This document shows positions 1 to 64,000 of a stretch of 64,000 nt of DNA, in pieces. The position numbers and the translations under genes are program-made. A model generated the notes under the pieces. It worked only from the letters and a program-made list of their open reading frames with translations, searched no databases and was not told where the DNA came from. Each line of letters begins with the position of its first letter. Position 1 is the first letter of the stretch. Origin of the DNA: Chlorops oryzae (lineage: Eukaryota; Arthropoda; Insecta; Diptera; Chloropidae); the NCBI GenBank assembly GCA_020466095.1, contig CM035806.1, positions 61,888,229-61,952,228 on the forward strand, in the 5' to 3' direction.

Positions 1-566
1 CTAGAGGTACCCCTTAATAATGGACCGATCGAAATTTTTGGGGAGGACGTTTATGGCTATCAGGAAAGCATACGTGGAAACTTTCGTTCAAGTCCCATTG
101 GTATTTCGGGTGCAGGAGATAATTTTCGGAAAACGCCCTTATACCACGCCCACTTTTCCAATTTTTTGCAATCATATTACTTTAAACATGTTCAAATATA
201 AAATTTCATCAAAATATCTTGAAAAACTTCGATTTTAGAACAGTTTTTGTGATTTTCGTAACAGACCCTAGTACTGGAGGTACCCCTAAAAAATGGTCCC
301 ATCTCGGCCATTCTCGAACCTGTTCTTACTCATGTCCTCGTCAGCACGCATACCAAATTTCGTCAAGATAGCTCAACTCCTTCGATAAGAAAACTGTATA
401 CAGACAGACGGACGGACAGACCGACAGACGGACATGTCTAAATCGAATCTCCTGGTGACGCTGATCGTTTCTATATATATTTTGTATGGTATGTCTCGAC
501 TGGTTATGGGTGTTACACACAATCACACAAACGAAATATACCCTCGACACAGAGTGTGTCGGGTAT
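1..566 (+). mobile_element. HINE/Helentron-like non-autonomous element, family 2, left-truncated by window
   Basis: This is the reverse-complement relative of 39340-40140: both carry the GGTACC..CTAGTACTGGAGG block, a GACGGACA microsatellite (about 405-433 here) and the GACATGTCTAAATCGAAT block. The 3' end is a hairpin (ATACCC..GACAC / GTGTC..GGGTAT) at about 530-566. In the other copy the 5' side has ATACCCGACAC, so the ends share a subterminal inverted repeat, as described for HINE/DINE-1 elements. No coding capacity is seen. The class assignment is inference from structure. Confidence 0.5.
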
Positions 567-609
567 AAAATTTCTGTACATTTCAACCTTGTGTACTTCG
601 ATTTCATTA

Positions 610-932
610 CACTGCAGCCACACGTTCAATAATTTGCTTTAACTTGAGCACACCTACTGGTTGTCAAAATTCTTTAAAATTGAAGCTATGACGTAGGCTG
701 CACGCAACTTGAAAGGCAATTTTATTTTCAAAATTCCGTCGTCAAGGAAACAACTTAGAATGCTATGCAACTATGATCAGCTGTTAAAAACTTGAACGTA
801 AAATTGAAACGGAGCTTGAAAGAAAAATTTAAGTCAATTTGGCGTTCAAGTTCGAAAAGTGTGACTGTGTTAGTAAAATGTTTTGAGTGTATGGGAACTT
901 GAAAGGCAAAAATTGAACGTGTGGCTGCCGTG
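610..932. mobile_element. TIR MITE, TTA target duplication
   Basis: The ends are inverted: CACTGCAGCCACACGTTCAA at the left and its near-complement (TTGAACGTGTGGCTGCCGTG) at the right. TTA flanks both sides, which fits a PIF/Harbinger-type TWA duplication. The interior is AT-rich and non-coding. Confidence 0.65.
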
Positions 933-2068
933 TTATTGACTTATTTAAACTTTTATACAGTAAAAACATTGAATTTGATTGGAACACTTAGAGTTCGTAA
1001 ACTCAATTATGTGAAAAAATTGGACACAACCCTCCCGTTTTTAAAGGTACGTTCAACTTCTGGGACAATTTAAATTACTTCAGAGTTACTTGGTCCTTTT
1101 ACTTGGGGGACGAAGAAGGAATGTGCAAGCCGTTTCTGTACAACCACACGGCCAAGCGCTTCCTCTCGTTACACACCTGCAGTAAATCTGTACACTTTCT
1201 TTATTTTTGTCATAAATACGATAATTGCGGCTGGATACGATCGCCTACAAAACTATTTTTATGAATTGTTATAGCTGGGCAATTCCACGACAAAACAGTC
1301 CTACAGGTCACTCCCGTCACAGACATTATTCGGAGCAAAAATTAGGTAAATTGAGTGCTTAACTGTTGCTGACAGTTTTCAAAAATTTTAATCCTTGAGA
1401 ATTCATCGCTGTTTTAATTATTGTGAGCCTAGACCTTAAAAAAGAGTGTGTGACCGTCGCAATGGAATTGCCTAGCTGCTTCTTGAATTTTTATCAAACG
1501 CAACACGGCACTTTCGAATGCGTCCGTGTATAAATTCTCAATGGCAGAATGAACGTCCAAAGACACAATACGTCCTTTGGCGCTATTTCCAAAAAATTTG
1601 ATACAGACGAATTGCATGCATTGAAATTGGCGCCCTTTTTTCTACTTTTTAAAGTTAAATCATTCATTCAAACCGTATTCGTTTTTTCTTTTTCCAACAA
1701 TATCGTTTACTTTAATCATGATATGAATTATTTTCGAATTTGACCATCTTCGAAACATTATTTCCAAAGCTTTAACACGTATTTTTCATTAAAATATACG
1801 TTAGATGATTGCAACAGCCCCACAACAAAGTGAAGTATTCAGTTCCCGTCCGATTTAAAGTACGAAAAAGATAAAACAATCGAAAAATCTACGACATTCG
1901 GTGACATCTGACATAATACTCACTATTGTGTTTATTGCTCCTCAGGTACTCATCTACATATTTATTGAACCTGCAAAAAAAAAAAAAAAAAAAAAAAAAA
2001 AAGGTTGAGAAACCACATGAAGTACATCAAGCAAAGATCGAACAATAGGAAAAATTTTACCTTCTCAC
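933..2068. other. No recognisable gene; downstream intron or flank of the phosphatase gene
   Basis: AT-rich sequence without convincing coding frames. A run of about 28 A lies at 1975-2002, possibly the tail of an old retro-insertion or a simple repeat. The host gene on the minus strand should continue through here after exon 2069-2260, but I found no frame carrying the P-loop phosphatase HCxxGxxRT motif, so its catalytic exons are probably beyond position 1. Confidence 0.4.
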
Positions 2069-2260
2069 CAAATAATGCGACGGCGTTACGTGTCCAGGTG
2101 TCCTCAGCTTACGATACTGCACACCTAGTTTTTCAAAGCATTCAGGATTATAATATCGATTTGTATCAGTCAAATCGATAACTAAACCAAGGTCAGGTAT
2201 TGCCTCTATTAACATTTGAGCGTCCAGGCGAAGATTTTCTTCAACTCTTTCATTGATATA
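2069..2260 (-). CDS. PIR1/DUSP11-like RNA 5'-phosphatase, internal exon
   Basis: A 64-codon open exon on the minus strand reads through IPDLGLVIDLTDTNRYYNP and ends ..TPGHVTPSHYL. The LGLVIDLT-NRYY-GH pattern is characteristic of the N-terminal half of the RNA-triphosphatase branch of dual-specificity phosphatases (PIR1/DUSP11 and the phosphatase part of metazoan capping enzyme). These remove 5' phosphates from RNA. The exon is bounded by a good acceptor (TTTTTTCTAG before 2260) and a GTGAGA donor at 2068-2063; a second possible donor, GTAAAA at 2060, would add three codons. It starts in phase 0, exactly matching the end of exon 7617-7692. PIR1 is more likely than capping enzyme because the upstream exon has the WTDY..G.R.VAFKVPL order typical of PIR1. 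The catalytic Cys/Arg exon is not in the window. Confidence 0.8.
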
Positions 2261-3940
2261 CTAGAAAAAAATATAAAGAAGATAAATGCATTTTCAAAAA
2301 ATAACAAGTTCCATAAAAAATTGTATGTAGCTAGGAATAGTAAGTAATACTTTAGCTATGGCTATACGTAGTGAGAGAAATACGAATTTCCCTATTTTGA
2401 GGGCATTGCACCACCTCTATACTTTACTTAATATTCATCAAATTTTGCAAAGATAAGTTGTTGATATATGGCAATTTTTTAAGCCCCCTGGGAGCGAAGA
2501 AAAATCACTATTACCAAAGATGGCCACCTCAATAGATACATAAATATATATAATAAAATATTCATATATGAAAAAAATAAAGATCTTCGTAATGGAATGC
2601 ATTTAACGTTTCTGGCGCTTAAGACACGATATCGTCCATATGTATGCAGTCACGAATAACGCGCCAAAGGCTAAACACCATTTCCTTTGGATATTTAGAC
2701 ATGAGTGAATAATTATTAACGATTTCACAAGTGTAAGGACGTAATGTGCCGCCCAAGTTACATGCATCCCTCCGTTCAACAACACAACAGTTTCGCTTTG
2801 GAACATTATTTAATTAAGAAAAACAATTTAATTTTCCTACAGCGACATGATGTGTTGATACTGCATTTTTAATATAAAGTGCATTTTAAGTTTTATTTTC
2901 GGCTGATGTTTGAGTGAACATGCGTTATTAACACACTGCAAGCTTAAAAGCATTGTTGGTGGCCTCATTGAAATGCGTAAAATACAGGTATGCGCAATCA
3001 ATTATATCAACATATGAAGGGCATATGAACCGGTTGCCGACAGAGTAAAACTTTCTCGTTTCGCCTTGTTAAAGATTTTTCTCTCCGTGTGGTTATCTGC
3101 AGCTTCTTGATCGCTGTTTTTAGTCTAACATCGCAGCTTTATTGAATATTAATTAAGCTAGCTCCACTTTACCCCAAAAATTAGTTCGTTTGCCTCGTTC
3201 AAAAATCTATTTCTTAAGCCAGTACTCTACTAAAATTAATACCAGCCCGGGCAGATGAAAATATCTATCTTTAATTAAAATAATGTGGAAGGATATGGTC
3301 ATATAAAGCATATTAAATCTATCGCGAAGGAGAAAACGTGTAACTTTCTATCATAGAAGTATGGAAAAGGCGAATAAAATGGAATTTCAATCATGTGATC
3401 CGAAATAAATTGCCAAATTTACAGCAAAAAAGATTTCAATACATCTAATTTGAGTATTTTATTTATCTCAGAGCGCTTAATTCAGACACAAATTTCCGTT
3501 GTGCCAAAACCAGTAAACGAAGGATACACATATCAAAAGACTAATTCTGGTTTCAAGAAAAAAAAAAATTTAAACTTTACCTCAAATGTATATCGAGGAT
3601 AATATTAACAGCCCGATTCTAAACATTTCCGGTGAACGAATCCCCAAGGAATTTGTTTCCCGAGAGTAAACTTCTTCTTTTTTAAATATTTTGGGTAATA
3701 AATTTGATGGGCAATGCGTATTTGACCCATACCTAATGCTCCTATTTATCCTGTTTTTCGCAGGATTATCCAACTTTTTAAAGAGAAATCCTGCCAGAAA
3801 TTCAAACCTGTATTTAGCTATGAAAATCCTGTAAAATATACAATTTATCATGTATTCATTCAAATAAGCGTTTTAACAATTTTCAACTCATGACAACTGT
3901 CAATTTTCAACAAAAGACCAACTTAACGCTAAATCTCAAC
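2261..3940. other. Intron sequence of the phosphatase gene (first part)
   Basis: AT-rich intronic sequence with no exon I can support. The longest minus-strand frames (around 2603-2806 and 3582-3863) have no recognisable family features. Confidence 0.5.
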
Positions 3941-4879
3941 CATACAATACTACAAGCGACACTCTCTAAATTTTTTGAATTTGCTTGTAGGTATGATAAG
4001 AATATGCGGGTGCGATAGAGACAGAGAACAGTTTACATGAGTGCGACTGAAAAAGATAGAGTTTTATCAACGACTGCTGTGGTGAACAGTTCAACAGCCC
4101 TGCAGGAAGTATGAGTAGTTAAGCTCTAGCGTTTTACTAGTTCTAATTCCACCAGCACTGGTTCTTCTTTATACCCCTGGTTATGTATTACTCTGTACAA
4201 AATTAACATTGCGTGTGGGCTAAAAATCACAAATTGTACACTTGAACTAACGCTTTTTTAGTGATTTGGGAACCAATTGGGTAAATTGGGTATATGTTAG
4301 TAAAACACTAGTTCCTTTGAAAGATTATTGACCATATTTTGTGGTTTTTTGGTTATTTTTGTTCTAAAATTTTTTGAGCCTCCAATACGCAATATTTAAA
4401 AGACACCGAATTATTTTTCGTGTTTGTTTTATTTACAAAAATATTTGTAATATATAAAGATAGATTTTATTTTTGATTTCGGAGCACCAACGCTCTTTGC
4501 AACAACTATATAATGGCAACTCTTATTACTGACACGAAAAACCATTTTTCCATGCAATACTAGTCGGAGCTTTATACGAAGCCCTACCCCCCTTTGCACT
4601 AGTTCTTTAGTTTTGGTGAAAGTACTAGTTGCATCCGGGCAATATACCTCACGCTTCCTAGAGGGTAATAAGCATTGAGCTCTGCTGTGTTGAAAGTCAG
4701 ATTGTAATGTCGATGTGTGAGTTCATATATATAACACAAATCGTGGTGAAAGTCAGTTTATTTTATGTGAATGTGTTAACTGTGGGCAAAGTCAGATTGT
4801 GAATGGGCAAAGTCGGTTTATACAAGCTCCCCTCACCCGTCTTAGTGATTTTGGGAAGTGTCGCTTGTAGTATTGTATG
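3941..4879. mobile_element. hAT-type non-autonomous transposon with 8 bp TSD
   Basis: The termini are inverted copies of CATACAATACTACAAGCGAC. Both are flanked by the direct repeat ATCTCAAC (3933-3940 and 4880-4887). An 8 bp duplication is the hAT signature. The 939 bp interior has no transposase. A diverged relative of the interior lies at about 11690-12450. The element sits in an intron of the phosphatase gene. Confidence 0.85.
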
Positions 4880-5055
4880 ATCTCAACCCAAAAGGGGAAT
4901 TTTTCCGTTGGCTTATAGACCAGCCTGATATTGCTGTACCGATTTTTCCGGTATTGTACCGAATTTCGAGGCAAGATACCTTGGGTACACCGAAATTTAA
5001 CGATTTTGCCAATTTGTACCGGATTTTGTACCGAATTTCACTACTGGCAAAATAA

Positions 5056-5196
5056 ATTAAAAGCTCAACCGAAATTAGTAGAAAAATCGGTTCAACAACA
5101 ACGGTTCATACCGTACATGGAACCCAGAACATTGAAATAGATCCAGACGAAGAAATGATTGATGATGAAGGCAAACCAATAACCACCAATGAATAA
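5056..5196 (+). pseudogene. Coding-like C-terminal tail of an unrecognised protein
   Basis: A 46-codon frame ends with an acidic tail (NIEIDPDEEMIDDEGKPITT..) at a TAA (5194-5196). An AATAAA-like signal follows about 50 bp later (near 5249). The composition looks like a real protein C-terminus, and the arrangement would suit the last exon or 3' end of a retro-copied gene. The frame is closed upstream at 5053 and no acceptor is convincing. I do not recognise the protein; it could be chance. Confidence 0.2.
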
Positions 5197-5627
5197 ACCA
5201 TGTATTTTTCACTTATTTTTTGACAAGAATACCTATGTTTTATTAATTCAATAAAATCCTGCGAAAATCTTGTTTTCGAAAAAAAAAAATCCTGTTTTTT
5301 AAACACTTTTCGCATGTTTTTCCTGTATTTTAAGAAAAACAATCTAGGAGCATTACCCATGCCCATTATTTTCCTTACCATATCTATTTAAAAATGGACA
5401 ATTTTAGTCTCGAGAAAAGTAAATTCCCCGGGAATATTCAGAATCTGGCTGTTAGCGTACAAAGCTGAAACTTTCTTAATATTCTGTATTTCATTTGAGA
5501 AAAATTCAATTGCATTCCAATTTATATACCATTGACTGGGCGATAAGGATTCTCGTTTATTTAAGTATATTAAAATGATTTTTAGAAAAACGGAAATTTT
5601 TCTTCTTTTTCTTAGCGATTATTAATC

Positions 5628-6577
5628 CCGCACGGTGTGCTTGAAAAATTTTAAATGGAATTTCGGAAGACGTAAAAATTTTTTGATTCACACTATAGTT
5701 TTCTTTATTTTGATGATTTCTGGTAAGTTTTAAAAAAATCTGTGGAGCCGTTTTTTTTTTTTTTTGAGATTTTCAAAATTTTGTATGAAAAATTTTAAAT
5801 TATGCCAGATTTCACCATTAGATTTTCAAAATAATACCAATGAAAGATAATTTCTTTGAATAATAAAAAGCAAATGTATTAACGGAATTACTATAAGTAT
5901 ATAGCGCTCACCTCCTCTCAATTACTTAGTGCGCGTTTAGACTTAAGAAATAGGTAGTGGTGATCTACAGGAAAAAGAGAGGATCTTCTGTTGGCTATGT
6001 CGGCAAAAGGTTGTGGTTTTTTTTCGATATAACCAAAGAAGTGTTTAACGAAACAACAAAAGATAACTTCAAATGTTCTCGAAACATTGCTTCCTACGTG
6101 TAAACGCGGACTTGCCATATAAATATATACTAACAATATAATATATATGTATATATACATATATGTTTAGGCATATATGAATATAAATTATATAAAAATT
6201 TTAGATTTCACGCATGATTGCAGTCAGTTATGATGCACAGTGAGGGGCTGGAAGCAATATCTTGCTAAGAGGGGGAGGTATGCAAGAGGAGGTGAGCGCT
6301 ATATACTTATAGTAATTCCGTTAATACATTTGCTTTTTATTATTCAAAGAAATTATCTTTCATTGGTATTATTTTGAAAATCTAATGGTGAAATCTGGCA
6401 TAATTTAAAATTTTTCATACAAAATTTTGAAAATCTCAAAAAAAAAAAAAAAACGGCTCCACAGATTTTTTTAAAACTTACCAGAAATCATCAAAATAAA
6501 GAAAACTATAGTGTGCATCAAAAAATTTTTACGTTTTCCAAACTTCCATTTAAAATTTTTCAAGCACACCGTGCCCG
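5628..6577. mobile_element. Fold-back element with ~289 bp inverted arms
   Basis: The left arm (5628-5916) and right arm (6288-6577) are near-perfect reverse complements. They start from the terminus GCACGGTGTGCTTGAAAAAT and run through a poly-T/poly-A tract to AGCGCTCACCTCCTCT. A spacer of about 370 bp contains TATA-rich repeats. No transposase is present and no clear target duplication was found. It lies in an intron of the phosphatase gene. Confidence 0.85.
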
Positions 6578-7082
6578 TTTACAACGGAATACGCTTTATG
6601 GTGTTAATGATGCGGCGACATTTTTTTTACAGCCGAAATGTCGCTTGGTCTGTCGGTTTTGTCAATATGATGCCCTTGATTTCCCAAAAAATTGAAATTC
6701 TGTTGTAACTAGACGTGCTTATTACAAATATTTATCAACCCACTCGAATTCAAAAATTAATTTCACTGCTGCCTCGTTACCCAAAAAATAGGAAATATCA
6801 TCATTATACAGGCATGCTCTAGAAATCGAATCCGAATCAAAATATTCGAAATCAATATATCAATAGAAATTTAAGCTATTTCGAAGTTTTTATGGGGAAT
6901 CGATTGCTAGCGCAATCCTGTAATATATCTTTTGTCATATGGAAGACAAGCTTAATTTGACGAAAGCCTTAATTGAGATAATGGCTAAGTAAACGATAAG
7001 GAAGCCGGGGCGCTTATGTGTGTTTAACGCGTTTCATAATTAATGAATCTTTGCAAAGTTGTTTGAATTAACTTTTTAGCTT
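6578..7082. other. Intronic AT-rich sequence, nothing recognised
   Basis: No coding frame or terminal-repeat structure that I can support. Confidence 0.4.
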
Positions 7083-7298
7083 AAGGCAGTATTAGACGTA
7101 GCAAATATTTGCTTAAAATTGTAGAAAATTTTTGTTTTGCCGCGTTTTGCCAATGAATTATTTTAAATTTTTTTGTATGTCAAACACAACAGAGAATGGT
7201 TTCCGTCAAATAATTTCTGAAAATAATTCATTGGTACGCGACAAAACAAAAATTTTCTTCAATTTTAAGCAAATATTTGCTACGTCTAATACTGCCTT
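7083..7298. mobile_element. MITE with ~80 bp TIRs and TTA duplication
   Basis: AGGCAGTATTAGACGTAGC at the left is matched by its complement at the right, and the match extends inward for roughly 80 bp (through CAATGAATTATTTT). TTA flanks both ends. The transcript would be an almost complete hairpin. Harbinger-type mobilisation is inferred from the TTA duplication. Confidence 0.8.
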
Positions 7299-7616
7299 TA
7301 TGTATTTATTTTGAAAAACTTTTGCTTTGGATTAAACATCTTATATGCAATTAACTTTGATCACATACTCTGAATTTTCATTTTAAGTGTGAGTAAATTG
7401 AAAATTTACATATCGATAAAGCGCTTAAGTAGAAAAATTCGAAAGTCTTACAGCTAATCTTCCATATGGCCACAGATATACATATATAAATTATTAAAAT
7501 TCAAACCATTAATACTACAAACCATTAATATAACAAATCTGACTTCGCCTTTCATTTAGATACACGATGTGGCCAAGTATTTTGGATTCATAGTATAGCG
7601 ATTTTGCAATACTTAC
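7299..7616. other. Intronic sequence next to phosphatase exon
   Basis: AT-rich; nothing recognised apart from the donor (GTAAGT, read on the minus strand at 7616-7611) that belongs to the next exon. Confidence 0.4.
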
Positions 7617-7692
7617 ACTTCTTAGAGGAACTTTAAATGCAACGAAACGTGTTTCTGCAACTTTGGAACCGTAGGGCCTATAATCAGTCCAC
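7617..7692 (-). CDS. PIR1/DUSP11-like RNA 5'-phosphatase, upstream internal exon
   Basis: A 76 bp exon on the minus strand, one base plus 25 codons, reads WTDYRPYGSKVAETRFVAFK followed by VPLRS. This matches the start of the PIR1/DUSP11 phosphatase domain, where a W..Y..G....TRF.AFKVPL stretch precedes the LG..IDLT segment found in exon 2069-2260. The acceptor is TCATTTCAG and the donor is a consensus AGT|GTAAGT. The reading phase fits the next exon without adjustment. The intron between the two exons is 5356 bp and holds the hAT, fold-back and MITE insertions. The first exon with the start codon was not found to the right, so that intron is long or the exon is unrecognised. Confidence 0.8.
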
Positions 7693-8019
7693 CTGAAATG
7701 ACAGTTTTGAAGGAGTTTTAATTTATTTGAATATAATTTTAATACCTATCTGGGATATCCCGTGGCATTATCAATTAATCGCTTTGGAAACAACTTTTAT
7801 TTTAAATCTTTATTGGAATTTCTATTTAGTTTTTCGTAAAATAATCTTTTAATTGAAAATCTGCCACCAATTTTTAAGGACTACTGTTTTTTGTAGAGGA
7901 TATGATGGTATAAATATTGCTCAAAATCACTTTTTCTTCACACTTGCTTTGACAACAGTGATGCCAGACACTATTTTTCAAAATCTGTAGATCCACGTTC
8001 AAAAATTCGTAGATTTGCG

Positions 8020-8290
8020 TACCCAGCCGGAAACTATCGCATGCATGAAAAAAATTATTAATCCAGAGGTAGTGAAGCATTAATTTGTAAAAATTTCTAG
8101 TGAAAATATCACAGAAGCAAGAGCTCGTTGCAACAGACCCTTCTTCAAATGAAATTTTCATTTGAAAGAGGGTTATATACTCCAAATTTCTATGAAGATC
8201 CTATGAAATTTTCATGACAACATGTTTTTCAATATGTGTGCTACAATTCTCAAAAGTTTTATAATTTGATTGTACTTAAGATATTTCCAG
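8020..8290 (+). repeat. Dispersed repeat, inverted relative at 22205-22530
   Basis: The stretch with CAGCCGGA, TTAATCCAGAGGTAGTGAAGC and CAATATGTGTGCTACAATTC reappears reverse-complemented around 22205-22530 with moderate divergence. It contains a short palindrome (CAAATGAAAATTTCATTTG type). The class is unknown. Confidence 0.55.
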
Positions 8291-8355
8291 AATAGATCTA
8301 TATATTTTACAAAAAATTCGTACATAAAGGTAGAAACACGCACGCACATCTGTAA

Positions 8356-8883
8356 AGCGAACCCGACACGGTACTGAATTCAGTACTGAACGTTATATGT
8401 GTATTAGTGAAATAGATGTGTATGCGTCTCACTTACAACGAGGGAAGCGATTTAGTACGCAAAATCAAAACGATTTGGACGCGTATGCGCGACATACTGA
8501 ATTCAGTAACTGAATTCATTTGAGAGAAAATTTTACGGCGAGAGGACGTGATGGCGGACAACGATGATAAATCATTTATTTTGGAATTCATTGAATTTTT
8601 TTATTTCATTCAATAAATTAGTATGAGCAAATTCCTTCCTTTTTTTTAGCCAATTTTTCATCCAAATCCTGTTTTGTTTTTTTGTTTTTCGTTTTCCTTT
8701 TTTTTTAATGCCACTACAACAGCCGCCAAAATTATTTTGTCCGCTTTTGACATCGTCGTCTGCACTCGTTGAAAGCAAGCGACAAATAATGAAGTATACT
8801 AAATTCAGTAACGTGTCGACGCAAACATACTGAACACGTACGTATGAATTCAGTAGGCTATTCAGTACCGTGTCGGGTTCGCT
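8356..8883. mobile_element. TIR MITE, TAA target duplication
   Basis: Both ends carry AGCGAACCCGACACGGTACT in inverted orientation, followed by GAATTCAGTA-type repeats. TAA flanks each side (8353-8355 and 8884-8886), as expected for the PIF/Harbinger group. A solo copy of the same terminus occurs at 29488-29530. Confidence 0.85.
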
Positions 8884-8886
8884 TAA

Positions 8887-9429
8887 CATAGAAATCAAAA
8901 TGTATGAAAATGTATGAAAGCAGACACTCAGCAATAGCGTTCTATTGATTTTGTCATTGCCATTGTTTGTTTCTACCTTAAGGCCAAAATCCGTAGATCT
9001 GGCATCACTATTTTACATTATAGCGGCCTGTACATTATCACGTTTACTCTTTCAGTAATGCGCAGCGTGAGGAAAAGAATAACAATATTAATATATAATA
9101 AGTAAAGCCGGATGCAACCCTGCGCATTTGATACGCATTTAATATACGCGTCAGACACGAACAAATATTTTGCAACAATTAAGTAAGTAGAGAATGACGT
9201 GCGAAGAAAAGAGACGGTTGTGTGTTAAATTTTTCGGAACAATCTGCGCTTATTTCTTTCTCATGCATTCAAATGGGATCTTTTCGAAACATGTCTATCC
9301 GTATTTAGATTAGGGTGACAGTCGCTCGAGAATGCAACTCTCTAATTACTTAAATTTTTGAATTTCATCCATTTAATTGTTTTAATATTTTTTTCTTATT
9401 AGTTCAAAACGCTTTAGTATTTAGTGTTT
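8887..9429. other. No gene recognised
   Basis: AT-rich intergenic or intronic sequence without supported features. Confidence 0.4.
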
Positions 9430-10046
9430 AACCCAGTAAAAAATTTAGGAAGTTTTGGTGAGCAATCCGAATTGAAGCAATGTAGGAGGAATGACTTTTT
9501 CATCCATTCGTAGCATAAGAGAGCAATCCGAAATCAAAATAAATTTAAATTTGATTTCAAACTTATAATTGAAAAAAATCCCATACTTTCAACTTGGCAA
9601 ACACGGTGTCGAGGGTGAACACTTGACTAGGAATCGAGAGTTCCGAGGTTCAAAACCCCACAACAGAGGAGAATCAAAAGCGGGAAATAAACATTTAAAG
9701 AAATAGGTATAATTTAGGTAATATTATAAAAATACTCAAAAACCGAAAAATTAATTTTTTTAAGTCAAAAATATTACTCCATTTGTGCTCCTTCAGGAGC
9801 TACAAAATATTAATCCATTTTGCTCATTCAGGAGATTCAAAGGATTACTCACTATTTGCTATTACTCTCCTTGTCCTCCATTCGGAGGTCAAAATGAGTA
9901 GTCTTTTTGATCTCCATTGGGAGCTCAAAAGGATTGCTCGCCCGTAAGGACATGTAATCCTAAAAAGGAGTACAAAATACATGAGGCTCGGAGATTTGAG
10001 GAGTAATCCAAGATTAATCTTTGAGTAATCCTATTTTTTATTGGAA
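9430..10046. repeat. Repeat-rich block with weak terminal inverted repeats
   Basis: The left end CCAGTAAAAAATTTAGGA and the right end (complement of TCCAATAAAAAATAGGAT) are imperfectly inverted. The interior is full of short oriented motifs such as GGAGCTCAAAAGGATTGCTC and CTCCTTCAGGAGC. It resembles a diverged TIR element; no coding is seen. Confidence 0.4.
9600..9668 (+). repeat. tRNA-like SINE head (B box)
   Basis: GAGGTTCAAAACCCCAC matches a pol III B box with its T-stem, preceded by an anticodon-arm-like stretch. The acceptor stem is poor, so this is a tRNA-derived repeat rather than a tRNA gene. Confidence 0.35.
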
Positions 10047-10268
10047 ATGGCATTCATTCCAAAATAATATACAAAAGGTAAAAACTAATATTCATTTGAA
10101 AATATCCGAAATTAACAACTCCTGGTAACGATATGAACACATCGAATTTTTCTAAAATATGAATTCCAGCTGTCAAAAAACCAAAATGGCATGCCACGAA
10201 AAATTGCATGTCGAGATGCCGGGTTACCTGTGTGAGCACGAACGAAACCTTTAGGCAGTCCGCACATA

Positions 10269-10882
10269 ACCGAAGCCATACACGCTCAAATAAATTTGCA
10301 AGCATGCTTGCAAACACAGCATATTTGACCGTGTGTGGCGCTGCTTGCAAGCATCGTTTCATGTTTGACTAAAAATTTGAGCAAAATCAAAACATTTTGA
10401 TTTTTTGGAGGTGTGGCCTAGTGTTTGAGAAAAAATTTGAGTGTGTATGGCGGTGCTTGCAAATATGCAGTGTAAAAATTCAGTTGAGTCCGGCCGTTGA
10501 AGAGCCAACACCTATCCGAAAATGTCAATTCCGAATATTGAGGGATGGAAGGAAATTTTCATCAAAGTGTAAAAAAAAAAAATTTATTAAACAAAACAAA
10601 ATAAATTAAAATATATCAAAAATATAAAATTAAATTTAAAAAAATTTAAATAAAAAAAATTTAAAAAGAATGGCGAAATTAAAAATAAATTCAAAATACC
10701 ATTTTCTTATTCGAACACATTTTTTTTTTAATATGTCGGCATCTTTCCGCATTTGCTTCTTCAAACTGCAAAATCAACTGATATTTGAGTAAATATTTGA
10801 CATTTTGTTTGAGCGTGTATAGCAAGTGCTCAAACGTGCTTGCAAGCAAATTTGCAAATTTATTTGAGCGTGTATGGCTTCA
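10269..10882. mobile_element. TIR element with ~30 bp termini, nested
   Basis: GAAGCCATACACGCTCAAAT followed by AAATTTGCA at the left is inverted at the right end near 10835-10880. Internal GCTTGCAAGCA motifs are repeated. The flanks GGCAGTCCGCACAT (10253) and TTAGGATACTGAAA look like one interrupted end of the neighbouring family at 10911, so this element inserted into an older copy of it. Confidence 0.65.
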
Positions 10883-10910
10883 GTTAGGATACTGAAAGGC
10901 AGTCCGCACA

Positions 10911-11551
10911 TTAGGATACTCAAATAAAACGAAACCGAAATTCAACTGAAATATTCAACCAAAGAAAAACCAGGTGCGCACACGTTACGACCCAATTAAA
11001 ACTAAACTGAAACTGTTTATCAGCTGACTTTCACGATATCGAGCGACTCAAGTGATTCGTTTAGCTTGTATTTCTATATCAGTACTGCGCAAAGATGAGT
11101 CATCTCACCTCCGCGAGGTGCTGCGCGTCATTTTCGTATATAAGCGCTGTAGAAGCAAATTATTAAAGTGCTTGTGAGTTTTATGCGTGTTGTGATTGTA
11201 TTGCGTGACTGGGCCTATTCGTATTTGCAAGCAAGCAGCAAAGAAAAATTACCAATGTGTTGGTGTGCCCAGCACTGTTCTAAATACATTAATATACTTT
11301 CACTTCTTTTACATTAGCTATCTGTTCGCTCATCCTTTTGAAAAACACAACCAATTATATGCTAACAGTGGCTTCTCAGTATTATTCCAATCTCGCATGC
11401 TAGACCAGCAGGAGCCGAAAAAGTACTCATTTGAAACTGGTTACCTTATGGTATCGCAGTGTGAGAACATTCATTGAAATACAGGTGCTAAAACCATTTT
11501 TCAACCGTAGTAGATTTTCGGTTTCTTTTGGTTCCATAGTGAGCGGACTGC
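10911..11551. mobile_element. Short-TIR element (GGCAGTCCGC..)
   Basis: GGCAGTCCGCACATTAGGAT starts the element and GAGCGGACTGCC ends it in inverted form, with further similarity (GAAACCGAAA) inside both ends. A plus-strand frame of about 93 codons inside (11196-11477) is not recognisable as a protein family. Confidence 0.55.
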
Positions 11552-11689
11552 CATAAAGGGAATTTGGTAATTTATTGAAAAATGTTGACGTACGTGTAAG
11601 CTGCCATACGTGTGCTCATAAAATTGTTGGCATCATTGAAAAGCTGAGCTGGAATTCATAAATTTATGGAGCACGCTTTAGGATGCTAG

Positions 11690-13795
11690 ATTGTCTGAGG
11701 TTCGATTTGTACCCTTGATTAAAGTTTATGAGTGCTCTTGATAGAAAGTTTTGATCAACGAATGCTGTGTGACATTCAACAGTCTTTCAGGAGTAATGAT
11801 TATTTGAAGTCTGCAGTAAAATTTATGTTCTAATCTCACAACATTTTTCTAGTACCCCTGGTAGTGAATGATTTCTGTAATAAAATTCGTCTAAATTGTA
11901 ACTTGAAAACTTTAGTTGGACCTCAATTAGGTAAATTGGGTAGTAGAAACACTAATCTTTGAAAGTTATCAATCCATATTTGAGTGATTTACTAAATTTG
12001 AGCTCCAATAGATTGTGTAAAGAGACCGAATTATTCCGTTTAGTTGAGTGCTACAAAATGGATCCTTGTAATATATAAAATATTTTATTTTTTTCGAGCC
12101 AATGTCTTTCGTAATAAACATATAATCCTCGTTATGTATTGCAATTATACATATTTATCATGTATACTTCAGTTTGGAGCATTTATAGAGCCACCTTGAC
12201 TATTTCTAATAGTATTATGGTGTACAAGGTACTCGTTGCATGAAAATAGCTGCATTCAAGGGATTTAACCAGAGTCTCTTTGACACGTTAGTTAGTAATC
12301 GATGTGTGCAGTTTAATTTACCATATCGTGGTGCAAAGTCAGTTTCGGCAATGTGAATGTGTTACCTCGTGTGCAGTCTAAATTGTATGGAAGTCGGTTT
12401 CAACTCATCACCCGTTTAGATTTTGTGTAAGTGTCGCTGTAATTGATATTTTGTGCTTGTGAAATTATGCTGGAATCAATTTTAACAATGGTCAAGGATC
12501 CCTTTAGAAGTAATTAGTCTAGTGTTCGAACTTTGCCCTGATAAATGTATGCTCTCGGTAGAAATATTCCGTATGAGCAAGCAGCATCTTGGAGATAAAT
12601 TCTAATTTAACTGAATTTGTATGCACAAGAACTGCAAAGTCGTGTGGCTTGACCTGAGTCGAAGTTCTAAATCAATTCGTGTCTGGAAACGTTCGGCGCT
12701 GCAAAAGTCTGGTAGATAGCAGAACTATCATGAAGTTTAACAATTTACGATTTCGGCTCGATAAGATTCGGTGGCTGATGATACGCGTCTTCAGTTGCGG
12801 CACTAATGTGGTCTGTAAGTATCCAAATGATTCGAATGTTTGATGACAAATCCTGGTTAAGAATTGTATCACCAGATCTTACATTAGCGGCATATGGAAT
12901 CTCTGAAGCTATTATCAAATTTAGCAGGGTGTACGGAAGGTGACTCGTTGCAAAGCTATTAGTGCATTTACACCAGATCCTGAGCACCCTTATTTAGATC
13001 CAAGTTAGTGACTCATATGTTAGCTGGTGCTACAGTTCAAGTGTGCCTAGGATCGCAGTAAAGTTTAACGTTTCACCTTGATCCAAATGTAAATCCGAGA
13101 TTATTTTGAGCGTTAGAATATTACTTAGCTGGGCAATTTTAACAAGCTCTAGGATCCCTGTTAAAGTATTCTAGTGCGTGGTACAATTCTTTGCTTCAAT
13201 ATTACGTCTAATTTGCCGATAGAGTAGGTTCTCTGAGATACGCTTCAACATTATCTGAATTTGTATCAAAGAACTGTCAAAGTCTGTTTGCTACTGTACG
13301 AGTGCAAATGTCATTCGTGTTGGAACGGAACATACAAATTTGATAATCAAAATTCTTAATAACTTATTTGCAAACAAAGATCGTGCTGTTTAAGGCGCTT
13401 TTTGCGGGTGATCTGTTACTGTCCAAATGATTGAAATTGCAACTGTAAATTGTTGACCAAATCTACATAGCGGTTAGAGAATCTTGGGCTATAAATTTAA
13501 GGAATGAATGTTCAAAGACTATTGTTAGAATTAACAGAAATCCCGAAGACCATTTTCCAATTTACATTGGTTTGGTGGCTGATCTATTCAAAGCTGTGCC
13601 AGAGATAACGCAGAAAGTTTAACGTTTCCCTTGACCAACATTAAACATTATTTTTGAGGGTTAGAAATTACTTAGTCGGGCTTAAGTTAAAAGTTGAATT
13701 TTTTTTTTACAATTCTATTTGTTCAATATTACGCTAATTTCCGAAGAGTATTTTCTCTGAATATTAACAATTATCATTAATTTAAATAAAAAATG
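11690..13795. repeat. Degenerate repeats, probably error-rich sequence
   Basis: 11690-12450 is a deletion-rich relative of the hAT element at 3941-4879; shared blocks include GGTAAATTGGGTA and GTGAATGTGTTA. From about 12480, three imperfect versions of one sequence follow (near 12490, 13150 and 13690), each containing GGATCCCT-, CAATATTACG- and TCTCTGA-type blocks. Many single-base losses resemble raw long-read errors rather than ordinary divergence. No gene is callable. Confidence 0.5.
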
Positions 13796-13796
13796 T

Positions 13797-14135
13797 TAAG
13801 GTCCGTTTGCTACTGTTCCGATAAAATGTTTCGTATTGTAAAACAACAAATTTTTATCAAAATTTTAATAACCTTATTCATAGAAACAAAACGTTGTTTA
13901 AACCTTTTTTACGGTGACTTTACTGTCAAAAATATATGAAATTCAACTGCTTTTTAGTTAAAATCCACTTAAGAATTTCTATAAATAAGGCACGAATGTC
14001 GGTAGTTAGAATTACAGAAACAAAAAATATAATATAGTATCGACTAACGAATTAGCAAACTACCGACATCGTTGTGAATATCGCTACGAAAAACTTTAAC
14101 GTGAACAAAAGCAATCGGGCTTTAGTGAAAAGAAG
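13797..14135. mobile_element. Diverged relative of the 24969-25094 MITE
   Basis: The start GGTCCGTTTGCTACTGTTCC and the end CAAAAGCAATCGGGC resemble the TIRs of the element at 24969-25094, and the interior block GAAAAACTTTAAC is shared. TTA precedes the start and follows the end. Confidence 0.45.
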
Positions 14136-14429
14136 AAAAAAAAAACAAACAAAAAGGCCCAACAAAAATCAATAAAAACTTGACTATCTTATATCGTCTT
14201 AATAAATGCTAAAACTGAATGAAAAAGAAACCCATTGGATGCTTTTGTCAACATTTTATAACAAAGTTTTTGGAAGATTTTAATATATAAGAATAAAGTC
14301 GTCGAATTTTGTACCGGGATGCAAATGTGGACTTCCATATAATTATACTTTTCTGTGAAAAAGCTCTCGCCGATATCCAAATATATATGTTATTTGTTGC
14401 TTATCAAATTCAATTCTTGTTTATATTAT

Positions 14430-15320
14430 TTCATTATAGGTTCAAGTACACTTCCCATTACTCTCGGCGCTTTAGAATGCCAAACAAGTTTTCTATGGGT
14501 TTCAAATCAGGCGATTGAGACGGCCAATCAAGGGTTCGAACCCCATTTTCAACTAACCAATCTTTCAAAAGCTTTGACACGTATGCTTCGGATTGTTGTC
14601 ATGTTGAAAAACCCAACGAAGCGGGATCTACCACTCAGTATGTGACAATATTTATAAATGTTGTGGAGAATATCTGTGTAATTAAAAGGGTCCATGACAC
14701 CGTCGTTTTCATGAAATAGACCTAGGCAAGAAGCTGAAAGTTAAGTCCAGATCATCACTGACCCGCCGACGTCCTTTACCGTCGGCCTGCAAAAACGTGG
14801 ATTCAAAGAATAATCTTTCTTACGTCGAACATTGCACATGCAATCAAAGCTGAATAAATTGAATTTTGATTCGTCGCTGAACAAAACTCTTTTCCACTTT
14901 TTTTCCACGCTCCAACTGGGATATTTAAGTGCGAATTCGAGCCTATTGAATTCAATTTGTTAAGCATTAAACGAAAGGAAATTAACTTAAGCAAACATAA
15001 ACTTCCAACAAATTTTTAAGTATTGGGTTTTTTATTGCCCTGTAGCTTCGCAAACCCAATTCCAATAAACGACGGCGTACAGTACCTGAATCGACGCACA
15101 GTGGTTGAAAATCCCGAAAAGCTTGCCAAAAGTTGAAAAAAAAAAAATTCCCTGTATACTTATTTTCGTTGGTTGGTAACTTTTTAGTGACATTTCCCAA
15201 ATTGTTTTCCATCGCTATAGTTGAGAAAACGTTCTTACCTGCTCCAAGTTGACCATTGCGAGTGACTCGTAAAACGTTAACACCGGGCAAAAAAAATTCT
15301 ACGCTCCGAAAGTCCATAAG
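14430..15320 (-). pseudogene. Tc1-like transposase pseudogene
   Basis: Reading the minus strand from 15320 down, the sequence passes a helix-turn-helix segment (SGTVRRRLLELGL then a basic stretch, near 15000-15100). It then passes a degraded catalytic core around 14800-14990, and a C-terminal part near 14470-14610 whose pieces correspond to the DN.P.H.....V.EWL and WP.QSPDLNPIE region of Tc1 transposases. Frameshifts and stops are frequent, so no active enzyme is encoded. The order HTH, core, C-terminal is preserved. The exact limits and TIRs were not determined. Confidence 0.7.
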
Positions 15321-15562
15321 TTTTAACTGGATTATCGGATTTCAAATCTGAAAAATGGAATCTTGTCCTGAAAGTAAGTATTATTTTCTGTAGTTGACGG
15401 GGAACACGAAGCCGCAACGTTTCACGTTTATATTGTGTTAATGTAATAGAGAAAAATTACAAGTTTATCACATACTTGTATGTATTCAAAAAGGTTTTTA
15501 AAAAAACCCCGCAAAACCCCGCTTCAAAATTTTTTTCACGTGTACATATGACATTTAAGTAA
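15321..15562. other. Spacer, nothing recognised
   Basis: No supported feature. Confidence 0.3.
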
Positions 15563-15868
15563 CACAGTGCGAGACGATTTTTGTAAACAAAATTTGACGA
15601 CTGTTTTTGAAAGTGCTCGGTGAGTATAACAACGCCTCATAGATAGATAGGAAATTCAAATAGTGAACGGATTACGAGATATAGCCATAAGTAAGTGAGT
15701 AATTTAATTCTCGGCCCCACTTTTTGAAGTCTTATTTTTTTTTTAAAGTAGAGGTGACTTGACAAAACTGAGTATGAGGCGTTGTTATACTCACCGAGCA
15801 CTTTCAAAAACAGTCGTCAAATTTTTGTTTACAAAACATGACCTTTAAAATCGCACAGTCGCACAGTG
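15563..15868. mobile_element. MITE-like inverted repeat element
   Basis: GACGACTGTTTTTGAAAGTG and the following CTCGGTGAGTATAACAACG, CCTCAT (15593-15641) are inverted at 15774-15825, and the outer ends CACAGTGCGA / TCGCACAGTG are also inverted. Arms are roughly 75-95 bp around a ~130 bp centre. Confidence 0.75.
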
Positions 15869-17243
15869 TATGTAATTGAACCAGTGCAATATTGTCAATT
15901 ATTGATATTTTCAGTTCATTTGAAAGCTGAAAATTGAATGTATTAAGAATGTTAATATGTAAAGAACTACAACAAATGCAAATAAAAAATTAAGTTTTCG
16001 TACACGAGAAATTTATCAATGTCTTCTTCATAAACAACCGTTATACAACTGATTTTATTTCATTCGGACCACATATTAAATTGTTGTCCACCATTTCGAA
16101 CTCGCTTTTTGGTTTTTTGGGCAAATGAAAAGCAAAATTATTAATTAGGAACATCGAAAACCCCCATATACAGTGTTCTTCACTTGATCAGATGTCATTT
16201 TTCAGCATTCGTCCGCCATTTTGTTTAAAAAAAATTCAATATTAAATTATTAATCAGCGACCTCAAAAAAACCCCTTATACTATTTTCAGAGGGAATTTA
16301 TTGTAATTTTTCAATATTCGCCCGCCATATTGAATCCGCCATTTTGTTTTCGACAAAATCATTATTAAATTTATAATCAGCGGCCTTGAATACCCTAATA
16401 TGCCAAATTTAAGTCCAATCGGACGATGTTCTCGACTTTTGGCCAGCTTTTCGGGATTTTCAACCACTGTGCGACGTTCAAATTTAAAGGACTCGCTTTT
16501 TCGAAGAAATAAGCGGTTTTTTTTTTTCATTAATCACATAATGCAATGGTCGGTTCTTGCACTTGTCTTCCTCGGAGCTCCATCGCAGCGCAACGTTTTT
16601 ACAGATTTTGTCTTTCCATATATTTTCATAAGACGGAACATTGCGAATTTATAAATTTTATATCTCCTAGAAAGCGTTATCTCGGTAAATCTATAAAAAT
16701 ATTCCTTAACTGTACATACAGGTGTGTGATTGGATTCCCGGGAATTCATTTCCCCGGGAAATTGAAATAAATACTCGGGAATTTAAATATGTTCGAAACT
16801 TTTTAATTCGAAAATTTTATCGTATAGCCGCTCTTTTGTTTTTGACAATGTCATTTCTTTCAAAATTTCCATACATTCTTCAAAATATTGGAGGAACGAA
16901 ATTCCCTTTCCCCAAAATCCAATCACATGCCCGATAGCTTCTTTCAGGGTTCCCGAACACATAACGAGCCATGGTGGTTTGATGCGAATCGGTAATATTT
17001 TGAATTGCTTTGAGCTTTTTCGAAAACCAGTCATCCCAGCTATGTAGAAGTGCATATGTTTTTGCGAAATATATCAGCGAGAAAGGACATATCGCTTATT
17101 GACAAAGTTGTAGATGTTTTGGAATTTTTAATTGGTTTCGAATTTTCAGAATTAGGGACAATTTGGACTGTGGTTAGATTTTTCTGTTGGATTATACAAT
17201 TTTTCATTTTTTTTGTTTTGTTTGTTACATAAGTGCACTTGAT
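15869..17243. repeat. Non-coding region with dispersed repeat fragments
   Basis: 16425-16475, read on the minus strand, repeats the block at 15085-15130 (GCACAGTGGTTGAAAATCCC, then GAAAAGCT..CCAAAAGT). The stretch 16190-16400 holds repeated GCCATTTTG / CGCCAT motifs with the GAATCCGCC pattern common in dipteran interspersed repeats. No gene is supported. Confidence 0.4.
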
Positions 17244-17384
17244 ATGACTATTAGTGATGTAACGAATATTCGCATTCGCGAATATTCGCATGTTTTTTCA
17301 CATTCGCATTCGCATTCGCAAAATGTTGCGAATATTTTGCGAATATATAATTAGCAGAAAATTGACCAAAAATGTAAATTTTAA

Positions 17385-18113
17385 GGGGGTCTTCTCATTG
17401 AGCAACTTTTTTTCGAATTTTTTTTTTGCATTTATTTATAGCTTGGGTAGTTGTGAATATGCCCCTAGAAGGATTTTTTGAAATTCGAAATAGTTTAGAG
17501 GATATAGCCTTCTTTGTCGAGCAAGATCTGCGCTAAAACGAGTAATTTTTGCGTTGCTTCAAACTTTAAACGCGTTTATCTCGAAACTACGTTTTTCGAA
17601 CTGGCGGCCATGATATCTCCAGTTCAACTGAACCGATTTTTATGAAACAAAGTGGAATCGACGCAGAATTGTCACCATTCTCGGGTGAACCTCGACGATA
17701 ATTTAAAAAATTTTTTTACAATTTTTTTTTTACACTAAACTACAAAAAAAAAAGCCCGAAATTGAAATTTTTTTTTGGAATGGCCGCCATTTTGTCAAAA
17801 AAAATCACAAAATTAAGCTTGAGGTTCACCCGAGAATTATATCTATACTAATTATAACCCCGTTTTTTTCCATTTCTGACGCTCCGGAGACCCGGAATCG
17901 TGGCCGCCGTGACGGCACCTTTTTTTTCACCACCAACTTTGAAGTCTCATTACTTTTTGAACAGCCCACGTATCGAGAAAAAAATTTTTTTTATTTACTT
18001 TGAACCTTTTGTAATACAATAAATAAAAATAGTTTTCAATTATTCTTTGCGTTTTCAAATAATAATTTTTTTAAAAAGGGTCCAAAAAACGGGTTTTCAA
18101 TGAGAAGACCCCC
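17385..18113. mobile_element. TTAA-flanked TIR element nested in the hAT
   Basis: GGGGGTCTTCTCATTGA begins the element and its exact complement TCAATGAGAAGACCCCC ends it. TTAA is present on both sides (17381-17384 and 18114-18117). TTAA duplication suggests piggyBac-like (or Sola3-like) mobilisation. The 729 bp interior is non-coding. Confidence 0.85.
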
Positions 18114-18600
18114 TTAATCGATTTTTAAAATTTAAATTTAAAAGCTAATATTTTAGCATTTAAAGAATTTTTTATGTGCTACCGTTACACAGATATTGCA
18201 CTTAAAAAAACCATTTTAGTATGAAACGTATATAAGAAAGTCCATGTTGTCAAAAAGTTTCTGTCTTTTAATATATAAAAATCCGCATATAAGAAATTTT
18301 TTCCTATAGGTATAAGACGACGGATATACGAGTAAGTTATATGGATATCCTTGTCTTAACACAATATAACAAACATTCCTCTGTTAAACTTATAAAAAAT
18401 TTAATTTTATTAAATATATCTTATTTTCTTGCTTAATTTTTTTTAAAGATTTTTTATGAAACTCAAAACATAAAACAAAAAATACACACTCCTCTTAAAC
18501 TTATTTTTAACAAATTAACATTAGAAACTTCTAAAACAAATTAAATAAAAAAAAAATCAATAGTTGAACTTTAATAAAGGAATATTAAATTTTAAAAATA

Positions 18601-18733
18601 AGAGTTTTGAGGCCTTTTCTCCTTCGAGTCTGTTACGATGTGGTGTATAAATAAGTCCAGCGCCACTAAAAATTCGCTCGCTGGGAACACTAGTTGGTGG
18701 GGTGCATAAATAGTGTCTTGCTATAGGAAAAAG
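18601..18733 (-). pseudogene. hAT transposase C-terminal dimerisation domain remnant
   Basis: The minus strand reads PIARHYLCTPPTSVPSERIF followed by SGAGLIYTPHRNRLEGEKAS. The P.TSVPSER.FS.AG motif is diagnostic of the hAT C-terminal dimerisation domain found in BED-finger hAT transposases and their domesticated relatives. About 44 codons are intact; upstream catalytic and BED domains are not recognisable. Its place inside the 17252-19305 terminal repeats with an 8 bp duplication confirms the family. It is a remnant, not a functional gene. Confidence 0.88.
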
Positions 18734-19538
18734 AACCCCATACTTCTGAAATTGGTAGCTATTCCGTCAATTTCAGCTCCTTTATGCTACTTATAGCTTT
18801 TATTTTTAGCTAGTTTCAGCATTTTTTGTTTATTTTCGGCTATTTTTAGTAGCCGCTTTGCTCTCACACACACACTTGCATTTTCAATTTTGCCGATCCC
18901 TGAATTAAACGCATTTGGAATGCCTTTAAGTTCCTTCACATAAATTTTCATACAAGAACGACCGTCTGAGGGCTGCTAAACGAAAAACGACAATAACATT
19001 GCGTATTGCGCAGGGGCGTTATGCTTGCACGAAATCGTCGGATTAGTTTTGTTGTTGTCATGTGACTGTTTTTTTTTTAACACTTTGAAATTTAACATCG
19101 AAATGTGTAATATCTTTTACTTATGAATGAATTATTTTTTTCCAAAGTTGGTGCGCTATATAAATAAATGAATTGATTTGGTGATGTGTGCCAAATTTGA
19201 GATATAGATTCAAAAACTGAATATTCGCATTCGCATTCGCGAATATGAGTAGGCATTCGCATTCGCATTCGCGAATGCTAAAATTTGACATTCGTAACAT
19301 CACTAATGACTATACGGAAAAATCATACCGATGCATATCAATCACAGGTACACCCGAGAAGTATGCACCATTTTTCTAGCTTTGTAATTTTTAAGGATGT
19401 TGCAGGTGATTGATGGCAATGAAACTAAACACAGTTAATCTTGACCTAGAACTCTATTTTCCTTGATTTTTGTAATAAAGTATGACTTCTGGAACAACAA
19501 CAAAAACTGGGCCAAATGGACCGGAAAATAATTTTGTA

Positions 19539-19697
19539 CAGTGTTCTGCCTCCTTGCAGACACTTCTCTCAAGCGGACACCCCTCTTAAACTTACACTTT
19601 TTTGGAATACTCTGGTGTTAGTGCTCCTCAAATAGTTTTCCCTTAAGCGGACACATTTTTCGGTCCCGTAGGTGTCCGCTTAAGAGAGAGTACACTG
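19539..19697. mobile_element. pogo/Tigger-like MITE, TA duplication
   Basis: The ends CAGTGTTCT.. and ..AGTACACTG are inverted, with inner CAAGCGGACACCC / GGTGTCCGCTTAAG copies. TA flanks each side. The CAGTG..GCGGACACC pattern is typical of pogo/Tigger-group termini in the Tc1-mariner superfamily. Confidence 0.75.
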
Positions 19698-19699
19698 TA

Positions 19700-20039
19700 T
19701 ATTTTTTTGAGGATTGTTCTATATTGTAGCTTCCGATCCATCATTCTATTTTTATTCATGTCTGAGATATGATTTAAAAAAAAAATAGTTTTCAAAAGTA
19801 CACTTTTTTCAAGGATATTCAAGGATAAGAAGATATAGGAGATTAAGAGCCACATTTCGGCGCCAATTAAATGCAATGCACTTCCCGAAATACCCAAACA
19901 ACTTTAGTCGAATTCGGCTCCAGGGCCAAATCACTATGCTTATAGTGGTATACCCTTTCACAATTTTGTTTTCAACCAGTAGAAGTCCGAACGCTGCTCC
20001 CAATTCTGTCTCTCCCCTTACAAGCAGAAAAGGCGAGAG
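19700..20039. other. No gene recognised
   Basis: AT-rich stretch; a short dispersed repeat start may lie near 19950. Nothing supportable. Confidence 0.3.
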
Positions 20040-20212
20040 TACCCAGCCGGAACTGTGTGCTGAAGGTGCCCGAACACGTGCATATTTCAAAGTATGATAT
20101 GAACATTACGGTGGACAGGTCTCGTATCTTAGCACCGTGCTGTGCACATCGTACTTTGTGCTATGCACGTGTTCGAGTACCTCCTGCACACAGTTCTGGG
20201 TGGGATGTTCTA
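20040..20212. repeat. Imperfect inverted repeat
   Basis: ACCCAGCCGGAACTGTGTGC..CGAACACGTGCAT..AAAGTA (20040-20095) is inverted at 20149-20210. It may be the core of a larger palindromic MITE whose ends I could not define. Confidence 0.5.
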
Positions 20213-20423
20213 TTGTGTGTGAGAGGATTTTCTCTCTCATGTCTCCGCTCTCTGCTGTGGTCAAATTTTTTTATACCTTTTTGTATTTGGTTTGGATCGC
20301 GAGGGACGTTCGGGGATGTGGAATAGGAGGGTTGATTTATCTTCCCCGTGCGTCCTTTGTTATCAAAGTAACTTTTTTGTCGCGTAAAATGACCGGCACT
20401 ATGTTGAAAACCAGACATGGGCA

Positions 20424-21352
20424 CAGCGCTGCCATGTCTTAATTTTCAAAAGTAGGAGATTTCATTTCCAAAGTTAGTAGATCTCCTACCTTACAATAAT
20501 CCAAAACTAGGAGATCTACAACCTTTTTTTTAAATTTATTTAAACATTGAAATAAAAACATTTCAACTTTAAATATACATATTAATGTATTTTTAGACGT
20601 TGATGTATTGATGTATATGTTGACGAATTTTTTTTATGTACATATAGGTATGTTGGGTTATGTTATACAATCAATTATACATAATGATGCCATATTTTTT
20701 TCATGGAAAAAAGGGTTTTCCTGAGAAATGTAATGATTTCGCGGGATTTTGAGGAGAGAAAGAAAGGATAAAAAAAGGATCTCTATTTCAGTGTTTTATT
20801 TAGAAAACTAGTTGACGAATTTTATCCAATAGACATATTTAAGTTTCGTTAACAATAACGTCATTGTCGTCGTTAACAACGTCACTTTCGTTGTCAAGAT
20901 TCGCTTTTTGAGTACCATGTTTTTCTTTCTTTGCGATTTGACGCAGTAGCTCTGGTTTGGATTGTATATAGTATAATAATTCCTTATATAATAATAATGT
21001 ATGTATGTATAATAATATAATATTTTTATTTATGTTTATACTATCGATAGTATCGACATTTTTTAGACTATCGACGAGTACTAATGAGGTCTTTTACACT
21101 ATTAAATTGTTGACCACCAATTCTTATTTTAATATATAAAGTTCTACAAAATTTTATATTGGAAGGGGTATAATGGAGAAATAGTTCTGGTGAAGTTTGA
21201 ACTAGAAAAACGCCACAGTTTTCCACTCGGATTTTCTGCAGGGTTGGGATAAAAATAGCAAAAGTAGTAGATTTTAGGAAAAAATTAGTAGGTAGGAGAT
21301 TGAACGAAAAGTAAGTAGATCTCATAAAAAATTATGAGACCTGGCAACGCTG
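20424..21352. mobile_element. hAT-type element, 8 bp TSD CATGGGCA
   Basis: The termini CAGCGCTGCCATGTCT and (inverted) CAGCGTTGCCAGGTCT match, and CATGGGCA is duplicated outside (20416-20423 and 21353-21360). The interior carries GTAGGAGAT motifs at both sides and no transposase. It inserted precisely at the left edge of the element that starts at 21357. Confidence 0.9.
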
Positions 21353-22204
21353 CATGGGCAGCTCAATTACTTTTTCGTAATACATATTACACACTTAATT
21401 ACACATTACATGTAATTGCAATGCAGAAACATGTAATTGTAATGGAAAATTTTCAATTACAATATTTCATACACTGAGAGAAAAAGGTAGTTATATAAAC
21501 TGAAAAAACAGGTTAAAATAACCGAGTTCACCGTTAATTGTTAGCTTATGTGTAGTAGCGGTCAATTCAACAGTCCAAACACAGTCAATAAGGATATAAC
21601 TACCTGATGGTTGATATAACCCTGCCGGAAATTTCACTACTTCTGCAGTACTTCCGAAGTGGTGAAAATTCATACTGCGACTACTCGCATTACTAACCTT
21701 TACTTCTAATGAAGTTTGTTAGGAGATGGCCGCTATTTTCAGTACTTCAAAATTCATGTGTTATTCATTAGGTAAATGAGAGTATGACCCTGATCCGCAT
21801 GAAAACTTCAATTGGGAAAAGGGCACGTGCTGGCTGGCCAAAATGGATCCAATGTGCATGATTATTTCATTTGTAAATAGAGTATATGCTGCTAACATAA
21901 ATCATAATATCATTCTGAACAAAGACTATGGTGCCAACGGGAGTGAGAATTTCGTGACTGACACATTTTAGCCTTTGGAAAGACCATATATAACTATATA
22001 TGTCACTCAGGAGCCGTTTCAATTTTGGCTCTTTTCAACACGGTCTTGGGTACCCACCAAAATGAGCATTTTTCACTTAGGTACTCACCAAAAGTATTTC
22101 TCTCTCGCTCTTTTTTTGCCTGCCGAGTCTTGCCGAGTAGCATCTCTTTCTAACTGGCGCGAAATGTCCCGCCCAAAATCTATGGGAAAGACTTAAGAGT
22201 TTCA

Positions 22205-22530
22205 ATTATCAAAACATCTTAAGTACAAAAAAATTATAGAACTTTTGAGAATTGTAGCACACAGATTGAAAAACATCTTGTCATGCAAATTTCATAGGAT
22301 ATTCATTAAAAATGGGAGTATACAACCCTCTTTCAAATGAAAATTTCATTTGAAGAAGAGTCTGTTGCAACGCGCTCTTGCTTCTGTGATATTTTCACTA
22401 GAAGATCATTTGAAAAATCATCAATTGGCCTCTTTCGAAATGAATGCTTCACTACTTCTGCATTAATGATTTGTTCATGCATGGGATAAAGTCCGGCTGG
22501 GAACTGTCTCGCGGTTAAATCAACTGTCAC
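22205..22530 (-). repeat. Dispersed repeat, inverted relative of 8020-8290
   Basis: It shares CACACAGATTGAAAAACAT, AATGAAAATTTCATTTGAAG and CAGCCGGA..CATGCATG blocks with 8020-8290 in reverse orientation. Confidence 0.55.
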
Positions 22531-22552
22531 CAGCGACTGGGAAAAAAAATTT

Positions 22553-22815
22553 ATTTTTTGCTTTGACTTTTTTTTATCTTCTTTTATTAATATTTTTTTT
22601 TTTTTAATTAAATTATTATATTTTTTCTTTATTTCTTTGTTTCTATTTAAATCTTTTTCTCTCGGCCGAGCCTTGAACCGCTGACCTCCACTTCGCTAGG
22701 CGAACGTCTTAACCATTACGCTAAACGAACGAATTTAATTTGTTGGTCAAAATGCTCACTTGAGCTTATGGTTGCTCAAGTTTTGGGGAACGTGCTTAAG
22801 GAATTGTTTCACTCC
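22553..22815 (-). mobile_element. tRNA-derived SINE, copy 1
   Basis: On the minus strand, GTTCGTTTAGCGTAATGG (A-box-like) is followed about 45 bp later by GTCAGCGGTTCAAGGCTC (B box). An AT-rich tail follows (22553-22650). A second copy with the same head and the same upstream block (TGCTCACTTGAG) is at 27170-27437. Confidence 0.65.
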
Positions 22816-23149
22816 CAAAAATTTTTGCTTGAATATGAACCATATAGAACTATAGCTGCAGCTTCGGCCAAATTTTGGCGCGTTATGGCATGATTTGGTG
22901 AAAAAGTTCAACTGTGGTGAACCACGCCATAAGCCGAGTGTTGTGGTGAACCACGTAATAGTAAGTGTGGTGTACCACGTAATAGCTTTTGGCCGAAGTT
23001 GCAGCTATAGTTCTATATGATATGAACCATTAAAAACAAAAATTAAATAAATTAAAACCTTAAAAATTTAGGAGAAAATGTTTGTCTTCCAAAACAGCTA
23101 CACTCTGAACAAAAAAAAAACTGTAATTAAAAAAAAATTCAGAAAAATT

Positions 23150-23232
23150 CCCGCCGCCAGCAGGGATAGAACCCCGAAGCTCACGACTGTCGAGTCACAG
23201 CTTAAACAACTGAGCTATCGAACACTCCGGAG
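23150..23232 (-). repeat. tRNA-like SINE head
   Basis: The minus strand has an A box (TAGCTCAGTTG) and a B box (GGGGTTCTATCCC) at tRNA spacing. The acceptor stem does not close, so this is a tRNA-like repeat or tRNA pseudogene. Confidence 0.5.
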
Positions 23233-23477
23233 ACGGTTGATCAGAATGTGAACTTATACGTCTAAGTGAACGAAAGCGAATTTGAACATAAAAAGGAACT
23301 GTTTTTCAACTGTTCATTTGACTGCCTTTTTCAGTGCATTTAACGCGGAATACAGTTTATTTGACCACTCTTACTTTAACTGTTCTAAGTAGTTGATTTA
23401 ACTGTTGTTATTTCTCTCGGTGTATGTAATTTAGAAATTTGAATTTTCAATTGCAATTACTTCTAATTGTCTTTTTT

Positions 23478-24219
23478 ATCGTCCTTTGTGCGAATCTTGT
23501 AACAGGGAGAACTAAGCTCCGGAGATATAGACATATATACAGGGTGTTTCGCATAAGGATGTATATCCGAAAGGAGGTGATAGGGGTGCTCAATATCGAC
23601 CAAAAATCGTATGGGAGGGGGGGAGGGGGGGTGGAAAATGCTCCCCTAAGGAGTTAGAGGGCCTTAAAGTTTTTAGGCAGTAAGTCGAGAAAAAAAATTA
23701 TCCCACGATAACGGTTCATCGTAGAAACAAAACTGTTAAGCGGTTTGAAAGCCAATTCTATGGACTTTTAGGCAAAATTAAATTCATGGTAAGAATTTAA
23801 GCCAATGATGGTTAATTAAGCGGTCAAAGTCAAAAATTCTGAAAAAAGTTCTATTTTTTTTACTTTGAGAGCCATTTTGGTATGAAAAAGGTCCAATTAA
23901 TACATACTTTTCTAATTTTTTTCAAAATCCTCGATTAATTTACTTCAAATCTGTGGTACAGGAAAAAATTTTTTGTGGACCGCCCACTGCCACGCCCACA
24001 AATGAAGATTTTTCGTAACTTCCGAAGTAAAAGGCGTAGAAGCTTCGAATTCGCAACATAGGTTCACCAAGGCGAACAAAAGGTGTAGGGAAAAAATGTA
24101 TAGGGTCCGCCCACTACCATGCCAAAAAATGGAGATTTTTCGTATTATAGTGCGCCAATAATGTCGGGACGCTGGGTATTTCAAAGTCGGGCTTGACCGA
24201 CTTTAGCTTTCTTACTTGT
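23478..24219 (-). mobile_element. HINE/Helentron-like element, family 1, copy a
   Basis: Reading the minus strand, it starts ACAAGTAAGAAAGCTAAAG, has the hairpin AAAGTCGG..CCGACTTT, then ATACCCAGCGTCCCGACATT and GGTTCACC/GGCGTAGAAGCTTCG units. It ends near TCTCCGGAGCTTA..CTCCCTGTTACA, short of the terminal GCTGGGTAT. The segment 23530-23900 differs from copies at 34846 and 40347 and is probably a separate insertion. Confidence 0.7.
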
Positions 24220-24968
24220 TTTAATTTAATTTTTTAAATTTTTATTTAGTTTTTATTTATTTATTAAGTTTTTTTTTAAATTAGTTTTAATTTCGAATTT
24301 ATTGATTTGTTTAATGGTTTTATTATTATTTTTATTTACAAATACATATTGTGTCATGTGATGGGCGTAGTTTTTAGGTTAAAGTTCAAAGTTCCAAATT
24401 AAGAGTAAAGTCCATTAGAAGGATTTATTTTTAAGTTTTTATAAGTATTTATTTGAGTTTTTTTTTTGAGCAATTAACTAAGTCTGGTTCTTTAATTAAC
24501 TCGCTGGTTCCCTTAGGCCCACTGTGACAACTTTAAATTATATTTATTTAAATTATATTTCTGTTGCCTAACCGATACCTACTAAGTTAATTGAATTAGT
24601 CCTTAAAGCGAAATAAATAAAAATAGAAAAAAATTTAAAAAAAAATTACTTGTAATTGGTTGCCCTTCAATTGCATTTACAACAGTTGTAATTGAATAAA
24701 AGAAATGTAATTGAGCTGCCTAGCGATGATTTGCTATTATCGATTTAACCCTCTGCAGCTGACGTGGACATTATAACTGACGTGGGATCTAATAGACATC
24801 TCATCTTTATCACGTCAAAACGGTTTTATTTTCGTTGAACTTTGTAGTAGTTTCATCAAAAATAATTCTGCTTTAAAAATTTGAAACTCACCATTTCTTT
24901 GAATAAAGGCCTTGCTTATAAATTTAACGAAAAAAGTTGTGAAGATAGCATATGTTTCAAATGATTTA

Positions 24969-25094
24969 GACCCATTTGCTACTATTCCGATTAAATTTTG
25001 TCGTTCCGAAAAACAAAACATTTTTATGAAAATTTCGACATTTTCAGAGGATATCGTAACGAAAAACTTTAACCGGAACAGTAGCAAATGGGCC
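24969..25094. mobile_element. Short MITE, TTA duplication
   Basis: GACCCATTTGCTACTATTCC at the left and GGAACAGTAGCAAATGGGCC at the right are inverted; TTA flanks both (24966-24968 and 25095-25097). Length 126 bp. Confidence 0.8.
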
Positions 25095-25115
25095 TTAGTG
25101 ATGTAAAAAGTATAA

Positions 25116-25427
25116 GGCCCGATATTACAGTGCATACTTAAGGTAAGGAAGCTTGAAGACTTAAGAACACCTTAAGTTTCAAGCGGTTTAACAGTCAATT
25201 TTTATCCAAAACTCACGAAAATTGTTTTCGGCAGGCAACATTTGAAAAAGCCTATATATTTTGTTTATACTTTTTTAAAATTCGTAAAATTAGTGAAATT
25301 TCTTCATTAAATTAATTTGAAAACTTATTTAAGGAGCACTTAAAATTTGTACTGTTAAAATGCTTTACAGACTTAAGCTTTACTTAAGTGCTAAGGAGAC
25401 CTTAAGTATGCACTGTAATATCGGGCC
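25116..25427. mobile_element. MITE, TAA duplication
   Basis: GGCCCGATATTACAGTGCAT is present at both ends in inverted orientation, continuing into ACTTAAGGT. TAA flanks are at 25113-25115 and 25428-25430. Inner CTTAAG words are repeated. Confidence 0.9.
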
Positions 25428-26556
25428 TAAATATAACTAAATTTTACTTTAAAAGACACCATTTTTTTCAAACCTTTCTAAGCAACAATAACGGCTTTAA
25501 AATTACCATGAGACCAGTTTTATGGATGCTGCTTATGACGATAAAATCTCTTATATGCCAATTTTTTCCCAATTTCCATTTGAAATTTTTCGGTGTGAAG
25601 GACAACTTTCGAAAATCGCCCTCTTGTTACGCCCTGTTTCGATTTTTTGGCAATGCGGAAAAAGTTTATCCTGAAAAAGTGCATCTTGGGGCTTAAAATT
25701 GCAAAAATGTCCATCTTTTACCGTACTGCATATGAGTAATGTGGATTAAGTATACGTTGTATCTCGCGTATGCTTAACAAAAATACAAATATACAAAAAT
25801 AAAAAGAAATTGTGATGCACATAGCGATCACTAGTCTTTTACTTCACACGGCCAAAGCTTAAACAAATCATTAAAAAAAAAAAGTTCATCATCTTAAGAT
25901 GATGATTTGAAGTTTCTGTTTACAAATAATGCTAATCATTAAGGCATTGCTGGTTAAACTTAAATTTCAATTACTGCATTACAAGCATTCTCTACACTAA
26001 GAGAAAAAATACCATAAAATCAATGCGAATCCCATTGTTCCAATGGTTTTTTACGATTAAAATTAGTCAATGTGACTCGGACCATAACCGTTATAGTTTT
26101 GAAATAGTTATTATAATACATATTAGATTTGCACTAAGTATTATTATAATAGTCTTACAGTTTTAATTTAATAGCATGTCTTATTAAAAATCAATAGGTT
26201 GTACTATTAAACTGCAAAATTAAACCGACATGTCCTATTGAAAATCAATATGAACATCCTATTGATACAATAGTGCATGATACAAGAAAACAAGATAGCC
26301 CCACTTCAGCCCGATGATGTCACAAATACAAAATGAGAGCTTCGTTGCTGTTTTTTTGCATGTTAAGCCCAACGGCACAACTTCATTTTAGCATGGGAAA
26401 CAACAATAATAGGAATGCTACAAAATAGCGGTACCCGAAGTGGCGCTATCTTGCTCTTTTTGTATCATGCAATAGTGGAATATCATTATTAAACTTCGAA
26501 ATTCGAATTTATGTATGTATGTATGTATATGTGGTGTTTAATAGTATAAAACTATT
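25428..26556. other. AT-rich non-coding region
   Basis: No gene. From about 25993 (CACTAAGAGAAAAAATACC) onwards there are many copies of TTAATAG / CTATTGA-type words, suggesting an old element related in its terminus to 21472-23422. A (ATGT)n microsatellite lies at 26512-26530. Confidence 0.35.
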
Positions 26557-27077
26557 CCCAGGCAACCATTGGAGTCCGCACGGTGCACCTTTAGGACTCC
26601 CAACCCGGTGCGTTTACGCTCCTAAGGAGCCTCCTTAAAGGATCCTAAATGAGCGTGTTGGCGGGAGAAAGGGGACTCCTTAATGGAGTGTTTTCGGCGT
26701 CCTAAAATGCTCCCTCAGATAAACCGCAAGGCCTCCGTGCGGACTCCTCTATAAGCCTACAAAAAAAACCGACTCCTTAATTAATCCAAAGATAACCCAG
26801 AAGGAGTGTTTTTGCATTGCTTGATTGCTTATAAACTTGAGAAATAATGTATCGTTTTTCATGTTTCCTTCGATAGGGAAATTCCAGTAAGCCTGCGTCA
26901 CTGCTTGCCTTCGAGTTTGTTGGAAAGTCATAAAGAATGCGAAAAATATTTCCAACTAAATAATTTAATTTCAAAGCATGACTCCCTGAACGCTCCTTAA
27001 CGGTGCCTTTGAGGATCCCATTGAGGATCCCTTTTACACTCCTACTTCGGAGCGCTCCGCATATGGTTGGCTGGGAT
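26557..27077. mobile_element. TIR element with GGATCC/ACTCCTT internal words
   Basis: The left end ATTCCCAGGCAACCATTGG and the right end (complement of TATCCCAGCCAACCATATG) are imperfectly inverted, followed by GGAGTCCGC / GCGCTCCGC. Inside, GGAGTCC, GGATCC and ACTCCTTAA are repeated. Non-coding. Confidence 0.6.
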
Positions 27078-27169
27078 AGTACACAATATTGTATTATTGT
27101 TTTAATGTGATACATATTAATTTTGTTCCCATGTAATATTTGCGACTGAGAAAAAGAAAAATGTTATTT

Positions 27170-27437
27170 GGTTTTTGACTTTTTTATTTATTTATTTAAT
27201 TAAATTTTTTTATATATTTATTGTTTCTTATTGTTTTTATTATAAATCTTCTTTTAATTACTTCTATTTGAATTTTCTCGCCTCGGCCGAGCCTCTAACC
27301 GTTGACCTCCACAGTTCGCTGGGCGAACGTCTTAGCCATTACGCTAAACGAACGAATTTAATTTGTTGTTAAAAATGCTCACTTGAGTTTATGGTTGCTC
27401 AGATTTTGGGAAACGAATTTTTTCACTCCAAAATTTG
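27170..27437 (-). mobile_element. tRNA-derived SINE, copy 2
   Basis: Same head as 22553-22815: on the minus strand GTTCGTTTAGCGTAATGG, then GTCAACGGTTAGAGGCTC (B box with one change), then a T/A-rich tail. Confidence 0.6.
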
Positions 27438-28820
27438 GTTTTTATAATAATTTCGGATTTTCGAAACTATTATATTCGATCACATTGATTTAATTGGGTA
27501 CACTATTATTTAAATACTTATTTTTTCGAATTTCATAACTATTTAATGACATGGTACTATTAAAATAACAGTCCATATTTTTAGTTTTGCGTGCAAAATT
27601 AATAGCATTTCATATTAAATTAATGGTTTGATATATGTATGTATATAGAAATTCAAAGTTCAAATGAAATTTAGATGCCCAAGGTCGATGCCGAAAATCA
27701 GAATCTATTCTACTCGCGGCGTATTCTTTTCGCTATCGACCTTTAAAATTTCCTGTTTGTGCCGTGCCGATCGAGAAAGTTGGAAGCTCTCGGTGGTCTG
27801 AATCCTCCCTACCATGATAATGAACCGTTAATTATCCCTTCATGCGTGATCACCTCAACGTATCCATTTAGTTCACAAAAATAAAATTTAGGTCATTTTT
27901 TATTGGTACCCACTTCAACGAGAATTCCGGTTTAACGAGACATGCTGACAACGATGGTGCTCGTTAAAGTGAGAAACCGCTGTATTTGTGAGGAATTGTT
28001 GCGAATTTTCGAGCATTTATTTAATGGGAAAAACTATTGAAACAATGGTATCAAAGGATAAATCATATTAAATCAATGGTTGTTTCTGATTATTTTAATG
28101 ATGTGTACCCTATTTCAAATAATAGTAGCAATATTATTGAATTCATATGCAAATAATATTATATTATTCGGTTCTTATATTGAACTAATGGTATCGATGC
28201 CATTGAAAATAAATGGTATCCTACTATGAATGCAATAGTGATATTGTTTTTTTTTTTTTTGGGATTGGCTCTGTTAACGGAGATTTTCGCGTTTGAAGCT
28301 GGATCCCAAAAGTATGCAAGCATAATTTTGTTTTTGATTAAAACATTTTACATGCTCCAAAATGCGGGGTTTTAACTTCAGAACTCTCAGTTGCTAGTCA
28401 TTTGCTTTCCCATAACACCGTCTTGTCAAAAAACATCATATATCTTAAAGTTCCTTTTGAAAAAATATATATCAAAAACTTGAAAATTCAAAATTTTACT
28501 ACCCCCGAAAGTATGCTTCACGTTTTAAATAAATGTGATAGAAATTGAAAACAAGCTCTTATAAAATACCAATTACCATTGCGATTACAACGAAGTTTTG
28601 CACAGGAATTCTACTAAATACAAGTAAATTACTTATTAACGTTATCATCACAAATATATAGCAACATGAACTATATATATGTATATACATATATATTTTT
28701 AATGAAGTTAGTCATAATTTTTAAACCGCGATATCTCAAAAATTAGAGCCAATCTAAAAAAAAAAACAGTTGATGGGACTGAATTCAATGATTATGTGAC
28801 TGTTAATCAATAACATACCA
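27438..28820. other. No gene recognised
   Basis: AT-rich. Short repeated words (ATTAATGG, CAATGGTA) continue to about 28240; a poly-T run lies at 28245-28260. Nothing else is supported. Confidence 0.35.
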
Positions 28821-28967
28821 TGTTTACACGACCACTTGATACGTATTAACTCGACACGTTTAAGACTATCTGTCTCTTTTTGCCACCAGTACAAATCGTG
28901 TGGGCAAACAGAGACAGATAGACTTAAGTGTGTCGAGTGAACACGTATCTAGCGGGTCGTGTAAACA
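28821..28967. mobile_element. Hairpin MITE, ~65 bp arms
   Basis: TGTTTACACGACCACTTGAT and the following sequence to TCTGTCTCTTTTTGCC are inverted at 28903-28967 with few mismatches. The loop is only about 17 bp, so a transcript would form a long hairpin. Confidence 0.85.
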
Positions 28968-29084
28968 TTGTAAATGGCGATTATAAAACAAAGCCACATC
29001 TTACACCATGTCCTAACTTCAACCAAAGATGCACCTTTTGGAAGCTTTTAGATTTTCAGCACAAACATAATAAATAAAATTTGT

Positions 29085-29436
29085 ACGCATTTACACGTTA
29101 AGACATATCAATAATAAAACACATTTTTTGTAGGCCAGACGCGAGGGGATGTGTCGTGCAAGTGCTTTTCTCCCTCCCCGTGCGTCCCTTGCTGGCGAAA
29201 ATTGTTTGCACTGTATGCCGGGTCAGATATGTGAAACATGTTTCGAAAATACCCCATTTGAATACATGGGAAAGAAAGAGAAGCATTGATTGAAGTATGA
29301 AGAAGATTGTTCCGGAATGTTTAACAAACACCGTCTCTTTTCTTCTTACGTCTTTCTCTACTTACTTAATTTTCTCAAAACATTTTTTCGTGAGTCTGAC
29401 TCTAGAATATTGAAATGTCTTAACGTGTAAATGCGT
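29085..29436. mobile_element. MITE with 24 bp TIR
   Basis: ACGCATTTACACGTTAAGAC at the left is exactly inverted at 29413-29436. Outside these ends CAGCACAAA (29058) and TTTTGTGCTG (29456) are also inverted, so the element may extend to about 29057-29466. Confidence 0.8.
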
Positions 29437-31085
29437 ATTGACAACTTCAAATTTTGTTTTGTGCTGTGAATATCAATGTTCTATAAAGCGAACCCGACAC
29501 GGTACTGAATTCCTTACTGAATCCTGAAAGGTTAAGGTGCGTTTGAAGTCTATATTTCGTAGTCAAGATTTTTTATGTACGTCAACGACAGTTGGAAATT
29601 TAACAATTTTAGGATGTGCTTTGCAAGAGATTTATATCTTGAATTTTTTTCGCGATTCTTAAAATCTTTTAAAAACCGTAACCGGAACGAAACGATACCG
29701 AAACCGAAATAATTTTTTTCAGAACGAAACCGTAATCCAAACCATAATCATTTCATAACCAAAACCATAACCCGAACGTTATTTGTTTCGTTTACACGCC
29801 CTGATTAGAATACTATTTTTTTAAATAGTAAAATACTATTGAAAAGCATCCTATTAAAACAATGTTCGTACTTTTAATATTTTGATGGTACGTTTTTCCC
29901 TGACTGTAGGTACTTCAGAGTTCTATCAAGAAATAATGGAAGAAACATTTCAGGCCTTACGGTTCTCCCGCTGGCTTTTTTCACTCGCTCACCATCTCTG
30001 TTTCAACGGTCGCGGTAAAGGTATTTTCAAATTTGCATACATCGGCAACGGTAACGGTAGAGGTAATAAAAATGAATCGGTATTTAACAGATAACAGTAA
30101 TGGTAACAGTTTTATTCCCTGGTTAACATCGAAGAGTTTTATGTTTTCCTTCGACCGCAATTATTCGAACGAAATTGCTTATAAGTACCGTATTCAGTAT
30201 CCAAGCGTTGGCGCCACTAGCACGTCCTCTCACTTTGTATGCTGGCAGTCGCAAGCTTACGAGCATATATATGTACATTATATAAATTAATCAATGACAA
30301 AATTTCGTAGACGAGTCGAGACTTCGTCCTTCGTCCTTTGCCCTTTGTTGTGTAATTTGGAAAAAAGTTTATACCTGAAGAAGCTTCAAAACTTCAGTCT
30401 CGTTTGCTGGCTAGTTAATGTTTCCCTTCTTGTGTGCATATTCAAAACTGTGTCTATATGCATGGGCTGTTTTCCTCTGGGCATAAAAGTGAGTGAAACT
30501 GCCAGTTCATCTGCTCACATATTTAAACTGCTCAGAGTACAAAGTGTGGGGAGCAAGCTTGAATACGAAAATTGCTTGACAAGTTACACGCTCGATATAA
30601 TATCAAAGTAGGTAGCTGAAGTTCATGCCGCAAAGTACCAACGGTGTTTTGGTACCTAAATTTTGCACAGCATCAGAAACTTCCAACCGTATTAAAATGC
30701 ACGTAAGAGATGACAAATAATTATTAAGTTGAATTTCACGAAAGTGTTTTGCACGGAAGATGGAATTTATGTGTTGGGAGTATGAAATAACAGGTGCTGT
30801 CTCTGAACTTATAATAACATACATACTCATTAAATGGATTAATTAGAAATCTGGAAGATGGTTTTAACTAAGCCATGCGGGAGCTGGTATGCATATCTTA
30901 TTTAGCATTCTCTCTTCTTAATTCAATCCCAGCCGGCAAATCGTTCTTGCAATCGTTCTTTGTTGTTTGTTACATACATATGTGTGAACTCATTGATGAC
31001 ATAAGCGAAAAATTTAAGTAAGGAACAATTTCGGCGGATCAATAAATTTTCAGAACGATAACGGACAGACAAACATCATGAAAGA
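29437..31085. other. Non-coding region with repeat fragments
   Basis: 29488-29530 is a solo copy of the 8356-8883 terminus (AGCGAACCCGACACGGTACT). 29668-29790 has repeated ACCGAAACC / AACCGTAACC words, and 30005-30110 has GGTAACGGTA words in the opposite sense, perhaps the two ends of one more element. Open frames around 29882-30611 have no recognisable domain. Confidence 0.35.
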
Positions 31086-31121
31086 CCAAAAATGGCCTGT
31101 TTATTTCAATTTGCTTGCACA

Positions 31122-31530
31122 CATCACATATACATTTTTTTTTTTTTATTGCAGGAAGCAATATCGAAGACCTATTTCCTCCAGTATCTGCAAAATATAT
31201 ATTTTTTTTATTCATTTGTTGAAATTGAAAATGCATTTGAAATGGCCAACACTTTTTCAAAACAGCTGAAACAAAACTCTTAACTCAATATGACATTAAA
31301 ATTGTTTCGATTGACTCGCATCAATTGCCTGAATCTGTTATCATCCAATTTCGGTAAAATGACATTAAAAAAATCTTGCAATTTTGGAACACTATTCAGT
31401 TTAATGGGAGTGCAATAGCGAATAGCTTTCAACGAAGACAGTGGAAAATATCCAGTCATCAAGATTTTCATCTTCTTTTTCTTTCATATTGCTTCCTGCA
31501 ATAAAAAAAAATTTATATGTGATGTCCTAA
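31122..31530. repeat. Inverted repeat pair around a transposase fragment
   Basis: ATTGCAGGAAGCAATAT with its T-rich flank and CACATCACATATA (31122-31167) is inverted at 31484-31528. The arms enclose the Harbinger-like fragment below. Confidence 0.65.
31280..31471 (-). pseudogene. PIF/Harbinger-like transposase N-terminal fragment
   Basis: A 63-codon minus-strand frame contains LPKLDDNRFRQLMRVNRNNF followed by a hydrophobic run. This resembles the FR..MR....F..LL segment upstream of the first catalytic Asp in Harbinger transposases. The rest of the enzyme is absent. It might relate to the several TTA/TAA-flanked MITEs in this window, but no shared termini were seen. Confidence 0.45.
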
Positions 31531-32339
31531 AATCAAATAAGGAATAACATAACAAACCATCACTTAGCTCAACTATTTCGAGCATCATTAAATCAGTTAC
31601 TGCTTTTTGTTCAAGAAATTCAATTATGTTACTTCAATCTTTTCACTTTTCCGCGGCATTGTGAACTTGTTAATTTTTTAATACACTTCAGTGCTTACAA
31701 TTTTTATATTTCAAAATGAATCCCTGGCCGAACTATCAAATTTTTAAATTACACAAACTTCTCAAAGTAGCAAAGAAAGGCGTGTTCCCGAAAAGTGCCT
31801 TGTACTTTTTCGAGGCTTTCATGTTTTCATATTTTTACCTTTAAGGGAATACCCTTATTAAAGGCAAAACAGGGCAGTTAGAATTAAAAAGCTAGCTTCC
31901 CAGCCATAAACAAAGAGGTCTCATTCCCCATCCCGGCTTTCCAAAAAGAATTTTTTTTTTGCATTAAATGTTTGTTTTAAAGCTTTTTATTCCTGTAAGG
32001 TCTTAAAATCTATATCTAGCAAGGTGTCAACAAACCTGTTTTGGAGAAAAATTTAATCTTTTGTTATGTTTCCATTAGATCACATTTTTAGTATAAACTT
32101 TTGTTTTGGAACTTTTTTTAAGCGATAAAACTCGGGAAATGGGCGTTCCGAATTTCCTCCCATGACACAGTGGGATCGCATAATACATTTGAGTCTAAAA
32201 ACTGTACGGAGTGTTCTCCAGGACTTTTCAAAATAGAAAACTAAAAAGTCGTCCTTACAGTGTTTTTAGATGCCACCTATCGAAAAATCAACAAAACTTC
32301 AAAATCCCTTTCAGGGTGCCGTAGTCGGCAAGACTCTTA
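31531..32339. other. Left flank of the satellite array, no gene
   Basis: AT-rich unique-looking sequence; nothing supported. Confidence 0.4.
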
Positions 32340-34845
32340 TAAATTCCACGATAAAAAAGCGAGCTCGAGGCGAGCTCGTTGCAAACGTCTCGAATTCTTA
32401 TCGCATTTTCTCTTCGAATCGAATTCGAATCGAACGCAAAATACGATAAAAGCGCGAGCTCGCAAATTATAAAATCCCCGATAAAAAAAAGCGAGCTCGA
32501 GGCGAGCTCGTTGCAAACGTTTCGAATTATTATCGCATTTTCTCTTCGAATCGAACGTAAAATACGATAAAAGCGCGAGCTCCCAAATTCTAAAATCCAC
32601 GATAAAAAAAGCGAGCTCGAGGCGAGCTCGTTGCAAACGTTTCGAATTATTATCGCATTTTCTCTTCGAATCGAACGTAAAATACGATAAAAGCGCGAGC
32701 TCGCAAATTCTAAAATCCACGATAAAAAAAAGCGAGCTCGAGGCGAGCTCGTTGCAAACGTTTCGAATTATTATAGCATTTTCTCTTCGAATCGAACGTA
32801 AAATACGATAAAAGCGCGAGCTCGCAAATTCTAAAATCCACGATAAAAAAAAGCGAGCTCGAGGCGAGCTCGTTGCAAACGTTTCGAATTCTTATCGCAT
32901 TTGCTCTTCGAATCGAATTGGAATCGAACGCAAAATACGATTAAAGCGCGAACTCGCATATTCTAAAATCCACGATAAAAAAAAGCGAGCTCGAGGCGAG
33001 CTCGTTGCAAACGTTTCGAATTATTATAGCATTTTCTCTTCGAATCGAACGTAAAATACGATAAAAGCGCGAGCTCCCAAATTCTAAAATCCACGATAAA
33101 AAAAGCGAGCTCGAGGCGAGCTCGTTGCAAACGTTTCGAATTATTATCGCATTTTCTCTTCGAATCGAACGTAAAATACGATAAAAGCGCGAGCTCGCAA
33201 ATTCTAAAATCCACGATAAAAAAAAGCGAGCTCGAGGCGAGCTCGTTGCAAACGTTTCGAATTATTATAGCATTTTCTCTTCGAATCGAACGTAAAATAC
33301 GATAAAAGCGCGAGCTCGCAAATTCTAAAATCCACGATAAAAAAAAGCGAGCTCGAGGCGAGCTCGTTGCAAACGTTTCGAATTATTATCGCATTTTCTC
33401 TTCGAATCGAACGCAAAATACGATTAAAGCGCGAACTCGCATATTCTAAAATCCACGATAAAAAAAAGCGAGCTCGAGGCGAGCTCGTTGCAAACGTTTC
33501 GAATTATTATCGCATTTGCTCTTCGAATCGAATTGGAATCGAACGCAAAATACGATTAAAGCGCGAACTCGCATATTCTAAAATCCACGATAAAAAAAAG
33601 CGAGCTCGAGGCGAGCTCGTTGCAAACGTTTCGAATTATTATCGCATTTTCTCTTCGAATCGAACGCAAAATACGATTAAAGCGCGAACTCGCATATTCT
33701 AAAATCCACGATAAAAAAAAGCGAGCTCGAGGCGAGCTCGTTGCAAACGTTTCGAATTATTATCGCATTTGCTCTTCGAATCGAATTGGAATCGAACGCA
33801 AAATACGATTAAAGCGCGAGCTCGCAAATTCTAAAATCCACGATAAAAAAAAGCGAGCTCGAGGCGAGCTCGTTGCAAACGTTTCGAATTATTATAGCAT
33901 TTTCTCTTCGAATCGAACGTAAAATACGATAAAAGCGCGAGCTCCCAAATTCTAAAATCCACGATAAAAAAAGCGAGCTCGAGGCGAGCTCGTTGCAAAC
34001 GTTTCGAATTATTATCGCATTTGCTCTTCGAATCGAATTGGAATCGAACGCAAAATACGATTAAAGCGCGAGCTCGCAAATTCTAAAATCCACGATAAAA
34101 AAAGCGAGCTCGAGGCGAGCTCGTTGCAAACGTTTCGAATTATTATAGCATTTTCTCTTCGAATCGAACGTAAAATACGATAAAAGCGCGAGCTCCCAAA
34201 TTCTAAAATCCACGATAAAAAAAAGCGAGCTCGAGGCGAGCTCGTTGCAAACGTTTCGAATTATTATAGCATTTTCTCTTCGAATCGAACGTAAAATACG
34301 ATAAAAGCGCGAGCTCCCAAATTCTAAAATCCACGATAAAAAAAGCGAGCTCGAGGCGAGCTCGTTGCAAACGTTTCGAATTATTATCGCATTTGCTCTT
34401 CGAATCGAATTGGAATCGAACGCAAAATACGATTAAAGCGCGAGCTCGCAAATTCTAAAATCCACGATAAAAAAAAAGCGAGCTCGAGGCGAGCTCGTTG
34501 CAAACGTTTCGAATTATTATAGCATTTTCTCTTCGAATCGAACGTAAAATACGATAAAAGCGCGAGCTCCCAAATTCTAAAATCCACGATAAAAAGAGCG
34601 AGCTCGAGGCGAGCTCGTTGCAAACGTTTCGAATTATTATCGCATTTGCTCTTCGAATCGAATTGGAATCGAACGCAAAATACGATTAAAGCGCGAGCTC
34701 GCAAATTCTAAAATCCACGATAAAAAAAAGCGAGCTCGAGGCGAGCTCGTTGCAAACGTTTCGAATTATTATAGCATTTTCTCTTCGAATCGAACGTAAA
34801 ATACGATAAAAGCGCGAGCTCCAAATTCTAAAATCCACGATAAAA
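32340..34845. repeat. Satellite array, left block (~20 monomers)
   Basis: Head-to-tail monomers of 121 bp, or about 132 bp when an extra GAATTGGAATC-type insert is present near the TCTTCGAATCGAA block. Each monomer has the GCGAGCTCGAGGCGAGCTCG near-palindrome, TTGCAAACGTTTCGAATTAT, CGCATTTTCTCTTCGAATCG and AAATTCTAAAATCCACGATA followed by an A run. Short and long variants alternate irregularly. Frames on both strands are open for long distances because the monomer is stop-poor; these are not genes. Confidence 0.97.
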
Positions 34846-36133
34846 CAAGTAAGAAAGCTAAAGTCGGTCAAGCCCGACTTTGAAATACCCAGCGTCCCGA
34901 CATTATGAGCGCACTATGTTTTTCTTCTCTATTTGTGGGCGTGGCAGTGGGAGGGCAACATAAATTATTTCCCTACACCTTTCATTCGCCTTGGTGAACC
35001 TATGTTGCGAATTCGAAGCTTCTACGCCTTTTACTTCGGAAGTTACGAAAAATCTTTATTTGTGGGCGTGGCATTGGGCGGGCCACAAAAAGTTTTTTCC
35101 TACACCTTTCATTCGCCTTGGTGAACCTATNNNNNNNNNNNNNNNNNNNNNNNNNNNNNNNNNNNNNNNNNNNNNNNNNNNNNNNNNNNNNNNNNNNNNN
35201 NNNNNNNNNNNNNNNNNNNNNNNNNNNNNNGTTGCGAATTCGAAGCTTCTACGCCTTTTACATCTGAAGTTACGAAAAAAATCTTTATTTGTGGGCGTGG
35301 CAGTGGGCGGGCCACAAAAAATTTTTTCGTAACCTTTCATTCCCCATTGGTGAACCTATGTTGCGAATTCGAAGCTTCTACGCCTTTTACTTCGAAGTTA
35401 CGAAAATCATTCATTTGTGGGCGTGGCAGTGGGTGGGCCCATAAAAAAAATTTTCCTACGACCTTTCATTCGCCTTGGTGCAAACCTATGTGCGAATTTG
35501 ATAGCTTCTACTCCTTTTACTTCGGAAGTTATGAAATCTCTATTTGTGGGCGTGGCAGTGGGCGGGCTATACAAATTTTTGTTCCTACACCTTTCATTTG
35601 CCTAAAAAGCTGTATGCTGCGAATTTGTAGCTTCTACGCCTTTTACTTCACAAGTTACGATAAGCCCTTATTTTTGGGCTTATTTGTGGGCGTGGCTTGA
35701 GGAGGGCGGCGTCCATTTTTTGCCAGGATATGTCCCTTTTCGTAGTTTACCAGCATCACCAAATATCAAATGGAATGTGTTGAGGTTCGCAAGTTACAAG
35801 CATTTTATTGAAAACACAATAAATTCATTTGTGGGCGTGGCAGTGGGCGGATGTCTCCCATTTTTACTTAGGATCATACTCGGACCCCGAATACATGTTG
35901 CCAAAATTCGACTTCATTGGTTCAGCCGTATTCGGAGGAGATCCGACCACGGACGGACGGACAGACGGACAGACGGACAGACGAAGACGACGGACGGACG
36001 ACAGACGACATGTCTAAATCGATTCAGTTTTTGATCCTGATCATTTCTATATATATTTGTCTATATCTCCGGAGCTTAATTCTCCCTGTTACAGGATTTG
36101 CACAAAACTAATATACCCGCTTACGCTGGGTAT
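34846..36133 (+). mobile_element. HINE/Helentron-like element, family 1, copy b, inside the satellite
   Basis: It starts CAAGTAAGAAAGCTAAAGTC with the hairpin AAAGTCGG..CCGACTTT and ATACCCAGCGT. It contains several ~127 bp units (GTTGCGAATTCGAAGCTTCT.., GTGGGCGTGGCAGTGGGCGG), then a GACGGACA microsatellite (35950-36010). It ends TATACCCGCTTACGCTGGGT followed by AT. ATACCCAGCGT and ACGCTGGGTAT form the subterminal inverted repeat. It interrupts a monomer at its A run, with no obvious target duplication, as expected for Helitron-type insertion. The internal N run means its true length is unknown. Confidence 0.75.
35131..35230. other. Assembly gap (100 N)
   Basis: Exactly 100 Ns between two near-identical 127 bp repeat units, so the number of units here is not known. 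Confidence 1.
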
Positions 36134-39100
36134 AAAAAAGCGAGCTCGAGGCGAGCTCGTTGCAAACGTTTCGAATTATTATCGCATTTCTCTTCGAATC
36201 GAATTGGAACGAACGAAAATACGATTAAAGCGCGAGCTCGCAAATTCTAAAATCCACGATAAAAAAAAAGCGAGCTCGAGGCGAGCTCGTTGCAAACGTT
36301 TCGAATTATTATGCATTTTCTCTTCGAATCGAACGTAAAATACGATAAAAGCGCGAGCTCCCAAATTCTAAAATCCACGATAAAAAAAAGCGAGCTCGAG
36401 GCGAGCTCGTTGCAAACGTTTCGAATTATTATGCATTTTCTCTTCGAATCGAACGTAAAATACGATAAAAGCGCGAGCTCCCAAATTCTAAAATCCACGA
36501 TAAAAAAAAGCGAGCTCGAGGCGAGCTCGTTGCAAACGTTTCGAATTATTATCGCATTTTCTCTTCGAATCGAACGTAAAATACGATAAAAGCGCGAGCT
36601 CGCAAATTCTAAAATCCACGATAAAAAAAAGCGAGCTCGAGGCGAGCTCGTTGCAAACGTTTCGAATTATTATCGCATTTTCTCTTCGAATCGAACGCAA
36701 AATACGATAAAAGCGCGAGCTCGCAAATTCTAAAATCCACGATAAAAAAAAGCGAGCTCGAGGCGAGCTCGTTGCAAACGTTTCGAATTCTTATCGCATT
36801 TGCTCTTCGAATCGAATTCGAATCGAACGCAAAATACGATTAAAGCGCGAGCTCGCAAATTCTAAAATCCACGATAAAAAAAAGCGAGCTCGAGGCGAGC
36901 TCGTTGCAAACGTTTCGAATTATTATAGCATTTTCTCTTCGAATCGAACGTAAAATACGATAAAAGCGCGAGCTCCCAAATTCTAAAATCCACGATAAAA
37001 AAAAGCGAGCTCGAGGCGAGCTCGTTGCAAACGTTTCGAATTTTATGCATTTTCTCTTCGAATCGAACGTAAAATACGATAAAAGCGCGAGCTCCAAATT
37101 CTAAAATCCACGATAAAAAAAGCGAGCTCGAGGCGAGCTCGTTGCAAACGTTTCGAATTTTATGCATTTTCTCTTCGAATCGAACGAAAATACGATAAAA
37201 GCGCGAGCTCCAAATTCTAAAATCCACGATAAAAAAAAAGGCGAGCTCGTTGCAAACGTTTCGAATTTTATCGCATTTTCTTCTTCGAATCGAACGCAAA
37301 ATACGATTAAAGCGCGAACTCGCATATTCTAAAATCCACGATAAAAAAAAGCGAGCTCGAGGCGAGCTCGTTGCAAACGTTTCGAATTATTATCGCATTT
37401 TCTCTTCGAATCGAACGTAAAATACGATAAAAGCGCGAGCTCGCAAATTCTAAAATCCACGATAAAAAAAGCGAGCTCGAGGCGAGCTCGTTGCAAACGT
37501 TTCGAATTATTATCGCATTTTCTCTTCGAATCGAATCGCTAAAAATACGATAAAAGCGCGAGCTCGCAAATTCTAAAATCCACGATAAAAAAAAGCGAGC
37601 TCGAGGCGAGCTCGTTGCAAACGTTTCGAATTATTATCGCATTTTCTCTTCGAATCGAACGTAAAATACGATAAAAGCGCGAGCTCGCAAATTCTAAAAT
37701 CCACGATAAAAAAAAGCGAGCTCGAGGCGAGCTCGTTGCAAACGTTTCGAATTATTATCGCATTTTCTCTTCGAATCGAACGTAAAATACGATAAAAGCG
37801 CGAGCTCGCAAATTCTAAAATCCACGATAAAAAAAAGCGAGCTCGAGGCGAGCTCGTTGCAAACGTTTCGAATTATTATAGCATTTTCTCTTCGAATCGA
37901 ACGTAAAATACGATAAAAGCGCGAGCTCGCAAATTCTAAAATCCACGATAAAAAAAAGCGAGCTCGAGGCGAGCTCGTTGCAAACGTTTCGAATTCTTAT
38001 CGCATTTTCTCTTCGAATCGAACGTAAAATACGATAAAAGCGCGAGCTCGCAAATTCTAAAATCCACGATAAAAAAAAGCGAGCTCGAGGCGAGCTCGTT
38101 GCAAACGTTTCGAATTATTATCGCATTTTCTCTTCGAATCGAACGTAAAATACGATAAAAGCGCGAGCTCGCATATTCTAAAATCCACGATAAAAAAAAG
38201 CGAGCTCGAGGCGAGCTCGTTGCAAACGTTTCGAATTATTATCGCATTTTCTCTTCGAATCGAACGTAAAATACGATAAAAGCGCGAGCTCGCAAATTCT
38301 AAAATCCACGATAAAAAAAAGCGAGCTCGAGGCGAGCTCGTTGCAAACGTTTCGAATTATTATCGCATTTTCTCTTCGAATCGAATCGATAAAAATACGA
38401 TAAAAGCGCGAGCTCGCAAATTCCTAAAATCCACGAATTAATATAATTTAAGAGCGAGCTCGAGGCGAGCTCGTTGCAAACGTTTCGAATTATTATCGTC
38501 ATTTTCTCTTCGAATTCGAACGTAAAATACGATAAAAGCGACGAGCTCGCAAATCTCTAAAATCCACGATAAAAATAAGCGAGCTCGGAGGCGTTAGCTC
38601 CGTTGCAAACGTTTCGAATCTCTTTATAGCATTTTCTCTTCGAAAGGTCGAACGTAAAATGTACGATACAAAGCGCGAGCTCGCAAATTCTAAAATGCCA
38701 CGATGACATTTTAAAGCGAGCTCCGAGGGCGTAGAAACTCAAAAGTTGCAAAACAGTTTTCAGAATTTTATCGCATTTTTCTTTCGAATACTTAAGGAAC
38801 GTAAATATTACGAATAATAAGCGCGAGCTCGCAAAGGGGTTCTAAAATTCCACGACCTAAAATAAAGCGAGCTCGAGGCGAGCTCGTTGCAAACGTTTCG
38901 AATTATTATCGCATTTTCTCTTCGAAGGTCGAACGTAAAATACGATAAAAGCGCGAGCTCGCAATGTTCTAAAATCCACGATAAAAAAAAGCGAGCTCGA
39001 GGCGAGCTCGTTGCAAACGTTTCGAATTATTATCGCATTTTCTCTTCGAATCGAACGTAAAATACGATAAAAGCGCGAGCTCGCATGTTCTAAAATCCAC

Positions 39101-39215
39101 GATAAAAAAAAGCGAGCTCGAGGCGAGCTCGTTGCAAACGTTTCGAATTCTTATCGCATTTTCTCTTCGAATCGAATTCGAATCGAACGCAAAATACGAT
39201 AAAAGCGCGATATCG
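36134..39215. repeat. Satellite array, right block (~25 monomers)
   Basis: Same monomer as 32340-34845. Several units at 37006-37290 are shortened (deletions at GAATTTTATGCA and a missing GCGAGCTCGA half). Units between about 38430 and 38830 carry many small insertions, after which clean units return. The array ends near a GCGCGATATCGCG palindrome. Confidence 0.97.
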
Positions 39216-39312
39216 CGAAAATTGCCTTCCGCGAATTCGAATTCGATTCGAATTCGTTTAATGGGATTCGCGCTCTACGAATTCGATTCGAATTCGATTC
39301 GAACTCGTTATC
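39216..39312. repeat. GAATTCG-rich palindromic simple repeat at array edge
   Basis: The words GAATTCG and GATTCGAATTCG are repeated many times, giving strong self-complementarity immediately after the last satellite monomer. Confidence 0.7.
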
Positions 39313-39339
39313 GTTTTTGTGTTTATTGGGATATTGCGT

Positions 39340-40140
39340 TTGTGTGGTTGTGTGTAACACACAGAACCAGTCGAGATATACCACATAAAATATATATAGA
39401 AATTATCAGCGTCACCAGGAGATTCGATTTAGACATGTCCGTCTGTCTGTCCGTCTGTCTGTCCGTCTGTTTGTATACAGTTTTCTTATCGAAAGGGTTG
39501 AGCTATCGCGACAAAATTTGGTATGCGTGCTCACGGCGACATGAGTAAGACTAAGTTCGAGAATGGACCCGATCGGACCATTTTTAGAGGTACCTCCAGT
39601 ACTAGGGTCTGTTACGAAAATCACAAAAACTGCTCTAAAATCGAAGTTTTTCAAGATATTTTGATGAATTTTGATATTTGATCATAACATATTTAAAGGA
39701 AAGTAATATTATTTCCAAAAATTGTAAATGCAGGCGTGGCAGAAGGGCGGTTTTAGAAAATTGTCTCCGTCACCCTAAATTCAAATGGGACTTAAACATC
39801 CTTCCAAAAAATTTCTTTGATCGGTCCATTTTTAAGGGTACCTCCAGTACTAGGGTCTGTCACAAAAATCACAAAACTGCCTTAAAATCGGACTTTTTCG
39901 AAATATTTTAATGAAACTTAAAATTTGAGCGTATATTTAAGCCTCCGATTATAGTTCAACAAAAATTGGAAAAGTGGGCGTGGCAAAGGGGCATTTTTCA
40001 TAAAGAAATCTATCAAAAGTCGGTATATGGGGCCCCTTATGGTCTTAAACACCTCTTGATGTTAAAAATGATTTGAAAATGTGTGTATGTGTCGGGTATT
40101 CTATTGTCAGGCTCGCCTGACTATAACACCCTTACTTGTT
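39340..40140 (-). mobile_element. HINE/Helentron-like element, family 2, second copy
   Basis: On the minus strand it begins AACAAGTAAGGGTGTTATAG, has the hairpin AGTCAGGC..GCCTGACAATA and ATACCCGACAC. It then carries GGGCGTGGC blocks, the GGTACC..CTAGTACTGGAGG block twice and a GACGGACA microsatellite (read as TGTCCGTC at 39436-39470). It is homologous to 1-566. No coding. Confidence 0.7.
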
Positions 40141-40346
40141 TTCAACTGTTTTTAACAAGCGAAAATGCGATACAGTATATTCTGCTTAGCTGCATTCAAT
40201 TATTTTCCAGACAATTTTATGCACTTACGCGAAAAACGCACCTACCCGAAATTTTTTGCTGTATTTTTGAGTAACATATCAGAATGTGTTTAACAACACT
40301 TGAATTCTTAAAAGAACGCCGTCCAAATATTAATTTTATTAACAAA
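40141..40346. other. Spacer between two HINE-like copies
   Basis: Nothing recognised. Confidence 0.3.
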
Positions 40347-40399
40347 CAAGTAAGAAAGCTAAAGTCGGTCAAGCCCGACTTTGAAATACCCAGCGTCCC

Positions 40400-41440
40400 G
40401 ACGTTATGAGCGCACTATGTTTTGCTTCTCTATTTATGGGCGTGGCAGTGGGAGGGCCACATAAATTATTTCCCTACACCTTTCATTCGCCTTGGTGAAC
40501 CTATGTTGCGAATTTGAAGCTTCTACGCCTTCTACTTCGGAAGTTACGAAAAATCTTCATTTGTGGGCGTGGCAGTGGGCGGGCCAAATAAAATTTTTCC
40601 CTAAACCTTTCATTCGCCTTGGTGAACCTATGTTGCGAATTTGAAGCTTCTACGCCTTTTACTTCGGAAGTTACGAAAAATCTTCATTTGTGGGCGTGGC
40701 AGTGGGCGGGCCAAATAAAATTTTTCCCTACACCTTTCGTTCGACTTGGTCAACCTATGTTGCGAATTTGAAGCTTCTACGCCTTTTACTTCGGAATTTA
40801 CGGAAAACTTCATTTGTGGGCGTGGCAGTTGGCGGGCCACATAAATTTTATTCGTACACCTTCCATTCGCCTTGTTCAACCTATGTTGCGAATTTGAAGC
40901 TTTTACGCCTTTTACTTCGGAAGTTACGAAAAATCTCCATTTGTGGGCGTGGCAGTGGGCGGGCCACATAAATTTTTTTCCTACACCTTTCATTCGCCTT
41001 GCTGAACCTATGTTGCGAATTTGAAGCTTCTACGCCTTTTACTTCGGAAGTTACGAAAAATCTTCATTTGTGGGCGTGGCAGTGGGCGGGCCAAATAAAA
41101 TTTTTTCCTTCACCTTTCAGTCGTCTTGGTCAACCTATGTTGCGAATTTGAAGCTTCTACGCCTTTTACTTCGGAAGTTACGAAAAATCTTCATTTGTGG
41201 GCGTGGCAGTGGGCGGGCCAAATAAAATTTTTTCCTACACCTTTCATTCGCCTTGGTGAACCTATGTTGCGAATTTGAAGCTTCTATGCCTTTTACTTCG
41301 GAAGTTACGAAAATTCTACATTTGTGGGTGTGGGAGTGGGCGGGCCTCATAAAATTTTTTCCTTCACCTTTCATTCGTCTTGGTCAACCTATGTTGCGAA
41401 TTTGAAGCTTCTACGCCTTTTACTTCACAAGTTACGATAA
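40400..41440 (+). repeat. 127 bp tandem repeat array inside copy c (~8 units)
   Basis: The mark TGTTGCGAATTTGAAGC recurs at 40505, 40632, 40759, 40885, 41012, 41139, 41266 and 41393, a period of 127 (once 126). Each unit carries CTACGCCTTTTACTTCGGAA, TTTGTGGGCGTGGCAGTGGG and CACCTTTCATTCGCCTTGGT. Open frames across the array are a by-product of repetition. Confidence 0.95.
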
Positions 41441-41789
41441 GCCCTTATTTGTGGGCGTGGCTCACGGAGGGCGGCGTCCATTTTTTTTCCAGGATATGTC
41501 CCTTTTTGTAGTTTACCAGTACACCAAATATCAATGAAATGTGTTGAGTGGTTCGCAAGTTACAAGCATTTTACTGAAAACTACATTAAATTCATTTGTG
41601 GGCGTGGCAGTGAGGGGATGTCTTCCATTTTTAGTTAGGATCATACTCGGACCTTCGATATACCTGTGTGCCACATTTCGACTTGATATGGTCCAGCCGT
41701 TTTCGGAGAAGATCCGGACACTTGGACGGACGGACAGACGGACATGTCTAAATCGAATTTTTAATTCTGATCAAGACCATATACTATAT

Positions 41790-42033
41790 CGCACCCTTGC
41801 TACTAAATCGGTCACAATTCGAAAATTTCGCATTTCTCGAAAATAATTCAATTCTCTTGAACCTAATGAGAATTAATATTTTTTCTAAATTTATACTACT
41901 CACCGAATGCTGCATCAGTCAAATATAAGCCTCGATTCTCAAGGTATTGGGTTTCATACAGAAAAATTCAATCGAACATAAAAAACTGTATTAAAAACAT
42001 TTCGAATTGTGCCGATTTATTAGCAAGGGTGCG
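41790..42033. mobile_element. MITE nested in HINE-like copy c
   Basis: CGCACCCTTGCTACTAAATC, then GGTCACAATTCG, is inverted at the right end (CGAATTGTGCCGATTTATTA, then GCAAGGGTGCG). TATAT-type sequence flanks both sides. Comparison with copy b, which lacks it between TTCTATATATAT and GTCTATATCTCC, shows the insertion. Confidence 0.85.
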
Positions 42034-42110
42034 ATATATATGTCTATATCTACGGAGCGTAATTCTGGCTGTTACAAGATACCGTAATATACGTTGCTTA
42101 CGCTGGGTAT

Positions 42111-44233
42111 AAAAACAAATAAGTACTTTAACTTACTTTCGTTACTTGAACGCATACGCTTAATACAAGTAATCGGACTCACAGGGTTGCATTTAGTCAC
42201 ACATTTCCTATATTTCTGTCAACCTGTCATCGAAATTTCAACTCTGATTTCCTTTCTTCAAAGTAGTGAGTTCGTTACTTCCTTTCAATTTACTTTAACA
42301 GCGTTGAGCCCTCAAAGTGCTAAGTTAGATAAGCAGAATATACTGGAACTGAAAAAGCATACGTGTAAAGGGTTTCCATCGCAAATGAGATAGTCTCGAA
42401 AATGCGAATTTTCATACATAAAGATGTTTTAAAGTATCGATATTTTTTCACACCGATATTACATCCGCAGCCCCGGAGTACAGACGATGATTTTAAATAT
42501 GTTTTAATTATGTACGAATTGACGTATACTTTGATAGCGCAAAAAAATTATAAGTTACCTAAAATGCCCTTATATATTTGCAAAAACCTACTAATTGGAG
42601 TTATTCTGAAAACGTTCAGTCTGGCAGCACCACATATTGTTTTGTTTTGTTTGAATGCATTTATGCTTGTGTGTGTCTGTGTAGTTTCTGAATTTAATAA
42701 TTATTTGTTTTTTCGGGATATCGTCGGAAATAAGTGTCGCCTAAAAAAGTATAATATCTTGGCCGCATCAGCAAGTCATTTTACGTAAATATATGTATAT
42801 TTCTTTCTTTTTGCAAAGGTTATTATACCCTTTTTTGCGAACTTCAATTTAGGTAACGCGGATTTTATAGCGGTTTTTCACTTTTTCTCGACTAGGTCCC
42901 CTGTCGCTATCGTTTCATAAAGAACTTCGCTCTAAAAATATATTGGAATGTGAGTGACCAATACCTAGAAAAATATGCACGTTTATTGCAGTTTTCATAA
43001 TGGTAACATTAGTTATTGTATCTTAACTACTTACTGAGTTATTGGTATTTTTCTCAAGATAAACGATATTTGAATAAATAACAAAACTTAAAATTTTTGA
43101 TGTGTTAGCTTCTTTTTACGTTTTTTTGGTTTTATCTGGCGACAAAGTCAATTAAGTTGGAGTTAGTTGACATGAATTATAACAGATATTCAAATTGGTT
43201 GCCACCTTCTCTTATGCAAGCTCTGCATAAGGAAACCAAATAAGTCAAAAAGTATTACACATTTTCTTAAAAATACCATAACTCGGGAACTAGGAGGGAA
43301 AGATTCAGTTCCGCAACGGTTTTGGAACCGTCATGATGTCAGCTATAAGCCAGTTTAAGGTTATCCATTCTTTACAGGACACCCTGTATATATATTCTTG
43401 ATCAAGTTCGAACGTTTTGAATCGGTCCAACGATAATGGGGCTACGACTAAAAATATTGACAAAAATTTGCAAAAATTTTCCTAGCGGATATTAAAAAAC
43501 GCGAGCTAACTTTCAAATTTTAAGCATATATTTAGATTCAGCGAAACAATTAGTACAAACAAAAATTGGTTTCAAGTCAATGGCACGCAAAAAGTAGTGT
43601 AATCAGATCGCTTACAGTCTCGTATACTTCGTAGGCGGTAGGTTGGCCGCTGGGTTAATTTAGAAAGGCCCTAACTAACAAATGTAGAGTTTTACAGGAG
43701 AGAGAAAAAACTTAATTAAAACAACAACAAAAATAAAGAAATAAAATTTCTTTTGATGCAGTTTAAGTTTAAAATCATAGAAAATTGAGTAAGAAAGGTT
43801 TGAAAATCTGCCTCCATGTGTATTCCTACGTGCTATAAGTTGAGGGCAAATACTTTTGTACAATATTTTATTAACAGGGCTCGGATTTTGTTGCATTTAT
43901 AAATTTAAAGCATACTTCATGGAGTAATAATTTTGTTCAACTCACATAAAGTTAAGATTCAAATCGATTTTTAACTTAAATATGAATTTTGTTAATGTTG
44001 GAAATGTGGTTTGAATTGGTTAAATTTCGCTAAAAATTATTCCCAAAAGGTTGGTAAAAAAATTTGTTCGGCCTATAAAATAAGCTTTATATATATACTA
44101 GGGTTACCCGGCGCGCGTTGCTACACCGATTTAATATAAACTCAGTACTTTTATCTATATCAGTGATGGCCAAACCTATACGTAAACATTTATAATTGTG
44201 TGTGTGAATGCGCTGTCGACTTCGTTGTGGTTA
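42111..44233. other. No gene recognised
   Basis: AT-rich. The plus-strand frames at 42094-42788 lack family features. 43210-43395 ends with GACACCCTGTATATATATTC, resembling in reverse the ATATATACAGGGTGTTTCGC seen at 23536, so a shared repeat family is likely. Nothing else is supported. Confidence 0.35.
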
Positions 44234-44422
44234 AAGGCTCAGTTACTTTTGATTGAACGTAATTTAACTTTACTTATTCAATCAGCTGACTTGATATGTT
44301 TAGTACATTTTGTATGGGAGCAGTTACTGATAACTTAATTTGACTTAAGATAAGAATCTGTGGAAAACAGATTTCAATAAGTTATGTTAAGTTACGTTCA
44401 ATCAAGAGTAACTGAGTCTTTA
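44234..44422. mobile_element. MITE with ~50 bp TIRs
   Basis: AAAGGCTCAGTTACTTTTGA and the following TTGAACGTAA are inverted at 44370-44422 (ACGTTCAATCAAGAGTAACT, GAGTCTTT). The centre is about 85 bp. TA or TTA flanks are ambiguous. Confidence 0.8.
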
Positions 44423-44654
44423 CTCTGATTTGCATTGACGACCCTGCAGGATATGACAGTAGTGAATCTATACTCTTTTTCTAAGGTCCGCGTCAACAGT
44501 ACTACTGACCAATTATGCCCTTCGCAATGCAAACCGCTATAGACAATTAACATTGCTTGTCATTGCAAAACCACCAATAGTGGAGACAAACAATAGACAT
44601 GCTATTGACGAGGGAACCATTATGAAGGCATTTATTTTAGTACGTCAATAGCAA

Positions 44655-44737
44655 GAGCCATTCGTGTGCCTATGGTGGCTCAATCCGTTAAGTGCTTGCC
44701 TTGAGCTCTGTAGATCGCGGGTTCAAATCTCGCGCGA
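44655..44737 (+). repeat. tRNA-like SINE head
   Basis: TGGCTCAATCCG matches an A box and GCGGGTTCAAATCTCGC a B box with a T-stem; GTGC / GCAC can close a short acceptor stem. A T-rich tail follows at 44738-44800. This could be a tRNA pseudogene, but the stem is too short for a real tRNA. Confidence 0.5.
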
Positions 44738-45182
44738 GCACTGGATTTTTTGTTTGTTTATTTTTTTATTTATTTACTTTTTTTAAGTTTTTTTTTTATT
44801 AAACTTTGCCTCTCTTTACTGGATCTTCCTTTGGGTGGGAACTAACAGTAATTATTCGAATCTTAATTCTTAAATATAACTTAACTAACTATACAGAGAT
44901 ATACATAAATAGTTTTTTTGATTCCGACGGGCCTCTATTTGAGAAAATGGGCTGCTGAGGACTTATTAGTGTTGAGCCGCATCCGTTGGTAGGATGAGTC
45001 TTGATCATGCACGAGCGAGGTCCGTCAAGCTTAGTGAATCCTTGGTTGTACTACTACTCTGATGGTAGTTAGGAGCATTGAGCGTTGAGCGTGCACGAGC
45101 GAGGTGCCTCAATCTGTATGAATCCTTAATTGGCCAGACGTCTGACATGCACGGGCGAGGTGCAGATAACAGAGTATCGGTG

Positions 45183-45530
45183 TTAAGTTTCCAAAACACT
45201 AGAAGCGGACGGAAGGTCCTTTCTTCTTAACCGTGTTCGACGTGTTGTATTGTTAAGGCCTCTTGCCAGCTGATTCGAGTGATTCCTTAGTTTCTCATTG
45301 TAGGATGATTTTAGGCGAACGATTTCGTCCTTAACAAGTGGGACTTGCAGATCGCGGTGAATGATTTCATTACGGATGTACCATGGAGCACCTGTAATGA
45401 TTCTAAGAATTTTCGATTGAGCTCTTTGGATTATTTCTGTAGAGGATGCGCAGGCATTTCCCCACAACTGAATGCCATAAGACCAGAATGGCTTTAATAC
45501 ACTTTTATATAATAGAACTTTATACTCCAT
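45183..45530 (-). pseudogene. jockey-type LINE reverse transcriptase C-terminus
   Basis: A 115-codon minus-strand frame carries LKPFWSYGIQLWGNACASST, then EIIQRAQSKILRIITGAPWY and the V.DEI....YNEKL..H.N.LA motif. This is the conserved tail after the RT domain of jockey-clade non-LTR elements. The catalytic RT motifs and endonuclease are absent (5'-truncated, as usual for LINEs). The frame begins at 45530 and ends with TAA at 45183; the plus-strand region below 45183 would be its 3' UTR. It is one of the clearer protein matches in the window. Confidence 0.85.
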
Positions 45531-45544
45531 ATTAAGAGGATTTT

Positions 45545-45782
45545 TTTAAGTGGATCTGGGATAGCGTGCTATGCTCTTCATCCCAGGGTCCGAGGTTCGA
45601 TTCCCGAAACAGGCGAAACGGAGTGTAATTTTCCAAGCCTATCACTGGTTTTTCAAAAAATCGCATGTTAGGGGCACACTACATAATAAGACATGCACTC
45701 ACACAAACACAAGAAAACCTCCTTGGAATCACAATGGGCCTACGGCCTAAGTGGCAGCCACTTCAACCTACCTACCTACTAC
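45545..45782 (+). mobile_element. tRNA-derived SINE
   Basis: GGGATAGCGTGCTATGC and CGAGGTTCGATTCCCGAAAC are A- and B-box-like. They are followed by a body (CACACTACATAATAAGACAT.., GGGCCTACGGCCTAAGTGGC) and a CCTACCTACCTA tail at 45764-45780. It sits directly beside the jockey fragment. Confidence 0.65.
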
Positions 45783-45899
45783 CCTGTGCGTAGGAATTGT
45801 TTTATGTTAAATTATTTTTAAATTAGTTTTCATAACAGAAATTGATCTTAAGCCGGAAGAATAGATTAAATTATTTTTATACATCAAATATTACCCGCT

Positions 45900-45990
45900 T
45901 TTTCACATTTTCATCCGCCTTCGCTGTGATTTGAACCGGGAACCTTCAGAATACTGGGCGAGAACGCATGCTCTATGCTATTGAGGTCTC
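45900..45990 (-). repeat. tRNA-like SINE head
   Basis: The minus strand has ACCTCAATAGCATAGAGCAT (A-box region) and TTCCCGGTTCAAATCAC (B box). No complete cloverleaf. Confidence 0.45.
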
Positions 45991-46384
45991 TGAGATGTTT
46001 CCAGCAAATATGTTAAATAAATGAAATCTAGCTGTAGAAACCTCGTTGATTTTTTCTATCACATTCACTGCAGCAAAAACTCACAAAAATAAAATATATA
46101 GACTTCTTGTTGGCATGGTCGACAGAGATGAACTATACTTACTGACTCATTGTAGACATAGGGTCATGTGCTGACAGGCTTCCTGCAGGGGAAGTTTGTT
46201 TTTTACACACACGAACGCAACCGACCGGTTTTCGCACAAATTGCGACTTGAAATAAGCTATCGCATCGCAATACAGAGTAGGGCCCCAGCCATAGACATC
46301 AATTCGTTTAAACCAGAAAACCGTTGCTCGGAGGATCTTAAAAGTTAAAATTCAAGAAGCCAAAATGTTTCACGACGTACGGAA

Positions 46385-48538
46385 ATGGAAATGGTAAAAG
46401 CTTCTCCAGAAGGTCAATATGACGTTCATTTTGGTAGCGTCAAATATGTTTGTTTTTCAAAACTTGTCTCGTGCGTTTTAGTAGATTTGTCGTTTAGTTC
46501 TGGAAGTGGAAGCTCTTGTAAAGAAGATGCGAAAGGCTGTAGTACTGATGATGGAAATGATTTAGATAAGGCTTCAGCGAACAGTGCTCCCAGAAGTCGT
46601 GAAATAAAAAGAGGAAGTCAAATTGTTTTGCCTCAAAGAGTTCTTTATGCCTTTGATAAATTCAAATTGAGTGATCGAGGAATAATGCACATAACAACAG
46701 CAATTTTTGCATCATTGAATATTAGTGCGCACGACATAATATTAAATCGTACCACAATTCAAGGACAAAGAAGGCGGATGAGAAAAGATAGAGCTGCAGA
46801 AATCAAAAATAATTTTAAGGTAAAAGCTAATCGCTTAAGCTATTTATGTGTAATTAATGTTTTGTAACGAGTGTTTGCAGGTTGAATTTGGCATTTTGCA
46901 CTGGGATGGGAAAATTTTACCACAAATAACTGGAAAAGAAAAAGTAGATAGGCTGCCTATTTTTGTTAGTCATGCAAACGGCGAACAATTACTTGGTGTT
47001 CCGAAATTACCATCTTCTAAAGGGATACAAATAGCTGAAGCTGTTTATGATTTGGTAGAAGCTTGGACTTTAAGTGAAAATATCGTTGCGTGCTGCTTTG
47101 ATACAACTGCATCGAATACTGGAATGTTGACAGTGCCGTAGCAATTCTGTTTTGCGTTGAGGAGCAAAATTATTTTTTTAATTTGCGTGGGGGGTGGGAA
47201 AATTATTTTTTTTAATTTTAAGGTCTATTTTAATTAAAACCACATTACATGCACGCTTTCAATGCATGTTTTTTCGAATGTCATTTATTTATTCTCCTTT
47301 TTTAATTTTTTTCATGGGCAAAAACAAAAATGCGTGGGGGGGGGGGGGAAAATCCCCCTCTTTCCCCTATGGTTACTAAGGCACTGAATGTTGAATGGAG
47401 CAGCTGCATTATTGGAAAAAATGTTGGGAAGATCTTTATTGTATATGCCATGTCGTCACCATATGTACGAGCTTGTCCTACGAGCCGTTTTTGAAAGTGA
47501 ATTTCCAATATTTAAAACCTTTGAGTCGAATTGGAAGAATTTAAATTTAAGCTATTGTGAAATATTTGAAGAAATCAAGTTTAATGCTCTATTCGATAAA
47601 AAAGATATTATAACAAAATTTTGCAATGAACAATTGAAGAAACCAATTTGCAGAGAGGATTATCGTGAATTGCTAAATTTGACCACAATTGCGCTTGGCA
47701 CTAGTTCCAGCGCAAAGTTTCGCCATCCAGGTCCAATGCATCATGCACGCTGGATGTCTAAGGCGTTGTATACCATTAAATTTTATTTATTTAGGAGTCA
47801 ATTATCCCTAACATTGTCGGAGAAGAAAAAGTTGGCAAATGTTTGCAACTTCATTCTTCGTTTTTATGTTAAAGCTTGGTTTAAATGTCCTATAGCTCCA
47901 GAAGCTGCATACTTAGACTATTGCTTCATGCAAAGTATGTATCAAAATCTGAAAATAAATAAGAAACATTCAGAAATTGTTCTAAAAGAAATGAGCAACC
48001 ATTTGTGGTACCTATCAGAAGAAAGCATTGAACTATTATTCTTTGATGAAAATATACCGTTGGAAACGAAACTGAAAATGAGTGACAGATTAAAAAGCTT
48101 CATAGCAATTGCTGCAAATGATGGAAATAAACCTTTGATTGGCCATAACGATGCTGAATTTGAAGACGGTATCAGCGGTAGTGCTAAACGTCAAGTCAGA
48201 AAGTGTTGAAGAATTTCTACAAAAACCTTTTGATTCTTTTATATCGATCAACACATTGCATTTTTTGAAAGGTTTAAGATATCATTGGACTTTTTGAGTC
48301 TAACACCAGATAAGTGGAGATGTAACGAAGGCTATAACCGCGCATCAAATATATTGTTTGGGTTAAGAGCTGTCAACGACACGGCAGAAAGAGGCGTAAA
48401 GTTATTCGAAGAATTCAATAAGCTACTGACTACAGATGAGCAAGATAAACAGTACTTATTACAAGTTGTAATTGATTACAAGAAGAAATTTCCGACTTGT
48501 ACGAAAAAAGCTTTAGCTTCCGAAACAGTTTCGCATTA
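46385..48538 (+). pseudogene. Decayed DDE-type transposase-like gene, C-terminal part
   Basis: Three homologous blocks line up on the plus strand. Block 1 (46385-46819) is polar with a SQIVLPQRVLYAFDKFKLSD segment. A 61 bp intron follows (GTAAAA at 46820, TTTGCAG to 46880). Block 2 (46881-47130) has HWDGK and CCFDTTASNTG, whose Asp residues are candidate catalytic positions. Block 3 (47395-48538) has CRHHMYEL, RHPGPMHHARWM and NDTAERGVKLFEEFN. This set of motifs is known from a family of uncharacterised transposase-like proteins common in arthropods and cnidarians; the superfamily name is uncertain to me. The gene is broken by a hAT MITE (47131-47386), a frameshift near 48175 and a homopolymer frameshift near 48265. 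The expected N-terminal domain is missing upstream but lies inverted at 48600-49095. Confidence 0.7.
47131..47386. mobile_element. hAT-type MITE inside the transposase-like exon
   Basis: The TIRs are CAGTGCCGTAGCAA and (inverted) CAGTGCCTTAGTAA. The 8 bp direct repeat AATGTTGA lies at 47123-47130 and 47387-47394. Removing the element plus one duplication leaves one continuous reading frame of the host exon, an independent confirmation of the borders. It contains a run of 12-14 G near 47335-47348. Confidence 0.95.
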
Positions 48539-48599
48539 AAAAAAACCCAAAACTTTTATTTTTTGTGTTACGATAAGTTATTTTTGAAAAAATATATTT

Positions 48600-49095
48600 A
48601 ATTTTTGTCTCTCAGGGACGTTAAACTAAAATAAAATCGTCCTTTTTGCCTTTGGTTAATTAAAAACTGTTTATCAGTTTCGTTTTTCATTCTTGTCAGA
48701 GCATCAAAAAGAGCAATGTCGAACAACTCGTCTAAGATTTCCAAAAACAATTTTTCTCGTTTAATTTGTCCAGGATTTCAACGGTTTTTGTTTTTGGTTA
48801 TCGATACCCATTCCTGATGAATTTTAAATAATTTTATTACGCAATGCTTTTCAGTTTTAATTGCAATTCGTTATTTTATCTAAAATAAAGATGCTTCGCG
48901 TACAGCCAATTTTGCACTTTCATTTTTAGTCATGAGTGCAATGTTGTGGTTATAGAAAAACATCGCTAAAACCGGTTTGTTGGAAGGTAATTTCGCCCCA
49001 AGAATTTGAGACGACTCAGATCCCACTAAATAAATTTTGGAACGACGATTCTGACTCATGTTCAATGTATTTCTTGGACTATAAATTGTAAACAT
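48600..49095 (-). pseudogene. N-terminal domain of the same transposase-like family, opposite orientation
   Basis: The minus strand opens with NMSQNRRSKIYLVGSESSQI and LPSNKPVLAMFFYNHNIALM (48880-49060), followed after frame breaks by LFKIHQEW, FLEILDELFDIALFDAL and FLINQRQKGRF (48600-48850). I recall this order from the N-terminus of the same family whose C-terminal part is at 46385-48538. Here it is convergent with it. Either an inversion split one gene or two truncated copies lie tail to tail. Confidence 0.55.
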
Positions 49096-49104
49096 ATTGC
49101 ATCA

Positions 49105-49366
49105 GTGATGCCAGGTTGAATGATATTTCCCTTTTAAAGGGATATTTTGAACAATTTTTAAAAAGAAAACCCACTTCAAATCTTTGAAAAGGGATTTTCG
49201 ACACCATTATTGGAGCTGTCAAATAATTAAAATATCAAAGTTGCATAGTTGCATAGTTGTAAGAATTTTACGTAATTATTGAACAGCCCCTTTCTACAGA
49301 AAAAAGAGTAAAAGGGATTTTTGAGTCACCGAGGGAAAAGTTATTTCAAAAGGTTGGCCACACTTA
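49105..49366. mobile_element. hAT-type MITE, 8-9 bp TSD
   Basis: ATTGCATCA is duplicated at 49096-49104 and 49367-49375. The termini GTGATGCCAGGTTGAATGAT and (inverted) AGTGTGGCCAACCTTTTGAA are imperfectly matched, with AAAGGGATATTT / AAAAGGGATTT inside. Confidence 0.75.
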
Positions 49367-49375
49367 ATTGCATCA

Positions 49376-49821
49376 TATAGGTTTATCGAGCGTCCGAAGA
49401 GGGAATCGCATGGGTCACACTCTTACCCCTAAGTATAAGCGAGTTGTGCTTATTTCGATATGTTTTAGTTTTGCAATGGTCACATAAATGAATTCTTCCG
49501 TAGTATTTAACTCACCTCTCGCCAAATATAAATGAAAACATTGTATAATGAGCTATTTATCAGCATTGTTAAATGTTTGAGACCCCAGTCAATTTCTTGC
49601 GGACGCTCTTGCTGATTAATGTTAAAGCGTCGGCGTTGCCATCTGTCTATTTTATACCTAATTAAACATTTGTTGCATTAAAGGTAGAAAAAATACATTT
49701 ACGTTTTATTTACAAGCTTATGAATAGATAACGTCAACCGATTTTAATGATTATAGTCTCAAAAAATTTGTCTTTAATTTACGTCTTTAGCACTTGAGTC
49801 GAAATTTTAATTTTTTTAGGG
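49376..49821. other. Left flank of the LTR element
   Basis: Unique-looking AT-rich sequence; nothing recognised. The target duplication of the LTR element cannot be tested because the right end of the array is outside the window. Confidence 0.35.
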
Positions 49822-50240
49822 TGTAACGAGGTAAAATTTTGAGTAGCACAAAAATGTTATCCTCGTACATTTAATACAACCGTACCATACCAGTTAATAA
49901 AACCTTTTCACCCTTAGCCGGATTTTGTGCACCCTAACGAACTACTCCCATTATTATTTTTTTTTATTATTCATATTATATTTTGTATTTGTAATAAGAA
50001 AAAAAAAAAAACAACAACAAAAAAAAAAAAAAACAAAGAAAAGAAAAGAAGAATATGATTATTATTATTTGTATTATTATCACCAAGAGCAGAAAGCCAA
50101 ATTAGTATTATTATTGTTATTAAATTCAAAAAAAAAAAAAGAAAACAAAAAAAAAAACAAGACAAAACCAAATATATATATATATAATAAATAAACAAAA
50201 GGAAAATATATATGCATTAAATTTAGGGGAGAAAATATCT
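49822..50240 (+). repeat. LTR copy A, clean first part
   Basis: From TGTAACGAGGTAAAATTTTG to about 50240 this matches 59410-59822 almost base for base, including the AAAAACAACAACAAAA and TATATATATAATAAATAAAC tracts. The rest of the LTR in this copy is only recognisable through heavy noise (next entry). Open frames here (poly-Lys, poly-Tyr type) are artefacts of simple sequence. Confidence 0.9.
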
Positions 50241-51597
50241 CAAAATAAAATCAAAGGAAAGGAAGTTTAAAAAATCAAAAACATTTTTACGAAAAAAAAA
50301 ATTTTTCAGCGTTTTAAACCACCCCAAAACATAATATTTGACACGGAAAAACCGGCTTAACCTTCAAGGTCACCCAAACCAAACAAAAGAACCCCGGTTT
50401 TCACCCCAAAAAAGCAGAATAAATATTTCCCAGCGTTTTGAACCCCCCAAAACGCCGCAATATGTTCCGGCTTTTGAACCACCAATTAAACGGAAAATAA
50501 AAACCATTTCGGAATTTCGCTATAAAAAAGGCACCAAAAAACCAAAAAAGTTTAAAGTTTTAATTTCGAAATTTAAATAAACAAGGGGATACAAAAAGGC
50601 CTTTCACAAGGAATAGTTTTTTCACCCGCCGTTTTGGCACCCTAACGATACTCATAAAAATTTTTTATTCATAATTTTTGATTTTTTTACCCAACAAAAA
50701 AAAAAACCGGAAAATTGTTTTTTTTAATTTCAAGACAAGAAATTAAAAGTTTTTAATTCAAAAAAAAAGGAAAAAAAAAACGAACCAATTTTTTTTTTAA
50801 TTTCAAGATTTTATTGAAATTAAATTTAAGTACCTCCACTTTTCAAATTGGATTCAATAAAACCATACCGTAAGGGCCCCATTTGGAGCTACTTCCCGAA
50901 AAACATTTTCTCTTGCAAAAAGCGACCGGTCAGGCTCCCAAGGTCCCCATTTCCCTCTGATTTTAAAGCCGGTTTGCACGGCCACATTTTCGCCAAGGAA
51001 TATTTCCGGAGCCGTTTTTTTGCCACGGCACCCCGCACCAGCAATATTGTTTGGGGAGCGTTTCCGGCCTTGAGTCAGGAATGCGGGACTATACCCGGCC
51101 CACAGCGGATTGAGCTTTTATTTGGAATACTCGCCCGTGTTTGGGTTGTTTTCGGAGGGAGCATTTCTTTATGGTGCGATTTGCCCGCTCCGGGGATTTT
51201 CCTGCGGTTTATCTGTCCTTTTGTTCTCCTATTCCCCAGGAAATTTGTGAATTTTTCCTGAATGCGGGTTGCCGTTTATTCAGGGAACCCATACCTGGGA
51301 ATTCTTTCCGTACACCTTTTGGCGGATCAGTTTTCTGGCGGATGGGGGCTTTTAATTTAGAAACTGAATAACTTTTTCCCCTGGTACCTCCCCACGTCAC
51401 AATGGAAACCAATGGATAAAAACGATTGGCTTTTTTGGTGTCCGGCAAACCATTTGCGTGGCAATGCGTTTACAAATTTTTTTTCTTTTCTTTTTAGATT
51501 AAATTCTGATCGGGACTTAAATTTTTGGCGAACAATGATATCTGGAATGCGCCGAAAATATTCGTTTCGGCTAGTTCAAATCCCAAAAGTGACTGTT
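50241..51597 (+). other. Corrupted version of LTR end and antisense integrase leader
   Basis: This stretch is alignable to 59822-61590 but with very frequent substitutions, indels and homopolymer expansion. For example, CAATATTGTTTGGGGAGCG at 51040 corresponds to ATAATTGTTTGGGGAGTCG at 60884, and GTGCGATTTGCCCGCTCC is shared. It runs to the block that begins the capsid-like frame (AGTTCAAATCCCAAAAGTGA near 51570). The clean sequence then restarts at 51598 from GGCCTTGAGTCAGGAATGCG, so the segment is represented twice. It most likely comes from unpolished gap filling. Confidence 0.8.
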
Positions 51598-51970
51598 CGG
51601 CCTTGAGTCAGGAATGCGGGACTATACCCTGTGCTCTCACTTATGCTGGTATTGATTGCTAGTGTTAGTTCTGGAATGAGCTCGTCCCAGTGTTTGTGGT
51701 TGTTTTCTGTGTATTGGGCCAGCATTGTCTTTATGGTGCGATTTGCCCGCTCCGTGGGATTTTCCTGCGGTGTGTAGGGTGCTGTCCTCTGGTGTGTTAC
51801 TCCTAGTTGCGCCAGGAAATTTGTGAATTTCTTGCTCGTGAACTGCGTGCCGTTGTCCGTTACTAGTGTCGTAGGGACACCATACCTGGCGATGATTCTT
51901 TCTCGTAGCACCTTTATGGCGGAGTCAGTTGTTGCTGTGCGGAGTGGGGCAATTTCTACCCATTTAGAAA
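51598..51970 (-). pseudogene. Antisense integrase fragment, copy A
   Basis: Near-identical to the 3' part of the antisense block in copy B (60910-61282). On the minus strand it encodes the integrase core segment with TDNGTQF and TPQENPTERANRTIK, so it is inverted relative to the element's own pol at 55679. It ends where homology to pol stops (ATTTAGAAA). Downstream are about 170 bp of leader with a T-rich acceptor-like tract, then the capsid-like frame. Confidence 0.9.
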
Positions 51971-52187
51971 CGTAGAATATACTTTTCTCCCGTGGTGACT
52001 GGCGATCCCCACGTACAGCAAGCTGAGCAACACAATGCCGAGTGAAGAAACAGATTGGCAGTTTCTTCCATGGTGTCCGGCGAACACCATGTAATGCAAG
52101 CTGAGCATATGCGTTTACTAAATGCATTTTTTTCTTTTTTTTTAGATCTATAATTAAAACTGAGTACGAGGACATTAAATAATTAAC

Positions 52188-55100
52188 ATGGCAGAACAAT
52201 CAGATGCATCAATAGGAATAGCGCCAGAAAATAGTTCAAGTTTCGAAGCTAGTTCAAATCCCAAAAGTGACAATGAAAAATCAAGTTCTTATATTAAAGA
52301 GTGGTTAAATTCACCACCATCTGTGGTCGGAGTCGCCATACGCTTCCGACTATCCTTCCGGCAAAGACGTAGTCAGAAAAGTTGGCGTTAACACAACGCA
52401 ATACACAACCTTCTCCTCAGTGACTTCATCGTACATAACCATGTGGGAAACAGTAAAATCGTCTCAGAGTTATACACCTGTTCAAAATCCATTGCAGTTA
52501 GTGTCCACCGAAGAACGATATAAGGCTTCCGAACCCACACAGGAGCAGTTGTCAAAAGTAGCCGAACGCATTCAAAAAGGTTACGAACAAGGTTTATACG
52601 TTTTCACGCGGTATGAGGGATTTCTCACTAATCATCAACACTACGCCAAACTGTTGAAATTGCGAACTATGGGATCATCCGTTGGCGTCAACCTTAATTG
52701 TGTTGTATCAATCCAACCTGAAATTTCTGACCCCAATCAAGATACATCGTCCCCATCCAATTCAGGTGGATCCAGCACTTCTCCCGATAATCCAGGCCGT
52801 AGTATTGACATCCCATCGAGTGAACAACCAGTCCCTGCTGCAAGTCAGGCACAACCATTGGTTGCAAAAAACAAAAATTTCTTACGTGCCTATCAGGGTG
52901 GTGACATCATCTATGGCACCTGAAACTGAAGAATCACTGGGCTCCCACCGTTCGCAAGCATTCACGATAATTTCTGAGACACTGAGTGAAAACACTCCTT
53001 CGTTTGTTAGATCATCTATTAAGAATCTCTTAATGAAGGACCCTTCCATCGGATAGGCCATCGCAAATGGTATGAGCAAAGATTCTTCAACAATTTACGA
53101 TGTTGCTCCAATGATGAGAAACCTGCTTCTTGCCCATTCAATATCCGGCCAGTCTGCTTCCGTTGACCCCACCACCGCTCAGTTTATGCGCAACACAATA
53201 ATGCAGTCAGGTCAGGTTAACATTTCTCGCGTTCCATATGTACGTCGTACTTATACATTACTAGCCACACCACTCGACATGTTTTTGGCAATGACGCAGG
53301 GAAACAGACTTAGTGTTCCACTCGCTCCCCCGTTTAGTTCCGAGCGTCTTGATGCGGACTGGATAGCTGTTCCTGTCGATAACACAATATTGGCCGGTGG
53401 CTACTTGCGCGAATACATAGCTTGTTTCTTCGATTCTGGGCTGACATATGGTACTGCCTCTTACGTCCAACAATATACTACAGATGCCCCAGATCTACTC
53501 AACGGTAAGAGCACTAACATGCCTGCATCTACAACTGTCCACATCGCTGGACCTAAGCATGTTATGCTGGTTTTTACGGAAATGGCTGCTTTGGATGCCC
53601 ATCTTCAACGGAATTGTTCGGTGTGACCATTCCAATATACAAGGCACTCAGCAAGTTGTTCCGGTTGACTTTGGTGCAGTGTGGGTTGAACATTACACGT
53701 CGGCAAATTTATTAAATATACAACATTACCTGTCACTCGCCTGGGATGTTTTGCGGAAGGTGGCCACCGTGGAGGGAACAGCTGCCCGAGCATTGGGACG
53801 TTCATCCGAAATGATACTAGCAAACCGTCCGGGACTATACATCCACCCCAACAAAGAACAGAAAGGATTTAATAACAATGTCCCATTGTCAGGAGCATTT
53901 CAGCTTTCTTCATACTCCCATGACAGTTTTGTTCCAATCACTGCAAATAGTCGCTTTCTCAGTATAACCAAAAACCACTTTTCTCAAAATGGAATCGCTG
54001 AATTAAGAGAGTTAATATATGGTTATAACGCTGCGTCCCTGTCATCGGCTCATTTACCCCCGTCCGGATAAGCCAAAATAGCATTCGATAATGGTGGCAA
54101 CCCTGTTATTGTAGATAGAATTCCATCTCCTTCCAATTCTACGCCAATGTATTACGTTGGAACCACCAGTTCGATGGTCCGAGTCGCAACTATGGTTGGA
54201 CTAATGGATAGAGGTAGTTCGGAGTATTCATTCTATAATGTTGCGGCGATTTCCTCTTGGCTCCATCAAATATCTGTGGCCACGCTTCTCAACTTCTCGA
54301 CCTACTTGCACAACAACGATACACCAACCCGCGATTGGGCAGGGTACATCGATATATGGCCGTCAATATCTAGGCGTGGTGAGTTGGTCGATATGAAGTG
54401 CAACTTAGTCGGGAGATTTTTCGGTCACATAGTGGCTTATGACATGCACGAGAGGGGCGAAATTGGGACATGGCGTGGATACCCGCATATTATTTCGGCC
54501 TGTACCCATACAACACCCAGGAGTGGTGGTCGAATAGTCCAGCTCCATTCTATGCAACTATTCAATGGCTCGAGAAGTTAAAGCTGTCTAGCTCGCCACC
54601 CCAAATAATGCCATTAACTGTCACGCTAGCCTACAGTCAACCCATAGAATGTACCCCGCTTAACACAGAAGCGATAAAAATTAAGACATATATAACAACA
54701 ACTAACGATGCTGAGAATTTTTACCACAAATACTAGATATAACACCAGGCCTCCAAATTCCGACACGATTCAAAGGATCGTGGGTTGAACAATACCAGTT
54801 TCTTTCGATGCACGCAACTGGGAGACTGCCAGCTAATAGACGACTACTATGCAGCACTACACCGACAGAAGGAGTATATGTGTTAAATAACGAAAACATA
54901 TTTAAGAGAAAGTTGTATATAATAGACAGTGATGCTACTCGTTCTGCTTGGGAATACACGAAATTCATAGTATCAAGCATCGACTTTCCTGATCCACCAT
55001 CAAGCAACAGTAAACCACTTACGTCTGTGAAGCGAATTGGAGGTGATGGACCGACAACATCGAAGAAGGCAAAGTCTGACGGACCACAACATCGACCAAA

Positions 55101-55582
55101 CCACCTGATGGAAAAACCGCTGCCTCAAAAAACTCAACAAACGCGGGCGCCGCAGACAAAGAACCGAGCAACGCGACGTCCAGTGCGACGACATCAAATG
55201 CGCAGGAGACTCCTCACAAGGAAGTCACTCCCGCAACACCGAATGTATAAACAACTGCGATGGACAGTACTGTGGGGTATGGGTCCCACAATCCGGGACG
55301 GAGGGATATTCGGGACGAGGCGAGAGATTCCGAGTCCCCTTCCTTAGGTCGCCTCCTGGTCCCATAAACCTAGACCCTACACCTAACCTGGCCCACAACC
55401 CCCCACGGGCAGGGATCCTGGGGGGAGACCCCTGGGTTGAAGGTTTCACGTTTCTGGGGCGATGTACCACGATTTGGCCAAACCGGCCGATCTGGATTGT
55501 TCGTGGCCTATTTACCTACATTACAGATCCATCATTATATGCGGCCACCATCAAGTTGCCAGCGAACTACTCAGATATTTAA
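52188..55582 (+). pseudogene. Virus-like capsid gene, copy A, frame-broken
   Basis: This is the homologue of 61503-64000 and extends beyond what that copy shows. Relative to copy B it has small indels near 52320-52340, 52868-52880, 53590, 53635, 54457 and 54734, so the frame changes repeatedly. It also has the two in-frame stops that copy B has. The part after 54682, not visible in copy B, contains a compact segment (54735-55020) and a polar Lys/Arg/Gln-rich stretch (55020-55250), and closes at a TAA at 55580-55582. It has no retroviral gag hallmarks: no major-homology-like region and no CCHC knuckle. Length and composition suit a dsRNA-virus coat protein (toti-like), inferred by general resemblance only. 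The junction to retrotransposon sequence lies between about 55350 and 55680. The indels may be sequencing errors. Confidence 0.6.
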
Positions 55583-55678
55583 CTCAAATACAAGCACTGT
55601 CTAAGAAAGAAGGAATACAGATGGAACCAAGCAAGCCGTGACGCATATCCTAACCATTCAAATAGCCTAGGGCCGAGT

Positions 55679-58429
55679 GTGCAGGTCATCCCACTCATCG
55701 TGCTGCCAGACATGCAGGAGGGCATGCTCCTAGGAATGGATTTCCTCAGCAGGGTAGGCACCTTAATGGACATTGGTGGTAATATGGTTTGGATAGCCGA
55801 AACCAACGACGAAGAAATAGAAGACTCCAACAACACCCTACATCTACAGACAGAAATTACCAAGCGCACTACATCAGAGCCAGCGATCAAAGAAATCCAC
55901 CGAGAAGCCAAGGAACAATTCCCAACACAAACGAAGCCGCAAACGAGGGAAGAAACGAGCGCCAACGCTGCCCTGCATCTACAGGTAACTGATCACGAAG
56001 ACAGCCCACCAGAACCGAAACGCATAGAAGCTACGAGAGAGACACCAGAACAGTTCCTTGCACGTGAGCTTCGAGAATTTGAAAAGATTCAAGGTCCATC
56101 CAACATCGCGAAACACCAAATCATCATGAAAGACCCTCGACCATTTAAGCAACGGTATTTCCCAAAGAACCCTGTGATGCAAGAAGCCATAAATAAAGAA
56201 ATCAACGAATTAATCCGATTAGACTGTATTGAGCCATCCCATAGTCCATATAGTTCGTCAGTGGTCATGGTTCATAAGAAAAATGGCAAATGGAGGTTAT
56301 GCTTGGACTTTCGACAGCTCAACGAGAAGTCAGTACAGGATGCTTACCCACTACCTCGCATTAGCTACATACTTGGACGTCTAAAAGAGGCAACATACAT
56401 CAGCAGTTTAGATTTAAAAAATGGCTATTGGCAGATCCCGCTTGAGGAGGGTAGCAAACAGTTCACCGCCTTCACGGCACCAGGAAGAGGTCTATATCAA
56501 TGGAAGGTGATGCCCTTTGGTCTGCATTCCGCCCCGGCCACGTTCCAACGAGCCCTGGACAGCGTTATTGGCCCAGAGTTGGAACCGCACGCGTTTGCAT
56601 ATCTAGACGACATAATAGTAACTGGAAACTCACTAGAAAACTATATGGAAAACCTACAGGAAGTCTTTAAGCGACTAAAAGCGGCCAAACTCCGCATTAA
56701 CCCCGATAAGTGCAAGTTCTTTCAACAGGAAATCAAATACCTAGGACACCTGGTGACCACACAAGGGATACACACGGACCCAGATAAGATAGCTGCAATC
56801 CAAGAATTGACACCCCCAACTAACGTAAAGGAGCTCCGCCGAGTCCTGGGCATCGCCAGTTGGTATCGCAGATTTGTACCCGATTTCTCAAAAATTGTAC
56901 ACCCCATGACGTCGCTCCTCAAAAAGGGCCAACGGTGGAAGTGGACACTGGAGCAACAGGACGCATTTGACCTTTTAAAACAAAAGCTGACTGAAGCCCC
57001 GGTGTTAACATGCCCAGACTTCTCAAAACCATTTACCCTTCAAACAGACGCAAGTCACTATGGATTGGGGGCCGTGCTAACCCAAGTGATTGAAGGCCAG
57101 GAGCGGGTGATCGCCTATGACAGCAGACACTTGAACCAGGCAGAACTCAACTATTCCACGACCGAAAAGGAATGCCTGGCAATCGTTTGGGGCATCCGGA
57201 AGATGAGGCACTACCTCGAAGGCTATAAATTCACCGTCATTACGGATCACCTAGCACTCAAATGGTTAAACTCCATAGACAATCCTACGGGAAGAATAGC
57301 TCGCTGGGCCCTTGAGCTGCAACAATACACGTTCGACATCAAGTACCGACGGGGCAAGTACAACATCATCGCCGACGCTTTATCCAGACAACCCCTAGAC
57401 AAAGTATGCCAAATATCCACTGAAGAATCAGCTGCCCCTGAACCAACGGATTGGACCAGCAAACGAATAAGGACGGTCCTCAAACAACCTCAGAAGTATG
57501 CAGACTACCAGGTTATTAATGGAAATCTCTACCGATATTTACCGGACATAGGAGGAGACACGGACCATTTTGTATGGAAATTATGCGTACCAAAAGACGA
57601 TCGAGCGAGAGTCCTGCAAGAGAATCATGACGACCCCACAGCCGGCCATCTCGGGGTTAAGAAGACCACCAGTCGCATCTCCCGACGATACTTTTGGCCA
57701 GGTTTCCACCGAGACATTAGAAATTACGTCAAGAAATGCTTGAGCTGTCAAAAGTATAAAAACCAACAACAGAAACAAGCAGGTCACATGAGGACACAAG
57801 TTGCCGAAGAACCATGGGCAGTGTTATGTGCAGACTTTATGGGACCTCTCCCTCGGTCATCACATGGAAATGTGTACCTGCTAGTCCTGTTTGACAAATT
57901 TTCTAAATGGGTAGAAATTGCCCCACTCCGCACAGCAACAACTGACTCCGCCATAAAGGTGCTACGAGAAAGAATCATCGCCAGGTATGGTGTCCCTACG
58001 ACACTAGTAACGGACAACGGCACGCAGTTCACGAGCAAGAAATTCACAAATTTCCTGGCGCAACTAGGAGTAACACACCAGAGGACAGCACCCTACACAC
58101 CGCAGGAAAATCCCACGGAGCGGGCAAATCGCACCATAAAGACAATGCTGGCCCAATACACAGAAAACAACCACAAACACTGGGACGAGCTCATTCCAGA
58201 ACTAACACTAGCAATCAATACCAGCATAAGTGAGAGCACAGGGTATAGTCCCGCATTCCTGACTCAAGGCCGCGAACCACGACTCCCCAAACAATTATAT
58301 GACGAAAAGAATCCGGACCTAAGCGGAGAACAGATGACCGTCGCGCAGAAAACCAATCGGCTCCAGGAAATATTCAACTTGGTACGCCAAAATCAAGTCC
58401 GCGCCAGTCAAGAACAAAGCCGGCATTAA
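55679..58429 (+). CDS. pol: Ty3/gypsy-type pol: protease tail, RT, RNase H, integrase
   Basis: The frame is open from 55583; the first 916 codons shown begin at a GTG, so there is no proper start here. Order: a protease C-terminal motif LLGMDFL (residues ~19-25, no DTG/DSG active site); RT with DFRQLNE, SSLDLKNGYWQIP and the catalytic YLDD at about residue 307; RNase H with TDAS (~457), TEKE (~493) and ITDH (~521). Integrase follows with an HHCC finger (HDDPTAGHLG..CLSCQ, ~649-692) and DDE residues at ADF (~718), TDNG (~778) and the Glu of NPTERAN (~814). The enzymes would copy element RNA to DNA and insert it. The frame stops at 58427-58429; a TAT is found at the same place in the antisense copy at 60616-61282. 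The preceding gag and the protease N-terminus are missing and replaced by the capsid-like sequence. Confidence 0.95.
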   Translation: MQVIPLIVLPDMQEGMLLGMDFLSRVGTLMDIGGNMVWIAETNDEEIEDSNNTLHLQTEITKRTTSEPAIKEIHREAKEQFPTQTKPQTREETSANAALHLQVTDHEDSPPEPKRIEATRETPEQFLARELREFEKIQGPSNIAKHQIIMKDPRPFKQRYFPKNPVMQEAINKEINELIRLDCIEPSHSPYSSSVVMVHKKNGKWRLCLDFRQLNEKSVQDAYPLPRISYILGRLKEATYISSLDLKNGYWQIPLEEGSKQFTAFTAPGRGLYQWKVMPFGLHSAPATFQRALDSVIGPELEPHAFAYLDDIIVTGNSLENYMENLQEVFKRLKAAKLRINPDKCKFFQQEIKYLGHLVTTQGIHTDPDKIAAIQELTPPTNVKELRRVLGIASWYRRFVPDFSKIVHPMTSLLKKGQRWKWTLEQQDAFDLLKQKLTEAPVLTCPDFSKPFTLQTDASHYGLGAVLTQVIEGQERVIAYDSRHLNQAELNYSTTEKECLAIVWGIRKMRHYLEGYKFTVITDHLALKWLNSIDNPTGRIARWALELQQYTFDIKYRRGKYNIIADALSRQPLDKVCQISTEESAAPEPTDWTSKRIRTVLKQPQKYADYQVINGNLYRYLPDIGGDTDHFVWKLCVPKDDRARVLQENHDDPTAGHLGVKKTTSRISRRYFWPGFHRDIRNYVKKCLSCQKYKNQQQKQAGHMRTQVAEEPWAVLCADFMGPLPRSSHGNVYLLVLFDKFSKWVEIAPLRTATTDSAIKVLRERIIARYGVPTTLVTDNGTQFTSKKFTNFLAQLGVTHQRTAPYTPQENPTERANRTIKTMLAQYTENNHKHWDELIPELTLAINTSISESTGYSPAFLTQGREPRLPKQLYDEKNPDLSGEQMTVAQKTNRLQEIFNLVRQNQVRASQEQSRH

Positions 58430-58672
58430 AATCTACGACGCAGAGAATGGAGGCCACACTTGGGAAACCTGATCCTGGTGAAGACGCATTTTTTGTCCAA
58501 CGCAGAAAATAGCTTTGCGGCAAAGCTAGCTCCAAAGTACGAGGGGCCATATACGGTACTGGGTTTTGATTCGCCAGTCATAATCCGATATAAAGTGAAC
58601 GGCCAGGCAAAGACTGCTCACATTAGCCAACTCAAACCTTACGCCCACCGCGGACCCAGCAACGACGACTAG
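58430..58672 (+). CDS. Integrase C-terminal segment after premature stop
   Basis: It continues in the same frame as pol directly after the stop at 58427-58429, and ends at TAG 58670-58672. It reads GNLILVKTH..KLAPKYEGPYTVL, the small SH3-like C-terminal domain of gypsy integrases, ending in HISQLKPYAHRG. Translated separately it would be a 70-residue fragment from the internal ATG at 58460. The antisense duplicate reads through the stop position, so the break is specific to this copy or is a sequencing error. Confidence 0.85.
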   Translation, partial: NLRRREWRPHLGNLILVKTHFLSNAENSFAAKLAPKYEGPYTVLGFDSPVIIRYKVNGQAKTAHISQLKPYAHRGPSNDD

Positions 58673-58763
58673 GACCAACACGACTTATTAACCCATCCTA
58701 GATAGTTCACCGACCAAATCATATAAGCCATATTTCTTTTAATCCTAACAGTAACCTACAAAG

Positions 58764-59414
58764 ATGGAAAAATTTGCCCGGACCAGGCTACAATACCTGG
58801 AACATCTAAAAAGTGAAGCTGCGGCTAGACGTAAGGGAAAGTTTATTCCCCACCATCCTCGTTTCGAGAAAAAGGCCCCGGTTAATACGATGTACCGGCT
58901 CACCGTCTCACCTCCAAAGAAGTACAAGAAAGGGAAGCCGAAATCCGATCCCCTACAGGGATTGTCCTACCGGGAGCGGTGCCGGGTATTGTTCGGGGAC
59001 TCCGAGTCGAGTGCAGACGAAGAAGCCACCGAAACTCCAACCAAAGCTCCTCTACCTCAACACAGCCCTCCAGCACCGAGGATCTCCGAAAATCAACAAA
59101 CCCCCGGTTGCCAAAGGGTAGCAACTCGACCAAGGCTGATCACAACCGCCCCGAAATACCAACCAACACCACAAGCGGCCGCCCATCCGGAAGACATCCT
59201 AGCGCTCGACACCGACGAGTCAGAAATGGAGTCACCCCAGGAGCCCAGAAGCACTGTCCAGACTGTCCTGGACGACATGATCCAGAAGTGGAAACAGCAC
59301 GGGCGACGAATGCGCTGTCTACGAATCCTTGAAGGCACCACCTACAAATTCGGGGTGTCAAAACAAGGAAAGGGCACCTTCGAAAAGGTTCCCCGAGGAA
59401 AGGAGGGGATGTAA
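58764..59414 (+). CDS. Third ORF before the 3' LTR, unknown function
   Basis: A 216-codon frame with an ATG start, 91 bp after the pol stop, ends at TAA 59412-59414, just inside the LTR. The N-terminal part is basic (EAAARRKGK, PPKKYKKGKPK), the middle is Pro/Thr/Gln-rich and disordered, and the C-terminal ~60 residues (TVQTVLDDMIQKWKQHGRRM..) look folded. No signal peptide or transmembrane helix is visible, so this is not an env glycoprotein. In position it corresponds to env/ORF3 of errantivirus-type elements. A nucleic-acid-binding or accessory role is only a guess from charge. The clean, uninterrupted frame suggests it was under selection until recently. Confidence 0.65.
   Translation: MEKFARTRLQYLEHLKSEAAARRKGKFIPHHPRFEKKAPVNTMYRLTVSPPKKYKKGKPKSDPLQGLSYRERCRVLFGDSESSADEEATETPTKAPLPQHSPPAPRISENQQTPGCQRVATRPRLITTAPKYQPTPQAAAHPEDILALDTDESEMESPQEPRSTVQTVLDDMIQKWKQHGRRMRCLRILEGTTYKFGVSKQGKGTFEKVPRGKEGM
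59395..59409 (+). promoter_or_regulatory. Polypurine tract of the LTR element
   Basis: GAGGAAAGGAGGGGA lies directly before TGTAACGAGG, the start of the LTR. This is the expected primer site for plus-strand synthesis and fixes the LTR left border. It also overlaps the third ORF. Confidence 0.85.
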
Positions 59415-60380
59415 CGAGGTAAAATTTTGAGTAGCACAAAAATGTTATCCTCGTACATTTAATACAACCGTACCATACCAGTTAATAAAACCTTTTCACC
59501 CTTAGCCGGATTTTGTGCACCCTAACGAACTACTCCCATTATTATTTTTTTTTATTATTCATATTATATTTTGTATTTGTAATAAGAAAAAAAAAAAACA
59601 ACAACAAAAAAAAAAAAAAAACAAAGAAAAGAAAAGAATATGATTATTATTATTTGTATTATTATCACCAAGAGCAGAAAGCCAAATTAGTATTATTATT
59701 GTTATTAAATTCAAAAAAAAAAGAAAACAAAAAAAAAACAAGACAAAACCAAATATATATATATATAATAAATAAACAAAAGGAAAATATATATGCATTA
59801 AATTTAGGGGAGAAAATATCTCCACCCTAATCATAAGTCGATGGACGTTCAACATCAAAACATACGTACAAAGAAACCAATTTCAGCAGCTTACATATCC
59901 ACCGCATCAAAACATACATACCTGCAATCAGCGAGAAACCGGCTTCAATGGCTTCAAGGATACACACCATCCAAACATACATGATTCCCACGCCGTTTTG
60001 CACACGGCACCAAACACTCGCAAGCAATATGATTCCCGAGCCGTTTTGCACACGGCACCAAACACGCACAAGCAATATGATTCCCGAGCCGTTTTGCACA
60101 CGGCACCAATCACACGCAGCAATAAACCAGTTCGGAATGCGTGCGACTATACGAAAGGCACCAACACAAGCAAGGAACCAGTTTGAACCGCTTTTAACTA
60201 TGCGAAATCCACTAACACAAGCGCCGCCGACTGACTATAAAAGGCGCTGCATCGCGAAGGAAAAGTCAGTTTCTGTTCAGCTCGCGCCGTGCCAGCATCG
60301 CCAAGTACATCGGAGTGGACTCAGTAAAAGCGAAGTTTATTCAAGTAAGTCTTTTGAATTCTCCTTTATTCCCACAATTG
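59410..60380 (+). repeat. LTR copy B (shared by two units)
   Basis: Begins TGTAACGAGG after the polypurine tract. It contains simple A/T tracts (59540-59790), three GCCGTTTTGCACACGGCACC repeats spaced 45-55 bp (about 59990-60110), and a promoter at 60236-60270. The right border is not certain: around 60375-60380 (TTCCCACAAT) or somewhat later, because a 112 bp direct repeat follows. A primer-binding site complementary to a known tRNA was not identified. Confidence 0.75.
60236..60270 (+). promoter_or_regulatory. Pol II core promoter in the LTR
   Basis: TATAAAA at 60236-60242 is followed by the arthropod initiator TCAGT at 60266-60270, placing +1 at 60268, about 32 bp from the TATA start. Spacing and motifs suit an active insect promoter. 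Confidence 0.75.
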
Positions 60381-60615
60381 GATTCAGTGATATATATACC
60401 TGAATGCCAGGTTGTCTCTGTGCTTTTAATTTCAATGATTCATACTTGAAATTAAACAGCTTTAACCCTGTCACCACCACGTCTTCGCAATTGGATTCAG
60501 TGATATATACCTGAGTACCAGATTGTTTCTGCGCTTTTAATTTCAATGATTTATACTTGAAATTAAACAGCTTTAACCCTGTCACCTCCACGTTTTCACA
60601 ATTGGATTCAGTGAT
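60376..60615 (+). repeat. ~112 bp direct repeat, two full units plus a start
   Basis: CAATTGGATTCAGTGATA recurs at about 60378, 60489 and 60600. The units share TGCCAGGTTGT/TACCAGATTGT, GCTTTTAATTTCAATGATT and AACAGCTTTAACCCTGTCAC. The third occurrence is cut off by the antisense integrase at 60616. Confidence 0.85.
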
Positions 60616-61282
60616 AAACCCAGTACCGTATATGGCCCCTCGTACTTTGGAGCTAGCTTTGCCGCAAAGCTATTTTCTGCGTTGGACAAAAAATGCGTCT
60701 TCACCAGGATCAGGTCTCCCAAGTGTGGCCTCCATTCTCTGCGTCGTAGATTATAATGCCGGCTTTGTTCTTGACTGGCGCGGACTTGATTTTGGCGTAC
60801 CAAGTTGAATATTTCCTGGAGCCGATTGGTTTTCTGCGCGACGGTCATCTGTTCTCCGCTTAGGTCCGGATTCTTTTCGTCATATAATTGTTTGGGGAGT
60901 CGTGGTTCGCGGCCTTGAGTCAGGAATGCGGGACTATACCCTGTGCTCTCACTTATGCTGGTATTGATTGCTAGTGTTAGTTCTGGAATGAGCTCGTCCC
61001 AGTGTTTGTGGTTGTTTTCTGTGTATTGGGCCAGCATTGTCTTTATGGTGCGATTTGCCCGCTCCGTGGGATTTTCCTGCGGTGTGTAGGGTGCTGTCCT
61101 CTGGTGTGTTACTCCTAGTTGCGCCAGGAAATTTGTGAATTTCTTGCTCGTGAACTGCGTGCCGTTGTCCGTTACTAGTGTCGTAGGGACACCATACCTG
61201 GCGATGATTCTTTCTCGTAGCACCTTTATGGCGGAGTCAGTTGTTGCTGTGCGGAGTGGGGCAATTTCTACCCATTTAGAAA
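60616..61282 (-). pseudogene. Antisense integrase fragment, copy B
   Basis: 667 bp, the reverse complement of 57900-58566 of the element's own pol, near-identical. On the minus strand an open frame of about 285 codons (61439-60582) includes integrase core motifs TDNGTQF and TPQENPTERANRTIK, then the C-terminal domain start (HLGDLILVKTH), lacking the stop found at 58427. It lacks the first catalytic Asp and the zinc finger, so it cannot be an enzyme. Together with the sense pol it makes a 667 bp inverted repeat in a genomic transcript. Its borders (ATTTAGAAA and AAACCCAGTA) show no duplication. Confidence 0.92.
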
Positions 61283-61502
61283 CGTAGAATATACTTTTCT
61301 CCCGTGGTGACTGGCGATCCCCACGTACAGCAAGCTGAGCAACACAATGCCGAGTGAAGAAACAGATTGGCAGTTTCTTCCATGGTGTCCGGCGAACACC
61401 ATGTAATGCAAGCTGAGCATATGCGTTTACTAAATGCATTTTTTTCTTTTCTTTTTAGATCTATAATTAAAACTGAGTACGAGTGACATTAAATAATTAA
61501 TC

Positions 61503-62375
61503 ATGGCAGAACAATCAGATGCATCAATAGGAATAGCGCCAGAAAATAGTTCAAGTTTCGAAGCTAGTTCAAATCCCAAAAGTGACAATGAAAAATCAAG
61601 TTCTTATATTAAAGAGTGGTTAAATTCACCACCATCTGTGGTCGGTAGTCGCCACTACGCGTTGCGCGACTATCCTTCCGGCAAAGACGTAGTCAGAAAA
61701 GTTGGCGTTAACACAACGCAATACACAACCTTCTCCTCAGTGACTTCATCGTACATAACCATGTGGGAAACAGTAAAATCGTCTCAGAGTTATACACCTG
61801 TTCAAAATCCATTGCAGTTAGTGTCCACCGAAGAACGATATAAGGCTTCCGAACCCACACAGGAGCAGTTGTCAAAAGTAGCCGAACGCATTCAAAAAGG
61901 TTACGAACAAGGTTTATACGTTTTCACGCGGTATGAGGGATTTCTCACTAATCATCAACACTACGCCAAACTGTTGAAATTGCGAACTATGGGATCATCC
62001 GTTGGCGTCAACCTTAATTGTGTTGTATCAATCCAACCTGAAATTTCTGACCCCAATCAAGATACATCGTCCCCATCCAATTCAGGTGGATCCAGCACTT
62101 CTCCCGATAATCCAGGCCGTAGTATTGACATCCCATCGAGTGAACAACCAGTCCCTGCTGCAAGTCAGGCACAACCATTGGTTGCAAAAACAAAAATTTC
62201 TTACGTGCCTATCAGGGTGGTGACATCATCTATGGCACCTGAAACTGAAGAATCACTGGGCTCCCACCGTTCGCAAGCATTCACGATAATTTCTGAGACA
62301 CTGAGTGAAAACACTCCTTCGTTTGTTAGATCATCTATTAAGAATCTCTTAATGAAGGACCCTTCCATCGGATAG
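61503..62375 (+). CDS. Virus-like capsid gene, copy B, N-terminal frame
   Basis: 290 codons starting at an ATG with A at -3 (TTAATCATGG context), 45 bp after the predicted splice acceptor. The first ~45 residues are Ser/Asn/Glu-rich and flexible; residues ~50-180 look folded; ~180-225 is a Pro/Ser/Asp linker. The frame ends at TAG 62373-62375, but the same frame continues open immediately after. It resembles dsRNA-virus (toti-like) coat proteins in character, and I have no database match to confirm this. In a virus it would form the particle shell; in this element it stands where gag should be. Copy A has the same sequence with indels. Confidence 0.6.
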   Translation: MAEQSDASIGIAPENSSSFEASSNPKSDNEKSSSYIKEWLNSPPSVVGSRHYALRDYPSGKDVVRKVGVNTTQYTTFSSVTSSYITMWETVKSSQSYTPVQNPLQLVSTEERYKASEPTQEQLSKVAERIQKGYEQGLYVFTRYEGFLTNHQHYAKLLKLRTMGSSVGVNLNCVVSIQPEISDPNQDTSSPSNSGGSSTSPDNPGRSIDIPSSEQPVPAASQAQPLVAKTKISYVPIRVVTSSMAPETEESLGSHRSQAFTIISETLSENTPSFVRSSIKNLLMKDPSIG

Positions 62376-62390
62376 GCCATCGCAAATGGT

Positions 62391-63392
62391 ATGAGCAAAG
62401 ATTCTTCAACAATTTACGATGTTGCTCCAATGATGAGAAACCTGCTTCTTGCCCATTCAATATCCGGCCAGTCTGCTTCCGTTGACCCCACCACCGCTCA
62501 GTTTATGCGCAACACAATAATGCAGTCAGGTCAGGTTAACATTTCTCGCGTTCCATATGTACGTCGTACTTATACATTACTAGCCACACCACTCGACATG
62601 TTTTTGGCAATGACGCAGGGAAACAGACTTAGTGTTCCACTCGCTCCCCCGTTTAGTTCCGAGCGTCTTGATGCGGACTGGATAGCTGTTCCTGTCGATA
62701 ACACAATATTGGCCGGTGGCTACTTGCGCGAATACATAGCTTGTTTCTTCGATTCTGGGCTGACATATGGTACTGCCTCTTACGTCCAACAATATACTAC
62801 AGATGCCCCAGATCTACTCAACGGTAAGAGCACTAACATGCCTGCATCTACAACTGTCCACATCGCTGGACCTAAGCATGTTATGCTGGTTTTTACGGAA
62901 ATGGCTGCATTTGGATGCCCATCTTCAACGGAATTGTTCGGTGTGACCATTCCAATATACAACGGCACTCAGCAAGTTGTTCCGGTTGACTTTGGTGCAG
63001 TGTGGGTTGAACATTACACGTCGGCAAATTTATTAAATATACAACATTACCTGTCACTCGCCTGGGATGTTTTGCGGAAGGTGGCCACCGTGGAGGGAAC
63101 AGCTGCCCGAGCATTGGGACGTTCATCCGAAATGATACTAGCAAACCGTCCGGGACTATACATCCACCCCAACAAAGAACAGAAAGGATTTAATAACAAT
63201 GTCCCATTGTCAGGAGCATTTCAGCTTTCTTCATACTCCCATGACAGTTTTGTTCCAATCACTGCAAATAGTCGCTTTCTCAGTATAACCAAAAACCACT
63301 TTTCTCAAAATGAAATCGCTGAATTAAGAGAGTTAATATATGGTTATAACGCTGCGTCCCTGTCATCGGCTCATTTACCCCCGTCCGGATAA
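62391..63392 (+). CDS. Virus-like capsid gene, copy B, central frame
   Basis: 333 codons from ATG 62391, in the same frame as the preceding segment and separated from it only by the TAG and five codons. It is a globular, hydrophobic-balanced protein with aromatic-rich stretches and no CCHC knuckles, which argues for a viral shell domain rather than retroviral gag. It ends at TAA 63390-63392, again followed at once by the same open frame. Both stops occur in the context GGA-TAR-GCC and both are present in copy A, so they predate the duplication. Confidence 0.6.
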   Translation: MSKDSSTIYDVAPMMRNLLLAHSISGQSASVDPTTAQFMRNTIMQSGQVNISRVPYVRRTYTLLATPLDMFLAMTQGNRLSVPLAPPFSSERLDADWIAVPVDNTILAGGYLREYIACFFDSGLTYGTASYVQQYTTDAPDLLNGKSTNMPASTTVHIAGPKHVMLVFTEMAAFGCPSSTELFGVTIPIYNGTQQVVPVDFGAVWVEHYTSANLLNIQHYLSLAWDVLRKVATVEGTAARALGRSSEMILANRPGLYIHPNKEQKGFNNNVPLSGAFQLSSYSHDSFVPITANSRFLSITKNHFSQNEIAELRELIYGYNAASLSSAHLPPSG

Positions 63393-64000
63393 GCCAAAAT
63401 AGCATTCGATAATGGTGGCAACCCTGTTATTGTAGATAGAATTCCATCTCCTTCCAATTCTACGCCAATGTATTACGTTGGAACCACCAGTTCGATGGTC
63501 CGAGTCGCAACTATGGTTGGACTAATGGATAGAGGTAGTTCGGAGTATTCATTCTATAATGTTGCGGCGATTTCCTCTTGGCTCCATCAAATATCTGTGG
63601 CCACGCTTCTCAACTTCTCGACCTACTTGCACAACAACGATACACCAACCCGCGATTGGGCAGGGTACATCGATATATGGCCGTCAATATCTAGGCGTGG
63701 TGAGTTGGTCGATATGAAGTGCAACTTAGTCGGGAGATTTTTCGGTCACATAGTGGCTTATGACATGCACGAGAGGTGGCGAAATTGGGACATGGCGTGG
63801 ATACCCGCATATTATTTCGGCCTGTACCCATACAACACCCAGGAGTGGTGGTCGAATAGTCCAGCTCCATTCTATGCAACTATTCAATGGCTCGAGAAGT
63901 TAAAGCTGTCTAGCTCGCCACCCCAAATAATGCCATTAACTGTCACGCTAGCCTACAGTCAACCCATAGAATGTACCCCGCTTAACACAGAAGCGATAAA
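63393..64000 (+). CDS. Virus-like capsid gene, copy B, third frame segment, runs off window
   Basis: The same reading frame stays open for 202 codons from the TAA at 63390 to the window end. An internal ATG is at 63468. It is rich in Trp and Tyr (for example WRNWDMAW and YFGLYPYNTQEWW). The corresponding part of copy A is interrupted by a one-base loss near 54457, while this copy is uninterrupted. The gene should continue about 0.9 kb past the window, judging from copy A. Confidence 0.6.

What the first reader, a model, noticed from the sequence alone, without database searches (positions are those of the whole stretch)
49822..59409. LTR retroelement with a virus-like capsid gene where gag should be
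Seen: LTR, antisense integrase piece, ~3.4 kb virus-like coat frame, then protease tail-RT-RNase H-integrase, ORF3, polypurine tract, LTR. The gag gene and protease active site are absent, and the coat-like frame takes their place. Known: reverse transcriptases can switch templates between viral RNA and retrotransposon RNA, giving integrated fusions. Inference: here the fusion may have become a unit bounded by LTRs, a chimeric retroelement carrying a dsRNA-virus-type coat. If it moves, packaging by a non-retroviral shell would be new.
Basis: partly seen in the sequence, partly recalled or inferred. Interest (0 to 1): 0.88.

Follow-up and report, generated by a model that had tools for sequence, protein, structure and literature searches.

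The report
Virus coat captured by a retrotransposon
In this probably fly genome a jumping gene copied part of a totivirus-like RNA virus, including its coat gene, into itself where its own capsid gene should be; it is a well-preserved, broken, single-locus fossil of such a fusion, with no sign that the hybrid ever moved.

Summary
The 3-kb frame is the coat gene of a totivirus-like virus: nine other loci of the same genome hold coat-like sequence, and one (1026 open codons) shares an in-phase A-AAA-AAC slippery site and overlapping -1 frame and has an RdRP_4 polymerase downstream. The captured viral piece is 5' leader + coat + start of the polymerase frame. It joins the protease of a Ty3/gypsy element at window 55618; relatives of that element elsewhere in the genome (98-99% in a pol probe) carry gag there, so gag and the protease active site were replaced. 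On the other side an inverted piece of integrase separates virus from LTR. Against mobility: both LTR pieces stop inside the LTR's repeats, a second unit follows in tandem and breaks off in RT, the coat frame has two stops, viral and pol frames differ, and the LTR/integrase junction was found at one place. Bases 50242-51597 are faulty assembly. Best account: template switching by a retrotransposon reverse transcriptase, giving one endogenous viral element. Nearest precedent: a nodavirus polymerase in a gag-less Bel/Pao element (PMC5177903).

The parts
49822..50241 (+). Start of the LTR of unit 1, clean part
   Evidence: TG start; 97.6% to 59407-59822; 97% to parent LTR in L028
50242..51597 (+). 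Low-quality rendering of LTR rest + antisense integrase + viral leader; assembly artefact, not a real feature
   Evidence: Global alignment to 59822-61586, mostly deletions
51598..51970 (-). Inverted integrase fragment, unit 1
   Evidence: 373 of 373 bases complementary to 57900-58272
51972..52187 (+). Viral 5' leader, unit 1
   Evidence: Counterpart of 61284-61502; homologous to C3:17.01 Mb
52188..55250 (+). Coat frame, unit 1, broken by indels and by the same two stops as unit 2
   Evidence: ORF pieces; 11 deleted bases, 1 inserted and 1 substitution relative to unit 2 over 51598-54678
55127..55133 (+). A AAA AAC slippery site
   Evidence: Read in sequence; coat-frame phase tested in unit 2 at L004:451 and in L039
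55134..55617 (+). Start of the viral polymerase (-1) frame; broken by indels in this unit
   Evidence: Open in unit 2, L004:433-993; 75% aa identity to L039 over 150 and 85% to L047 over 85 residues; L047 holds RdRP_4
55618..58429 (+). Ty3/gypsy protease tail-RT-RNase H-integrase; virus/retroelement junction at 55618; frame stops at 58427 and goes on in the same frame to 58672
   Evidence: Homology to related loci starts at 55618 in 8 of 9 fetched loci, 55620 in the ninth; Pfam; ORFs
58755..59414 (+). ORF3 (219 aa)
   Evidence: Open frame, no Pfam match; lies in the stretch that matches L028
59411..60615 (+). Truncated LTR between the units, with two 111-bp repeats
60616..61282 (-). Inverted integrase fragment, unit 2
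   Evidence: 665 of 667 bases complementary to 57900-58566; 3-base overlap at the LTR junction
61284..61502 (+). Viral 5' leader, unit 2
   Evidence: Homologous to C3:17.01 Mb and C4:2.81 Mb loci
61503..64000 (+). Coat frame, unit 2, one frame with stops at 62373 and 63390; runs on to L004:574

Best explanation
A non-retroviral endogenous viral element made by template switching. While copying the RNA of a gag-bearing Ty3/gypsy element from its 3' end, reverse transcriptase reached the protease region, jumped onto the plus strand of a totivirus-like RNA inside the start of the polymerase frame, and copied back through the coat gene to the viral 5' end. It then copied a stretch of integrase in inverted sense (perhaps from its own first-strand cDNA), jumped into the repeats of the LTR and finished there; the product entered the genome at one place. 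Shown: the parts, the junctions, the parent-type elements, the kinship of the coat to a locus with a viral polymerase, the single location in this assembly. Inferred: the order of jumps, the template of the inverted piece, and the joining enzyme. The tandem second unit is either a later duplication or an assembly product. As it stands it is a fossil; whether it is transcribed or gives small antiviral RNAs is open.
For: Homology to the element family starts at 55618 in 8 of 9 fetched related loci, 55620 in the ninth; the viral relative L047 departs from the window's viral frame at the same codons. Gag homology in 9 of 9 of these loci, partial in L033; PF03732 + CCHC and a protease domain in L030, DTGA in the printed frames of L028, L030, L032; no match of L028's gag to the window or the next 20 kb. 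Viral kinship: 13 coat-protein matches in the genome, a 1026-codon open homologue with the same in-phase heptamer and -1 frame, RdRP_4 at E 1.8e-11 downstream of it; 9 RdRP_4 matches genome-wide, 0 of 14 control genomes. The coat evolved as a protein: pN 0.12 against pS 0.75 over 416 codons to C3:17.01 Mb, 0.23 against 0.83 over 1010 codons to L039. Homology to C3:17.01 Mb starts at 61284, and the neighbour there is a LINE. Single place.
Against: No coat homologue outside this genome: none in two protein searches or four viral-contig scans, nothing significant in Pfam or PDB; the polymerase piece of L047 also found nothing in viral contigs or PDB. So the virus family rests on RdRP_4 and gene order, and the polymerase domain is not in the window. 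The single-sequence fold was uninformative (pLDDT 30.7). The leader is no more stable than shuffles (z 0.14). The -1 frame's codon score is only 2.4 standard deviations above its null, and 2 other canonical heptamers lie in phase inside the coat frame. The inverted integrase needs an extra step. The tandem and the faulty 50242-51597 stretch leave room for misassembly.
Confidence: 0.87

Rival explanations
1. A mobile chimeric retroelement in which the viral coat took over packaging from gag.
For: Coat lies in the gag place; LTR-derived ends; RT-RNase H-integrase frame open over 948 codons.
Against: One place only against six other copies at 98-99% in the pol probe, all with gag homology; LTRs truncated; protease active site missing; two stops in the coat frame of both units; viral and pol frames differ; an in-frame stop before the integrase tail.
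Confidence: 0.03
2. The junctions are assembly chimeras of an ordinary gypsy copy and a separate endogenous virus.
For: 50242-51597 is clearly faulty, copy 1 is poorly polished, and the units are near-identical (99.5% over 3.1 kb, 97.6% over the next 1.5 kb).
Against: The junctions at 55618 and 61284 have sharp edges in clean sequence and recur in both units; the inverted integrase is hard to get by misassembly. If the units are one sequence assembled twice, the recurrence is not independent.
Confidence: 0.08
3. The virus first integrated by itself, and the gypsy parts came beside it later by recombination or nested insertion.
For: Nine other loci with coat-like sequence show that integration is common here.
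Against: The virus begins at its 5' end and stops mid-frame at the protease; a nested insertion would be expected to leave a gypsy copy with gag, and none matches here.
Confidence: 0.06
4. The long frame is an unusual gag or a host gene.
For: No database match for it.
Against: Parent gag is a different open frame; slippery site, -1 frame and RdRP_4 beside a homologue.
Confidence: 0.02

Closest known systems
eBxnv-1, nodavirus polymerase inside a Bel/Pao element, Bursaphelenchus xylophilus (PMC5177903; abstract, Results and Discussion sections read)
   Same: RNA-virus gene between LTRs, no gag seen, one copy of the fusion, copy-choice recombination proposed
   Different: There the polymerase of a plus-strand virus in a degenerate Bel/Pao element; here the coat with leader and frameshift region of a totivirus-like virus in a Ty3/gypsy element whose gag-bearing relatives are present, so junctions are sharp; plus an inverted integrase piece
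[quoted passage not shown] abstract and passages seen)
   Same: Toti-like coat and polymerase fragments in insect genomes, many in Diptera
   Different: The passages seen do not describe one inside an LTR element; the word 'LTR' occurs 0 times in the main text
Anakin, Pao elements with a chuvirus glycoprotein (PMC7642597; passages seen)
   Same: Non-retroviral virus gene inside LTR elements
   Different: Glycoprotein in multi-copy elements that keep gag; here a coat instead of gag, one locus, broken
Complex LTR elements sharing an LTR by template switching, Triticeae (PMC1950507; abstract seen)
   Same: Two units sharing one LTR
   Different: No virus mentioned in the abstract; here the tandem may be assembly or later duplication

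Membership tests
Non-retroviral endogenous viral element (toti-like) | Sequence kin to an RNA-virus gene in the nuclear genome | tested here: met
   Coat homologue with -1 frame and RdRP_4; window contig is 173 Mb
Non-retroviral endogenous viral element (toti-like) | Kin to an exogenous virus | tested here: inconclusive
   Coat: none in the held collections; polymerase piece: none in viral contigs. How many animal RNA viruses these hold was not tested
Totivirus-like gene plan | Coat frame followed by a -1 frame behind a slippery heptamer | tested here: met
Totivirus-like gene plan | Polymerase domain in that -1 frame | tested here: inconclusive
   Not in the window, where the frame is cut at 55618; RdRP_4 read in L047 behind the homologue
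Totivirus-like gene plan | Coat fold | tested here: inconclusive
   pLDDT 30.7 for one 338-aa piece without an alignment
Ty3/gypsy (Metaviridae) element | RT-RNase H-integrase order | tested here: met
   Ty3 Gag-Pol is the best PDB match, E 1e-115
Ty3/gypsy (Metaviridae) element | gag and protease active site | tested here: not met
Ty3/gypsy (Metaviridae) element | Two complete LTRs | tested here: not met
Mobile chimeric retroelement | More than one insertion | tested here: not met
Mobile chimeric retroelement | Target-site duplication | not tested
   The right end breaks off in RT, so there is no second LTR end to compare

The most novel reading that the evidence does not exclude
The totivirus-like coat once served as the shell for the chimera's RNA, so that a retrotransposon was packaged by a non-retroviral, dsRNA-virus-type capsid, and the present locus is its decayed remnant.
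Probability: 0.03. Interest if true: 0.9.

Novelty: new variant of a known kind. Interest (0 to 1): 0.5.

Why it matters
How RNA viruses without a reverse transcriptase enter genomes is mostly inferred from decayed remains. Here both kinds of parent can be read in one genome: gag-bearing elements 98-99% identical in the pol probe, and related viral insertions, one with an open coat frame and a polymerase. So the break points can be placed closely. The same viral 5' end meets an LTR element's integrase at one locus and a LINE at another, in opposite sense, which makes 'template jumps at viral RNA ends' a testable account. It also shows how near evolution comes to giving a retrotransposon a foreign capsid, without showing that it worked.

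Tried and rejected
Considered and dropped: coat as gag (parent gag is another protein); an alternative genetic code for the two stops (the pol frame is open over 948 codons in the standard code); a spliced leader from a donor-like site near 60348 to the pyrimidine-rich tract before the coat start (such a tract stands before the coat in other loci too, so I claim no intron); a specially stable viral leader (z 0.14; Rfam gave 3 matches, all below their cut-offs). A structure search was not run: the only model was unusable, and by its description the folding tool does not take loci from the genome search, so a model from the homologues was not attempted. No primer-binding site was assigned. Literature: 7 searches listed no totivirus-type coat in the gag place of an LTR element; listings were capped at 20 per search and most subscription papers are not held.
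Full report
WHAT IS THERE. The window lies at C1:61888229-61952228 of a 442-Mb assembly; C1 is 173 Mb long. Among the best 120 of 2368 relatives of the pol frame, those with a named organism are Drosophila species, Musca autumnalis and bees, at 46-64% identity, so the host is an insect, probably a fly; this was not established further.

The region holds two units in tandem. Unit 1: LTR start (49822), a faulty stretch (50242-51597), an inverted integrase fragment, a viral leader, the coat frame, the start of a second viral frame, then protease tail-RT-RNase H-integrase, ORF3 and a truncated LTR (59411-60615). Unit 2: inverted integrase, viral leader and coat again, 99.5% identical over 3.1 kb, going on outside the window through the viral frame and the protease (97.6% over 1.5 kb) and ending in RT near C1:61953768. 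The faulty stretch aligns to 59822-61586; its second part does so almost wholly by deletions (543 matches, 154 deleted bases, 3 substitutions), its first part also has 56 substitutions, 37 of them to A; then the same sequence starts again. That is how unpolished long-read sequence looks (my judgement). Between the units, over 51598-54678, there are 11 deleted bases, 1 inserted base and 1 substitution, so the units are very young duplicates or one sequence assembled twice.

THE COAT FRAME IS VIRAL. By itself it matches nothing held: nothing significant in Pfam or PDB, nothing among 5.8 billion proteins for the two pieces tried of three, nothing in IMG/VR. Inside the genome it does. A 601-base DNA probe finds a third place at 70%; a protein probe finds 13 matches, which I count as nine loci outside the window, two of them short (35 residues). 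At C3:8.83 Mb the coat is open over 1026 codons. Near the end of the coat frame of unit 2 there is an A AAA AAC heptamer in coat-frame phase (L004:451) and an overlapping -1 frame of 186 codons. A Markov control gives a frame of 180 codons or more in 17 of 2000 random 600-mers; the -1 frame has the best of the three codon scores after the coat stop, but only 2.4 standard deviations above the null; and of 8 canonical heptamers found in the coat frame 3 are in phase, two of them in its interior. What lifts this above chance is the C3 homologue: the same heptamer in the same phase, and a -1 frame 75% identical in protein over 150 residues. Its continuation in L047 holds RdRP_4 (PF02123) at 1.8e-11, 44.1 bits against a cut-off of 22. 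The genome has 9 RdRP_4 matches, none in the window, and 0 of 14 control genomes have any. Coat plus polymerase is the gene content of totiviruses (PMC10636211 passage); the -1 frameshift as their habit is recalled. Against C3:17.01 Mb the coat has pN 0.12 and pS 0.75 over 416 codons, against L039 0.23 and 0.83 over 1010: these lineages diverged as working proteins, most simply as viruses before they entered the genome.

THE VIRAL 5' END. The homology with C3:17.01 Mb begins at 61284 with GTAG; next to that base is inverted integrase here and a LINE with endonuclease and RT domains there, in opposite sense. The C4:2.81 Mb locus starts within about 15 bases of the same place. Of six coat loci with upstream sequence held (C1, C3:17.01, C4:2.81, C3:8.83, C1:62.01, C2:72.40) these three keep a recognisable leader; the other three have no significant match to it at the leader's place. 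Three hairpins, taken from the fold of the window's leader, pair in both sequences of the C1/C3 comparison, 42 of 42 cells, against 33-52% when slid; but there is only one change (U-A to U-G), so covariation is not shown, and the energy of the leader is no better than that of shuffles.

THE RETROELEMENT PARENT. A pol probe gives 41 matches (40 of 204 candidates scored), 7 of them at 98-100% over the whole probe, the window included. I fetched nine loci. Homology to the window starts at 55618 in 8 and at 55620 in the ninth, a sister at about 75%. All nine have gag homology upstream, one of them (L033) partial. In L028 gag lies in a 443-codon open frame; in L030 it carries Retrotrans_gag and a CCHC knuckle, with an aspartyl protease in the next frame, and DTGA is seen in L028, L030 and L032. 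Neither the gag protein nor the gag/protease DNA of L028 matches the window or the 20 kb after it. So the virus stands in place of gag and the first part of protease. Parent LTRs contain many more of the 111-bp repeats and run at least 2.5 kb in L028 and 2.0 kb in L033; here they stop after two repeats, with a 3-base overlap to the inverted integrase. Of 185 matches to a probe of that junction, the window alone spans it among those listed; the list is cut at the weak end. The same count for the virus/integrase junction was not obtained.

WHAT FOLLOWS. The chimera has no gag, no protease active site, no complete LTR in the sequence read and no primer-binding site that I could assign; its coat frame has two in-frame stops in both units; the viral -1 frame and the pol frame differ; pol has an in-frame stop at 58427 before the integrase tail. 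Some of these breaks may be sequencing faults, since unit 1 is poorly polished. It is at one locus. LTR flanks are what reverse transcription gives to any recombinant cDNA (recalled), so they do not show that the hybrid moved as a unit.

COMPARISON. The kind is known: an RNA-virus gene inside a gag-less LTR element in a nematode, with copy-choice recombination proposed (PMC5177903). Arthropod toti-like insertions are common (PMC10636211), and chuvirus glycoproteins sit in Pao elements (PMC7642597). New here, as far as seven literature searches show, is a totivirus-type coat with leader and frameshift region in the gag place, with both kinds of parent legible in the same genome.

Noticed in passing
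L007:1-4335 and L006:9148-9995 (C3:17.01 Mb): A related viral insertion (leader + part of the coat, 72-76% DNA identity) is joined at the viral 5' end to a LINE in opposite sense, as if the LINE reverse transcriptase jumped onto the 3' end of a viral minus strand.
   Followed up: partly
L039 and L047 (C3:8827188-8833500): A coat homologue open over 1026 codons, followed by a -1 frame and an RdRP_4 polymerase: a long, little-decayed endogenous totivirus-like insertion.
   Followed up: partly
window 61284-61502: The viral leader contains two copies of a 46-base motif (80% alike), also in the C3 and C4 relatives; function unknown.
   Followed up: partly
window 61440-61459; L007, L038, L039: A pyrimidine-rich tract ending in AG stands shortly before the coat start in these four loci; it could serve as a splice acceptor after integration.
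   Followed up: no
window 62373 and 63390: The two in-frame stops of the coat frame lie in nearly the same nine-base context; chance, base-calling bias and mutation were not told apart.
   Followed up: no
window 32337-39219: Large tandem arrays with a period near 120 bases in two blocks.
   Followed up: no
genome-wide: A sister gypsy family at about 75% DNA identity in pol, many copies; the one fetched (L034) has gag homology.
   Followed up: partly
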